Shown: in pieces, positions 1-64,000 of the stretch
Layout of the letters: the number at the start of each line of letters is the position of its first letter
How positions within the stretch are numbered: the first letter of the stretch is position 1
Assembly (NCBI GenBank): GCA_008330645.1
Contig: VLTN01000001.1
Coordinates: forward strand, 434,001-498,000
Direction of reading: 5' to 3'
Source of the DNA: Cafeteria roenbergensis
Taxonomy: Eukaryota > Sar > Bigyra > Bicosoecida > Cafeteriaceae
Length of the DNA: 64,000 nt
Position numbers and translations under genes: made by a program
The notes under the pieces: model-generated
What the model was told of the DNA's origin: nothing
The model's input: only the letters and a program-made list of their open reading frames with translations
Database searches by the model: none

Positions 1-3000
1 GTCAGCGTCGGCGTCGGCGTCGGCGCCGGGGGCGGGTGCAGCGGAGGCGGGTGCGGCGGAGGCGGCCTCCTCCTTCGTCTCAGCCGGCTCGACGGGCGCC
101 CGGTCGTCCTTGGCCGGGGCCCCGTCCTCGTCAGCGTCGGCGTCGGCGACGGGGGCGGATGCAGCGGAGGCGAGTGCAGCGGAGGCGGCCTCCTCCTTCG
201 TCTCAGCCGGCTCGACGGGCGCCCGGTCGTCCTTGGCCGGGCCCCTGTCCTCGTCAGCGTCGGCGTGGGCGACGGGGGCGGGTGCAGCGGAGGCGGGTGC
301 AGCGGAGGCGGGTGCAGCGGAGGCGGCCTCCTCCTTCGTCTCAGCCGGCTCGACGGGCGCCCGGTCGTCCTTGGCCGGGGCCCCGTTCTCGTCAGCGTCG
401 GCGTCGGCGACGGGGGCGGGTGCAGCGGAGGCGGCCTCCTCCTTCGTCTCAGCCGGCTCGACGGGCGCCCGGTCGTCCTTGGCCGGGGCCCCGTCCTCGT
501 CAGCGTCGGCGTCGGCGACGGGGGCGGGTGCAGCGGAGGCGGCCTCCTCCTTCGTCTCAGCCGGCTCGACGGGCGCCCGGTCGTCCTTGGCCGGGGCCCC
601 GTCCTCGTCGGCGTCGGCGTCGGCGACGGGGGCGGATGCAGCGGAGGCGGGTGCAGCGGAGGCGGCCTCCTCCTTCGTCTCAGCCGGCTCGACGGGCGCC
701 CGGTCGTCCTTGGCCGGGGCCCCGTCCTCGTCAGCGTCGGCGTCGGCGACTGGGGGGGGTGCAGCGGAGGCGGGTGCAGCGGAGGCGGCCTCCTCCTTCG
801 TCTCAGCCGGCTCGACGGGCGCCCGGTCGTCCTTGGCCGGGGCCCCGTCCTCGTCAGCGTCGGCGTCGGCGACGGGGGCGGATGCAGCGGAGGCGAGTGC
901 AGCGGAGGCGGCCTCCTCCTTCGTCTCAGCCGGCTCGACGGGCGCCCGGTCGTCCTTGGCCGGGGCCCCGTCCTCGTCGGCGTCGGCGTCGGCGACGGGG
1001 GCGGGTGCAGCGGAGGCGAGTGCAGCGGAGGCGGCCTCCTCCTTCGTCTCAGCCGGCTCGACGGGCGCCCGGTCGTCCTTGGCCGGGGCCCCGTCCTCGT
1101 CAGTGTCGGCGTCGGCGACGGGGGCGGGAGCAGCGGAGGCGGGTGCAGCAGAGGCGGCCTCCTCCTTCGTCTCAGCCGGCTCGACGGGCGCCCGGTCGTC
1201 CTTGGCCGGGGCCCCGTCCTCGTCAGCGTCGGCGTCGGCGACGGGGGCGGGTGCAGCGGAGGCGGCCTCCTCCTTCGTCTCAGCCGGCTCGACGGGCGCC
1301 CGGTCGTCCTTGGCCGGGGCCCCGTCCTCGTCAGCGTCGGCGTCGGCGACGGGGGCGGGAGCAGCGGAGGCGGCCTCCTCCTTCGTCTCAGCCGGCTCGA
1401 CGGGCGCCCGGTCGTCCTTGGCCGGGGCCCCGTCCTCGTCAGCGTCGGCGTCGGCGACGGGGGCGGGTGCAGCGGAGGCGGGTGCAGCGGAGGCGGCCTC
1501 CTCCTTCGTCTCAGCCGGCTCGACGGGCGCCCGGTCGTCCTTGGCCGGGGCCCCGTCCTCGTCAGCGTCGGCGTCGGCGACGGGGGCGGGTGCAGCGGAG
1601 GCGGGTGCAGCGGAGGCGGCCTCCTCCTTCGTCTCAGCCGGCTCGACGGGCGCCCGGTCGTCCTTGGCCGGGGCCCCGTCCTCGTCAGCGTCGGCGTCGG
1701 CGACGGGGGCGGGTGCAGCGGAGGCGGCCTCCTCCTTCGTCTCAGCCGGCTCGACGGGCGCCCGGTCGTCCTTGGCCGGGGCCCCGTCCTCGTCAGCGTC
1801 GGCGTCGGCGACGGGGGCGGGAGCAGCGGAGGCGGGTGCAGCGGAGGCGGCCTCCTCCTTCGTCTCAGCCGGCTCGACGGGCGCCCGGTCGTCCTTGGCC
1901 GGGCCCCTGTCCTCGTCAGTGTCGGCGTCGGCGACGGGGGCGGGTGCAGCGGAGGCGGCCTCCTCCTTCGTCTCAGCCGGCTCGACGGGCGCCCGGTCGT
2001 CCTTGGCCGGGGCCCCGTCCTCGTCAGCGTCGGCGTGGGCGACGGGGGCGGGTGCAGCGGAGGCGGGTGCAGCCGAGGCGGGTGCAGCGGAGGCGGCCTC
2101 CTCCTTCGTCTCAGCCGGCTCGACGGGCGCCCGGTCGTCCTTGGCCGGGGCCCCGTCCTCGTCAGCGTCGGCGTCGGCGACGGGGGCGGGAGCAGCGGAG
2201 GCGGCCTCCTCCTTCGTCTCAGCCGGCTCGACGGGCGCCCGGTCGTCCTTGGCCGGGGCCCCGTCCTCGTCAGCGTCGGCGTCGGCGACGGGGGCGGGAG
2301 CAGCGGAGGCGGGTGCAGCGGAGGCGGCCTCCTCCTTCGTCTCAGCCGGCTCGACGGGCGCCCGGTCGTCCTTGGCCGGGGCCCCGTCCTCGTCAGCGTC
2401 GGCGTCGGCGACGGGGGCGGGTGCAGCGGAGGCGGCCTCCTCCTTCGTCTCAGCCGGCTCGACGGGCGCCCGGTCGTCCTTGGCCGGGGCCCCGTCCTCG
2501 TCAGCGTCGGCGTCGGCGACGGGGGCGGGTGCAGCGGAGGCGGCCTCCTCCTTCGTCTCAGCCGGCTCGACGGGCGCCCGGTCGTCCTTGGCCGGGGCCC
2601 CGTCCTCGTCAGCGTCGGCGTCGGCGACGGGGGCGGGAGCAGCGGAGGCGGGTGCAGCGGAGGCGGCCTCCTCCTTCGTCTCAGCCGGCTCGACGGGCGC
2701 CCGGTCGTGCTTGGCCGGGGCCCCGTCCTCGTCAGCGTCGGCGTCGGCGACGGGGGCGGGTGCAGCGGAGGCGGCCTCCTCCTTCGTCTCAGCCGGCTCG
2801 ACGGGCGCCCGGTCGTCCTTGGCCGGGGCCCCGTCCTCGTCAGCGTCGGCGTCGGCGACGGGGGCGGGTGCAGCGGAGGCGGCCTCCTCCTTCGTCTCAG
2901 CCGGCTCGACGGGCGCCCGGTCGCCCTTGGCCGGGGCCCCGTCCTCGTCAGTGTCGGCGTCGGCGACGAGGGCGGGAGCAGCGGAGGCGGGTGCAGCGGA

Positions 3001-6000
3001 GGCGGCCTCCTCCTTCGTCTCAGCCGGCTCGACGGGCGCCCGGTCGTCCTTGGCCGGGGCCCCGTCCTCGTCAGCGTCGGCGTCGGCGACGGGCGGGTGC
3101 AGCGGAGGCGGCCTCCTCCTTCGTCTCAGCCGGCTCGACGGGCGCCCGGTCGTCCTTGGCCGGGGCCCCGTCCTCGTCAGCGTCGGCGTCGGCGACGGGG
3201 CGGGAGCAGCGGAGGCGGGTGCAGCGGAGGCGGCCTCCTCCTTCGTCTCAGCCGGCTCGACGGGCGCCCGGTCGTCCTTGGCCGGGGCCCCGTCCTCGTC
3301 AGCGTCGGCGTCGGCGACGGGGGCGGGTGCAGCGGAGGCGGCCTCCTCCTTCGTCTCAGCCGGCTCGACGGGCGCCCGGTCGTCCTTGGCCGGGGCCCCG
3401 TCCTCGTCAGCGTCGGCGTCGGCGACGGGGGCGGGTGCAGCGGAGGCGGCCTCCTCCTTCGTCTCAGCCGGCTCGACGGGCGCCCGGTCGTCCTTGGCCG
3501 GGGCCCCGTCCTCGTCAGTGTCGGCGTCGGCGACGGGGGCGGGTGCAGCGGAGGCGGGTGCAGCGGAGGCGGCCTCCTCCTTCGTCTCAGCCGGCTCGAC
3601 GGGCGCCCGGTCGTCCTTGGCCGGGCCCCTGTCCTCGTCAGTGTCGGCGTCGGCGACGGGGGCGGGTGCAGCGGAGGCGGCCTCCTCCTTCGTCTCAGCC
3701 GGCTCGACGGGCGCCCGGTCGTCCTTGGCCGGGGCCCCGTCCTCGTCAGCGTCGGCGTCGGCGACGGGGGCGGGAGCAGCGGAGGCGGGTGCAGCGGAGG
3801 CGGCCTCCTCCTTCGTCTCAGCCGGCTCGACGGGCGCCCGGTCGTCCTTGGCCGGGGCCCCGTCCTCGTCAGCGTCGGCGTCGGCGACGGGGGCGGGTGC
3901 AGCGGAGGCGGCCTCCTCCTTCGTCTCAGCCGGCTCGACGGGCGCCCGGTCGTCCTTGGCCGGGGCCCCGTCCTCGTCAGCGTCGGCGTCGGCGACGGGG
4001 GCGGGTGCAGCGGAGGCGGCCTCCTCCTTCGTCTCAGCCGGCTCGACGGGCGCCCGGTCGTCCTTGGCCGGGGCCCCGTCCTCGTCAGTGTCGGCGTCGG
4101 CGACGGGGGCGGGGTGCAGCGGAGGCGGGTGCAGCGGAGGCGGCCTCCTCCTTCGTCTCAGCCGGCTCGACGGGCGCCCGGTCGTCCTTGGCCGGGCCCC
4201 TGTCCTCGTCAGTGTCGGCGTCGGCGACGGGGGCGGGTGCAGCGGAGGCGGCCTCCTCCTTCGTCTCAGCCGGCTCGACGGGCGCCCGGTCGTCCTTGGC
4301 CGGGGCCCCGTCCTCGTCAGCGTCGGCGTCGGCGACGGGGGCGGGTGCAGCGGAGGCGGCCTCCTCCTTCGTCTCAGCCGGCTCGACGGGCGCCCGGTCG
4401 TCCTTGGCCGGGGCCCCGTCCTCGTCAGCGTCGGCGTCGGCGACGGGGGCGGGTGCAGCGGAGGCGGCCTCCTCCTTCGTCTCAGCCGGCTCGACGGGCG
4501 CCCGGTCGTCCTTGGCCGGGGCCCCGTCCTCGTCAGTGTCGGCGTCGGCGACGGGGGCGGGTGCAGCGGAGGCGGGTGCAGCGGAGGCGGCCTCCTCCTT
4601 CGTCTCAGCCGGCTCGACGGGCGCCCGGTCGTCCTTGGCCGGGCCCCTGTCCTCGTCAGTGTCGGCGTCGGCGACGGGGGCGGGTGCAGCGGAGGCGGCC
4701 TCCTCCTTCGTCTCAGCCGGCTCGACGGGCGCCCGGTCGTCCTTGGCCGGGGCCCCGTCCTCGTCAGCGTCGGCGTCGGCGACGGGGGCGGGTGCAGCGG
4801 AGGCGGCCTCCTCCTTCGTCTCAGCCGGCTCGACGGGCGCCCGGTCGTCCTTGGCCGGGGCCCCGTCCTCGTCAGCGTCGGCGTCGGCGACGGGGGCGGG
4901 AGCAGCGGAGGCGGGTGCAGCGGAGGCGGCCTCCTCCTTCGTCTCAGCCGGCTCGACGGGCGCCCGGTCGTCCTTGGCCGGGGCCCCGTCCTCGTCAGCG
5001 TCGGCGTCGGCGACGGGGGCGGGTGCAGCGGAGGCGGCCTCCTCCTTCGTCTCAGCCGGCTCGACGGGCGCCCGGTCGTCCTTGGCCGGGGCCCCGTCCT
5101 CGTCGGCGTCGGCGTCGGCGACGGGGGCGGATGCAGCGGAGGCGAGTGCAGCGGAGGCGGCCTCCTCCTTCGTCTCAGCCGGCTCGACGGGCGCCCGGTC
5201 GTCCTTGGCCGGGGCCCCGTCCTCGTCGGCGTCGGCGACGGCGACGGGGGCGGGTGCAGCGGAGGCGGGTGCAGCGGAGGCGGCCTCCTCCTTCGTCTCA
5301 GCCGGCTCGACGGGCGCCCGGTCGTCCTTGGCCGGGGCCCCGTCCTCGTCAGCGTCGGCGTCGGCGACGGGGGCGGGTGCAGCGGAGGCGGCCTCCTCCT
5401 TCGTCTCAGCCGGCTCGACGGGCGCCCGGTCGTCCTTGGCCGGGGCCCCGTCCTCGTCAGCGTCGGCGTCGGCGACGGGGGCGGGTGCAGCGGAGGCGGC
5501 CTCCTCCTTCGTCTCAGCCGGCTCGACGGGCGCCCGGTCGTCCTTGGCCGGGGCCCCGTCCTCGTCAGCGTCGGCGTCGGCGACGGGGGCGGGTGCAGCG
5601 GAGGCGGGTGCAGCGGAGGCGGCCTCCTCCTTCGTCTCAGCCGGCTCGACGGGCGCCCGGTCGTCCTTGGCCGGGGCCCCGTCCTCGTCAGCGTCGGCGT
5701 CGGCGACGGGGGCGGGTGCAGCGGAGGCGGCCTCCTCCTTCGTCTCAGCCGGCTCGACGGGCGCCCGGTCGTCCTTGGCCGGGGCCCCGTCCTCGTCAGC
5801 GTCGGCGTCGGCGACGGGGGCGGGTGCAGCGGAGGCGGCCTCCTCCTTCGTCTCAGCCGGCTCGACGGGCGCCCGGTCGTCCTTGGCCGGGGCCCCGTCC
5901 TCGTCAGCGTCGGCGTCGGCGACGGGGGCGGGTGCAGCGGAGGCGGCCTCCTCCTTCGTCTCAGCCGGCTCGACGGGCGCCCGGTCGTCCTTGGCCGGGG

Positions 6001-9000
6001 CCCCGTCCTCGTCAGCGTCGGCGTCGGCGACGGGGGCGGGTGCAGCGGAGGCGGCCTCCTCCTTCGTCTCAGCCGGCTCGACGGGCGCCCGGTCGTCCTT
6101 GGCCGGGGCCCCGTCCTCGTCAGCGTCGGCGTCGGCGACTGGGGCGGGAGCAGCGGAGGCGGGTGCAGCGGAGGCGGCCTCCTCCTTCGTCTCAGCCGGC
6201 TCGACGGGCGCCCGGTCGTCCTTGGCCGGGGCCCCGTCCTCGTCAGCGTCGGCGTCGGCGACGGGGGCGGGTGCAGCGGAGGCGGCCTCCTCCTTCGTCT
6301 CAGCCGGCTCGACGGGCGCCCGGTCGTCCTTGGCCGGGGCCCCGTCCTCGTCAGCGTCGGCGTCGGCGACGGGGGCGGGTGCAGCGGAGGCGGGCCTCCT
6401 CCTTCGTCTCAGCCGGCTCGACGGGCGCCCGGTCGTCCTTGGCCGGGGCCCCGTCCTCGTCAGCGTCGGCGTCGGCGACGGGGGCGGGAGCAGCGGAGGC
6501 GGGTGCAGCGGAGGCGGCCTCCTCCTTCGTCTCAGCCGGCTCGACGGGCGCCCGGTCGTCCTTGGCCGGGCCCCTGTCCTCGTCAGTGTCGGCGTCGGCG
6601 ACGGGGGCGGGTGCAGCGGAGGCGGCCTCCTCCTTCGTCTCAGCCGGCTCGACGGGCGCCCGGTCGTCCTTGGCCGGGGCCCCGTCCTCGTCAGCGTCGG
6701 CGTCGGCGACTGGGGCGGGAGCAGCGGAGGCGGGTGCAGCGGAGGCGGCCTCCTCCTTCGTCTCAGCCGGCTCGACGGGCGCCCGGTCGTCCTTGGCCGG
6801 GGCCCCGTCCTCGTCAGCGTCGGCGTCGGCGACGGGGGCGGGTGCAGCGGAGGCGGCCTCCTCCTTCGTCTCAGCCGGCTCGACGGGCGCCCGGTCGTCC
6901 TTGGCCGGGGCCCCGTCCTCGTCAGCGTCGGCGTCGGCGACGGGGGCGGGTGCAGCGGAGGCGGCCTCCTCCTTCGTCTCAGCCGGCTCGACGGGCGCCC
7001 GGTCGTCCTTGGCCGGGGCCCCGTCCTCGTCAGCGTCGGCGTCGGCGACGGGGGCGGGAGCAGCGGAGGCGGGTGCAGCGGAGGCGGCCTCCTCCTTCGT
7101 CTCAGCCGGCTCGACGGGCGCCCGGTCGTCCTTGGCCGGGGCCCCGTCCTCGTCAGCGTCGGCGTCGGCGACGGGGGCGGGAGCAGCGGAGGCGGGTGCA
7201 GCGGAGGCGGCCTCCTCCTTCGTCTCAGCCGGCTCGACGGGCGCCCGGTCGTCCTTGGCCGGGGCCCCGTCCTCGTCAGCGTCGGCGTCGGCGACGGGGG
7301 CGGGTGCAGCGGAGGCGGCCTCCTCCTTCGTCTCAGCCGGCTCGACGGGCGCCCGGTCGTCCTTGGCCGGGGCCCCGTCCTCGTCAGCGTCGGCGTCGGC
7401 GACGGGGGCGGGAGCAGCGGAGGCGGCCTCCTCCTTCGTCTCAGCCGGCTCGACGGGCGCCCGGTCGTCCTTGGCCGGGGCCCCGTCCTCGTCAGCGTCG
7501 GCGTCGGCGACGGGGGCGGGTGCAGCGGAGGCGGCCTCCTCCTTCGTCTCAGCCGGCTCGACGGGCGCCCGGTCGTCCTTGGCCGGGGCCCCGTCCTCGT
7601 CAGCGTCGGCGTCGGCGACGGGGGCGGGTGCAGCGGAGGCGGTGCAGCGGAGGCGGCCTCCTCCTTCGTCTCAGCCGGCTCGACGGGCGCCCGGTCGTCC
7701 TTGGCCGGGGCCCCGTCCTCGTCAGCGTCGGCGTCGGCGACGGGGGCGGGTGCAGCGGAGGCGGCCTCCTCCTTCGTCTCAGCCGGCTCGACGGGCGCCC
7801 GGTCGTCCTTGGCCGGGGCCCCGTCCTCGTCAGCGTCGGCGTCGGCGACGGGGGCGGGTGCAGCGGAGGCGGCCTCCTCCTTCGTCTCAGCCGGCTCGAC
7901 GGGCGCCCGGTCGTCCTTGGCCGGGGCCCCGTCCTCGTCAGCGTCGGCGTCGGCGACGGGGGCGGGTGCAGCGGAGGCGGCCTCCTCCTTCGTCTCAGCC
8001 GGCTCGACGGGCGCCCGGTCGTCCTTGGCCGGGGCCCCGTCCTCGTCAGCGTCGGCGTCGGCGACGGGGGCGGGTGCAGCGGAGGCGGCCTCCTCCTTCG
8101 TCTCGGCCGGCTCGACGGGCGCCCGGTCGTCCTTGGCCGGGGCCCGTCGTCCTCAGTCAGCGTCGGCGTCGGCAGACGGGGGCGGGTGCAGCGGAGGCGG
8201 CCTCCTCCTTCGTCTCAGCCGGCTCGACGGGCGCCCGGTCGTCCTTGGCCGGGGCCCCGTCCTCGTCAGCGTCGGCGTCGGCGACGGGGGCGGGAGCAGC
8301 GGAGGCGGGTGCAGCGGAGGCGGCCTCCTCCTTCGTCTCAGCCGGCTCGACGGGCGCCCGGTCGTCCTTGGCCGGGCCCCCGTCCTCGTCAGCGTCGGCG
8401 TCGGCGACGGGGGCGGGTGCAGCGGAGGCGGCCTCCTCCTTCGTCTCAGCCGGCTCGACGGGCGCCCGGTCGTCCTTGGCCGGGGCCCCGTCCTCGTCAG
8501 CGTCGGCGTCGGCGACGGGGGCGGGAGCAGCGGAGGCGGGTGCAGCGGAGGCGAGTGCAGCGGAGGCGGCCTCCTCCTTCGTCTCAGCGGGCTCGACGGG
8601 CGCCCGGTCGTCCTTGGCCGGGGCCCCGTCCTCGTCAGCGTCGGCGTCGGCGACGGGGGCGGGTGCAGCGGAGGCGGCCTCCTCCTTCGTCTCAGCCGGC
8701 TCGACGGGCGCCCGGTCGTCCTTGGCCGGGGCCCCGTCCTCGTCAGCGTCGGCGTCGGCGACGGGGGCGGGTGCAGCGGAGGCGGCCTCCTCCTTCGTCT
8801 CAGCCGGCTCGACGGGCGCCCGGTCGTCCTTGGCCGGGGCCCCGTCCTCGTCGGCGTCGGCGTCGGCGACGGGGGCGGGTGCAGCGGAGGCGGCCTCCTC
8901 CTTCGTCTCAGCCGGCTCGACGGGCGCCCGGTCGTCCTTGGCCGGGGCCCCGTCCTCGTCGGCGTCGGCGTCGGCGACGGGGGCGGGTGCAGCGGAGGCG

Positions 9001-9180
9001 GCCTCCTCCTTCGTCTCAGCCGGCTCGACGGGCGCCCGGTCGTCCTTGGCCGGGGCCCCGTCCTCGTCGGCGTCGGCGTCGGCGACGGGGGCGGGTGCAG
9101 CGGAGGCGGCCTCCTCCTTCGTCTCAGCCGGCTCGACGGGCGCCCGGTCGTCCTTGGCCGGGGCCCCGTCCTCGTCGGCG
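1..9180. repeat. 108/123-bp tandem array (about 80 units)
   Basis: The basic unit is 108 bp. A frequent long form is 123 bp, with an extra 15-bp GCGGGTGCAGCGGAG block. Units are nearly identical apart from a few marker variants (gggtgcag/ggagcag, cagcgtcgg/cagtgtcgg, ggggccccg/gggcccctg). Both lengths are multiples of three and contain no stop in any frame, so all six frames stay open. Marker variants recur at 447 bp (4194 to 4641) and about 570 bp (3623 to 4194), showing higher-order duplication. The unit between about 8130 and 8180 is scrambled. Confidence 0.97.
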
Positions 9181-12100
9181 ACGATGCCCTTGGGCTCCGC
9201 TGCGGGTGGTGGCGGCCTCGTCCCCGCCTTGGGCCCTGCCGCGGGCGGTGGCGGACCTGGGCTGGGCTTGGGCCGCGCTGCGGGCGGGGGCGGACCTGAG
9301 CTGGGCTTTGGTCCCGCTGCGGGTGGTGGCGGCCTCGTCCCCGCCTTGGGCCCTGCCGCGGGCGGTGGCGGACCTGGGCTGGGCTTGGACCCCGCTGCGG
9401 GCGGGGGCGGACCTGAGCTGGGCTTTGGTCCCGCTGCGGGTGGTGGCGGCCTCGTCCCCGCCTTGGGCCCTGCCGCGGGCGGTGGCGGACCTGGGCTGGG
9501 CTTGGGCCCCGCTGCGGGCGGGGGCGGACCTGGGCTGGGCTTGGGCCCTGCTGCGGGCGGGGGCGGACCTGAGCTGGGCTTGGGCCCCGCTGCGGGCGGT
9601 GGCGGCCTCGTCCCCGCCTTGGGCCCTGCCGCGGGCGGTGGCGGACCTGGGCTGGGCTTGGGCCCCGCTGCGGGCGGGGGCGGACCTGAGCTGGGCTTTG
9701 GTCCCGCTGCGGGTGGTGGCGGCCTCGTCCCCGCCTTGGGCCCTGCCGCGGGCGGTGGCGGACCTGGGCTGGGCTTGGGCCCCGCTGCGGGCGGGTGCGG
9801 ACCTGAGCTGGGCTTGGACCCCGCTGCGGGCGGTGGTGGCCTCGTCCCCGCCTTGGGCCCTGCCGCGGGCGGTGGCGGACCTGAGCTGGGCTTGGGCCCC
9901 GCTGCGGGCGGTGGCGGACCTGGGCTGGGCTTGGACCCCGCTGCGGGCGGGGGCGGACCTGAGCTGGGCTTGGGCCCCGCTGCGGGCGGTGGCGGCCTCG
10001 TCCCCGCCTTGGGCCCTGCCGCGGGCGGTGGCGGACCTGGGCTGGGCTTGGACCCCGCTGCGGGCGGTGGCGGACCTGAGCTGGGCTTGGGCCCCGCTGC
10101 GGGTGGTGGCGGCCTCGTCCCCGCCTTGGGCCCTGCCGCGGGCGGTGGCGGACCTGGGCTGGGCTTGGACCCCGCTGCGGGCGGGTGCGGACCTGAGCTG
10201 GGCTTGGGCCCCGCTGCGGGCGGTGGCGGCCTTGTCCCCGCCTTGGGCCCTGCCGCGGGCGGTGGCGGACCTGGGCTGGGCTTGGACCCCGCTGCGGGCG
10301 GGTGCGGACCTGAGCTGGGCTTGGGCCCCGCTGCGGGAGGTGGCGGCCTCGTCCCCGCCTTGGGCCCTGCCGCGGGCGGTGGCGGACCTGAGCTGGGCTT
10401 TGGTCCCGCTGCGGGCGGTGGCGGCCTTGTCCCCGCCTTGGGCCCTGCCGCGGGCGGGTGCGGACCTGGGCTGGGCTTGGGCCTTGCCGCGGGCGGGGGC
10501 GGCCTTGTCCCCGCCTTGGGCCCTGCCGCGGGCGGTGGCGGACCTGAGCTGGGCTTGGGCCTTGCCGCGGGCGGGGGCGGCCTTGTCCCCGCCTTGGGCC
10601 CTGCCGCGGGCGGTGGCGGACCTGGGCTGGGCTTGGACCCCGCTGCGGGCGGTGGCGGACCTGGGCTGGGCTTTGGTCCCGCTGCGGGCGGTGGCGGCCT
10701 CGTCCCCGCCTTGGGCCCTGCCGCGGGCGGTGGCGGACCTGAGCTGGGCTTTGGTCCCGCTGCGGGCGGTGGCGGACCTGAGCTGGGCTTGGGCCCCGCT
10801 GCGGGCGGTGGCGGACCTGGGCTGGGCTTTGGTCCCGCTGCGGGCGGTGGCGGCCTCGTCCCCGCCTTGGGCCCTGCCGCGGGCGGTGGCGGACCTGAGC
10901 TGGGCTTTGACCCCGCTGCGGGCGGTGGCGGACCTGAGCTGGGCTTGGGTCCCGCTGCGGGCGGTGGCGGCCTCGTCCCCGCCTTGGGCCCCGCTGCGGG
11001 CGGTGGCGGACCTGAGCTGGGCTTGGACCCCGCTGCGGGCGGTGGCGGACCTGAGCTGGGCTTGGGTCCCGCTGCGGGCGGTGGCGGCCTCGTCCCCGCC
11101 TTGGGCCCTGCTGCGGGCGGGGGCGGACCTGAGCTGGGCTTGGGTCCCGCTGCGGGCGGTGGCGGCCTCGTCCCCGCCTTGGGCCCCGCTGCGGGCGGGT
11201 GCGGACCTGAGCTGGGCTTGGACCCCGCTGCGGGCGGTGGCGGCCTCGTCCCCGCCTTGGGCCCTGCCGCGGGCGGTGGCGGACCTGGGCTGGGCTTGGG
11301 CCCCGCTGCGGGCGGTGGCGGACCTGGGCTGGGCTTGGACCCCGCTGCGGGCGGGGGCGGACCTGAGCTGGGCTTGGGCCCCGCTGCGGGCGGTGGCGGC
11401 CTCGTCCCCGCCTTGGGCCCTGCCGCGGGCGGTGGCGGACCTGGGCTGGGCTTGGACCCCGCTGCGGGCGGTGGCGGACCTGGGCTGGGCTTGGGCCCTG
11501 CTGCGGGCGGGGGCGGACCTGGGCTGGGCTTGGGCCCCGCTGCGGGCGGTGGCGGCCTCGTCCCCGTCTTGGGTCCCGCTGCGGGCGGGGGCGGACCTGC
11601 TCCAGGCTTGGGTCCCGGAGTAGAGGGGGGTGGTCCTGCGCTCGGCTTTGCTCTCGGGCCAGGAGGTGCTGGACGGGGCGCTTTAGCCCTGGTTGTTGGA
11701 CTCGCCTTTGCCATCGGCGAAGCAGCAGCGCTGGGCTTTGCGACAGAGGGCGGTGGCGGATTTGCGCTGGTCCTGCGCCCTGGCGCAGGTGGGGGCGGCC
11801 CGGCAGCTGCCCGACCTCCTGAAAGAGGTGGGGGCGGCCTTGTCCCCGGCTTGGGTCCCGCTGCGGGCGGGGGCGGACCTGCTCCGGGCTTGGGTCCCGG
11901 AGTAGAGGGGGGTGGTCCTGCGCTCGGCTTTGCTCTCGGGCCAGGAGGTGCTGGACGGGGCGCTTTAGCCCTGGTTGTTGGACTCGCCTTTGCTGCAGCT
12001 GCAGCTGCTGCCGGAGAAGGGGGTGCAAGTCCAGACCTTGCAGGCGATTTTTGTTTTGTTTTCCCGACAGCAGGGCGAGCCTTGACTCGTGCTTCAGCAG

Positions 12101-12665
12101 GAGGTGCGGTCGCGGATCCCGGCTTGCCAATTGGAGTCGCCCGCGCGGATACTGCTGCACCCCGGCCAGGGGGAACGTGGAGGGGCGGGTCACCGCTGGT
12201 CCCCCCACGCCCTGGAAGCTGCGATGGCGTCTCTGCTGGCTTGGGCTGCGAATTTGGTCGGGCTACAGACGGCGGTGGTCCTGGACTTGCGAGCCGTGAT
12301 GGAAGTCTTGAGGTGTCAGGAAGAGGTGGGTTGCTAATGGGCCTCCCATCTGCAACATGTCGGGCTTGCATTGCTGGCGGGCTTGTCCTGTCGGGGGGCT
12401 CCGCCCTTGCGGGCAAGGCAGCTGTCTCAGAGCCTGCGAGGAACCGGGCAAAGCGATCGCCTGCTGCCGTCATTGCAGGCAACCCAGCACGGATCCAGCC
12501 CCAGCACGAGCGCTCTTCGATAGCATTTGACACGTTCCTCGCGAGGGTGGCGGGGCGTGGGCCCGCGGCAAGCTTGGGCAAAGCAATCCCAGCCTCGGTG
12601 GCGAGTTTCGTGAGCCGCTCTTGGCGCAAATTTGAGATGTATCGCAGACGCCTCTCCGAGGCCAT
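1..12665 (-). CDS. Giant Pro-rich / acidic tandem-repeat protein, C-terminus outside window
   Basis: No known family recognised. The ATG at 12665 opens MASERRLRYISNLRQERL, a basic, probably helical unique region of about 80 residues. A Pro/Ala/Lys-rich linker follows to about residue 355. Residues about 355-1160 are 13-residue repeats of the type PKPSSGPPPPAAG, with KAGTR, KPSSG and KPSPG flavours. From about residue 1162 the protein is a 36-residue acidic unit (DADADEDGAPAKDDRAP, then VEPAETKEEAASAAPAPVA), some copies carrying an extra SAAPA. The minus frame is continuous from 12665 to about 8157. Below that, array-relative indels near 8145-8175, 7640, 6392, 4112, 3199 and 3090 change the frame without creating stops. 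I treat the whole stretch as one gene, with sequencing error or real frame drift unresolved. The composition suggests an extended, disordered, charged scaffold or structural protein. The gene leaves the window at base 1. Further 5' exons cannot be excluded. Confidence 0.6.
9185..11600. repeat. 39-bp tandem array encoding 13-residue Pro-rich repeats
   Basis: About sixty units of 39 bp, in phase with the minus-strand gene. Each encodes a x(5)-PPPPAAG repeat. Three unit flavours alternate: the AGTR form uses cctcgtccccgcc, the SSG form uses acctgagctgg and the SPG form uses acctgggctgg. The array abuts the acidic 108-bp array within a few bases at about 9180, so two unrelated repeat families meet inside one reading frame. 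Confidence 0.95.
11569..11993. repeat. 143-bp direct duplication, copies 282 bp apart
   Basis: Bases 11569-11711 recur at 11851-11993 with essentially one mismatch (ctcca versus ctccg). Both copies encode the segment KASPTTRAKAPRPAPP and the following Pro-rich stretch in the minus frame. The intervening 139 bp is unique. This is a recent segmental duplication that preserves the reading frame (282 is divisible by 3). Confidence 0.9.
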
Positions 12666-13120
12666 GGAACGAGCTCAACGCACCATGTGCCTGTGCGCTG
12701 GTGGGCACGGGAGTCCAGCGTCTGCCCCCAAGGCGCTGTCCTGCACTCAGCGGCAACGAGGGTGAGAAGTTGCAGCACGTTGCGATGCCGGCGCCATCTG
12801 CGTGACGCTGCACCGGCCAGGACGCTGTTCGCGGCTCACGTGCGGGCTTGGTTGACATGTTCCCCCGTCACAGCTTGCACGGCGACCTCGACGCTCTCGA
12901 GTTCGTGAGGTCCTTGGGCGGCCGAGCAATGTGGTGGCTTTCGCTCGACCGTGATCGAGCGATCGACGGGGCGTGGTCCAGCTTGTGCGCCTGATGTGTG
13001 TGTCCGACTGTCGTGCGCGCTGTCCGCAACGTCCTCGCCCACACGACCGACCGCAGGGCACATTGGCAAAAGTGCGTTGCCCGCCAGAGCTCAATCCAAA
13101 GTCGCAGGGCGAGGGCCAGT
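12666..13120. other. Intergenic, no gene seen
   Basis: This lies between the start of the repeat-protein gene and the stop of the MAPR gene, both on the minus strand. It should hold the 5' region of the former and the 3' untranslated region of the latter. Short open frames exist on both strands but none shows family resemblance or a splice partner. Confidence 0.5.
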
Positions 13121-13740
13121 TCAAAGCGAGGTGGAAGGGAAAAACCCGTCGACGATCCACCCGACGACGGGGTAGCCATACACGTTTTCAAACTTGTCAA
13201 CCCAGTCATTCAGAGTCTTCTGTTCGTCAGCACCCAACGATTCCCAAGTGGCATCAGTCGGCCACTCGGCCTGGGGCACAAGCGACATCGTGGCAAGCGC
13301 CCAAGACGCGTCTGCTCCGGAGAACACTGCATAGCCACCACGAGGCCCATACGCCTCCCAGCCACGGTAGAGGAAGCCAACGTCAAACACTTTGCCCTTG
13401 GCCCCAATGTACAGCCTGCGGCCGTCCTTGCCGTCGAAGCTGGCAAGCTCTGCGTTCTCGTGGAAGGCACGCCAGAGAAGCACGCCAGGTCAGCGCAACG
13501 TTCGCAGCGCAACATCTGCCGTCTGCAAGCCAACCGCAAGTTCCCGACCTCACCAGCTGTCTTGAACCCTCGCGGGGGGGTCGGCTTGTCGTCGACTGGG
13601 TACACTTTGAGCCATGCCTGTCGCGCTGGGTCAACTTTGGCTCGGGGGCAAAGCGCCGACGAGAGAAGGTAAGCCCCAGCCAGCAAGCCCGTGACGAGGA
13701 TGGCCACCACCTCAACTTCGACACCAAGCAGCTTAGTCAT
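13121..13740 (-). CDS. Membrane-anchored cytochrome b5-like haem-binding (MAPR family) protein
   Basis: Two exons: 13740-13554 and 13449-13121, with a 104-bp intron (GTGAGG...ACGCAG). The splice gives 171 residues. It restores the family signature GFKTAELASFDGKDGRR, which neither exon shows alone. Residues about 9-28 are a hydrophobic N-terminal anchor. Residues about 60-165 form the cytochrome b5-like fold of the PGRMC/neudesin/Dap1 group: KVFDV, then a Tyr-containing YGPRGGYAVFSGADAS segment, and the closing TLNDWVDKFENVYGYPVVG. In this family haem is bound through tyrosine and the protein supports cytochromes P450 and sterol metabolism at the endoplasmic reticulum. That role is by homology only. 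The start is divergent from TCF25, 368 bp away. Confidence 0.9.
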
Positions 13741-14108
13741 CCGATTCTGAGCTGCGGAGCGGCCCGAGCGTCACTGCCGATTTGCGATGTGGGTTTGGAA
13801 GCCGAGCTCCCTGCTCTGCTCTCATCGGCGCCTGCGCGAGCAAATCGAGGCATTGGCTGGGTGTGTGCGCAGCCTGCCGCCCCTTCGCCCGCCTCCTCCA
13901 GCGGCAAGCTCGTGCAGCCGCCCCCTGTCCCATCGACCCAGCATGCCCCTGTTCTGTCCGCACGTCCTGCGAGCCCAGCGATGTCTGATGCCACGCGCAA
14001 CCTTCTCCCACGTGGAGCAGAGCCGATAATTCCGTGCCGACGGTGGCCCGACGAATTGCACTGCGGCCGTTGCTTCGCGGATTGCGAATTCCGGGAACAG
14101 CCCCGGCA
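13741..14108. promoter_or_regulatory. Divergent intergenic region (MAPR / TCF25), putative shared promoter
   Basis: This 368-bp gap separates two head-to-head ATGs at 13740 (minus) and 14109 (plus). The plus frame stays open through part of it, but resemblance to TCF25 begins only at MSTRHVRRLLEEQG. No TATA-like or other core element could be recognised. Confidence 0.35.
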
Positions 14109-17100
14109 ATGTCGACTCGCCACGTGAGGAGACTGCTGGAAGAGCAGGGCCGCGCAGGCCTTGAGTCCCTCGGTGGAGACGACGCCGACCAGTCGTCGAG
14201 CTCCGAGGAGGACAGACCTGCCAGGGCATCTGGCTTTGCAGACCTCGCCGGCTCCGACAGCGAGGACGACAGCGAAGATGACGCACCGAGCAGCGGCCTT
14301 GAGGAGCCTGCTGGGCGTGCGGGGACCTCAGAAGGTGGCTCCTGTGCCAGAAAGCAAGGCAAGCCACGCCCCAGCTCCAAGGCCAAAGCGCCCTGCAGTT
14401 CCTCACACGCTGATGATGGGGCGGCAATCAGCGACCAAGCTTTAGCCGCAGCCCTCAGGGAGGCAGGGGCGTTTCAAGAGGCCGAGGAGCTCCTTCGAGA
14501 AGCCAAGCTCGAGGCACAAGGGACCGCGCCCACGGCCAGCACCACCACGCACGTCCTCGACTTGCCGGCTTCAATAGACGAATGGCTGCGCCCGAATGCC
14601 GACGGCCTCGAACCCGGGGCGGAGTTTCTGCGCATTTTTGGCGAGTCGAGCGTTCGGGCAGCGAGAGATGAGCGTGCAGCCGATCAGGCAGCTGGCGAAG
14701 TCCGGGATGTTGCGATGGTGCTCAACGCAGCTCACAACCGGCCTGGTCAGCGTGGCTATGAGCAACCCGACACGAGTGGCTTGACGCGGGCCCAGCGCCG
14801 GCGGTTGGAGCGTGCTCAGAGGCGACGTGGGCCACAGGCAGGAGCAGCAGCCGCACCTGGCGGATCTCGGCGAGGCAGAGGCAGGGGAGGGCTGACTGCT
14901 GGTGGAGCTCAGGGCCCGGGTTCAGGCCGGCGAGGCCGCCACCGGGCAGCTGGCCTGAAGCTGCTTGGCCAAGATGCGTTCACGCGTGATGGGGGCCTCG
15001 ACGACGTGCCCGAGCCTCCCGCTGCTGCTGCAGGCGGCTTGAGCATGCGCCTTGCTGCCAGCTGCGACGTTGAGGTTGCTGGAGCTGGTGGCTCTGCATC
15101 TGAGTTCGTGTTCGAGCACTCTCCAGAGTACGCCGAACTGCAGCGCATGTACCTGGCTGCGGTTGCAAGCTACGACATCGACGCAGTATTCCGGCTCGCT
15201 GGAGCTGCGCCGCATTTGGTCGATGCCAACCTCCAGGTTTGCGAGTACTTTCGCTCCATCGGCAAGCTGGATGACGCTGGAAAGGCGCTGCGGCGGGCCT
15301 TGTACGCACTGGAGCGCGCCTGGCACCCGGCTTTCAGGCCCTGGGATGTGCCCTGCCGGCTCAGCTTCCAGGTACCCCAGAACCGCGCGATGCATACTGC
15401 GCTGTGGCGCAACGCGCAGCTGGTAGGCAGAAGCGGCGCGGCTCGAACGGCATTTTCACTCGTCCGCCTGCTGCGCTCTATGGACCCTGTCCGCGACCCT
15501 ATGCGCACTGCGCTTGCATTCGGTGAGCCGTTGGCAAGGCAACTTCGGTGACCCAAGGCTGCCTTTGGCGTCTGCTGGACCCCGAAGCTGCGTGACATGT
15601 TCGCACCTGAGTTGGTGATTTTGGGGTTCCCCGCAGATTACTACGCCCTGCGAGCGGGCGCTCTTGACTCGGTCGTGGCCATGGCACATCCTGATCCCGG
15701 GGCCGGGGTCGCCAGGGATGCCCCTTCGCAAAGCGGTCGATTCTTCACATGGCCAAGCCCAGCCAGCCCGCTGCGCCGTTGGACTGCTGGCGGCGGTGGA
15801 GTCGCCCCGCCGCTGCTTCCTAACTGCGCGTTTTCAAGGGCCCTTGCGCTCTGGCGCGCAGCCTTGGTTGCTTCGGGCCAACAAATTCCTCTTCCGCTCG
15901 GAGGGACCTTGACCAAGCGCCAGGAAGACGACACGCTTGCCGTCGCCGAAGCGGAGCCACCAAGTCCAGGTGAAGGCGCTATTGGTGGATGGCTTGCGAT
16001 CAACGCTCGACGAGCCACTCGCAAGGCAGGCCTCGAAATTCGGGGCGGCGGAGGCGACGACGCTCTCGCCGCAGACGCCGCCGTGGCTTCTGTGATGGCC
16101 GCAGCAGTGTCCTCGTTCTGTGACAAGGCCCACGCGGCGAGTCCAGATCGTGCCGCCCGGCTAGGTGTTTCGGCACAGCTATTTTCCGACCCCTCAGCCT
16201 GGTCTCCAATCGGCGCTGCGGCAAGAGCGGTGCTGTTGCACCCAGCCGCTGTCCTCGCGCTGCTCCGTGAACTGGAGATCTCGTCAACCGACACGGGAAC
16301 AGCGCACTTTGGGACGGACACGCGCCGCGGGATGGGGACAGACGATGCAGACGCCGCAGCAAGGGAAGCCCCTCCTGAGGGCATTGTGGTGGCAGGCTCG
16401 GAGCCAGCCGCAGGCCCTGCTGGCCGCAGGACAACTGAGCGTCCCAACCCAAAGGCAATCGCCACGTCAGTGCACACCGTGGCATGGCAGGCTCTTGGTC
16501 GGCCCGATGTTGACGGGTGCGTGTGGGCAGAGCTGTTCAGCCACCCATTCTTCGTCTTGGCCGAGCGCGAGCAGGAGGCATCTGAGGGAGCAGGCGAGGC
16601 GGCAGGCTCAGGTGCGGCAGGCGGCAGGCGGTTTGACGCTCGAATGGGGCGCCTGGTCAGGGTGTTTGTCACGCGTCAGGCCGCCCTCTGGAAGGACTCA
16701 GACGCTCTGGCAATGCTACACCGAGCGGCTCTGGCTGCAGCTGCCGCATGGGAGGCCGCCTCAGATGCTGACACGACAGGCTCGTCTGAGGCCCGACCAG
16801 TGGAGCCAGCAATGCCCGCGGTGCGGTCGGCGTGGCTGACCGACTCTTCCAAGCGCGAAGCGCTCCTCGGAGCTGCATTTGGCACGGCCGAGCATGCGGC
16901 AGTGTGCGTCGCGCTGGCTGACGCTGCACGCACAGCAGCCTATGTCGCCGGGTCGGCCGCTCTGGAGCCGCCCGCTGCGCCTGCTGCCGCTGCCACTGGT
17001 GCTGAACCCGGTTGGGAGAGTATTCCTCCCCTGGCTCACTACGCTGGAGCGATTCGTGCCGAGTTCTCGGACGAAGTCAAGGAGGTTTCGGACGAGGAGC

Positions 17101-17648
17101 TCCGCGCCGCAGCCGGGGCAGACCTTCCGACGACTGGGGTGGCCGCCGGGACCGGCATGGCAGAAGCAGAGGCGGGCGCGCTGGGGTCCCGCCTGGAGCA
17201 GTTGGCAGGGCAAGGTGCCAGGCTCCAAGTGGGTGGCCAAGACGGCCAGTTGCTGGACGTTGACGAGCTTCTGTCTCGCGCTGCCGCGATGGGATTGAGC
17301 CCTGAGGAGCTCGTGACTGCAATGCAGACGGCGCAGCTGTCCGAACATGCACCCGTCGCCGCCGCAGCCTCGGGTGCGCTTCCAGTGGACACCGACCCCA
17401 TCGCAGCATTTTTTCAGAGTTTGCTGCCCTGGGTGTCGGCGCCAACGCCGCACGACGAAGCGGGGCAGCCGGCCATTGTGAGCCCCTCGGGTCGTGTGCC
17501 AGGCGAGCTACCGCAGCCTGCAAGCCCGATCATGGCGCCCGTGAGCGATGCTGACCTCGCGGCGCATCTTCAAGCGGCCGAGGACTTCGGATACCTCGAC
17601 GGTGATGGCGGTGACGACGCGGACGCAAGCACTGACGACGAAGCCTGA
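14109..17648 (+). CDS. TCF25: TCF25 / Rqc1-family protein (ribosome quality control subunit)
   Basis: Two exons: 14109-15522 and 15637-17648, with a 114-bp intron (GTGAGC...CCGCAG) joined in phase 1. The product is 1141 residues. The start MSTRHVRRLLEEQG mirrors the conserved N-terminus of human TCF25 (MSRRALRRL). Acidic Ser/Asp/Glu stretches follow, then a basic KR-rich segment. The family domain begins at about residue 330 (FVFEHSPEYAELQRMYLAAV) and includes the RALYALERAWHPAF and ENRAMHTALW-type blocks (here QNRAMHTALWRN). Splicing restores ALAFDYYALRAG. A later LPNCAFSRALALW block matches the family PNFAFSVPLA region. The yeast member Rqc1 acts with Ltn1 on stalled 60S nascent chains. The C-terminal 350 residues are Ala-rich and poorly conserved, so the protein is longer than the usual 650-700 residues. 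Confidence 0.93.
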
Positions 17649-19184
17649 GCCTGGTGTGTCTGGCCGTGCGCGTACGGCACCTCCCCAGCAGCCGCGCACT
17701 CTCTACAAGCTTTGGCTCGGCTGGCAAAGAGCTATGCACCAGTTCGTGAATGCGCCGACTCCAGTGTCCACACCTGTCATTTTATGCCCAGCAAACACGC
17801 AAACGAAGAAATCCTGCTTCGTCTCTCAAGAAAACAGAGCTGGTCGTCCAAGGCCTGCGGCTGACTCGCCGCAGGGTGGAGCATTCGACTATCTGTCGTG
17901 AGCCTGCCATGCGCCAAGAGACGCTCCGGCATCTGCTCCCCTGGCAGTGCAAAAAGAATCTGCAACCATTTCCGAGGAGAGCGCCGCAGCTTCGCCCGCG
18001 GATCGGCCCTGGCAATGCCTTGGAACTGTCCGCTCGCGAACCGTCGGCACAGCATCGTCGGAGAGCGGTCTGGACCTCGAGCGTCCGGCCAGGGGCCTTC
18101 CTTCGCGAGGCGGCGCGCTCATCCCGGCAGCGACCTTCGTCAGCGCTCCTTCGAAAGACACTCCGTCATCGCTATCCGATCTGCGCGTCATCGGGGGGCG
18201 CAACCCAACCAGGCAAAGCAATGACAAGGCGCGAGCGTGCGGGCCGCATTTCCAAGCCACGGAGTTCTCTTCCTCAGCGCGGAGAGCTGGCCTTGGCGGA
18301 GAACTCGCACTGCATCCCGGCTGGCTCTCACGTACGAGAGAGGCTCCTGGAGCGCTCCACAGTTGCAGGGGCGGCAGCAGTTTGTTCCTGGGGCTGACGC
18401 GCAAGCGGCCTGCCTCGATTCGCGTCAGCTCTGGTCACGCCGTGGGCCCGGCGAACGGTGTCGAACGGAGACCCAAACGTGTTTCGACCCAACATGAACG
18501 CTTGAAGCAGCTGCGGGCCTCATAAGCGGGAACGGCGGGATTCATGTGGATGGAGCCTGCAACGCGCGCTCATGGGCAAACAGCAACCGGACCGAAGCGC
18601 AGCCCTCACCGAGTCATCAGCTGCTGGGGCGTGCGCAAACATGCCCACAATTCCCCTCTTAAGAGCAGCAGAAGGGAAAAGTGCGCGCGAAACGGTTCGG
18701 CGGGGAGCGGCCGCAGGAGTGGCGGCTCTCCACGTTCTGCGACGGTCAGACAATGGAACAACGCCCAAGAACGCCTCGACTGCTTGGAGCCGACGGGCTG
18801 ACCAAGCCCGAGCACAAACTCACAGCCTGGCACGAGCACCTCCTTTGCAGCCCCTGCTGCCCGGCTCCCAGATCTTGCCCAGGGTGCAGGACGGGGATGC
18901 CGGACAAGGGTTTTCTGGAGACAACGCTCTCAGCGCGAGCTGGCTCACGGCTCGGGCCCCGGCCGAGGGCGCTCCAGGGCGGCGCGCCCAGGCCCAGTCG
19001 GTGACCCTTTCATGGGATTATCGAAGCGCTCGAGGGGACGAGGCGCGCGTGCGAAGCTGAGGAACAATTGTGCCAGGTCGTCCAAGCGCGTTGAACAAGC
19101 AGAGCTGAGTGAGCTTGAGCAGCCCGGCAAGGGGCGCCAGCATGGCGCCAGCCGCACAACGGCGCTCGCGCCGTGGATGCGAGG
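17649..19184. other. 1.5-kb gap; possible unplaced 5' exons of the next gene
   Basis: No recognisable domain. A plus frame is open at about 17947-18525 and another at about 18572-19060. Both have moderately G/C-rich third positions and Ser/Ala/Arg-rich, disordered-looking translations. They could be 5' exons of the cyclic-nucleotide-binding gene that starts near 19185, but no convincing splice chain was found. The minus strand is also open over 17889-18404, which weakens the case. Confidence 0.3.
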
Positions 19185-22100
19185 ATGCCGAGAGAAGTAG
19201 GCCCGCCAGCCGCGCACATGCGCCTCGCCGCCCCGCCTCTGGGCGCAGCCGGCCGGTTGGGAGAGACCCCGGTTGACCTGGGCGGACTGGCACGCAGCGT
19301 GCCTGAGCGGCCGACCTGCCAGGGAACGATGATGTTCATCGGGGGCAGCTGCAGAACGGCACTATCTCACCTGCGGGTCATCGACGGCTCTAGCAGGAAC
19401 TCGTGGAGTGCTTCGGCTGAGCCGGGCTCGAAGCTGACGGCGCGCAAAGCTGCCGTTGCTGACCCGGACGAGGTGCTTATGGGCTCGGGCTGGCAAGAGG
19501 CGACGCCTTGCCCTCCGCCAGCATTCTTAAGGATCCCAGGAGGTGAGGTCAGCCGTCATGTCCGGCCCAAGGCGCGCGCCCCTCAGCGCGCGCCTGCGGG
19601 CGTGCGGCTGCGGACCGGCGCAGCACTTGGCCGGTGGGAATCGCCGACGCAAGGGCGGCTGCGGCTGGCTGCAAGCGGGAGTCGCACCATGCATGCGTTG
19701 GAGCCTCGGAGTAGGTCCCTTGGCCCCCGCGTTCCTCGGCCTCCCGCCCAGCGTGGGGCTCTGCCGGGCGCGCCCGCGATGCGGCGGACGCCGTCCCAGG
19801 CAGAGGTAGTCCGGTCTGCCCCATCTGCGACGACAAGCGACGGGACACAGACAAGTAGAGCTCCACGCAGCTCCGCGAGGCGCAACGTCGCCCCCGGCCC
19901 GGACTCTTCTCGGGGCGTTCGGGCGCGCCTCGCCCGGCTTGTGAGGGCAGGGGACATGGACGCACTGGCCGACCTCGTCGGGCTGCTTGCGGCTGATTGT
20001 TCTGCGACAACGGCTGATGCATGGGCGCCACCCCGGCTGAGGCCTGCGGCATTGCAGCTGACAGCAGGCAACATCTGCGCTCAAGCTGCTGAGCTTCAGC
20101 TGCAGGCGTTGTCCAAGGCAAAGTTTCGCCCCGAATCATCCGGCCGAAGTGGGACTGCTGCGCTTGCGGCGGCATGCCGCGCCGAAGACAGCCCCGACCT
20201 TGCTTCGGACGAGGCAGGAGTGGTCGCACGTTCAAGCGGGCCCAAGTTTGCTGTGGACAAGTTCCGCTGCTCGAACCACCCGGTTCCGGATGAATCAGTC
20301 AAAGCTTGGTGCGAGCTGCTACAGAGGAGCCCGCTTGAGCGGAGCGACTCCGAGCTAGACGCCCTTGTGCAGCACCTGGGTCCCAGCGTGGGCATTCTTG
20401 AGCACCTGCCCGACCTGCTGCGCAGACGGTTTTTCCGCTACGCCACAGCAGTCTCCAGCCTGCCAGGGGACTTACTCTTCGAGCAAGGAGCGCAGGGCGA
20501 TGCGGTCTTTGTGGTCTTAAAGGGCATGGTTGCAGCGCAGATTGAGCAGCGAAGCACGAGGGACAGCTCCGACGTCGCAAAAATTTCAGCGGCAAACGTG
20601 ACTCGTGTGTACAGGGTCCGTTTCCAGTACTCCTCGCCACCAGAAAAAGCTCCCAGCGGGTCTGGCTCGGAGCTTGGCCAGGGAGAAGAATCTGTCCAGT
20701 CGGACTGCTCCGACGGCTCCAAGAATGGCTCAGGGCTTTCCCAGCGGGAGGCCAAGCGCGCGATGCCCTCCCGACGCAGCAATCCCCAGATGGGTGCACA
20801 ACAACTCTCTGCCGGTGACCCTTTCACGACGCGGGAGAGGCGCTGGTCCAAACGCTGGCATCGAGCGGATCAGCCGGACCTCTCCAGCGCGCCCAGGCAC
20901 GGCGTAGCTCGCGCGCTGCCATCTGATGCTCGACCAACCGCTGCCTTAGTCAGGGTGCGCAAGGCCCGGCGCGCGTCTCTCGACTCAGCGCTGTCACTTG
21001 GGACCGCCAGCAGCTGCGATTCCGGGAGCGGAAGCGATGCGAGCCTGCAATGTACCTCAGGGTTGATTTTGCACGGGCGCGGCAAGGCGGAGGTGCAGGC
21101 CGAAGAGCTAGTGCTGAATACTGTCGCGGTGCTGGGCCCAACGTCCTCGTTTGGCGAGAAGGGAGTTGTCGGCTCGGACCGAATCCGGAAGGCCAGCATC
21201 GTTGCCACAGAGCCTTGTATTTTGCTTCGCGTTCGAGGTGGTGTGCTGAGGTCCTTGGTTCGTGAGAATCGCCGACGCCAGAAGCTGCAGCTTCGAAAGG
21301 TTCTCAGGGCCAGTCCGGCGCTGCGACCGTTTTCTGACAGGGCGATTCGGTGCCTTGCGGATACAGCCCAGCATCGGCGATTTGGCCGGAGCGAGGCCAT
21401 TGCCAAAGAAGGAGACGTTGCTGATGGGGTATTTGTGATCAAGGCAGGAGTGGCAGTTGTTTCGAGGAAAGTGGCGTTGCCCCCTCAACTTGTGTCCGGA
21501 ATGGCCTGCCTGTCCGGCATAGGGGCCCAACTGTCGCCTGCACGGAGGGCCGACAAACTTTCGGCGCCTGTTCAGCTAGTTGGAGAACACGCCAGCTCTT
21601 CGACCGTGAGTTCGACGCCGCCCACATCTCCTCGGCGTCGAGGCGCGTTGGACACCCAAAGCAGGACGATATTGAATTCAATCCTGGACAAACATGCGGC
21701 GAAGCGCCGATCTGAGCCCAGAGAGCTCTCTGCTCCTGATGCTGAAGGCAGTCCAGCCGCTTCCCCAAAGTGCTGCGCAACGGAGCAGCCACAAGCTCGC
21801 GTCATTCCAGAATCCAGTGCTGGTCCAATTGCAGGTCAGCGCACCCACGGGCATCAGCCAGTGGATGCAGCGATCAGGCTCCTTGAGGCCGGAGAGATGG
21901 CAGGCTTCACCGACGTTTTAGCACAGTTTGCAGCGCTCAATCTTTCGGCACCAGCCGGGCACGCTGCTGACTCTGTGACTGAGTCTGCCGCTGAGCGCCT
22001 GGCCAGTTTGGGGGCCATCAGCGGCGGTGCAGCCCCTGGCAACAGGCACGCGTTGCGGCAGCTTCGCCGAGTGGATTGGAGCTCACTACAGTGGTCCGTG

Positions 22101-23369
22101 TCAGTGTCCGTGGCTCCCGAGTCGCCTGGCCCAGTTGACGTGGTGTTCTTGCCGCGTGCGGCGCTCGTCGACGTCGCATTGGCGCACCCTGAAGCTGTGT
22201 GGTCGAGCTTGGCGGCAGAGGCAAAGAAGCTGCCTGACGACGACGAGCTGAAAGGGCTGGTGTCAGAGAGGTTTGTGGGGCAGGTTCATGCCTTGGGCTG
22301 TGCTTCCGATGTCGAGGGCCGAGGACGGGACGAAGTCAGACCTGGCGGCCAATCGATGGTCAGAGAGTCTCGGCACTTGCCACCCTGCGGCCTAATGCAC
22401 CAGCCTTCGCAGGCTCGGTCGGCTCTGCCAAGACTACGGGCCGTGTGCGCAAGTCTCGGGGTCGGCACACCCATTGGCCACCAACAGAGTGCGCCGGCTC
22501 CCTCCTCTCTCTACAGCGCCCTCGCGGCGTGCGATGATGCAGGCAGCGGTTGCCGCATTCCGGTGCAAGGCCCGGCTCCAGCGCCCGTGCAGAGTGGACT
22601 TGCTGCAGCAACGAAGCGGACACCGGTGTGTGCCGAGCGTGTCCCGCACAGGACGAGGACGAGCCCGCGAAGCGGGACTCGGACGCGTCCTACGGTCGCG
22701 GCTCCGCCTGTTGGCCTTCGGTCCCAAACGGCTGCTGTCGTGGGTGCCGTTCGCGCATTGCTGGCGGGCAGCGCGAGCACAGCCGAGGCACGCTTGCTAT
22801 TGAGCCAGAGTGGCGTGTCAAGGCTCGAAGAGGCCGCCCTGCAGCGCGGCGACGCGCCAGCGTCTCCCGCGAGACCCGGCGCATCAGCCTTGCAGGTGTC
22901 CAGCGCAGCGAGCGCACCTCGCCCCAGCCTGCGTGACAGGTTGCTTGGATTGCCAAGTCGCCCTGGTAGCAGTGGCAGCCAGAGGCTTGCTGGTGGCTCC
23001 TCAGGCAGCGGTTGTAGCACGTCTACGCATCGCACCGACGCTCGCTTCGGGGCAGCCGCGGCCCGCTCGCTTCGCCTTCAGCAACCGCTGTCTGGTCATT
23101 CGCAAGGATTGGGGCCTGACGGCGAGCCGGACGAGGGCAATCTTCTCGTTGCTGGCGATACCAGCATCGCAGGCGCAGCCAGGGCACTTACCGCCAGAGG
23201 ATTGACCACGGCAGCGAGGAAGATGTGCGCGCACGCGCTTGCATGGGCGGACCGAGCAGACGAAGTCGCGCAAGACGCGGAAGGGCCCTCAGGCGATCTA
23301 CGGCGTCCGCCGCATGCGGTCTTGCGACAGGCCCTGTTGTCCCCGGCCGCAGTGCAAGCGCAGGACTGA
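19185..23369 (+). CDS. Large protein with two cyclic-nucleotide-binding-type domains
   Basis: The frame is open for 1394 residues from the first ATG at 19185. The true start is uncertain: 19218 and 19689 are alternatives and upstream exons are possible. The N-terminal 250 residues are Arg/Pro/Ser-rich. The first cNMP-binding beta-roll starts at about residue 415 (LPGDLLFEQGAQGDAVFVVL). It is interrupted by a 160-residue Ser-rich insert and resumes with VLGPTSSFGEKGVVGSDRIR at about residues 650-672, where FGE and the following Arg correspond to the phosphate-binding cassette. A second, degenerate domain begins at about 715 (LRPFSDRAIRCLADTAQ, then IAKEGDVADGVFVIKAG) and closes after another long insert near FLPRAALVDVALAHPEAV. 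It lacks an obvious FGE cassette. The last 350 residues are low complexity. No transmembrane or kinase domain is visible, so it may be a cytosolic or ciliary cAMP/cGMP sensor. Confidence 0.75.
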   Translation: MPREVGPPAAHMRLAAPPLGAAGRLGETPVDLGGLARSVPERPTCQGTMMFIGGSCRTALSHLRVIDGSSRNSWSASAEPGSKLTARKAAVADPDEVLMGSGWQEATPCPPPAFLRIPGGEVSRHVRPKARAPQRAPAGVRLRTGAALGRWESPTQGRLRLAASGSRTMHALEPRSRSLGPRVPRPPAQRGALPGAPAMRRTPSQAEVVRSAPSATTSDGTQTSRAPRSSARRNVAPGPDSSRGVRARLARLVRAGDMDALADLVGLLAADCSATTADAWAPPRLRPAALQLTAGNICAQAAELQLQALSKAKFRPESSGRSGTAALAAACRAEDSPDLASDEAGVVARSSGPKFAVDKFRCSNHPVPDESVKAWCELLQRSPLERSDSELDALVQHLGPSVGILEHLPDLLRRRFFRYATAVSSLPGDLLFEQGAQGDAVFVVLKGMVAAQIEQRSTRDSSDVAKISAANVTRVYRVRFQYSSPPEKAPSGSGSELGQGEESVQSDCSDGSKNGSGLSQREAKRAMPSRRSNPQMGAQQLSAGDPFTTRERRWSKRWHRADQPDLSSAPRHGVARALPSDARPTAALVRVRKARRASLDSALSLGTASSCDSGSGSDASLQCTSGLILHGRGKAEVQAEELVLNTVAVLGPTSSFGEKGVVGSDRIRKASIVATEPCILLRVRGGVLRSLVRENRRRQKLQLRKVLRASPALRPFSDRAIRCLADTAQHRRFGRSEAIAKEGDVADGVFVIKAGVAVVSRKVALPPQLVSGMACLSGIGAQLSPARRADKLSAPVQLVGEHASSSTVSSTPPTSPRRRGALDTQSRTILNSILDKHAAKRRSEPRELSAPDAEGSPAASPKCCATEQPQARVIPESSAGPIAGQRTHGHQPVDAAIRLLEAGEMAGFTDVLAQFAALNLSAPAGHAADSVTESAAERLASLGAISGGAAPGNRHALRQLRRVDWSSLQWSVSVSVAPESPGPVDVVFLPRAALVDVALAHPEAVWSSLAAEAKKLPDDDELKGLVSERFVGQVHALGCASDVEGRGRDEVRPGGQSMVRESRHLPPCGLMHQPSQARSALPRLRAVCASLGVGTPIGHQQSAPAPSSLYSALAACDDAGSGCRIPVQGPAPAPVQSGLAAATKRTPVCAERVPHRTRTSPRSGTRTRPTVAAPPVGLRSQTAAVVGAVRALLAGSASTAEARLLLSQSGVSRLEEAALQRGDAPASPARPGASALQVSSAASAPRPSLRDRLLGLPSRPGSSGSQRLAGGSSGSGCSTSTHRTDARFGAAAARSLRLQQPLSGHSQGLGPDGEPDEGNLLVAGDTSIAGAARALTARGLTTAARKMCAHALAWADRADEVAQDAEGPSGDLRRPPHAVLRQALLSPAAVQAQD

Positions 23370-23678
23370 TGCGCAATCTGGCATTGTGTCAGTCCGTCTG
23401 CCCGCCGCACGTGCGACGGAACAGACTCGCACTTCGTGCATTCGCTACGTGCTTGGCGCTCTGACACGCTAGCGTGGGCGAACGGGTGCGAGGTGGGGGT
23501 GGCTTGCGGCTCGGGTTGTGCGGGCGATGATCCTTCCCACTGACACCCCCACGACGACACCAGCGGCAACGGTGCGCATTGCGAAGTGTCCATCACCCAG
23601 AGCCCGTCAGCGACACAAACCTCGCCCTGATCAATATTGCAGGCCTGTTCACCTGAGAGCGACCTCCAAAACCGGGCT
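23370..23678. other. Convergent 3' region, nothing else seen
   Basis: About 310 bp lies between the stops of the plus-strand cNMP-domain gene and the minus-strand LYR gene. It presumably carries both 3' ends. No RNA gene or repeat seen. Confidence 0.5.
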
Positions 23679-24460
23679 CTACCGCGTCACGCGCAGCACA
23701 TCGCCTTCTGCTTCGCGGAGCGCGTCCTCCCGCGCAGCCAAAGCATCAGCGCGCCTTTGCAACTCTTGGAGAGAAAGCCTCTCCTTGGGTTCACCGTCAG
23801 CCTTTCCGTCTGCTTGGGCGCGTTGCCTTGCCTCCTCTTCCTCCGCACGTCGCTGTTCGTGGAACGCCTGGCCGAGCGGGTCCTGCTCCAGATCGAGAGT
23901 CCACCGAGCACCTTTCGACTCAACCCCTGCACAGCAAACAGCACAACCGCATTGGGTCGAGCTTCACACCATGCCACCCGCCAGCACGCCTTGAGGCGCC
24001 GAGGGCTCGCAGCTGGCTCTGAGCTCACCCGTGTATTTTCGCATCGTAGCGATTCCCCGCATCGCGACTTCCACCGCGTGCGCGATCTTTTCTGGGTCAT
24101 CCAGTGAAGCCTTCTCGCGGAACTCTGCGACACACAGCAGCCGTCGTTGCCGAAGGCGGGCGGTAACGTGCCAGGGAATTCGAAACACCTCCAAACTCTC
24201 TGGCTCGCTCCCTCGCTCCCTCGCGACAGACAGGGCCCTCAGCGCAGCCCCAGTGATAGTACACGCCGGGCGGGCTGCGTTTGCAAGCGCGCGCGCGAAC
24301 CCAGAGGGTCTGACCGGGCACTCTCACCTGTCCGAATGTCCTGGAACAGCTCCTCTCGCTTGATGGATGGGAATGACCGTACGAGGGTCAGGCATTCCTT
24401 GTACATCCCCAGTATGTCCCCTCTCGCAAAGCGGCGAGCCTTAATCGTCACCGATGCCAT
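23679..24460 (-). CDS. LYR-motif (Complex1_LYR) protein with C-terminal coiled coil
   Basis: Three exons: 24460-24328, 24124-24029 and 23926-23679. The introns are 203 bp (GTGAGA...TCGCAG) and 102 bp (GTGAGC...GTGCAG). The product is 158 residues. Exon 1 carries ILGMYKECLTLVRSFPS, where MYK replaces the LYR tripeptide, as LYK does in ETFRF1/LYRM5. The first splice restores LFQDIRTEFREKASLDDPEKI, the family (R)xxFRxNxxLxDPEKI block. Family members bind mitochondrial acyl carrier protein and help assemble Fe-S or respiratory complexes; which client this one serves cannot be told. Exon 3 adds TGVESKGARWTLDLEQDPLG and then about 60 residues of Glu/Arg/Ala-rich predicted coiled coil, which is unusual for a family of about 100 residues. 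Without exon 3 the frame would end at a stop after 97 residues, so intron retention is an alternative. Confidence 0.85.
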
Positions 24461-24636
24461 GGCCACGCACTTGGTGCGGGCGCTGTGGCTGCGAGCTCCG
24501 TGCCGCGAGCGTGCGGCTCTGCCAGCGTTGCAAGACGTGTGAGATTGGCCGTGGCGAAAGGGCGCTGCAAACAGGGCGTGAAGGCACTCGGAAGCCAAAA
24601 CAAAACATTCGGTCTTTCCATACGGGGCACAGGGGC

Positions 24637-26844
24637 TCAGTGGCCATCCTCGACTGCCTCGTCCGGCTGGGGCTCTGCCAAGGCGGCCATGTTCCGCGAC
24701 ACGCGGTGCGCCAGGACGGCGAGCGACACGGACGTGACGAGCAATACAGGGCTCGTAGCTGCCGCAACCACACTGACAGGCTGGGATGACATGGCCCCCC
24801 ACACTTCAGGCGCCACAGTGGGCTCCGCCACGAGCTTGAGCCATGCCAGAAGAGCCGCGTGCACCGATGCCACAGCCAGCACTGAAGGGAACGCGCGACG
24901 TGCGGCAAGCCGATCACCCTCGGCGCTGACATGCTCTGCGAGACCCGCAGGACGAGTTGCCGCTCGAGCCATCTCCGCCCGGCGCACTATCCACATGCGA
25001 ACCGCCAACCAGACCAGAACAGCTGATGGCAAGTAATACAAGAGCATCGTTGCCCACAGCGTTCCCCACCCAGTTGAAAGGTCTGCGCTGGAGTCCAAGG
25101 GGCGTGACGAGGCGCTATTGAGAAAAAAGTTGGGGTCGGGGATCCGCGATCGCGTGAAAGCGCCGATCGCCGCCGTAGCGCTCGGCCCCGCTGCCCCGCT
25201 GGCCACAGCTGAATGAGTCGTTGCCAGAGCGCCGCCGACAGTGTCCCGGAGCAGGTTCAGGGCTTGGTGAGCAGCCGCGTCGCCGCTCATCAGCGCCAAG
25301 AGGGACAGCAGCGCGTGGCGAAAGGCGTTATACTCAAGCAGTCCGCTGGCCAGCTCTGGAAACGGGAGGCAGGAAATTGTTGTCAAGGAAATGACGGCCA
25401 TGAAAGCCGCCGCGCAAGCTTCCAGGTATCGCACGGTGTCCGCGATGGCCAGCTTCAGAGCCCAGCCGTGAGTCCTCCTGGTTGCGGGCGACAGCAGAAT
25501 GCGGGCCGCAACCAGGAAGGGTCCGACCCCGAGGCAACAAACCATTACGTGCGGGCTCGACCAAGCAGGCACGCGCAAGAACACTGCTTGGGCTGCTTCC
25601 CAGCCGGCGGCTCCCTGGCTGCCTGGCCAGGCATCGGCGCTCCGCCTGATGACTGAGCGCAGGGGCGCCTCTTCGGGGTGGGAGGCGCCGACCTCGCCTG
25701 GCACAACTCCAAGGAACGCACCTCCAGCACCGAACAGCGCGGCTCCGGAAGGAAGCTGGGAACCAACGCCCATGGCAGTCACAGCAGGCCACGCTGACAG
25801 AATGCCATACACCGATGCAGCGGTCAGCGCAGAGAGGACGAGCGGCCCACTGACCCACGTCCGCGTCCCCGAAGTTGCAGCGGCCCAGCAGTACAGTGCC
25901 GAGAGCGCAAGCGCAGCTGCCATGGGAACCCAGGCACGAATGCCACTTGCCATCGTCAGAGGCCAGACAGCGGCCCAAGCATCGGGATCTAAAAGCGAAA
26001 ATGGGACAACAAGCATGGGCGCCGAGGCCACAGACACCACCACCCGAACCACCGAAATCAGCGGCCACACCAGGGCGAGCGCCGCTGCCACCCTCGCCCA
26101 CTCAGCCCTGATCGCGGGAAAGAGCGTGTCCATGGACCAGTGCGAAGCAAACCCGACCATATCCCGAACCATTCGGACGTGACTCTTGGTCGCTGGGGCC
26201 GTGCTGCTCGGCGCGCCCGCGCCGGGACCTGTCGAGACAGGCCCTGCTTCCCGAGAGCCACTTTGCCCGCTGCTGCCAGGGGCTACCGTCAGGGCCCCAT
26301 CGAGAGCTTGCTGGAGCGACTGCTCCAGCTCCTTGACTCGCCTCTCTGCCTCCTCGCTGCGAGCGTAAGCGGCTGCAGCGCCAGGCACGAGTTTTGCAAT
26401 CAGGGCCTTTTTGCTCGCCTGCTCGGCCTCAAGGTCGTCAACAGCTTGCCTCCATCGAGCTTTGGCAAGTCTGTTTTCTTCAGAAAGCGCGCGGAGGCGC
26501 AGCACGAGCTCCCGTTGCTGAGCCAGCATCGACGCGGTGGCGACCGACGCCTTGCTCGCAGCAGTCCTTCCGCTGTGCGCACTTGTCACGCTCCCACTGT
26601 CCCCTGCCCGTGCCTTGGAGCCCAGGCCAAAGATTCCTTCATTGGGGTTGTCAGCGCCGACCGAAGGGGTCGCTGGGGACGCAGGAGGGCGCGATGCGTA
26701 TGGAGTCCGGTTGCTCGAATGCTGTCGGCCTGCGCCAGCCGCCCTTCCGCTGACCTTGGCCGGACTTGCGCGAGCCTGTTCGCCCCATGGCGCCTTTGCG
26801 ATGTCTGCGGGCCTCGTGCTTGGCGCAGATGCTTTGCCAGACAT
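24637..26844 (-). CDS. Unrecognised multipass membrane protein with N-terminal coiled coil
   Basis: One exon, 735 residues, ATG at 26844. Residues 1-100 are Ser/Ala/Pro-rich and disordered. Residues about 105-190 are a heptad-like helix (QQRELVLRLRALSEENRLAK, then EEAERRVKELEQSLQQAL). From about residue 240 to 715 there are roughly eight or nine hydrophobic segments, including VAAALALVWPLISVVRVVV, MLLYYLPSAVLVWLAVRMW and VLLVTSVSLAVLAHRV, with loops rich in Ser/Ala/Pro. I do not recognise a transporter, channel or receptor signature. The cytosolic coiled coil plus polytopic domain suggests an organelle-tethering or scaffold role, which is pure inference. It lies 176 bp from the LYR gene, same strand. 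Confidence 0.7.
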   Translation of the reverse strand: MSGKASAPSTRPADIAKAPWGEQARASPAKVSGRAAGAGRQHSSNRTPYASRPPASPATPSVGADNPNEGIFGLGSKARAGDSGSVTSAHSGRTAASKASVATASMLAQQRELVLRLRALSEENRLAKARWRQAVDDLEAEQASKKALIAKLVPGAAAAYARSEEAERRVKELEQSLQQALDGALTVAPGSSGQSGSREAGPVSTGPGAGAPSSTAPATKSHVRMVRDMVGFASHWSMDTLFPAIRAEWARVAAALALVWPLISVVRVVVSVASAPMLVVPFSLLDPDAWAAVWPLTMASGIRAWVPMAAALALSALYCWAAATSGTRTWVSGPLVLSALTAASVYGILSAWPAVTAMGVGSQLPSGAALFGAGGAFLGVVPGEVGASHPEEAPLRSVIRRSADAWPGSQGAAGWEAAQAVFLRVPAWSSPHVMVCCLGVGPFLVAARILLSPATRRTHGWALKLAIADTVRYLEACAAAFMAVISLTTISCLPFPELASGLLEYNAFRHALLSLLALMSGDAAAHQALNLLRDTVGGALATTHSAVASGAAGPSATAAIGAFTRSRIPDPNFFLNSASSRPLDSSADLSTGWGTLWATMLLYYLPSAVLVWLAVRMWIVRRAEMARAATRPAGLAEHVSAEGDRLAARRAFPSVLAVASVHAALLAWLKLVAEPTVAPEVWGAMSSQPVSVVAAATSPVLLVTSVSLAVLAHRVSRNMAALAEPQPDEAVEDGH

Positions 26845-27157
26845 GCCCAGGCCACCCCAAACCGCAGAAACAGCAGGGCGGCCGCCAAGCCTGACGATTG
26901 ACTTTGAAGCAGGTGCGGGATCGCCTCACTGCAGGCTCACGATGCCAGCGGTGGGGTGCTTGGCCCGGCCCCTGTCAGCCTGGTCACGCCTCGGGTGCTG
27001 GCTCAGAACGATTGCGCAATGATCTCGCCGACGCCAGTTCATTGGACGCGCATTCGCGCTGGCTCTGCCCAAGGCGACTGAGGCCGCAAGCACGACCCAT
27101 GTGGCTCGGCAATGGCTTGCATTGAGAACTCAGGCGATGGCGCCCCCCAGGCACGAC
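26845..27157. other. Intergenic, no gene seen
   Basis: 313 bp between the stop of the CLU-RCC1 gene and the start of the multipass membrane protein gene, both minus strand. It should contain the 3' end of the former and promoter of the latter. Nothing specific recognised. Confidence 0.45.
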
Positions 27158-30100
27158 TCACGACTTGTTCACCGCATCAGTGCAAGCCCGTAGCGACATG
27201 ATCGGCAGCGACTTCAGCGACTTTTCTACTTGAACAAGCGTGGTTGCAATCATTCCCTCTGCAAGTCCTTTGCGCTCGTACATGCGCTGGTACGCCTCCA
27301 GAGCGTTGAACAGAGCAGATTCGTGGGCTGGGCCAGATGTAGCGGTCAAGTCCTCTCCTGCAGTGGCTTCCCCAGCATCGCCAGGAGCCAACCCGACACC
27401 AGCGCTCGGCTTCGGCGCGGGCAGCCGACGCCGCAGAGTGAACACTCCAGAGCTCCACAAAGCAATCAGCGGCTGGATATCGTCCACTGAGGGCAAAGGG
27501 GCAGCGGCGGCGGCGGCGGTGGCGGCAGCGGCGGCGGCGGCGGCGGCAGCAGCAGCACCTTCAGGAGCAGCAGTCATGGAGGGCGAGGGCTTCCGGGCGA
27601 ACAGGACGAGTCGGACGGCCTGAGTCGAATCAGGGAACCGCAGCAACAAAAACAAAGCCCGTGCCGATTCGTTCCACGTTGCCAAATCCTTGCGTTGCCA
27701 CGACCTTGACGCAACTGCAAGGAGCGATGCGAGCTGGTCGTCCAGTTCGCTTCGCGAAGCGCCTTCGTCGGCTGGCGGTCGGTCCAGCGAGCTGACGCTG
27801 GCGAGCATCGAGCTCCAAGCAGCCATGCCCTGGGTGCCACAAATCGCTCCCAGCGGGCAGAAAGGCGACGTGGCCGCAATCCACAGTGCCACCAGCCCGG
27901 AATCTGCGCCTTCTAGCGACCGGCACAATTCGTCGTCAGCCTCGCGTGACACCACACTGCCAGGCATGAAAGGAAATTCAGAACTCATTGACAGAGGGGT
28001 GCAGCCTGCAATGGCGTGCGAGTCCGTGCCCGAAGCCAGTGGCATGGTCTGGCAGTCCGCAAGTCTGCTGCCCAGTTCCTGGCCAGCTCCGGGGTCGTAC
28101 TTGATCGCCACGCCAACAAGCCCGCCACTGAACGAGATGCCGTCCGTTCCGTTATCGACGGGCAAGAATTGGCCAGGTCTCGATATCGCTGGAATCGTCA
28201 ATTGCCCCGCGCAAGCGAACCTCCAAGTTGGGCGAGTCGCAGCCACCAGCACCACGTCAGGGTCTGAGCAGTTGGAAGACGAAAGAGATGGGCACGCTAC
28301 AACGCTGCGAAGCAGGCCATGCACGTCGTCCCTTCTCCCGCCTCCTCCGTCGAATTCAAGGCGGACAGTCGCGCATGCGCGCGACTCAGCCGCGGCGAAA
28401 GTTGCTGCCACCGCTGGTGCTGCGATCTGGGAGGACAGGGGGCCAGGAGTCGAGTGCCTGGGGGCGACTTCCGAATGTGGCAGCTCCATGTGCTGCAGCC
28501 AAGCTGCGGCCGCAGCCGACGACAGTGGAGTGACTTCGGACAAGAAGTTCATTTCCTCCGACTGCGAGGGCTTCTTGCAGGCTGCTTGAAGGGTGCGCAG
28601 CAACTCCTGAGCAGCGCTCTCATCGGCTCCGGACTCCGCGCGCCCATGCTGGCCTACGAGGAGGCGTTCCTGGCTTCCCCAGTCGCTTGTGGGTTGACAC
28701 TGGTGGGGCCCAAAGGGGTAGCGGCAGATCAAGTCCGCAGAGGCCGTGGGCGAAGCGCTGCAGTCCCGAACCAGGCCGCTCGTGAGCTGGGACACTGCAC
28801 GAGCAGTGTTGCTCTCCGGCCCGCCTAAAGGCACTCTCAGAGACACAGTTGCGTGTTCGCACTCCCTCGACTCGAAGGGAAGCTGCGTGGCCACTGCCTC
28901 GGGCGCTTCGATGCGGGCGGCGGCTCGATCTCCTTCCCCAGCGACGAGCTCCGCACGCACGCAGACCCTTGCTGCAGCCCTCCTGATGTCCTTTGGCACA
29001 ACGCCGACACTCATCGCCAGCCAAATATCGATGGGACCAACCCGGAACGGCAGGAACAGTCGAGCCCGACCGCCAGGGCAGTCAGACGGCAGCTTGGTCG
29101 CTTGCAGCACAAGGCCATCAGAGTTACACAGGCAAAGAAAGTCGTGTCGCGTGTCATGCGGAGCGATCCAGCCAACTTCCACCACTTGGCCGCTGACCAA
29201 AGCCAACGGCGGGCTGTTGGCAGAGCTGCTGGACGCGAACAAACCAGTTTCGGGATCTGACACCGTGAGCCGGGCCCAAGGACTTGGGAGCTCGCGTGGC
29301 ACGCGCTCGAAAGGCACATTGGCAGTCCAGGCAACGTCGGCTGGCATCCGCCGGACGGGATGGCCTGTCAGGATGAATATGCTGGTCGGAGCGGAACCGC
29401 TCGCCGACACTGACCTGACCGCGCAATGACGCGTTGCTTCCACAAGCACGGGCCTTAGCCTGAGCTGAGACCGCAGGGCCCCGAGGGGGGGGGAAGGCCT
29501 AGTGCGCGCTGCGCTGGCCAATTCAACGGTGGCAGGCGTACATCCGTGCACTGAGTTGCCCCAGGAATATACCTGCCCGCGCTCGGAGATGGCCGAGAAA
29601 CTGGCGACGTCCAGGCCTGCAAAGACTGACACGAAGCGCACTGGGAGCCCGTCGTCGCCTAAGACTGCGTCCACAGGGCACATGCTGTTCATCGGCCTGC
29701 TGGGCTCTGGTCCGCAAGCAACAGCCTCAGTCTCTCCCATGGAAAACAACTGGCCAGCCGCTGAGATCGCGCAGACTCCTGAGCTGTTGCAGGCAACATC
29801 AACAAACCTGGTGGTGACATCTGGGCAGAACTGCTGATGGGAGGCTCCTGCTAAGGCGTACGCGGCCCTCACAGCACTTGAGGGCGGAGAGGACTCAGCA
29901 GAGCCATCTGTTGCGACGAATGACAGCACTGCCTGCGACTCCGCGCTGACACGACTCGAGTTGGAAGAGTCTACTTCGCCGTCTGAGTCCGTGTGCTGGC
30001 TGCCAGCATTGCTGAGGCTGCCTAGTGCACAGAAGCAGCTCACCTGCCGCGGAGCCGCCCGCTCTCGTGGGCCAGAGCGGAAATGCTGCCTCCCAGAAAA

Positions 30101-33100
30101 AAGCAGCACACCGTCCGAAGTCAGCGCAACGGTCCAGGCTGGCGCTGGAGCAATTTTGACAACTGGGCCCGAAAGAGGGACTCGCTCTGGCGACAAGACA
30201 CCAAGGGAGTGGCCCAAGCCAAGCTGCGAGTCCGAGTTGCGCCCCCACGCGAAACAGAGGCCGCCAGCAGCAATTGCGAAGCTGGTGTGTTCGCCCGCAA
30301 ACACCTCAGACACATGGACTCGCTGCAGTCCGGGAACGACCTTGGGCGGGCCGCAAGTGACCCGTCCCCCCAGGCCAAGGGCCCCCTCAGAGCCGTCGCC
30401 CGATGACATCACGCGGCCTTCGGCAGAGGCAAAGAGGCAGTGCGACTTTCCACAGGCAAGTACCCGAACGTGGCGGCCTGCCAGAGCAGACACTTCGCAA
30501 GCCGGTGCTCCGGCCGGCGAGGTCCCCGTATCTGCCTGTGCCAAGCGCGACAGGGGGACGCGCGAAGTGTGCTTTGCGGGCCACGACAGCACGCGCCCGA
30601 ACGATGTGACGGCAAAGCAGGCCTGCTCCGAAACGCCGAGCTGGGAGATGGTTTCGCTTTCAACGTCAGCATCGTGGCCGCTTCCAGCAGAGGAGGTTGC
30701 ACGCAACAAGCTCCCAGTCGAAGAGGCGGATGCTGCGAGCGAGCTCTCATGCCGCAAGGCGGGACCACTTGAAGCAGTTGCCGCAGCGCACAGAGGTGAA
30801 TGGTGCTCATGAGCACTCTCGCTCTCGCGAGATGCGAGCGTCTGGCTCAAGTCTGGCGCCCGAACCATGCTTGGCACCTCCAGTGGCTGGGCCGGACCAA
30901 GCAAGCGAACCCGAGGAGTGGTTCGCCCGTAGCCCAGGGCGGCCAGATCTGAGCGACCGTGGGCGGCCCAGTCCACGGAGTCCGGCTCTCCATCATGGAA
31001 TGCCAGCCGTGTTTCGATTCCGCAGGACCCCCAAGTGAAGAGCTGGCCTTCGAACTCCGAGCCTGGGAGGCGCGGCACCAGGTTTTGCCTGCGAAGCACC
31101 ATTGCAAGGTGCTCACGGTCGGCCTCTCGCCAATCAAGGAGCCGAGAGAGGGGCGCAGAGGCTCGCAAATGGAGGTGCTCCGGAGTGCGAATCGCCCGAG
31201 CCCAGGCCCCGATGGATGTTGCCCTGCCCAGCGAGACATCGCTATGGAGTCCAGGCCCAATTGTCATGTCTCTGGCAGCATGGGCGACGATGTCAGGCCG
31301 GTTCTCGGCAACAATTTGCCAAAACGCAAGCTCGTTCCCACGAAACGCGCTCGCGATGGCATCGGAGCCTTCTGATGCAAGCACGGGCGCTGTCAGCGGG
31401 TTCCCGGTCCACAGGTGGAGCGCAGCGGAGGCAAGTGCAGTTGCATGGGCTTGCCGTTGCTGCCGCAAAAGAGCAATGCACATGCTGTTGAGGATGGAAA
31501 TTGAACTTGGATGCGGGTTGGGGCTCGTTCCGCCACTGGCTAGCAGAGTCAGCACTAGAGCCTTTCGGAAGGCCACTTCAGCAGCAGCAGGGCGGTTTTG
31601 AGCCAGCTCGGCATTTCCGAGCACGGAAAGCGCAGCCACCAACGTGGACGCAGGAGCAACAACATCTCGATTTGCCCCTGCGGCGCGCATCTCAAGCGCA
31701 GATGTCAGCGTGGCAACGGCCTCCTCGAACCGGGACGCGGACACCAGGAGGTCGCACAGGTCGACAGTCGCAGAGAGGTGCTCTTCCGAGCCACACCCAA
31801 AAATCTCGCCCATCGTCTGGGCTAGCGTCGCCGCCTCTGCCAAGGAGAAGACGAGAGATTCGACCGACGTGGGATCAGCACCGAGCGAGGACAGAATTGA
31901 GGCCTGTGCCACGTCGGGGGACCATCCCCAGTCCGGGGCAGATGGGGTTGGGTGAGGCGGAGTGGACAAACTCTTGGTGATGCCATGGGAGTGCCAGCCT
32001 TTCAGCTCGACGACCTCCACGGCGAAGAGCCCGACACCCGAGACCACCACAGCTGGGTGGAGTCCGACCGCCGAAATTCCAGAAACAGTTGCGTCCAAGT
32101 GCACGACTGGCCCGGTGGCCAGTGTGATGCGAAGGGACCTTGAGCGGCAGCTCACAAGCAGGGACACGGTGAACGGGCCCTCTGGGACGTCCTGAGCAAC
32201 TGCATTGGACACTCTCCCGTTCGGGCCTGCAACAACCACAGCCTTGGAGTGCAAGAGCTTCACGCCAACGAGTCCGCTGGGTGGTCTGTCCGTCCAGCCG
32301 GGCACACTGAGAGGAGTTTCTGCCATTCCAAAGAACAGGCCATTCCGGGCTCCGTGGCATCGGAACTCCACGAGGAGAACGCCCGGAGAATCATCATCTG
32401 GCTGGCCCTCGTCCGCGGAACAGGTCGCCTTCACGGGCTCAGCACCGCTGGAAGGTTGGGCTGGCCAGCTCATCAGGTCTGCAGCCGCCGCGCTGGCCAC
32501 CGCAGCTGCCGGAGATGTTCCTGTGGCCGAGGATTCTGTAGCGAGACCGGATTCTGTCCTTTGCACGTCTCGAATTGTGGCAACTGCGCACAAGCTCACA
32601 TCTGGAGGAAGCGAGCTTCCATCTGGTCGAAACACGGACATGCGCCTTCCGCAGGTCGACACCGAGCACTTCCCAGCGGAGAGAAGCGGGTCAAATGCAA
32701 GCACTCGCGAAGAGCCTCCTCTGGCACCCTGGCGTGCCCCGGGGGTGGCGCAAGCGATTTTGATAGCGCTCATGACCTGTTCGTCCTTGAGAATGCTCGT
32801 AATCCGCGTGTCAATGCATTCGATGTCGGACGAGGCGAGCGGCTCCGTTCCGCGGAGGTCCCAGTCTTCGAACGCTTGCAGCTGAGTCTTGACGTCTGCT
32901 GAGGCCGCTGAGGGGGAGTGGTCGTGAGCTGCCATGCCCCGCGCGTCCTCAAGCAGGTGCCTGCCTAAGCTAGAGCCGCCCCAACTGGCACGAGGGAAAC
33001 CCCGGGCCCCAAGGATGTCATGACGGCCAGTGCCGTCCGACCACTCAGACAGGCCATAGTGGATGCCAAATCGAGACATGAGCGTCTCTGCGTCGTGCTG

Positions 33101-36088
33101 GGAACCATGATGGACATTTGCGGTCGCAGAGGTGTCGTCAAATGCTGGCGCTGAGAGGCGCGTCAGCGCTTCCCCGGGTCGGATGCATACCACTCTGTCA
33201 GATGGCAACTCGAGGGAGCGAATGTCGCGAACCAGCGGCCCAGAGAGCATTGGCGCAGCAGCCTCAGCAGAGGGCGGTCGCTGCTCCTGGCTTGACCCTG
33301 TTGAGGTGCTCCTCCGCTCTTCCAAGGCAGCGAGCGTGTCGGAGAGCGTAACGATCCACGCTGGTCTGACCAGCAACCCGGAAGCGCTAGCTATTGATGA
33401 TGCAAGTCCAAGGTAAGGAACCCCGCTCCGCAAGTCAAAGGTGGCAGAGAGCTCCGTTGGGGTCAGTGGTTGCGCGTGCGCTCCAAACTTCAACCGCAGC
33501 AGCAGAGGGAGCCTCAGCTTCCACCATGCAACGGATGCCTCACCTCCTCCGAGCAGGCCGTTCAAGGCAAGCCGCGCTGCCTCGCTGACTGCAGTCTGGG
33601 CCCCCTGTACAGAGGTGGCATTCAGCCCTTCCGCTGCCTTCCGCATCGATTCACGGAGGCTCGCTTTTGCAGTTCGAACCACCATCGCCGAGAGCGCGAA
33701 GGCCCGAGCCCTGATTGCAAGTGCGATGCGGCCGGCCTGCCCGGCAGTGCCAACTTTGGCCGGGGCCGCAGCTGCAATTGCTGATCGAACCAACCCGATA
33801 TGCCGAACATTGACACCGTGCCTCTTTGCAACAGCCACGAGCTGGTCTGGCTGGACAAGCTGCACACCGTCGATCATTTCGTGCGCCGCTTGCGCAACCA
33901 AGTGCTCCGTCGTCACCCGCGTTGCCGTGGTTCCCCTCGCGTTGTGAGCCTGCGCGTCGTGCACCCCGAACCCAGTGAAGGCATCGGCCGACAGTGGGAA
34001 TGGGAACGCCATTACTGCCTCCGGCCGCATTACATGGGCCAAGTGCTGACCTTTCTCGCCGCTGACGAGCATGGCCCGCCCGAACACCTGCCTCCCTAGC
34101 AAAGCCGTCGCCATGGAATTAATTGATGTGCCAGGTGGGGCTGCTGAAGTCCGCGAAGCAGCGCCTTCGTTCCGCTGAGGGGTTGGTGAGTGCCCTTTCA
34201 CGCACCCATGTCGAGCAATAAGGCTCGCACCCTGAATCTGGTGCAACTCCACGGCTCCTCTGAGCAGCCGCTCGAGTTCAGCGATGGCGCTGGTTCGTGT
34301 CAAATCCACGCTCGAAACCAAGCTGGCCATGCGAGCCAGTCGCTCCGCTGGGCTTTGCTTCGCTGGCCCGGCGCCAGGCCGCAGCACCTCATCGTCGTCG
34401 TCGGCTGGCAGCAGAAAGCCAGTGATCGTGTGTCGAGGCGCCTCGGGTGGCAGCAACCTAGCTGCGTCAAGAAGGTAGGCATTTCCGTCGTGAGCTCGGT
34501 GGATTTCGACGTCTGCGCCGAAACTGACGGTTGCAAACTGGCTGCCGCGGCCAACGCGGTGCTCTCGCAAGTTGAGCGCAGCGCCTAGGTCTTGTGCCGC
34601 CCTATTCACCTCTGCGTCATCGTTGTGCACCGTCACGCCAGCGTCCGAACTGCCGTAGACCAACGTTCCAGCGGATACTGGAAGGCGTGCCGCAACGAGC
34701 ATGCGTAGTCCTGCGACATCAACCTGAACGGTTGGAGCGACTCGAATGGCTGGGTGGTGCGCCGCAAGAACGAGCCCCAAGTGCAGGCGCTCCAGTCCGG
34801 CTGTCTTCATTGCAAAAGCATCGCCGCCATACAATCCTGAGGAGTCGCGAGCCAGTTTGACAAAGAAGTCTCCCGACACGAACTTCTCTCCGCCCGCATG
34901 GCCTCCAACGTCGGCCTTCCGCCAGCGCCGAAGGCCAGGAGCCAGCCCGGCTTCTAAAGCAATGTCCATACCCATGGTGGAGCTGGAATTGGCGAAGCTA
35001 CAAAGTTCAGCACGCAGCCGCTTTAACCGCTCCAACCCCTCTGCAGCGGAGCGCGGCCGCAAATTGAGCGCGGCCTGGAACCTCGCGTTGAGGCCGATAG
35101 GTTGCTCGTCCGAGAGGGGGTCGCGTGATGGCCCACCTGCTGGCGTGCCTTCAAGTCCCGCTGCTGCTGAGAGAGCGGCGACAACAGGGGTGGGCGGACT
35201 TGCCTCAGAGGTGGCGTGCCTCAACTGCGGCCGCTCCGCTTCGTCCAGGACAGCCGCGTAGCCGCCTCCCGCCCCGGCAGCAGCGGGCTCCGTTGCGGCG
35301 GGCGCCGTGGCAGCGGGCTCGGCGACAACTGGCGCGACTGCCGGGTGCTCGTACTGCGGCCGCTCCGCTTCGTCCAGGACAGCTGCGTAGCCGCCTCCCG
35401 CCCCGGCAGCAGCGGGCTCCGTTGCGGCGGGCGCCGTGGCAGCGGGCTCGGCGACAACTGGCGCGACTGCCGGGTGCTCGTACTGCGGCCGCTCCGCTTC
35501 GTCCAGGACAGCCGCGTAGCCGCCTCCCGCGCCGGCAGCAGCGGGCTCCGTTGCGGCGGGCGCCGTGGCAGCGGGCTCGGCGACAACTGGCGCGACTGCC
35601 GGGTGCTCGTACTGCGGCCGCTCCGCTTCGTCCAGGACAGCCGCGTAGCCGCCTCCCGCGCCGGCAGCAGCGGGCTCCGTTGCGGCGGGCGCCGTGGCAG
35701 CGGGCTCGGCGACAACTGGCGCGACTGCCGGGTGCTCGTACTGCGGCTGGGCTTCGACAGCAGGCCCCACTTGCGGCTCGTTGCGCCATACCAAGGAGCT
35801 AGGTGAATCGGCAGGAGCGCTAGCGCGATGTTGTGCGGTTCCGTCGGAGGGCAGCCTCACCGCCCTGACATCGCGTGCCGGACCGCTGTTGTGTCCCGGA
35901 TGCTCGTCATCGCGACTGCGAACGCCCTTGGCAGGCAGAACTGCGGCCTCAAGGACACCGATTCGTGTTGCCAAGCTGGACAGCCTGTGTGAGACTTGCG
36001 ACTCAAGCGCCTGGACTGTTTGCGTCAGTGCTCGAAGGCTGCGCTCGATGCGTTCGAGGCGCGGGCTCTGGGAGTCCCCGAGAGCCAT
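27158..36088 (-). CDS. Giant CLU-domain / SPRY-like / TPR-like / RCC1-repeat fusion protein
   Basis: One uninterrupted exon encodes 2976 residues from the ATG at 36088 (MALGDSQSPRLERIERSLRA). The frame is open further upstream, but that part overlaps the ZIP gene in another frame. Residues 1-60 form a coiled coil. Four 43-residue repeats occupy about 115-290. The CLU domain spans about 330-765, with KLARDSSGLYGGDAFAMKTA, TLVYGSSDAGVTVHNDDAEV and NAYLLDAARLLPPE, close to CluA/CLUH, and RHGVNVRHIGLVRS closing it. A SPRY/concanavalin-like stretch lies near 1230-1375, then helical TPR-like repeats near 1405-1545 (AELAQNRPAAAEVAFRKALV). RCC1-type beta-propeller repeats span about 1665-2260 (GQLFTWGSCG, GLCFAWGRNSDSQLGLGHS, GQVYSWGNSVHG). 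A beta-sandwich-like segment follows (VVEVGWIAPHDTRHDFLCL). The C-terminus is novel, with a poly-Ala run. CLU proteins bind mRNAs for mitochondrial proteins and control mitochondrial distribution; RCC1 propellers often regulate GTPases. The combined role is unknown. Confidence 0.85.
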   Translation of the reverse strand: MALGDSQSPRLERIERSLRALTQTVQALESQVSHRLSSLATRIGVLEAAVLPAKGVRSRDDEHPGHNSGPARDVRAVRLPSDGTAQHRASAPADSPSSLVWRNEPQVGPAVEAQPQYEHPAVAPVVAEPAATAPAATEPAAAGAGGGYAAVLDEAERPQYEHPAVAPVVAEPAATAPAATEPAAAGAGGGYAAVLDEAERPQYEHPAVAPVVAEPAATAPAATEPAAAGAGGGYAAVLDEAERPQYEHPAVAPVVAEPAATAPAATEPAAAGAGGGYAAVLDEAERPQLRHATSEASPPTPVVAALSAAAGLEGTPAGGPSRDPLSDEQPIGLNARFQAALNLRPRSAAEGLERLKRLRAELCSFANSSSTMGMDIALEAGLAPGLRRWRKADVGGHAGGEKFVSGDFFVKLARDSSGLYGGDAFAMKTAGLERLHLGLVLAAHHPAIRVAPTVQVDVAGLRMLVAARLPVSAGTLVYGSSDAGVTVHNDDAEVNRAAQDLGAALNLREHRVGRGSQFATVSFGADVEIHRAHDGNAYLLDAARLLPPEAPRHTITGFLLPADDDDEVLRPGAGPAKQSPAERLARMASLVSSVDLTRTSAIAELERLLRGAVELHQIQGASLIARHGCVKGHSPTPQRNEGAASRTSAAPPGTSINSMATALLGRQVFGRAMLVSGEKGQHLAHVMRPEAVMAFPFPLSADAFTGFGVHDAQAHNARGTTATRVTTEHLVAQAAHEMIDGVQLVQPDQLVAVAKRHGVNVRHIGLVRSAIAAAAPAKVGTAGQAGRIALAIRARAFALSAMVVRTAKASLRESMRKAAEGLNATSVQGAQTAVSEAARLALNGLLGGGEASVAWWKLRLPLLLRLKFGAHAQPLTPTELSATFDLRSGVPYLGLASSIASASGLLVRPAWIVTLSDTLAALEERRSTSTGSSQEQRPPSAEAAAPMLSGPLVRDIRSLELPSDRVVCIRPGEALTRLSAPAFDDTSATANVHHGSQHDAETLMSRFGIHYGLSEWSDGTGRHDILGARGFPRASWGGSSLGRHLLEDARGMAAHDHSPSAASADVKTQLQAFEDWDLRGTEPLASSDIECIDTRITSILKDEQVMSAIKIACATPGARQGARGGSSRVLAFDPLLSAGKCSVSTCGRRMSVFRPDGSSLPPDVSLCAVATIRDVQRTESGLATESSATGTSPAAAVASAAAADLMSWPAQPSSGAEPVKATCSADEGQPDDDSPGVLLVEFRCHGARNGLFFGMAETPLSVPGWTDRPPSGLVGVKLLHSKAVVVAGPNGRVSNAVAQDVPEGPFTVSLLVSCRSRSLRITLATGPVVHLDATVSGISAVGLHPAVVVSGVGLFAVEVVELKGWHSHGITKSLSTPPHPTPSAPDWGWSPDVAQASILSSLGADPTSVESLVFSLAEAATLAQTMGEIFGCGSEEHLSATVDLCDLLVSASRFEEAVATLTSALEMRAAGANRDVVAPASTLVAALSVLGNAELAQNRPAAAEVAFRKALVLTLLASGGTSPNPHPSSISILNSMCIALLRQQRQAHATALASAALHLWTGNPLTAPVLASEGSDAIASAFRGNELAFWQIVAENRPDIVAHAARDMTIGPGLHSDVSLGRATSIGAWARAIRTPEHLHLRASAPLSRLLDWREADREHLAMVLRRQNLVPRLPGSEFEGQLFTWGSCGIETRLAFHDGEPDSVDWAAHGRSDLAALGYGRTTPRVRLLGPAQPLEVPSMVRAPDLSQTLASRESESAHEHHSPLCAAATASSGPALRHESSLAASASSTGSLLRATSSAGSGHDADVESETISQLGVSEQACFAVTSFGRVLSWPAKHTSRVPLSRLAQADTGTSPAGAPACEVSALAGRHVRVLACGKSHCLFASAEGRVMSSGDGSEGALGLGGRVTCGPPKVVPGLQRVHVSEVFAGEHTSFAIAAGGLCFAWGRNSDSQLGLGHSLGVLSPERVPLSGPVVKIAPAPAWTVALTSDGVLLFSGRQHFRSGPRERAAPRQVSCFCALGSLSNAGSQHTDSDGEVDSSNSSRVSAESQAVLSFVATDGSAESSPPSSAVRAAYALAGASHQQFCPDVTTRFVDVACNSSGVCAISAAGQLFSMGETEAVACGPEPSRPMNSMCPVDAVLGDDGLPVRFVSVFAGLDVASFSAISERGQVYSWGNSVHGCTPATVELASAARTRPSPPLGALRSQLRLRPVLVEATRHCAVRSVSASGSAPTSIFILTGHPVRRMPADVAWTANVPFERVPRELPSPWARLTVSDPETGLFASSSSANSPPLALVSGQVVEVGWIAPHDTRHDFLCLCNSDGLVLQATKLPSDCPGGRARLFLPFRVGPIDIWLAMSVGVVPKDIRRAAARVCVRAELVAGEGDRAAARIEAPEAVATQLPFESRECEHATVSLRVPLGGPESNTARAVSQLTSGLVRDCSASPTASADLICRYPFGPHQCQPTSDWGSQERLLVGQHGRAESGADESAAQELLRTLQAACKKPSQSEEMNFLSEVTPLSSAAAAAWLQHMELPHSEVAPRHSTPGPLSSQIAAPAVAATFAAAESRACATVRLEFDGGGGRRDDVHGLLRSVVACPSLSSSNCSDPDVVLVAATRPTWRFACAGQLTIPAISRPGQFLPVDNGTDGISFSGGLVGVAIKYDPGAGQELGSRLADCQTMPLASGTDSHAIAGCTPLSMSSEFPFMPGSVVSREADDELCRSLEGADSGLVALWIAATSPFCPLGAICGTQGMAAWSSMLASVSSLDRPPADEGASRSELDDQLASLLAVASRSWQRKDLATWNESARALFLLLRFPDSTQAVRLVLFARKPSPSMTAAPEGAAAAAAAAAAAATAAAAAAPLPSVDDIQPLIALWSSGVFTLRRRLPAPKPSAGVGLAPGDAGEATAGEDLTATSGPAHESALFNALEAYQRMYERKGLAEGMIATTLVQVEKSLKSLPIMSLRACTDAVNKS
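27501..27558. repeat. GCG/GCA trinucleotide run encoding poly-Ala
   Basis: An almost pure GCN triplet run lies inside the C-terminal part of the CLU-RCC1 gene. In the minus coding frame it gives about 19 alanines with one threonine. Such tracts are length-polymorphic. Confidence 0.9.
35225..35740. repeat. Four 129-bp tandem repeats inside the CLU-RCC1 gene
   Basis: The marker ctgcggccgctccgc starts at 35225, 35354, 35483 and 35612; a partial fifth begins at 35741. This gives an exact 129-bp (43-codon) period. Copies differ by only a few bases. The encoded unit contains EHPAVAPVVAEPAATAP and GGGYAAVLDEAERPQ. Confidence 0.97.
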
Positions 36089-36237
36089 GGCGGAATTGAC
36101 CCCCCTTGCCCCGGTAGCGGCAGCCTCGTAGTGGCCGCGATACCGCAACTGCCTTGGGGACACGGGGCGCTGCTGGGACGTCGGAGAGGCAGTGCGCGAT
36201 GGCTGCGTGCACAAGCTGCGCTGGCAGAGCGGGAAAA

Positions 36238-37637
36238 TCAGAGGTTCGAGCCTCCCAATGCGTACCCCACGGCGGCAAAAGCGCAAACACCAGTCAGGAA
36301 GGCGGCCCATCGCCATGCAACGCTCAACTCGTTGCGACCCGGCTGCACTTGTAGTGCTGGGAGTAGAATTTCTACCAGCGACACAAAAATGAATGTTCCA
36401 GCAGCCAGGCCCACGGCAACCACGTCCACCCACGGGCTGGCAATGACGGAGTTCATGACCACGCCCAAAACAATCCCCACTGGGGTTGCCAGCCCGAAAA
36501 TCATTATCGCGGGAGCAGCTTTCCAGCAAGTTACGCCGGCACACTTGAACAGCTGTCCCAGAGCGAAGCCAGCAAAGCCCTTGTGCGCCACAACAGCGAC
36601 GACGATGCCGATCGACGAGGCAACTTCTCGCTGGACCCCAATGCCGATGCCCTCCAGGAGCGAGTGCAGTCCCAGAGTCGCAGACAGTAGAATGGCCGCC
36701 CCTGTGTTGGGTCCTGCCATCGAATGCCCATGGCTGTGCACCAGTGCCCGCTGCCGGGGAAGCACTCCGCCTGCAGCCGCCGCATGACACTCCAACGACT
36801 CGGCTCCATCGCCCACAACAGGAGGACGAAGCGCATGCGTCTCGTCAGCTGCACCACGTACGCCCACCTCGTCGCAGAGCTCCTCGCACATGCTCGACGC
36901 GCCGTCCGCTCCGTGGAGGGAATCCAGCTCACCATCCTCAGTGTCTCCCTCTGCACTGGCCTCGGCGGCCGAGCCGACGCTGTTCATGCGGCTGCCAGCG
37001 GCCGACGATTCTGATTCAGGCTCGGCTGTGGGGAGTCGCAGCGCAGCAGGAGATGTGGTTCGAGCGCAGCACGCGTCAACGTCAATCTGCTCAATTGCAG
37101 CAGGGATGAGCAGCCCAAGAGCGACGAAGATGTACGGTGTCGGGAGGCCTTGGATGTGAAGCAGCGTTGCTGCCAGAACCAGGTCCGGCAGCAAATGCAA
37201 GACCCCAGCTCCGAAAAGAACCCCGCCTGCAGCGATCGAGCACCGCAGGAGAGCGACAGTGACACTGGCGACATGCAAGCACCCAAGACGCCGGAGGGAA
37301 CCTCGGATCAAGAGTGTGCGCAACGAGCGTGAGGCGCCAAGGCGGCCAGCACAGCTGAATGTTGCCCCCGCCTGCTTGCCCCCCCCCCCCCCCCCCCGGG
37401 TCCAGCCCCAGCGGCTCCCTCATGTCGCGATCGAATAATTCCCCACATCCACAGGCGCGAGGAACAGGGCCACGCACCAGCCAAACAATTGAGGGCGATT
37501 TCCCACCACTTGCGGTCTGCGCCAGCCACTCCCCCAGTTGACGACGGCAACACGAAGGGAAGGAATCCACCACCGAGGCCAAGTACCAAAATCAAAACCG
37601 CCCCGGCCCCGATCGTCCACTCCACCTCAGACCCCAT
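36238..37637 (-). CDS. ZIP-family (SLC39) zinc/metal transporter
   Basis: Two exons: 37637-37478 and 37226-36238, with a 251-bp intron (GTGCGT...CTGCAG). The product is 382 residues. Splicing restores LNCLAGGVLFGAGVLHLLPD, the classic ZIP helix 1-2/2 boundary. About eight transmembrane helices are visible. The central loop is acidic, then carries a His motif (HSHGHS). Helix 4 has LGLHSLLEGIGIGV and helix 5 has VAHKGFAGFALGQLF, supplying the H/E metal-site residues. The protein ends ALGGSNL at a TGA. Family members import Zn2+ or Fe2+ into the cytosol from outside or from organelles; the compartment cannot be told. The stop is only 149 bp from the start of the CLU-RCC1 gene on the same strand. 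The intron contains a C19 homopolymer at 37379-37397. Confidence 0.92.
37379..37397. repeat. C19 homopolymer in ZIP gene intron
   Basis: Nineteen consecutive C on the plus strand, immediately followed by GGG. It lies within the ZIP intron, where the transcript would read poly-G. The length is likely to be unreliable in the assembly. Confidence 0.95.
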
Positions 37638-37855
37638 GGGGAGGGGGGCTTGGCACGTTGCCGTGCAGTGCCAGTTGCGCTCGCGTCAGAGCAGAGCTCT
37701 GTGTTAAGATGTCTGTGACAAGCGCGGGCAATAAATGCGAGTCGTGGGCGTCACTGACTGTTGGCTCTCAGCATCGCGTTGGTTCCAATATGGTTCGCAT
37801 ACCTGGCACACGGCCCCACCACACTCAGAGCTCGCCGGCGCGAGCTTTCTGGCAT

Positions 37856-40321
37856 TCAAGCCCTGCGCAGCGCCGACCCACCCACTGCCAAATTCAGCTT
37901 TGGAAGACCCCCCCCTCCATCGGAGAGCGCCACGGAGGGCGTATGTATGCTTCTAATGGTGCGGCCCGCCCTTGGCGCTCGGCGGCTTGGCAACTCCAGC
38001 GGCCACCCTGCGTCGCCCGTGGCTTCCCGAGGCGACCTCAGTGGTGGCGTCTTCGCGCTGCCCACGACTTGCATGGTCGACATCCGGGTGGCAATGGCGG
38101 GAGGTTGAGCTGCTGCAGAAGCAAGAGTGCGGCTTGTGGCGCGTGTCCCATTTGCAGCTTGCCTTGGTGGCGCTCCGGATGCCAGCCTCCGGTCGGTCGA
38201 CGCTCTTGCCAGCGGCTCCGCCGCCCGTTCCCGGAGAAGCCTTGCAGACGAACACGGTTGTCCTTGCCCCGACCCAAAGGGTGATTGCAAACGGTTGGTT
38301 TCGGGACGGCCGGAAGCCGGAAGCATCGCGAGGCCGGAGAGGCACCTCCCAACAAGCTGCGGAAGCTCACCCGTTGGTTCTGTTCCTTTCCTTTTGGGCA
38401 TGGAGCGGCCGATGAGGCGCCCCCGGGCGGAGCTCTTGTCAGGCCGCACTCCGGCCCGGCCTCTTCCTCTCTGCCCGGTGGCACTGGGCGTGCGATGCCC
38501 CTGCCCCGCAAGGTGGAGGGGGTGTCCTGCGACACTTGGCGGCGCTGCAGGTGCGTCCTTGCAGAAACCAGCAGCTGTGGCGGGGACTCTCGGCTCGGAA
38601 CGCGCTGGCTTCGGCCGATGCAGCAGCCCTGGGAAAAGCAGGGCCCGCCAAGGCACACTCTCGCTGCGTCGACTCGCAACATGCCTGGCTTCGTCGACGA
38701 TGCCGGGGCTGGGATCAGGGGGTGCTGCTGCTTGGCATGCCGGACAAGCAAGGTCACGGGATGCCAACTGCCCTCGAAGGCACTCTTCGTGGACGCAGTG
38801 ACCACAGGGGAGGACCCGGCCCACCCTTGAAGGCGGCGCTGGCGCACTGGCCCCGGGCGCCGCCGCACCACCAGCTCGGCCACAGTGCCGAACGAGAGCA
38901 CTTGCAGTGCCTTCATCAAGCACAGGGATGAGGGTTGAGCACATTGCACACGGCAGTGGCTCGTCGCCCGCGCAGCAGTCAAAACCAGAGCAGAGGTGTT
39001 GCACGAGCGTGAGCGCGCCACCGTCCAGGGAGAGCAGCAGTTCGTAGTCACTTGGCGTGAGCTCCCTGCTCTGCAGCTCGAGCATCGCTGCGGCGCTCGC
39101 CGACGAAGCGGACGTGGCGCTTGCGCTGTGCGCCGGTCGGCGCGCGCGCAAAAAGGCCGACGCAGACCTGAGCCCCGCCAAGGCAGGCCCGCGCCGCTCT
39201 GCGACCTCCCAACCCGACCATGTGGTCAAATCGTCAGTACGTCCGGCTGGAAGACTTCCATGGCGACTAGCAAGACTTCGCCGCTGCCGACGACTCGCCT
39301 TCTTCCCGCCAGAAGCAACGTCGGCCGGTGCAAACGGCGTGTCCAGGTACGCCCGGAACGATGTGGGCAGCTGCGTGGCCGTGGCCCTGCATAGGAATAC
39401 ATGCTCCGGGTGGGCTCCCGCAAAGAAGCACTCCGAGCACAGGTCCAGCCCTCGAGAGTGAGATGCCGCTCGATGGCGGGCCGGCCCGCTTGCAGCTTTG
39501 GGGCATTGAAGGCAGCGGAACCGCCTCCCCACGATCGGGCCCCTGCCGCAGGATCCACAGCGGACTCCCCTGTGGACTGCCGGCGGGTGCCTCTTCAGGT
39601 GCTCTGCGGCATCCCTCCGCAGGCGTGATGGGTCGGCTTTGGTGCCCCAGTTTGCCCGACAGAGCGGGCAACTCACAGCATCCCCGGAAGCCTGCTTGTG
39701 CTCCGCCCACACTCTCATGCATCGATTATGTACCAGGTTGTAGCACTGCTCGCACCCCACGAGCGCGTCTTCTGGAGACATGGTGTCCATGCAGATCGGG
39801 CAGCTCTCGCCTGGCTCCAGCGCTCGACGACCGCTCGCCACACTGCCCTCGCCAAGACTCCTGGCATGAGGCGGCATGTCCCCTGATGATCCAGTTGCAC
39901 CACTTTCAGCCGGCGCACTCCTGCCTGGGCCCTGACCTCGAGCCGAGGCTGAAGCAAGCAACCTCTCGATTTCGGCGTCAGTGAATGACAGTTGCCACAG
40001 CAGGGGGTCCGTACTCGCCAGGCCCAGGACGCGGTGGAGCACAAACATGGAGTGCTTGCAACAGGCCTCTGCGGCGCGGTCTCCAGAGCAAAGGCTGCAC
40101 GTCAGCCGGTGTCCGAGGCTGACAACCGTTTTGACGCGCTCTTGCCCGGCCGCTGAGGGGCGAAGCTCGACCAATGTGAAGGAAGTTGCACCCCTCCGCC
40201 CCACGAGTAGCAGGTTTGCGGCAGTGGCTCCCTTGTCCTCCGACGAGAGCACCGAATCCAAGGCGCGTTCGGCTGAGGGGGGCATGGAATGCACCCACGG
40301 GCAGGCTCTCCCAGCCGCCAT
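37856..40321 (-). CDS. ZSWIM2: ZSWIM2-like E3 ubiquitin ligase (SWIM, RING, ZZ, RING)
   Basis: ATG at 40321 gives 821 residues; 40285 (MPPSAERALDSV) is an alternative, and an earlier exon is possible. A SWIM-type zinc finger lies at about 70-97 (LTCSLCSGDRAAEACCKH), followed by the family-typical LTxAEIERLL-like segment. RING 1 lies at about 170-223 (CPICMDTM, CEQCYNLVHNRC, CPLCRANW). A ZZ finger lies at about 254-307 (CGSCGRGPIVGRRFRCLQC, DLCSECF). RING 2 lies at about 457-530 (CAMCSTL, LPCGHCVHEECL, CPACQ). Between ZZ and RING 2 is an Arg/Ser-rich linker, and after RING 2 a 290-residue low-complexity tail. The order SWIM-RING-ZZ-RING is that of ZSWIM2, an E2-binding ligase of mammalian testis. 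The role here is presumably ubiquitin transfer; the substrate is unknown. Confidence 0.88.
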   Translation of the reverse strand: MAAGRACPWVHSMPPSAERALDSVLSSEDKGATAANLLLVGRRGATSFTLVELRPSAAGQERVKTVVSLGHRLTCSLCSGDRAAEACCKHSMFVLHRVLGLASTDPLLWQLSFTDAEIERLLASASARGQGPGRSAPAESGATGSSGDMPPHARSLGEGSVASGRRALEPGESCPICMDTMSPEDALVGCEQCYNLVHNRCMRVWAEHKQASGDAVSCPLCRANWGTKADPSRLRRDAAEHLKRHPPAVHRGVRCGSCGRGPIVGRRFRCLQCPKAASGPARHRAASHSRGLDLCSECFFAGAHPEHVFLCRATATQLPTSFRAYLDTPFAPADVASGGKKASRRQRRSLASRHGSLPAGRTDDLTTWSGWEVAERRGPALAGLRSASAFLRARRPAHSASATSASSASAAAMLELQSRELTPSDYELLLSLDGGALTLVQHLCSGFDCCAGDEPLPCAMCSTLIPVLDEGTASALVRHCGRAGGAAAPGASAPAPPSRVGRVLPCGHCVHEECLRGQLASRDLACPACQAAAPPDPSPGIVDEARHVASRRSESVPWRALLFPGLLHRPKPARSEPRVPATAAGFCKDAPAAPPSVAGHPLHLAGQGHRTPSATGQRGRGRAGVRPDKSSARGRLIGRSMPKRKGTEPTGELPQLVGRCLSGLAMLPASGRPETNRLQSPFGSGQGQPCSSARLLRERAAEPLARASTDRRLASGAPPRQAANGTRATSRTLASAAAQPPAIATRMSTMQVVGSAKTPPLRSPREATGDAGWPLELPSRRAPRAGRTIRSIHTPSVALSDGGGGLPKLNLAVGGSALRRA

Positions 40322-40504
40322 TTCGCCGCAGCCCAGCCCTCCCCCCCGCACTTCCGCGTGTGCAGGACACGCGCTTCTTTGTCAGGCCACTCCTCGGGTG
40401 CGCTGCCCTTGAAGCCAGCCACGCCCGCGCCGAGGAGCCGGCGCCGCGCTTGTGTGCGCAACTGCTGTGCCTCAAATATGAATCTCAACTCGCATGCCAG
40501 TTTG

Positions 40505-41904
40505 CTACTCTGCAGCCGCAGCCAGACCGAGGGCCACGCACACATCTCGGCGAGCCGCAGCGGCCAAGTCGTGCAGGTTGCGCCCTCGGATAAAACCATG
40601 CTCAGGTGCTTCCCCAGAGTCGGGCACCGGCGGCAGCATCTGACAAGGAAGCCCGAGAGAGTCGACGACGCGCTGAGGAATGGCGTACACGGGAGAGATC
40701 GCCTGGCAAGGCACGCCCGTCGCCGCGAGGTGGCCGAGCATGGCGAGTCCCGCGAGCCCAAAGAAGGTATGGTATATGTCGGCTTGGTCATCGGGCCGGT
40801 CGGCGATTCCACCAGCGTCGGCGTCCTGGCATTGCAGAATGAAGCGGGTCAGGTCTGAGCGCGAAATCCACGACTCCCTTCCAAGCATCAGCATGCAGCT
40901 CAAGTCCCACCAGCTGTAGCAAACGTCGGCTTGCTTTTCGGGGCGGCCGTTCAACCCGCCGCTGTCGCACTGGCGCTCGGCTAGCCACCAGCCAACCAAG
41001 TCGGCGTCCACATCACCGAGCCGACCCCCCACAGACAGCGCACCAAGACAGCAAAACACTTGACCACCGTGACTCTCGCCTCCTGGGGTGGCCCCAAACG
41101 AGCCGTCGAAGTTCTGGCACGAGAGGACAAAGTCGCATGCCGCGCTGACGTCGACTGCGTCTAGCTTTCCGAGCAACGCACACGCTGTGAGGGCGCAATA
41201 CGAAAAGCGGGTGTCCACCTCACCCCCGAGGTCCCCCACAAAGGACCCATCCGGTTGCTGGAGCGACGCAATGTACGCAGCCGTGAGCGAGGCGTCGAAG
41301 AAGCGAGTGCCTTCGCTCGCCTCCGCCAGCCCGTGCAAGTGGCTCGGGGATCCGGAGGCAGCGACTGGGGCACCCCCTGCCACCCGAAGTTCCCCTTGGC
41401 TGGTGGAAACTTCGGCGAATGCGTCCACCATTGCAAGAATTTGCAGCGCGCTTAGAGTGTAGAGGACGTGAGACCTGCGGCCCGGGCTTCCCGAGAAGCC
41501 GCCATCGGGCTGAGCGCAAGAGCGGATGAAGGCCACGAGCGCATCCCTGTCAAAGCACTCTGATGTGGCGTCGACCTGCGTGAAAAACGAGTTGCAGCTG
41601 GCAGGGGCCGGGCTGTTGGTCTCGAGAGGTTCGCCGGGTCGGGGCCGGACTCGTCCGCCCTGCCTTGACAAACGACAATGCTCACCAGATCCGCCGCACC
41701 GAGCGCCCAGTAAACTGCGCTCATGCGCAAGTACTGCACCGCGTGCAGCTCCAGGGACTGCGTGGAGTCCTCCGAAGCCACTGCCTTGATGAACTGAACG
41801 TGCTTCTCTCGCCACAACTCCACTCCGTACGCGCGCTCGGCTTTTGCGGCCCACCCCAGCGGGCTGCTCGGGCCCGATGGGGCCCCGGGGCCGTCGATCT
41901 CCAT
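40505..41904 (-). CDS. RABGGTB: Rab geranylgeranyltransferase beta subunit
   Basis: Two exons: 41904-41686 and 41575-40505, with a 110-bp intron (GTGAGC...ACGCAG) in phase 0. The product is 429 residues from [11 protein letters not shown]. Splicing joins [16 protein letters not shown] to [17 protein letters not shown], as in animal and yeast orthologues. Prenyltransferase beta repeats follow: [51 protein letters not shown] and [20 protein letters not shown]. The zinc ligands are visible as Asp and Cys in ADVCYSWW and His in [10 protein letters not shown]. With RabGGTA and Rab escort protein it attaches two geranylgeranyl groups to Rab C-termini. The protein is about 100 residues longer than the human one (331), mostly through a linker after the first repeat and C-terminal sequence. 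Its start is 207 bp from the divergent kinase gene. Confidence 0.95.
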
Positions 41905-42111
41905 GGGCTTTGACCAGCGGCCGGGCGGGAGTGCGCGTGCCCGAAATGCAGAGCTGGCCACTGGCAGGACAGCGCAAAACGGTGCCTAGACGCCAACGCG
42001 CAGAGGCTGCAGCCCTGTTCGGCGGAGCCAGATCGCCACCGCTTGGCTTGCCGGCCGAGGGCCGAAGCGCAGCGGAGACCGCAGCGAGTGCGCACGCCTG
42101 CTCCGGTGAAA

Positions 42112-43701
42112 ATGGCAGCAGCGGCTGCGTCTGGCGCGTTGGGCGAGGCGGATGGCTGGCCGACAACCGCCAGCGCATACAAGCTTGGCGGTGTCATCGG
42201 GCAGGTGAGCTGTGGGCGCCGGCTGATGGAGGCGTAGCCGAGGCAGCCATGGTGCCCATCGCCCCGGACAGGCTGTTGCCAAGCACAGCCGGGCGAGGGG
42301 GCCCAGGGCTGCGGACTCGCGCGCGCGATCTCGTCTTTTCGTTCACAAGTTGCACGCCAGGGGCCGTTCCGAGCCCTGGGTGCTCCATGCTGCGCGCTCC
42401 ATCCCCCTACCGCCCACCAGGGGCGCTCGCGCGGTGACGGCTGGTGCCTTTCGTGGCTGCTCGGCCTCTGAGCGCGCGGGCTATCGTTTGGGCGCGTAAG
42501 GAGGCTGCCTCGGGGGCATCACGCTGTTCGCGGCAGCCGCGGCGGGGCCGCGCCATTGCCAGACTTGGTCAGGTGCTCTGGCTTCGCGCAAGCTGCATTG
42601 CAGCTGTCTTGATGCGAAGGTGTGGCTGCTCCTTTAGTCCAATCCTGACGCAGGGAGCCTTCGCAAAGGTATATCGCGCCGAGTGTACCAGCCGGAGCGA
42701 GACCGTCGCCGTCAAGATCATCGAGCTGGACAAAGTGCAGACCCCGATCGAAGTCATCATGGTGAGGATGCTGGATCGCACCTGGGACGCTTTGCACCTT
42801 GGTCTTGGGTGCTTGGCCGCTATGCGAGGGCGCTCGGCTCTGTTGCACTCCAGCCCCCTCCTCGCCCGCTTGGCCCCCCTTGGGTTGGCTTGCAGAACGA
42901 AGTCAGGGCGATGGCGCTTTGCCACCACGAAAACGTGCTCCCGCTGCACGCGGCCTTTGTCAGTGGCTCCGACCTGTGGCTGGTGTCTCCGCTGATGAGC
43001 AAGGGCTCCGCGTTCTGGCTCGTGCGCATGCTGAACCGGGACAGCCCGACTAGGACTCCCCCTTTCATCCCGGAGCCTGCTATCAAGGCAATCATGAGCC
43101 AGGCCCTCCATGGCCTGGCCTACCTTCACTCGCAGAAGCAGGTGAGAGGCGGTCACCAAAACTGCCATTGCCGCAGAGGCCGTCGTTGCCGCTCGTTGCC
43201 CACGCCTCGCCGTCCTCACGAGTCTGACGCCCCGCCCCATGCTTCACCGCTCACCATCACGTTGCAGATCCACCGTGACATCAAGGCTGGCAACATTCTG
43301 ATCGGTGCCGCGGGAGAAGTCATGATCGGCGACTTTGGCGTTGCTGGTTGGATGGCTGACGGCCTGAGCCGCGAAGACGGACGGCGTGACACATTTGTGG
43401 GCACCCCTTGCTGGATGGCCCCCGAGGTGATGGAGCAGTCCAAGGGTTACAACGAGCGCGCAGATATCTGGAGCCTTGGCATCACTGCGCTTGAGCTCAC
43501 GATGGGCAAGGCCCCGTACGCGTCACTCCCGCCCATGCAAGTGCTCCTCGAGACCCTGAACAAGGATCCGCCGACGCTGGAGTCGTACCGCTCTGGCGAT
43601 GTGGAGGTTCCTAAAATGAGCGCCGATTTCCACAAGTTCGTAGCCCGGTGCCTGTGCAGGAACCCAACCAAGCGGTGAGAAGTGCTGCGCCATTGCTTGG
43701 G

Positions 43702-43740
<39 letters not shown>

Positions 43741-44268
43741 TCAGTCGCAAGCGTTTGTTGAGATTCCCGCTCGCGGCCGCGCTTCGCTGCTGGGTCTTCC
43801 CTGTTCCGCAGGCCGTCAGCCACTGAGCTATTGAGCGACCGGTTCATCCGCACAGCGAAGCTGGAAGACCTGGTTGCGCTGCTGCCAGACGTGGGCGAGG
43901 TCGGCCCGGACACAGCCGCCGCTCTCAGCGACAAGCCCGGATACGAAGCTGCGGGCATGGTCCGGCCTGCGGACTCCAAATTTGCCGAAGGGACAACATG
44001 GGTGCTTTGGAAGGGCAGCGGCAGCGTGACCATCTCGGCTGGTGCCGAGGTGCAGCCCTCGGCCGTGTCGGACGACATGTTCGAGGCGGCCCTCAGCAGC
44101 ATGGGTGAAGGGCCCAGTCGCGCTGGCCACGATGGGGACGCCAGCGACCGCGGAAAGAGCATCGCCGCCGCCGCCATTGACGAGGATGCAAGCAACAGCG
44201 GCGCTGCCGCACCTGTGTCTGCGGGTGCTGCTGCTTCTGCTGCACCGCCTGCCCCGGCAGCCCCTTAG
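42112..44268 (+). CDS. STE20/GCK-VI kinase, OSR1/SPAK-like
   Basis: Five exons: 42112-42204, 42654-42761, 42896-43141, 43268-43674 and 43812-44268. Introns are 449, 134, 126 and 137 bp, all GTGAG...GCAG. The product is 436 residues. Catalytic elements: Gly loop [11 protein letters not shown] (27-38), VAVK with Lys52, IHRDIKAGN (Asp153), DFG at 171-173, activation segment [16 protein letters not shown] as in OSR1/[16 protein letters not shown], and the closing Arg block [13 protein letters not shown] spanning the last intron. OSR1/SPAK are WNK targets regulating cation-chloride cotransport. The C-terminal 140 residues are Ala/Ser-rich, with a [11 protein letters not shown] segment that could be a PF1-like element, but no conserved CCT/PF2 domain was seen. 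The activation-loop Thr before FVGTP is retained. Confidence 0.92.
43701..43740. repeat. (GCAG)10 microsatellite in kinase intron 4
   Basis: Ten perfect GCAG units lie 27 bases inside the last intron (43675-43811) of the kinase gene. Every unit ends in the genome's preferred acceptor tetranucleotide GCAG, so the tract is a row of potential decoy acceptors upstream of the true one at 43811. Confidence 0.97.
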
Positions 44269-44498
44269 CTGCGGCCCAGCGGGAGTTGAGTGATGTGCGT
44301 CGTTTGCTGCTCCCATTCCTGTTTGCGTGAGCAGTCCTCCAATGTCGACGCACCCCTTGAACTCGAAACCGAATGCGCCTGCCACAATGCGTCTCGGATC
44401 GGCTGGGCTCTGCAAGCGGCCGTGCCCCTCGCGCCACGATCGGCCCAACAGCACAGGGCAGGCCCTACCCGTGCGGCGCGGCTTGCACCTCTGCTCCC

Positions 44499-45938
44499 AT
44501 GAGCCTTGACGCCAAGGTGAGGCCCCGCATGCGGCTTGACGCCTGGATTTGCGCCAGCTAGTGCCGCAAGGCCGAGCCAGCGTTCGCAGCCGAAGGAATG
44601 GCCTGACGAACCTGGTGCTCCTGCGCGTCCTGTCCCTCGCCATCGCCCGCTTGATCGCAGGCACCGAGCTTCAGAATCAAGGCAGGGCTCCTTGTTCCCT
44701 CTGAGGTCGAGGGCTCGGGTGGACGCCGCTTCCGTGTGACAGCGGACCCAAGGCGCGGCTACTTGGAAATCACTGCCAACCAGGACGAAGGCACGCTGTC
44801 CATCGGTTGGCGCACTCGCAATGCGCAGGACACTGAGTTCTCCCTGATCATCATGGCGGACAGCCTTCGCGTGGCACGGGTTGCCACTGGGCGGGACGGG
44901 GACCGCGTTTACTCCCTCATCTCCAAGGGCAGCAGCAGTCGCCGGTTCTTTTGGCTGCAGGAGCCGGACGCCGACGGCGACGAGGCCCGGATCCGGCGTC
45001 TCCGGGCCATGCTCAAGAGTCCCCCACAAGTGCGTGCGCCCGGCATGGGGGCGCTCGCAGGGGGCATGGGAATGATGCAAGCCATGGCAGCCGCCAGCCG
45101 CGCTGCCCGCGGCGGAGCCAGCCCCGACCCGCACGCGTCCGCGTCAGAGCTCCTTCAGCGCCAGCTCCAAGGACTCGACCCGGCTGCCCGCCAGCGAGTC
45201 ATGCAGGCGCTGCAGGCGGCAAGGCCTGGAGGAGCAGCAAGTGTCGACGCGCCAGGCCGAGGCGCGCCACCGAGCTCCGCATCTCCGGGAATGATGCCGG
45301 GGGCATCTTCGATCGGCGGTCCCGGAGGGGAAGCTGCCGCTCCAGCCAGCAGGGCAGAGGTCCCTGCTGGAGGATCCGCCGCATCCCATGCTGCTTCCTC
45401 TTCTGCTGCGGCAACGGCCGGCAGCGCCGGAGACGGCGGCGCCGGCGGCGCCGGCGGTGACCCATCCGCTGATGCGGCCCACGCTCTCGTCATGCAGGCC
45501 ATGCTTGCCCAAGCGCGTGCGCAGGCTGAGGCCCCGCGCACTGCGCCGCTTCCTCTGGTGCTTAACACCAGCGACGCGCTTGACGTTGCAACCGGGTCCG
45601 ACGAAGCCGCCGAGCGGCTGATCCGGCGACTTCCCGAGTCGCAGCGGTCTCGCGAGCAACTCGAGGCGGCGATTCGGAGCCCCCAGCTCCGGCAAGCCCT
45701 CTCCGCCTTGAGCGCTGCTCTTGGAACCGAAAACTACGAAACCGTGTTTGCGAATTTCGACCTTGATCCGGCGGATGGAGCCGACGAACTCGCGCACGGC
45801 GACGCAGTCGGTGCATTCTTGGCTGCCCTGCGCGCGAAAGTCTCGCGAGCCGATGGGGCCGGCCCCGCTGGCGACGAAGGCGATAGCGCCGGCACCGATG
45901 ATGCCGACGAAGAAGGCGATCACGGAGAAGCTGAGTGA
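44499..45938 (+). CDS. ADRM1: Rpn13/ADRM1 proteasomal ubiquitin receptor
   Basis: Two exons: a tiny 18-bp first exon 44499-44516 (MSLDAK) and 44661-45938. The intron is 144 bp (GTGAGG...TCGCAG). The product is 431 residues. The Pru domain spans about 8-110: FRIKAGLLVP, RRGYLEITANQDEG, LSIGWRTRNAQDTE, VYSLISKGSSSRRFFWLQEP and RLRAMLKSPP. The RFFWLQEP strand-loop is diagnostic. A Gly/Ala/Pro linker leads to a DEUBAD domain at about 315-400 (SPQLRQALSALSAALG, then GDAVGAFLAAL), which in animals binds and activates UCH37. The Pru domain docks on Rpn2 of the 19S particle and binds ubiquitin. The tail is acidic. Confidence 0.95.
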
Positions 45939-46335
45939 TCTGGAGCTTTTGGGAGCGACCGTTGCCAGGACCAGCCAAGCTGCTTGCCGCGATCACTTCC
46001 TGCAAGAGGCCCGCCACCCTCGAGCCCGCGTCAGGGGGCTGCAGCAGGCTCCGTTGTGAATCGGTCTCGACTGCTCCTCGTCGAATCAGCTGCCGGCCAG
46101 GCCGCGCCATACACTTCCACACGCACGAAAGCCAAGCGCTGGCTCGCAATCAGCGGCCCCGTGGCGCGCACTCTGGCGCCGGGGCGTTGCACCGTCGACC
46201 CGCGGAGCGCCAGGCAGGCTGTCGGCAGAGCTTTCAGTTTTTGCGGGCCTCGGCATCGCCAGCGATCGGACGCGGGTGCCGGAACGTCTGCCAGTCCGAA
46301 CTGCGGGCACTCGCGACCGAGGGCGAGGAGCAGCC
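45939..46335. other. Intergenic, no gene seen
   Basis: 397 bp between the stop of the Rpn13 gene and the AP-2 mu ATG, both plus strand. No splice-compatible coding extension or RNA gene was recognised. Confidence 0.5.
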
Positions 46336-48162
46336 ATGATCTCGGGGCTTTTCTTTGTGAACATGAAGGGGGAGGTGGTGATCTCGCGGATTTACCGGTG
46401 AGGCGTCCGATGGCGGCGGCGCGGGGCAGCCCGATCTGGCTCGGCGACGCCTCACGGAGCGCTTCCGCTGCTGCACCCCACGCCTAGCTGCGCGCGTTGA
46501 CCGCGCGCCAATGCTGCCATCCGCGCCACGCGGACCACTACTACGCTCATGCCACCAGCACCCCTCCCCTCTCGTCCCCTTCGCTCCGCTCGCTCCGCCG
46601 TGCAGAGATGATGTGTCCATTTCCGCCGCAAACCAGTTCCGCCTCAAGGTGCGTCGCGCTGCTGGTCTTTGCTCAATCGCACGTCCTCAGGAGCTGCATG
46701 GCTGCTGCACGTACGCCACACCCATGGGGTGCCCTCGCGAAAAGGATGGCGGGCTGGCTCGTTGACCCTCCGCAAGCAGCGCGATTCCTTGCCCATGCGC
46801 GCAGATCATCGCTGCCAAGGAAACGGGATCGTCTGCCCCAGTTCGGATGTTCGAGGGTTCGACGTTCGTCTTCAAGCGCGCTGGCAACCTCTTCATGGTG
46901 GCAGTCACCCGGAACAACGCAAACGCTGCCATGATCTTCCATTTCATGACGGCTTGTGTGGAGATCTTCCGCGGCTACTTCAATGGCAAGTTTGACGAGG
47001 AGACGCTGCGAAACAACTTCTCCCTCGTCTACGAACTCCTTGATGGTGCGTTCTGGACCGCAGGCTTGCAGGCTTGGCGGAACAACGCTGCTGGCACTCA
47101 ACGTCCCTCTCAGCTGCTCGATTCGTGCTGCCCGTTCTCGCGCTCGCAGAGATTCTTGACTTTGGGTACCCCCAAACGACCGTTCTGGACATCTTGAAGC
47201 TGTACATCAATCTGGGCGTGGCCTCCGCTCCAACCACGGCGGAGGAGACCGCCAAAATGACAAGCGCCATCACTGGCGCACGCGACTGGCGCCGTGAGGG
47301 CATCGTGTACAAGACCAACCAGGTGCACATCGACGTCCTTGAATCTGTCAACATGCTAGTGTCGCAGACCGGTACGGTCCTGCGGCATGACGTGGCCGGC
47401 AAGATTCTGATGCGCACGGAGCTGACTGGGATGCCGGAGTGCAAAATCAACCTCAACGACAAACTGATCATCGGGCGCAAGTCTGGCGCCTCTTCGGCCG
47501 CTCCGACGCCGTCAGCAGGCGCTGCAGCAGCTTCCTCTGCTGCGGCGCCTGTGCCCGGTGGCGCTCGCGCCAAGCCGCGCGGGGTGGAGCTCGAGGACGT
47601 CACCTTTCACCGGTGCGTGCAGCTCTCCAAGTTCGACGCGGACCGCTCTATCACGTTCGTGCCCCCCGACGGCGAGTTTGAGCTCATGGCGTACCGCATC
47701 TCAGACGGCGTACGGGCGCCATTCCGCATCATTCCCGTGGTCGAGGAGCAGGGCGACACCCGAGTCATCATCAACCTGCGACTGTCTGCGACGTACAACA
47801 CTCAGACCTACGCCACGAACGTCACCATCGTCATCCCCACACCCCCCAACACGGCCCGCGCGCGGATCGTCACCAGCTCCGGTCGGGCCCGCTATGAGCC
47901 AGCGAAGAAGGCCATCGTTTGGAGGCTGAAGCGCCTGAACGGCCAGGTGGAGCTGCCATTCCAGGCCGACGTGGAGCTCATTAAGAGCACCAAGCGCAGG
48001 GCTTGGGTCCGGCCCCCCATTTCCATGGACTTCCACGTGCCCAGGTACACTTCGTCTGGCCTGACGGTGCGCACGCTGAAGGTCTTCGAGCGTTCCAACT
48101 ATCAGAGCACCAAGTGGGTGCGGTACGACACTCGTGCGGGCGCGTACCAAATCCGCCTCTGA
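46336..48162 (+). CDS. AP2M1: AP-2 clathrin adaptor complex mu subunit
   Basis: Four exons: 46336-46397, 46606-46648 (43 bp), 46805-47045 and 47150-48162. Introns are 208, 156 and 104 bp. The product is 452 residues. The N-terminal longin domain starts MISGLFFVNMKGEVVISRIY, matching AP-2 rather than AP-1 mu, and continues NLFMVAVTRNNANAAMIFHF. Splicing restores LVYELLDEILDFGYPQTT. The mu-homology domain follows: WRREGIVYKTNQVHIDVLES, LTGMPECKINLNDK, then ELEDVTFHRCVQLSKFDADR, SITFVPPDGEFELMAYRI, RPPISMDFHVPRYTSSGL and KWVRYDTRAGAYQIRL. The MHD binds YxxPhi sorting signals and PI(4,5)P2 during clathrin-mediated endocytosis. An Ala/Ser/Pro-rich linker of about 35 residues separates the two domains. 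Confidence 0.97.
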
Positions 48163-48431
48163 GGGACAGAGCTCGCATCCCCAGAGCGGGCCGCTGTTCG
48201 TCGCTCCGAGAGTCGTTGGCAACGGACACGTTCTTGATCACTCTGGCAATGGTTTGCTCGCAGCTCGAGTGCTGGGGTGGTGGCTGTGGCGATGAAATAC
48301 ATGATTCATTCATACAGGCTCGCAAGCGCGGCGCCCAAAGCAAAGCTTGCGTTTGGCTGGCAGCTCTTCCACGCGAGCAAACCGAGCGACACGCAATTCA
48401 CGGTGGCAGGGCACCGTTTTCCGCCTCCGCC

Positions 48432-51400
48432 CTACCGATGCCGCCGCCGCGAGCGCTTGGGCTTCTTGCCAGCTTTGGGGGGAGACTTCCTCGGCCGGGC
48501 AGGCGCCGGCTGCGCGGGCGGCTGCGACGCAGCCTGTTCCGGCCCATGCTCAGAGCCTCGATCCGCCGAGAAGTCGCTTCGGCCGGCCTGAGCAGGCGAG
48601 CTATTCTCGCGGTCCAATTCTGCGAGCTCCGATGCTCGCCCAGCCCCGCTTGAGCTGCTGTCGCTGAAAGACCCGTCGGCGCCGTACTCAATGGCGGCTG
48701 CTGGTGCATCCTCCCTACCGTTTGCACGCACTTGCTCGTGGCCAGCCACTGCACTCGACAGCGTTGCGCTGGCGCCACTCTCCGCCTGAACACCGATTGG
48801 TTGAGCCTCGCCCGCAGCAGCTGCGATTGCGGCCGGCTGCTTGCTGTGCCCTGGCGCCGCGAGCAACTCAAGTGACTCCAACGCAAGCTTCCGAACAACA
48901 TCTGTGTCCTCTGAAGGCTCTGCGTGGGGACCGGCGGCCTGGACACAAGGAGCTCGAGGCGCTTGGGCACCGCTTGTTTTCTCGGCCTCACTCCTGCGGT
49001 GGACGGCTCGGCCAAGAGCAGCCTCGCAAGGCTTGGCTGCAGCATGTTCGGACTCGTCTCCACCAGAGGCGCTGGCGACCGGCCCGTCTCCCGCTGCCAG
49101 GCAGTCTGCCAGAGGCAGCTGCTCCATCTCCGCAGCGACACCGGCCGTGCGGTCTTCCGGTGAACTCGGTGGCGATGCGTTTGTGGTGCCTCGAAGCAGC
49201 GAGCCGTTGCCCCCGCTCACAGCTTCATCAAGTGGCGGGGTCTCGCTCCCGCAGCAATCTTGCGGCGACTCGCTCCGAGAAAACTTGTCTGACCCACCCC
49301 CTGTTGCCGCTTGGGAGGGCGGCTGCAAGGAAGAGCCTTGAACGGGTGCATCATGAGCGGCCACGGCCGCTTGCGGCGCATCAGCACGTGCAGCCTCGAG
49401 TTGTGCATCCCTGGACGCCACGGGGCCTGAAACGCGCGAACCTGGGCTCGACGCGTCGGAACCCGGCAGCTCAGTCAAGTGGCTCAACTTGCTGTCAGAC
49501 GCAGCCATCTGATCAGCACCCCCCCCTGCGTTGGCCTCCTCCAAAGTGACTTGCACTGCCGACGGCATTGGATCTGCCTTGAAACTGGCACTGCGCCTTT
49601 CAGGCGTTGCGGGCTGCGTAGCAGTCTGGCCCAATGCGGCAGCTGTAGCAGAACGGCGGAGCGCATGACTAGCCCCGCGCTGAACAAGCGGGGAGCGCAC
49701 GAGGGTGCTTGCGGCTTCTCCAGTGTGCATTGCCTTATGCAACGCAAACTCCACATCTAGGAGCGCTTGGCGCCGGCTCTGGTCCCTGAAAAGCCTCTCC
49801 CACACAGGTTCATTGCCCTGGGAGCGAGTGGGCTCACCACCCGTTGCGCCAGCGCGTGCTCCTTGGTCCGCGTCGGAAATGAGCTCGCCTGGAACATACA
49901 CAACGGGATGCCGGCCTCCGGCAGACTCCACAGATGCATTGCTTGAAGGTACAGCGGACGCAGTTGGGCTGCGGGCTCTACGAGGAGGCGCGCCCGCAGG
50001 CCGCCAAGCCTTGCGGGCGCTGGACTTCGCACCGCCGCCAACAAACAGCGTGCCCCCGAGCGAAGTAGGTCGCCCACACCTCGCGGAGCCTTCGGGAAAC
50101 GCCGTGCGCCCTTCCCAAGCACGGCGCAGCTGATCATCGCGGTCTTGCTTGGACTTGGCCCGCTGCGAGAGAGACGCCGCGTGGTTGGGAGAAGTGCCAT
50201 GGCTGCAAGTGGAAGCAGCCCCGCTGGCATCGTGCCAAGCAGACCCATTGGGGCTGGGGTGGGAACTGGCCAGCCGACTCGGATTGCCAAGTTCCTGTTC
50301 TGGAGCATCACCGCCGTGAGAAGCCCCCGGACACTCGACTGCTCGCGGTGGTCCTTGCACGGAGCAGGCTCGCGTGTCAGGCGCAGCACCATGGAGCTTG
50401 AAGGAGCTCGACTCAACTCGCACTTGAACGTTGCTTGCCGATGCAAGATGGCTGAGGAAGCGCGACGTAGACCGAGCTCGAGCTCGCAACACTAGCTCAT
50501 CTGGAGGAGCGACGCGGACGGGAGACACGCCAACCGCGGCCTCTAGCTCCGCAAGTGCCTTGGACTGAACCTCGGCTCGCCTCTCTTCGCGTGCGGACGC
50601 GTCAGAGAACAAGCGTGAAAACACACTGTCTCTGCCACCACTTCCAGCTGCACTGCGCGACGCAAAGGAGCTGCGTCGCGATTGACGCCCACGTGGCGGC
50701 AGTTGATCGCTCTCGCCGTCGCTATCCGCCTCTGTCCACTTGCCTCTGGCCGTCTGCAAGCCAAAACGCGCTTCCTCGGCTGCCCGGGCAGCAGCAACAG
50801 CTTCTGCGCGCCTCTTTTCCTTGGCTGCGGCCTCCTGAAAGAGTCGTTCAGGGAACGGCTTGGCCTCGGTTCGCGATTTGGCGTACCTCTTGGACGCTGA
50901 GGACAAGGGAGCTGGCCTGAAGGTCGCACCCTCCAGGTCCCGCGCTGCCTGCTCTTCCCTGGCCCGCTGAAGTGCAGCTTGCGTGCGCAGCCGCCCCGCA
51001 ACCTGCCGGTCCGCAAGCTCTCGAAGGCGAGCTTCGGAAGCCGCACGGAGCCGAGACTCCTGGCCAGGACTCCGACGTTGCTTGGCCGCACCGCTTCCCG
51101 CGTCAGCGGTGTGGGTCGCCTCTCCTGCCCGCACTCTTGCGTGCCCCGGAGTGGACAGCCTGGCCCATCGGTCACTCTTGGACGTCGTCGACCCCAGTCC
51201 GTCTGCGCCCACCGGCCCGGCAGCAAGGAGCGCACGGGTGCCTTTGCTCAGGTGGGTCTTGGAGGCGCGCTGCCGCTGATCCTCTTTGGCCTTGTCCTGA
51301 CGGGCCTTGAGCAGGCTCAAGCGGCGCTGACCGTCTTGGAAGAGCACTTCGCCGATTCCGCTCGATCCGCCCCTTGTCAGCGAGGCCGAACGCTTCAAAA

Positions 51401-53325
51401 TTTGCGGCTGGCCTGGAGCGCGCTCGCGCTCCTCCTCTCTTGCGGACCTCTCTCTGACACGCATGCGCGCCTCGCGACGCCTAGAGTCGCTGTAGAGGGA
51501 CTCGAACGTCTCGTTCGGGTCCCTTGAAAGCCGCCGGGCCGCCTTGGTCAGCTGTGGCTTCCGAGCCTGTGCCGCAGCCATCGCCTCGGCTTCCGCCGCT
51601 GCCTTTGCCTTGACCCTGTGCAGCTCGGCAACATTGTAGAGCCGCTGGGCTACGGCCTCCGCTTGAGCTGAAGACCGCCGAGCTGGGGGGGGAGGCTCGG
51701 TTGGGGAGTCGGCCTTGTCGCCGCGCGCTTGCGCCAACTGGTCAATCTGCCGACGGATACTTGCTGAACGGTGAGCGCTCTTGCTGCGCGAGCCGGGCGC
51801 CGCGGACGAGACAGGGTTCCCTCCCAATGGGAACCCAGGCGAGGAGTCGAAGCCAGATCTCCCTCGGCTTGAGGAGAGACCTCGGCTCCTAGGTGACGCG
51901 CTGGCAGCCGGCGCGTCCTCGTCGCTGTGAGCGAAGGCATGGATACGCCTCGCTTTTGTCCAGGCAAGCGCTTCACTCGCTTGCTTTGGGCGCCTGCTTG
52001 CCTGACGCGCTGCGAGCACAACGGGGCTGCGTCCAGCCGTCGGCGTTCGCGCTCGCTGTCCTCTGCCCAGGCTGTGGCCGGATCGCTGCGCACCCGATGC
52101 CACCGTGCGTCGCCTTGCAACGACAGGGGAATCCTGTCTGCGCGGCGTTTGGCTGGCACTCTGGCCGCTTGTGACTGGTTGAAAGGCCTGCCGAGAACGC
52201 TGACGACCGCCCCCCCAAATCTCTGGCCTCCTGCTTGGGTGTCCTGAGCCCGCGCTGGTCGTTGGGTCCTGGCCACTGCCATCTTGGCTGGACCTGGCAC
52301 CGCGTCCGGCTTGGGGCAGCAGAGGAGGCGACACGCCCTTGCGCGGTCGCTCTTGCGCCGGTGCTGATGGCAGTTGGCCCTCGGAAGTCATCATCCCTGT
52401 GCCCAACGATTCGCCCCAGCTTTCCTCGGTGGGCTGCCCACGCACGGGCAAGGGACCGACCGGTGGTGGGGTCGCAGAGGCTGGCTGGGCCACAGTTGCG
52501 TCACCGGCAGCAGCGTCGCTGGTCTCAACGTCGCCGCTGGGCTGTGGTGGTGATGGCGAAGCCGGTGGACCAGCCTCAGGGGCAGCCCCACCGCCGGCGC
52601 CTGCCTTCAGTTGGGCTTCAACGTCGTCCGGACTGGCTGCCGCAGAAAGCGAGAGTTCACAGGGCGCCGGAGGGAGGGTCGTGGCAGCAAACGCAGACGC
52701 CGGCCCCGTGCTTGGAATCCTGTGAGCTGGTGCAAGCTTCGCCGACGCTGGCGGCATGTCCAACTCAAGGGCCCGACGGAGGGCCTCTGGTTCTGCAGCC
52801 GCCGCAGGCCGACGAACGACTCCAGGGGACGCCTGGGCAGTAGGAGGCGTGCCTGACATGGGAGTGCTGGGAGTGATGGGGTTGGCGCTTGCGAGAGCAG
52901 CGCCGCCAGACTGACTGGCCGGCTCGGGCGGTGCCGACCGGCTCGAATCTGTTTCATCGCCGCTGCCAATAGCACTGCCGCCATCGCTGGACACTGAGTC
53001 GGTGTTGATGTCCCCACGCGCGGCAGCGTCCGCCCGCACTGAAGCTGAGACTTGGGGCTCTCCGCCAACCGCCAGACTTGGCGCATCCCCAGACTGCGAC
53101 GGCGCGAGGCTTTGCATCCGCCGGAGACGCAGCACAAAGTGATGGTGTAATGGCGCAAAGGAGCGGCATCGGAGCCCACCTGGCTTGACCTTGGCCAAGC
53201 AAGCGCATGCGCAGGCGAGGACGCACGCTTGCCAAAATCGAGCCCTCGATCTCGCTTAAGAAGTGCATGTCGGTTCCGGCCTGAGCAAGAGCCCTGTTGA
53301 TCTTGTCTTCCAACGACTCTGACAT
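48432..53325 (-). CDS. Large disordered/coiled-coil protein with recurring LF-x-D-x(3)-R motif
   Basis: The main exon 53093-48432 is open for about 1550 residues. A plausible first exon, 53325-53227, starts MSESLEDKINRALAQAGTDM and would join through a 133-bp intron (GTGCGT...TCGCAG), giving 1586 residues. That join is inferred from splice consensus only. If wrong, the ATG at 53117 (MQSLAPSQSG) is the next choice. The first exon resembles the short N-terminal helices of FOP/OFD1-type centrosomal proteins, but weakly. The body is Ser/Ala/Arg-rich. A motif recurs near residues 562, 615, 780, 858 and 1127: ESLYSDSRRREAR, EVLFQDGQRRLSLL, ERLFQEAAAKEKRR, SRLFSDASAREERR and ERLFRDQSRRQALL. The C-terminus is basic (PRKSPPKAGKKPKRSRRRHR). 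No enzyme domain. A cytoskeletal or ciliary role is a guess. Confidence 0.72.
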
Positions 53326-53440
53326 CCCCGCTGGCGCCCCGGCCGGGCGGCAAGCAGCGGCGCGCAAGTGAGCCGCGACGGGCCTGTGGCGGCAGAGCCT
53401 GGCTGCACGCATTGGCTGGCTCCACATTTCTGCCTGGGCG
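53326..53440. promoter_or_regulatory. 115-bp divergent gap, putative bidirectional promoter
   Basis: The gap separates the inferred ATG at 53325 (minus) from the ATG at 53441 (plus). No specific element recognised. The very short spacing implies a shared promoter if both starts are right. Confidence 0.35.
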
Positions 53441-53677
53441 ATGAGCGAGGAGCTACGGCTCATCCAGAGCCAGGTCAAGGCCGCTGGCGACGGGGCGTTC
53501 GCGGCCTTGCCTGACGCTGAAGTTTCCAGGCTTGCCGACTCGTCCGCTGAAGCCATCGACAGCGAGTGCGCGGCTGCCCTGCGAGCAGTTGAGGAGCAAG
53601 CTGAGGACGCCGCTGAGCTGCTGAGGGTGCTCAAGGCGCAACTAGCTGTTCCTGGGAAGAGGCGGCGGAAGCGGTAG
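53441..53677 (+). CDS. Small helical protein, 78 residues, unknown
   Basis: ATG at 53441 opens MSEELRLIQSQVKAAGDGAF. The whole product is Glu/Ala/Leu-rich and predicted helical (ECAAALRAVEEQAEDAAELL), and ends in a basic KRRRKR tail, possibly nuclear or nucleic-acid-binding. Codon choice is G/C-ending like neighbouring genes, in contrast to the AT-richer DNA that follows. No family recognised. It could also be the first exon of a longer gene, but no downstream splice partner was seen. Confidence 0.5.
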   Translation: MSEELRLIQSQVKAAGDGAFAALPDAEVSRLADSSAEAIDSECAAALRAVEEQAEDAAELLRVLKAQLAVPGKRRRKR

Positions 53678-56600
53678 CAACGCAAGCCGGGAGGCTCAAA
53701 GCCATCGCGAACATTTGAGCGGAGCAGGTCGAACCAGAGCAGTTCCATTGAAGCACCCGTACCTTGTGGTGTTGATGCTTTTGGATCGCGCTGGACCTTT
53801 GAGTATGTGCCTGCATTGAGTGGGTGCTGGTGCCCGGCAAGGCCCACTCCAAGGCATTGAAGAACTGTCGTGGCGGGCCTCAGTTCGTGCGAGGCACTTG
53901 TGCCAGAGGGCTCCTGCCCAACCGCAAGCCGCGGTTCTGCGATGCCACACTGCATCATAGGTGTGCGGGGAGCGGACGGAGCGGGCCATCTGGACCCGGG
54001 CGTGCGAGCATGCATGGATGGGCCGTTGCTGTGCCGCGCAGTGAGACTCAACTCAATTCGGCAGGTGCGATGCGAGATGCGAAAGACCTGAAGCACCAAG
54101 AAAATGTGCAGGGTCGACCTGCAAAGCTGCCAATTGCAGGCAAATGCCTCATCTGGCACAATGGGGCGATGGCCAATGAGATTGCCCTGGACAACCACGC
54201 AGCGCACGAGTTCAGTTGTGCTAGGAAGCTGTTTCCTACATGTGCCCGTCTCGATGCATCTCGAGCAGCTAGGCCAACGGCCCGAGGGGTCTCAGTCCAC
54301 GAATGGCGATCCATCAATGCACCCTGATCGTGTTCCGATCGACAGCGGCAAGCGTCGTTACCGCAAAGGGTTGCTTTGCGCTCCTGCATCGAGCAGCCAG
54401 CGCGGCCCGTTGACGAGGCCTCCACGCCTTGTGTGACAGAACAACCAATGCAACTTTTCGCTAATCACTGCTCGCTCTCTCGGTAGCTGCCCCTCCCTCT
54501 CTGGCAGTGCCCCCGGCCTGCAGCACCAAAGGGTTCCCAAATCATGTAATGGTCCCAATGCTGAAATCACAAAATCACGAATCGCTCAACGTACGATTCA
54601 AGTGTACCCTGCAGTTTGACTGGAGCGGGCCATCATGTGTGCGGGGCTTCTGACCAATTGAGCGCTCCGCAATGCGAGACCAAACTCCACCAGGGAATCG
54701 AACGACCATGCAAAGCTAGGAGCCGGACGATCTTGCCCGGACAGCAAATGCATCAGAAGCAAACCATCAGCAAGCGAAGTGAACTCAGCACCACGTGAAC
54801 GATGCTGAGCCTTCTGCACCCGAGCACTTCAGCGTTTGACTGGTGCATCACTGGAAGAATCCCCATGATCATCTGGCCGAGGCCCCCCATGCCCCTCTTC
54901 AGTGGGAAGTGCTCCACAAGGATGTTGGCGCATCGAAAGGCAGCCATGGCAAAAACTTGATTTTGCACTTGCGAAAATCGAATGCGTTGTTCACGGAACA
55001 ATCAGGCCCAAACTGAACAAGCACGCTGCTTGCAAAAGTGTTTGCATGCCCAAAAAATCACAACGTCGAACTGGAACCCTTGCAGCAGAAAGGGCCGAGC
55101 TCGACGATTCTTGACTGGACGACAAAATAGTTGGTTGCCTGTGCAGCTTGACTGTACGGCGAACCCGGCACAAACCATGTGCAAATGCTGTTGTTCGAAA
55201 ATGCCAAACTTTGGACGCAAGAAAGTTCAATGCATCAACGGGTTTGTTTTGTAAGGATGCTGCGTGAAGGACGAATGAGCTGCAAGCAGACGAAAACTGC
55301 CGCTTTATACTGAATATGCAGGGACTCTCACTGCAGACAAAAGGCCTGAGAGGCCTTCGCGAGCCTCAGACGATTGCAGATGCGCGAGCAACACAAGCTT
55401 TTCCAGCGCCACTGAAAATTGTCTATGAGTGCATCGTGCGAAAACGGGCTGATTCGCTTTCCTGGCTGGCTGGAATTCAGAACACAAGGGAGCCAACGAA
55501 GAAGCATCAACAGCAAAGCAATGCTTCAATCACTCCTCGCTACTGCCTCAACCCTGTAGACGCTCATGCTCTCATTTTCCGGGTAGCTCACATGGCCAGC
55601 GGCATGATACCCTTGAAGAGGGCGCAAGCTCAACCACATTGCGTGAGCAGCTGGAGGTTGTTGCAAAACCGCCGCTGAGCCAATCAAGGCAGCAGGAGTG
55701 TCGGACAGCAGACAGCACCGATGACTGAAATGTAAGAGGAAGACACCTGTGCAACAAAGTTTTTGCATTGTAGGTGTTGACAGCTTCAATCGCCGAAGTC
55801 GTCTGGAGCTGCTCGGGAACCGCTTATCGGGCCCTCTACGCAATTCAACTTGTTGACCCTTTCAGTTTTCTGTCTTGACACTGCTTGTTGGCCTCTTGCC
55901 ATTCTCTGGGATATCGCGTTGCACTGTGGCCCTGTCATCAACCTGCCTTCGCTACTTGTTGTCTCACAGTTCACCAGCCTCCCCATCAGCAGACGGCTCC
56001 TTTCCAGCAGGTCTCTGGCGTTTCCCATCACTCGTCTTCTCTCCCTTTCGCTCTCTTCCTTGTTCTCTTTCTCGCTCTGTTTCTCTTGCTCTCTCACGAT
56101 TGTGCCCTCAAATGCAGCCCATGCGATGCAAAAGTTCTGCTCTTGCGGACGTATGGCGCTGAGCAAGCATCTTGCCCTCGCTCCCTTCCACGAAGATCGA
56201 TTCGGCACGACGCGGTCCTACTAGCCTTTCCTCAGCGGGGTCCCCATGTTGCTCACAGCCAAAGCTTTTAGCTGAGAGCTGCTGTACACTGCGTCAGGCG
56301 CTACTGGCGCATCGCCACCGCGTTTCTTTGCATGTGACGCACCCTTCTGCCACGACGAGTTGGCCACTGAGCCATGACTCACGTGTCGCACCCACAACTG
56401 CTGACTGCGCCATGGGAAGTTCGAGCTTCAGCTGGGTCTGGCATGCGCCTTGCAAGCATGCTAGCACGCAAGCACGCCCGCAGCTCTTGGCGGGCCTTTG
56501 CAGCTCTCGGTCTGTGGAACCTGCTTGAACGACGACAGCGCTCTAAGTTGGGTTGTGGGTTTTATTTATACCACGCTCAGTTTTGACCGATTGGCCAAGC

Positions 56601-57068
56601 TTCGACTCTCCGCTCGCCGCTGCACAGTGCTTACTGTTGTTGTTCACTCTATGACGACCTTCTGTCGCTCCTGCTGAGGCTTGTTGACCTTGGACGGCAG
56701 AGTCTTCGCTTGCTTTGTCACTTGAAGGGCTCTCAGCATTATTGGGGGAGGGGGCTAAGACCCGTGGCACCATGCCACACACGCGATTCACAGACGCATC
56801 AAAAACCAATCCAGCAGCTCCAGCACCGATGAATGACAACCCGCGCGAAACCCACCCAGATCACTCCCATCACACTGCCACGCGTCGCCACTCAGCCACC
56901 CCTGCTCACCGCAAACGCTCCACCTGCTGTCGCAGGTACTGCGGCTTGCCTTCGCATTTGGCCGTGCTGTCACGGCGACCTCCACTTTCAGTGTCGAGCA
57001 ATATTGACAGGCTTGTGCAACATACTGTCGGCAGGCGCGCCTGCGGACGCACCTCTTGCCCGGCATTC
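53678..57068. other. AT-richer gene-free island
   Basis: About 3.4 kb with no convincing coding sequence. Local G+C drops to roughly 40-50% in 54450-55800 (for example 54541-54600), against about two-thirds in the flanks. Open frames up to about 120 codons occur (55316-55678 plus, 56543-56839 minus), but with A/T-ending codons and no family resemblance. Bases 56020-56100 are a polypyrimidine tract. No tRNA, rRNA, terminal repeats or transposase remnants were recognised. It may hold long 3'/5' untranslated regions, a non-coding RNA or an old insertion. Confidence 0.5.
56020..56100 (+). repeat. CT-rich polypyrimidine tract
   Basis: An imperfect CTCT/TTCT-rich stretch on the plus strand, low complexity, inside the AT-richer island. 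Function unknown. Confidence 0.7.
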
Positions 57069-58029
57069 ATGGACAGCATCAACCAGTACAGGGCCTTTGT
57101 GCGGGGCGCGGACGCCGCTGGCCGCTCGCTTGCGGCCGCAACCCGCGAGAGGTGAGGCAGCAAACGCAGGGCTGCTTTGCGGCTTTTGCTCGCTGCGCAT
57201 CGCAGCGATCGCGTTGCGGCTCCACGGCAAGAGTGTTTGTGGGCCTCGCAGGATGGCGGTGGGGCTGGCGGGGCCGCTGGCTCGGGCGGAGCTGGACTCT
57301 GCTTCTTCTGGCCAAGTGAAGACCATTGCAGCTTTTGTCTGTGCATTTGCTGCGGGCGGGGTCCAGCTCCCGGCATTGCAGCGCCTAGCTGAGAAGCGAT
57401 TCGGCGCCTACCCTGTGGGGACCGTCACAGTGGCTGTGGCTCTGGGGCTTGTCACGGTGTCGGCTCGGCTGGCGTTCGAATCGCAGCACGCTGAAGCAGC
57501 AGTGGCGCTCGGCCTGGCCGCCAAGCGGGACCGCCGCGTTGCTGCGCTTGCGCCGGCCCTGCAATCAGGGAGCCCGCACGTAGGAGTCCATGCCATCCTA
57601 GATTCGGCTGTGCAGGAGGAGTCGCGCATCATGGCAATGGTCCTCAAGGTAGCCACCCCGCGGCCGGACGCCGTCGCCTCTGCGTCTGCACAAGCAGCCG
57701 GTGCTGACCCGCAACAGGCTCCGCGCGACGCAGACCAGGAGGAGCTGCTTCGAGTGCTGGTTCCCGACCGCCCCTCTGTCGGTGGCACCTCGGCACAGCC
57801 GGCCGGCGGCGACGTCAGCGATTCGCTCGGCGGGCCGTTGGAGTTGGGCCAATCGGGAGACGAGGAGCTGGAACGTGCCACGGAGCTGGCAGTCCCGTCC
57901 TTGATCGGCCTGCGCGCGCTGCGCAAGGTGTGGTGGCGGACTGCCAAATCTGTCCTGACGTTTGAGTCCGTTGGTGAGGATGCGATTGCGGCGGCCGAGA
58001 GCGCTCTCCGCTCTGAGCAGAGGAGGTGA
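57069..58029 (+). CDS. Small membrane protein of unknown function
   Basis: Two exons: 57069-57151 and 57252-58029, with a 100-bp intron (GTGAGG...TCGCAG) in phase 2. The product is 286 residues starting MDSINQYRAFVRGADAAG. The N-terminal 45 residues are helical and soluble. Two hydrophobic segments follow at about 50-105 (TIAAFVCAFAAGGVQLPAL and YPVGTVTVAVALGLVTV). Then come an Ala/Arg-rich helical region, a disordered Asp/Gln/Pro-rich segment, and a conserved-looking C-terminal helix (SLIGLRALRKVWWRTAKSVL). The splice is supported by consensus and by maintaining one frame with G/C-ending codons on both sides. No family recognised. It could be a mitochondrial or peroxisomal membrane protein, without direct evidence. 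Confidence 0.6.
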
Positions 58030-58385
58030 ACGAGGATGCTCGCGTGTTTGTTGGACGCCAGTGTGGCATTGTTGGTGTTCGCAGCGCTGCGGTGCCCTGG
58101 GCAGCGGTGCTTAAAGCTGTGCGCTTCACAGGGCTGGAGTTTGGCAGCAAGCGGCTGTCGAGGACGCAATGACAAAGACCTTCATCGTCCGTTCAGTCAG
58201 TGGGGATGCCACGCACACAGCCCCCCGCACCCACACGCCCGCCCACACACAGACAGACAGAGATTCACCCACACACACACACAGACACCGACAAACACCC
58301 GCCCGCAGGGCGCTGCCGACGCGCCGGCTCGAGCCGTGCAGAGCGCGCGCAACGGGAAAGTCTGTGCATCCGGGCTGTCGGAGGC
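58030..58385. other. Convergent 3' region with CA-rich simple sequence
   Basis: 356 bp between two convergent genes. It contains an imperfect CA/CAGA-rich microsatellite at about 58230-58306 and no gene. Confidence 0.6.
58230..58306. repeat. CA-rich imperfect microsatellite
   Basis: Runs of CACA, CAGA and CCCACA on the plus strand in the convergent gap after the small membrane protein gene. Confidence 0.8.
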
Positions 58386-60462
58386 TCACCCAGCGATCAA
58401 ATTGTATGTGTTGAATGCAATGCAGGCTAGCCCAAAGAGCGCCGGGGCCAGAGCCCACCACTCGTTGGGCACGAAGGACAGGGACGGGGTCAAGATATGC
58501 TCCGCCGCCACCTGGAGCTTCGCCCACCGCTCCTCGCTGACTGCCGAGGACCCGGGGGCGATTCCAAGGGCTGTCAGGTCCGGAGCCGCCTTGCTCGCCG
58601 CGTCGGGAGCGACGCGGGCCTTGATGGCACGCGCAATCCTGCGGGAGTAGAGGAGCAAGAGTGCTGGAATGACGTACATGATCAGCGCGCCGCCGTAGCC
58701 ACCGGTGATGCCGACAAGAATGTCGACGTCGTCCGTCAGCGCAGCAATTAGGAACGCGGGAAAGACGGCGATGCAGCCAAAGAGGATTCGCAGCGCCAGC
58801 GGGGCGTCCTTTGTCGAGGCGGGCGTCTCCTTGTTGAAACGAGCGGCTCCTGCCACCACGTCAGCGTACTCCCGGAGCTCCCCAACTGTGGGACCGTGAT
58901 GGTGTTGCGCGTCGGAGTAGACACTCTCTGCGATGTCCACGATGGCGCCGCTGCTGTGCTGAATCGACAGTGGAGCCATGTGGTGGTGGCCGGCGAGCAG
59001 CGGCTGGCCCCTGTCTGAAGACCTTTCCAGATCCAGTCCCGGCGTTGGGGTCCCCCGTGGCGACGCCACAGGCGACTCCCACGCGTCGTGCGTCTCGCCC
59101 ATGGCTGAGGCTGCATCGAGGTCGGGCTCTTCCGGCGCCCGCTGCGCTGCCAGGCAGCACCTGCAGCATGAAAGAGCCACGACGAGCGGGTCGCGCTCGG
59201 GCTTGGCACCCTTGCCGCTGATGTACCAGTACAGCACCATCATATTGTCGCGAAGCGTGATTGCAATAACGGGAAATGAAGAGAGCAGCGAGAGCAGGGG
59301 GGCCACGATGATGGCCGTGCCCACACCACCCAAGTACCCAAAGTTGAGGGTGTAGAGCGACTGCGGGGGGCAAGCAAGGGTTGCCTGCGCGGTGCACTGG
59401 CAGCCGCCGCTGATGGTGGTCGTGCTCATCGGTGGGGGGGGCATCGGCGTGCCGTCGAACGCCGTGACTGCGGTCCAGCACAGGGCCAGGTAGTAGACGA
59501 TAACAACGCCAAAGACAACGCCGATGGCCGGCGTGGCCCAGCGCCTGGATGCGATGGGAGCGACCATGGCGGCAATGTACTGCTGGCACATGAGCGCGTA
59601 CACCGCCCCCCCGAAGAGAAGCGGAATGGCGGAAAGATTCATCTCCTTGACGACTGTCTTGGGAATTTCGGTTGTGCTTGCCCAGCCTGCCTGCTGGCTG
59701 CCTTGCGTGGTCCATAGCTGGGTGCCATCCGCACCGATCGAAACGGACGAAACGTTCACCGGCGGCGCAGCGCAGCCCGACGGCTCGACCCCGTGGCACG
59801 TGGCTCCGGTGACCGGAGCGATCAGCGCGCACGACTGTGGCAGGTACGCAATAGCTGTTCCGATCATTGTCCAGAACACAGCGTGCCGCACGATTGTGGT
59901 TGACACCTGCAGCAGAGTCGTCTTCTTGAGCGAGAAGAACACCATGGGGGTGGTCACGACTCCTAAGATCACAAGACAGACTGAGTAGATGTCTTGTGGC
60001 TGCAGCTTTCCGGTGGGCAGGTCGATGCCGTCGCTCAGGATGCCTCGCAGCGTGGACGGGATGAACACAGCGTACACTGCCAGGTCTGTTGCCAGGTACA
60101 GGATGATGGTGACGTACCAGAGCACCGTGCCCCAGCCAGGCATGATCATTGCGATGATTGTGGAGGTCTGGTCCACGTACGGGATGGCATCCGGGTCACT
60201 CGCCGCTAGCGCTTTGGCGGACGGCGCATGGCGTGCAAGCTTGAGCAGCGTTGCCACGGCCTGGGCCTCGACGACGAAGCTGGCGCTTGCAAAAGCCAGC
60301 CCTGTCACAGCGATGATAAAAATCGTGCCCAGTGCCAGCCCTGCTTCTGGGGGGGGGGGGGGGGGGGGAGCATTGCATATGGCACTCACCGACGATGATG
60401 TTGAACAAAAACACTGCAACAAGCCACACGGCCATCCGCCCGGCCGGTGGTTCATCGGCCAT
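58386..60462 (-). CDS. TMEM104: TMEM104-like amino-acid-transporter-fold (AAAP) membrane protein
   Basis: As assembled: exon 60462-60390 (MADEPPAGRMAVWLV, then FLFNIIVG) and exon 60346-58386, with a 43-bp intron consisting largely of C20. This gives 677 residues. The resemblance to TMEM104 is in FNIIVG (family FNLIVGTGALTMP), ASASFVVEAQAVATL and WYVTIILYLATDLAVYAVFI. About ten or eleven transmembrane helices are visible, with a long lumenal loop containing Cys and Asn-x-Ser sites and a 150-residue cytosolic loop rich in Ser/His. The helix-1 GTGALTLP-type motif is missing exactly at the poly-C intron, so a piece of coding sequence is probably absent from the assembly. TMEM104 belongs to the amino acid/auxin permease superfamily; the substrate is unknown. 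Confidence 0.82.
60349..60368. repeat. G20 homopolymer (C20 on the coding strand)
   Basis: Twenty G on the plus strand, directly upstream of the AG acceptor of the TMEM104-like gene on the minus strand. It makes up about half of a 43-bp apparent intron. Confidence 0.97.
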
Positions 60463-61044
60463 TCGCGCGCAGTGCCGCCAGGGCTTGCGGCGCTGGGGTG
60501 AAGTGGGCGTTTCATGCCCCAATGAGCTTCCTGGGGGCTGCGCCTGACGACACAGGCGTCGGCTTTGGGCAGAGTGTGCAGAGCCTGCTGTCTCGGTTCA
60601 GAGTTGACGCCAACGATCTCTGGCGATTCCGAGGGAGTGGCGGGGTATTCACCTGTCATCCTCTGATATGCATGTGCACGCGTAGCGTTGGGCGCGAGGG
60701 TGGCGGCGCGGGCGGATGCCTAGCTTTTGTCTGTCGTGGGCGCTGCAGGCAAAACGACTCCGGAACACTGCCGCTTGCGCAGGGGGAATGCAGACACACT
60801 TCGGCAGGCTGCTCGCGCTGCTTGGCCACAGCGGCCAGGTTGCGGAGCAGCTTGAGCTCGCTTGCGGCCGAAGGCCAACGGTCGTCGTTGCCATCGACGT
60901 GCAAATGCTGGGACTCGATGCGAGCATTCATGCCAAGGACGGGACACACACTTCGAGAGCTGCCCTGAAGCGACGCACTGCCAGAGTACACTGACGAGCT
61001 TGCGCATGTGAGATGGCGTCGGCTGGCTGGCGCCAGCTGGGCGC
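60463..61044. other. Intergenic, one doubtful small frame
   Basis: 582 bp between the carnitine carrier stop and the TMEM104-like start, both minus strand. A minus-strand frame from ATG 60931 to 60656 (91 codons, MNARIESQHLHVDGNDDR) has moderately G/C-ending codons and a helical stretch (ELKLLRNLAAVAKQREQ). The plus strand is equally open over the same bases, so I do not call a gene. Confidence 0.35.
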
Positions 61045-62609
61045 TCAGAACATCTTGTTGAGGAAGCTCAGGCTGAGCTCCATGCCCAGGAAGCAGGCGG
61101 CATTGGCCGGGAAGGCCCTCAGCATGGCTGGAGCAGCGCCCTTGTACAATGACCCAAGACCTTCTTTCGCCATCATCTCGCGGGTGTGCTGGACGATGCC
61201 CTTGGCGGCCTCAGCCCCCTCCGCAGTCTGGATGCGGGTCTTGACGACGTCAAAAGGGATTGCCACTGCCCAGTTGCACATGCCTGCGAACCCTCCGGCC
61301 ATGACCACAGCCAGCGGTGACAGCGTTGCCCCCTCGGGGGTAAGAGCGCGCTTCAAGCCCTCGTAAACGCCGAAATAGGCCATGGAGCCGATGCCGTCGC
61401 GCAGCAAAGTTGCCGTGGTGCCGCGGTAAAGGGACCGGACGCCACCTTCCTTGAGGATGTGCGACACGACAGAGCGCATCCCGCCCTTGAACCGGGTGCT
61501 CCCCTCGGGCTCCACCTGCATAACGCACTTGATGCGCTCTCCGGGGGCCATGAGCGCCGTGGCTGGGACGGCGCTGAAGGCGCCTGCCAGGGCAATATCG
61601 GTGAGCGAGAGCTGGTCCACGCCGTACTTGCTGCCACGGATGGAGTGCATGCCCTGCTTGCCCAAGTCATAGCCCCAAAAGCAGATGGCGAAGATGGGAG
61701 TGATGCCAACCATTGGAGCCGAGATGCCGCGGTAGAGACCACGAATCTGCGGGAACGCCATAATCAGAAGCAGAGAGCATGGCTGGTTGCAAAGGGCGGC
61801 GCGGGCTCAAAGTGCAGGCGCGGAGACGCCGAACACACACGAGCTTTTCATCAGGCGGCAACCAGAGAATGGCAGGCGCCCGTCCTTGGAAAGCCTTGTG
61901 ACACCACGTGTTCGTCCTAAACGAATGGATTGGCAAGTCAGGTCTGAGTTTCGGGGCAGCCAGCGCCCCTTTGGCAAGCTCAAGCCGGAGACGAGTCCGG
62001 AGGCCATCGCCCCGGCTCACTCCCTCGCGGGCCATGATCTTCCGTGCCGCGTCGAAGGCCCCTGTGAACTCAGGCGCCTTGCCCGCCATGGTGACTTGGG
62101 TCTGCAGCCGGACCTTGATGAGGTCGAATGGATGCCCGGCAGCCACGAGGCACATGCCTGCGGATTGACCCGGCGCGGGGACAGAAACACGCGTTGGTAG
62201 GCCAGTGGGTGCGCAGGCCACCAGGCCCGGCCCTAGAAAACGGTTCAGTCGACTCGTTGCTGCAGCTACCAGCCCCATGCCCACTTGGTGCCTTGCACAT
62301 GGCCTGCAGGCGTTGGACGCCAGCTCAGCGACGCTGTCGGCTGCAGTTCTGGAGCGCCCGGCAAGCGCCGGCACGACTCACCTCCGAAGCCTCCGGACAA
62401 GAAGTTCTTCAAAAGAGCCGCGCCTGCGACGCAAACGATTCAACGAGCTACTCAGCATGAGGCTGGGTCCAGCTGGTGCAGTGGGCTGCTTCGGCATTTC
62501 GGTCAATCCCGCACCGCTTCCTCTCGCTGGGGTAGCGCTGGGGCGCCCACGGCAACGCAACCCGCACGCCAACGTGTCGCGCACCGCTGCTGTCCTGCGA
62601 CTTTGCCAT
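61045..62609 (-). CDS. SLC25A20: Mitochondrial carnitine/acylcarnitine carrier
   Basis: Four exons: 62609-62585 (25 bp), 62423-62382 (42 bp), 62157-62021 and 61746-61045. Introns are 161, 224 and 274 bp, all GTG(A/C)G...GCAG. The product is 301 residues, identical in length to human SLC25A20. Splicing restores AALLKNFLSGGFGGMCLVAA and REGIRGLYRGISAPMVGITP. The three carrier signatures are HPFDLIKVRLQTQ, APGERIKCVMQ and IPFDVVKTRIQTA. The C-terminal repeat reads LRAFPANAACFLGMELSLSF, as in CACT. It exchanges acylcarnitine for carnitine across the inner mitochondrial membrane for beta-oxidation. Substrate assignment is by close resemblance. The start is 286 bp from the divergent cysteinyl-tRNA synthetase. 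Confidence 0.95.
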
Positions 62610-62895
62610 GGCGAACTTGGTTCCGTGGGTGGCTGGCGCTCAGGCGCGCGGATCGACTCTGCTGCGCCGCCGCGCAGCTCTGTTGAACTCTGACCCGTCG
62701 GCGCTGCTTTGCAGTGCCCGCATTTCTCGCAGTGCGCTCTGGGCTCCCTCGCGGCTCCATCACTGCCCGTGCGCGCGGACCCCTCCCCTCGAGGGGCTCA
62801 TTGCGTGAATGCGTACCTCGGCCTTGCTCCGCCGAGCGGGCGCGTCGGTGGCTCGCCGAGGCGTGGCGGCATTGGCAACCAGGGCGGCAAGCTCA
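62610..62895. promoter_or_regulatory. Divergent intergenic region (carnitine carrier / CysRS)
   Basis: 286 bp between head-to-head ATGs at 62609 (minus) and 62896 (plus). It presumably contains both promoters. No element recognised. Confidence 0.35.
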
Positions 62896-64000
62896 ATGCA
62901 GGGCGCCGTGAAAGTGTTTGATACCAGGTCGCAGCGACATGTTCGAGTAGCAGGGCCCGGTGAGCGCGATGGCGGTGCGTTGGTGTGGTACGCCTGCGGG
63001 CCAACGGTGTACGACGCGGCTCACTTGGGCCACGCTCGAACCTACGTGAGCTTGGACCTGCTGAGGCGCGCGACAGAGGCTTTTCACGGCATTCCCGTTC
63101 GCCTTTTCATGGGAGTCACGGACGTGGACGACAAGATCATTGAAAGGGCTGGACCAGGCCGCTCCGAGTCGCTTGCGCGGGAGCAGGAGCATGCGTTCTT
63201 CGAGACCATGGCGCGGCTGAACGTCCAAGCGCCAACGACGCTCCTCCGCGTCACGGAGCACATCCAGTCGGTTGTATCTTGTGTGATGGAGCTGGAGGCG
63301 GCGGGTTTTGCCTATTCTGTGGACTCGGAGGCGGGCGGCAGCGGCAACTCAGGAGTGTACTTCTCCGTCTCATCTTTCGAGGCCGCTGGCGGGATCTATG
63401 GGCACCTGGCTCCTTCGCAAGTCACCTCTCGGGAGGGTGGGCCCGGCGGGCGAGTTCCGGGGTGGAAGCGCGACGCAAGGGACTTTGCGCTCTGGAAGCT
63501 TGCGAAGCCTGGCGAGCCATCATGGGAGAGCCCGTGGGGTGCCGGCCGCCCGGGCTGGCACATCGAATGCAGCGCAATGACTCTTGCTGCGGCTGGCAGC
63601 CGGCTGGACCTCCACGCCGGCGGCAGCGACCTTTGCTTCCCCCATCACGTCAACGAGATGGCGCAGTCGGAGGCCATTCTCTCGGCTCGCGCTGCGTCTG
63701 GCAACATTGAGTCCCCAGACGAAGCAACGTGGGTCAAGGTCTGGTGTCACCCGGGCCCGTTACTCATCCAGGGTCGTAAAATGGCCAAGTCGCTCAAGAA
63801 CTTCATCACTGTGAACGACCTCCTCGACGCGCAGGGGTTGGGCTCACCAGAGCAGGCACCGCTTCGCCACGTCGCACTTGCAGACCCTGCCGACGCATTC
63901 CGCCTCTTCTGCCTCCGTCACCCGTACCGGTCTGCGGTCACCTTCACGTCAGACAGCTTGACCTCGGCCGGGGCACAGATGGCGCGCTGGTCGCGCTTTG
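62896..64000 (+). CDS. CARS1: Cysteinyl-tRNA synthetase, 3' end outside window
   Basis: The ATG at 62896 opens MQGAVKVFDTRSQRHVRVAG, directly at the catalytic domain, and the frame is open for 368 codons to the window end without an intron. Visible elements: WYACGPTVYDAAHLGHARTY (first zinc Cys, HIGH-type HLGH), TDVDDKIIERA, DFALWKLAKPGEPSWESPWG, GRPGWHIECSAM (second zinc Cys), GGSDLCFPHHVNEMAQSEA (zinc His and Glu), and KMAKSLKNFI as the KMSKS loop. It charges tRNA-Cys. The SLKNFI stretch is eukaryote-like. The large insertion that animal cytosolic enzymes carry after DDKIIKRA is absent. With no N-terminal extension seen, the localisation (cytosol or organelle) is open. Confidence 0.95.
   Translation, partial: MQGAVKVFDTRSQRHVRVAGPGERDGGALVWYACGPTVYDAAHLGHARTYVSLDLLRRATEAFHGIPVRLFMGVTDVDDKIIERAGPGRSESLAREQEHAFFETMARLNVQAPTTLLRVTEHIQSVVSCVMELEAAGFAYSVDSEAGGSGNSGVYFSVSSFEAAGGIYGHLAPSQVTSREGGPGGRVPGWKRDARDFALWKLAKPGEPSWESPWGAGRPGWHIECSAMTLAAAGSRLDLHAGGSDLCFPHHVNEMAQSEAILSARAASGNIESPDEATWVKVWCHPGPLLIQGRKMAKSLKNFITVNDLLDAQGLGSPEQAPLRHVALADPADAFRLFCLRHPYRSAVTFTSDSLTSAGAQMARWSRF

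Follow-up and report, generated by a model that had tools for sequence, protein, structure and literature searches.

Does the flagellate Cafeteria roenbergensis encode a single protein in which a CLU domain is joined to an RCC1-like propeller and, if so, what kind of protein is it? The question was raised by an initial annotation of a 64,000-nucleotide stretch of contig VLTN01000001.1 (positions 434,001 to 498,000; the whole of this stretch is referred to here as the window), which described a CLU domain, a SPRY-like fold, TPR-like repeats, RCC1 repeats and a new C-terminus within one exon. We analyzed the reading frame, each of its segments and the CLU family of the genome.

One open frame carries the CLU and RCC1 parts

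The gene occupies positions 27158..36088 of the window as one open frame, which yields 2,976 residues when translation is counted from the first ATG; these coordinates and this length agree with the initial annotation, and the coding strand is the minus strand. The open frame itself extends from a GTG at 36790 down to the stop at 27158 (3,210 codons) and its first ATG, at 36088, is frame residue 235. Residue numbers given below refer to the 3,210-residue frame unless indicated as ATG-based (frame number minus 234). From base composition alone, the probability of 3,210 open codons occurring by chance is about 10^-37. The six frames were compared in 100-codon windows by means of a codon score that had been trained on 11 open frames other than this one. 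In 28 of the 30 codon windows that begin at or after frame residue 201, among them those that separate the CLU and RCC1 parts, the gene's own frame ranked best of the six; the remaining two start at frame residues 2001 and 2301. The gene's frame ranked below the best in the two codon windows preceding residue 201, as expected if translation begins at the ATG (residue 235). The third-position GC content of the gene (0.66) is slightly under that of the 11 training frames (0.68-0.86).

The gene located directly upstream, at 36238-37323 on the minus strand, encodes a ZIP zinc transporter (PF02535, E 2.2e-30). It is read from the same strand in a different frame, overlaps the non-coding start of the long frame and ends at a stop at 36238, about 150 bases 5' of the ATG; the position of this stop supports the ATG start and bounds the gene on that side. 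A coding-like stretch at 36400-37200 was considered as a 5' exon and rejected, as it corresponds to the transporter with its own stop. The gene is real, and its presence in a single exon, as claimed earlier, is supported at the level of sequence by the open frame and the codon score.

Most of the window has a GC content of 62-68%, outside a tract at 27-11930 that consists of about 12 kb of tandem repeats (78-80% GC, periods up to 390 bp) and in which three plus-strand frames are open for 3,087-4,166 codons. Neighboring frames encode a cyclic-nucleotide-binding protein (19173-23369), a RING-finger protein (37856-40351), a prenyltransferase toroid domain (40505-42178), an Rpn13-type proteasome subunit (44736-45938) and an adaptor medium subunit (47074-48162). 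A further open frame of 1,588 residues (48432-53198, minus strand) has its best Pfam match at E 0.17, and none below 0.1.

The CLU domain and the segments that follow it

The N-terminal part contains, at 35224..35747 on the minus strand, about four near-identical repeats of 43 residues rich in Ala and Pro (129 bp x 4.1, 99% matches with Tandem Repeats Finder). They are followed by the CLU domain announced by the initial annotation (PF13236, E 7.1e-29; 34439..35089, minus strand, frame residues 568-784), which scores 101.6 bits and passes the Pfam cut-off of 24. In a genome-wide search with PF13236 this domain is the highest-scoring single stretch; the canonical CLUH of the same genome scores higher when its pieces are summed (198.6 bits). 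CLU_N (PF15044) gave no match in the N-terminal segment at E<=10 in Pfam, and no NCBIfam family was obtained for the protein at E<=0.1. The CLU segment had no match among the sequences of solved structures at E<=5, and a 17-row CLU profile yielded two matches at E<=10 that look like chance matches, the best being a dehydrogenase (E 0.016). An AlphaFold model of the segment, made with no relatives in the alignment, reached a pLDDT of 35. A kinase-like fold for CLU, a lead suggested by the look of its motifs, was dropped; no paper linking the two was recognized among the publications listed.

Downstream of CLU, a central block located at 33782..34123 (minus strand) is common to the gene and to its closest CLU paralogue, L031 (30.5% identity over 131 columns, 52.4 bits, E 8.7e-9 by blastp in a database of only 11 proteins). 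A weak eIF3_p135-like (CLU-central) stretch was identified at 33608..33847 on the minus strand (PF12807, frame residues 982-1061), with an E value of 0.024 for the whole protein and 0.0032 for the segment (18 bits, under the cut-off of 22). Weak TPR-like helical repeats are present further on, at 31550..31771 on the minus strand (frame residues about 1674-1747). The TPR-like repeats described earlier are weakly supported, by matches that are all under the Pfam cut-offs (TPR_12 on the segment, E 1e-4, 22.9 bits for a cut-off of 30.1; TPR_1, E 5.8e-4). When the 1,116-residue segment extending from the central to the TPR-like part was searched against the proteins of the whole genome, only the gene itself was recovered at E<=10 (three candidates scored).

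The SPRY-like fold of the initial annotation fared less well. The stretch most likely meant lies at 31991..32392 on the minus strand, and frame residues 1455-1620 were used as the segment. Pfam gave no SPRY family on the whole protein (E<=1) and no family at all on the segment (E<=10, PF00622 included), and the segment matched only itself in the genome at E<=10 and had no relatives among phage records. A SPRY profile built from 5 of the 22 SPRY matches of the genome scored 11.7 against the segment with hhalign, a score that was equalled or passed by 11 of 30 shuffles, and elsewhere in the protein 166-residue windows reached scores as high as 15.6; with hmmsearch the same profile gave E 0.2 and -0.7 bits. 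The AlphaFold model of the segment, again with no relatives in the alignment, had a pLDDT of 32; both models are too poor to inform on the fold. The SPRY identity is therefore unsupported by Pfam, by the genome search, by a profile from the genome itself and by modelling; a missing sequence signal does not exclude a SPRY fold.

An RCC1-like propeller with long inserts and an unmatched tail

The RCC1-like part lies at 29540..31048 on the minus strand, with seven candidate blades separated by long inserts. PF00415 matches with E 1e-17 (64.9 bits, over the cut-off of 21.7) and WD40_RLD (PF25390) with E 1.7e-38 on the segment (133 bits, under the curated cut-off of 150). The blades, expected after residue 1660, are present from about residue 1681 (ATG-based), so that the central claim of the initial annotation holds: CLU and RCC1 share one open frame. 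To score individual blades, a profile was made from nine repeats of three other RCC1 loci of the genome, chosen by a typed pattern. The scores were 4.6 bits at frame residue 1915, -2.0 at 2058, 26.5 at 2105, 25.3 at 2157, 1.0 at 2219, 9.0 at 2328 and 13.1 at 2400, with an additional low match at 1945 (-2.9 bits). Six of the seven candidates exceed the best of 50 shuffles (0.7 bits), four clearly and two marginally, and one falls below it. The order of the blades fits a seven-bladed propeller with long inserts, one predicted blade being unproven. When the propeller was cut into eight pieces, Pfam listed an RCC1 family for four, in two of them only at E 0.003-0.2.

RCC1 repeats are abundant in the genome: at least 149 matches were obtained with 150 of 353 candidates scored, and contig C62 carries many of them. 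Among the matches listed, only two, at 464.1-464.4 kb of contig C1, fall in a CLU frame, as judged by eye. Because of this abundance, the propeller alone says little about function. RCC1 itself acts on Ran as an exchange factor. In many cases, propellers of this type are binding modules with no catalytic activity. The propeller examined here is probably a protein-docking module; at E<=1, Pfam listed neither a HECT nor a RING family for the protein.

The C-terminal ~790 residues (27161..29539, minus strand) belong to no recognized family. Pfam gave no match at E<=10 for the whole tail nor at E<=5 for three pieces of it, in agreement with the new C-terminus proposed earlier, and the last 711 residues matched nothing else in the genome at E<=10.

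A separate canonical CLUH and a diversified CLU family

The genome (36,303,456 bases in 167 contigs) was searched for other CLU genes, and 20 PF13236 matches were found in 17 frames. One of them, on contig C53, is taken as a separate canonical CLUH, with matches to CLU_N (7.5e-9), CLU, eIF3_p135 and TPR. Its CLU domain is interrupted by inserts, and its weak TPR_12 match (26.7 bits) is likewise under the cut-off of 30.1. As a canonical CLUH is encoded elsewhere, the gene is an extra, diverged copy; the difference from canonical CLUH stressed by the initial annotation holds, RCC1 being added and no CLU_N being listed. Fifteen of the 17 CLU frames were scanned with Pfam (L025 and L026 were left out) at thresholds ranging from 1 to 0.001, and among the matches listed RCC1 was found in a single frame, that of the gene studied.

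When the 17 CLU domains were placed in a tree, the query, the canonical CLUH, L030, L031 and L009 form a set of five with a support of 99/96; the query, CLUH and others were flagged as long branches, for which the tool warns of false joins, so neither this grouping nor the order inside the five is safe. With at least 17 CLU frames, five of them CLUH-like, CLU has diversified well beyond one canonical CLUH in this genome. The twelve other CLU frames (L015, L017-L026 and L032) stand apart in the tree, where eight have short branches; their CLU scores are near the Pfam cut-off, and TPR arrays are present in all ten that were scanned.

The closest relative by blastp is L031 (2538-9128 of that locus, 837.5-844.1 kb of contig C1). 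In the database of 11 proteins, it matches the query over 198 columns with 34% identity (E 1.9e-12) and through two more colinear blocks (E 2.5e-5 and the central block described above), and its CLU domain has the highest identity to that of the query in the alignment (35%). L031 in turn matches L030, in which CLU, eIF3_p135 and TPR_12 occur in that order, over the cut-offs; this chain of matches lends indirect support to the eIF3_p135-like stretch of the query. No RCC1 was listed for L031 at E<=0.1 in Pfam. Its C-terminus is unlike that of the query and no tested piece of it passes a Pfam cut-off; it ends in a cysteine-rich stretch with sub-threshold zinc-finger matches only. The two genes, as two examples compared by sequence, suggest that the C-terminal parts of a CLU chassis have been exchanged. 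Against the set of five in the tree stands the poor match between the query and the canonical CLUH: by blastp (E 0.003) the latter ranks behind L031, L009 and several CLU-TPR members such as L018 (8.7e-5) and L032 (5.6e-4), and its identity to the query is the lowest in the alignment (18%).

A proposed reading: a diverged CLUH paralogue with an added docking module

Combined, these results lead us to prefer, with a probability of about 45%, the reading that the gene product is a CLUH/Clueless paralogue, specific to its lineage and strongly diverged, in which a chassis made of the CLU, central and TPR-like parts is extended by the RCC1-like propeller and a new C-terminus. The protein would be a cytosolic scaffold: the chassis would bind RNA, the ribosome or organelle and cytoskeletal partners as in CLUH, and the propeller would dock a protein that is not a partner of canonical CLUH. 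By analogy with CLUH, the most economical reading is that the CLU, central and TPR-like body may keep a CLUH-type role to which the propeller would add a partner. This reading is favored by the CLU match (7.1e-29), by the RCC1/RLD match (1.7e-38), which relates the propeller in sequence to those of UVR8, HERC and RPGR, by the grouping in the tree with the canonical CLUH of contig C53, by the colinear blocks of L031 and the match of L031 to L030, and by the need of Drosophila Clu for its Clu and TPR domains. Several observations weigh against it: the TPR and eIF3_p135 matches are under their cut-offs, CLU_N is missing from the matches listed, blastp matches the canonical CLUH poorly and at low identity, the tree has long branches that may be falsely joined, the genome search with the central-to-TPR segment lists only the gene itself, and no relative outside this genome was confirmed among viral contigs. 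To our knowledge, it remains to be established how CLUH acts with its partners.

The main rival is that the gene encodes a CLU protein of large size with a structural task at the cell cortex or in the flagellum, rather than an RNA or mitochondrial factor, with the propeller and the long unique tail serving as docking surfaces. It is kept in this place because FLAM3 provides a precedent for a different role of CLU: the accessible text of the publication describes it as a repeat-bearing protein of the trypanosome flagellum attachment zone with an N-terminal CLU domain (PMC4541047). The N-terminal tandem repeats and the long unmatched tail of the query would suit such a role. The query CLU nevertheless groups with the canonical CLUH of the same genome in the tree, and the block shared with a CLUH-like paralogue comes after CLU; a structural protein by analogy with FLAM3 seems unlikely.

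It is improbable that the propeller works as a guanine-nucleotide exchange factor in a protein that couples CLUH-type cargo to a small GTPase, the kind of coupling suggested by the initial annotation. Beyond the activity of RCC1 on Ran, mentioned above, this reading can call upon chains named regulator of chromosome condensation, which match the propeller at E 3.8e-12 to 5.1e-12. These are outscored by other solved structures, the best matches being UVR8 (E 2.4e-24), HERC1, HERC2 and RPGR; moreover, RCC1 repeats are common in this genome, and one of the seven candidate blades scores below the best shuffle and two are marginal. Exchange-factor activity is possible, with nothing here in its favor.

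We give little credence to a broader version, in which the fusion would physically tie a scaffold of the CLUH type, for RNA/ribosome or organelle, to a propeller-controlled regulator, either a GTPase or one of the ubiquitin type. Bicosoecid flagellates would then have a set of CLUH-like paralogues whose C-terminal modules are exchangeable, and the gene would be one member of it. Where two modules are fused in nature, a functional link may be suspected, in this case between the CLU chassis and the partner of the propeller; unless the fusion is conserved in other species, this is a weak hint.

Lastly, it is very improbable that a frame left open by chance makes two genes, or exons that are never joined, look like a single gene: the published Cafeteria annotation counts 1.67-1.89 introns per gene (PMC6972860), which makes unseen splicing possible, but the low probability of 3,210 open codons arising by chance and the codon scores, including those of the CLU-RCC1 interval, both speak against it.

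Comparison with known systems

No protein combining CLU and RCC1 was found in our searches of the open-licence literature, in line with the initial annotation, which was aware of no description of this architecture, and no relative of the RCC1 segment or of the CLU-central segment was confirmed among viral contigs. With CLUH, Clueless, CluA and Clu1 the protein shares a CLU domain over the cut-off, followed in the same order by weak eIF3_p135-like and TPR-like stretches, and the grouping of its CLU domain with that of the canonical CLUH of the genome. It differs from them by having no detected CLU_N, by the RCC1 propeller and unmatched C-terminus, and by a length more than twice the ~1,300 residues given for CLUH by the initial annotation. 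For Drosophila Clu, the accessible part of the published work reports that the Clu and TPR domains are both needed for function, that mRNA association depends on the TPR domain and that ribosomes are bound at the mitochondrial outer membrane (PMC4823986). The likeness to FLAM3 of Trypanosoma brucei, drawn from its description, is a CLU domain in the N-terminal part of a repeat-bearing protein; FLAM3 differs by repeats of ~567 residues located towards the C-terminus, and RCC1 is not mentioned in the portion of the text available (PMC4541047). L031 shares the highest CLU identity and two further colinear blocks with the query, and differs in its C-terminus and in having no RCC1 listed. The RLD proteins UVR8, HERC1/2 and RPGR share the RCC1 repeats and are the closest matches among solved structures; the query differs from them by the long inserts between blades, by the CLU chassis to which the propeller is attached and by having no listed HECT. 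The protein is thus a new combination of known parts, and the fusion is a modest domain shuffle in a genome where RCC1 and CLU genes are both numerous.
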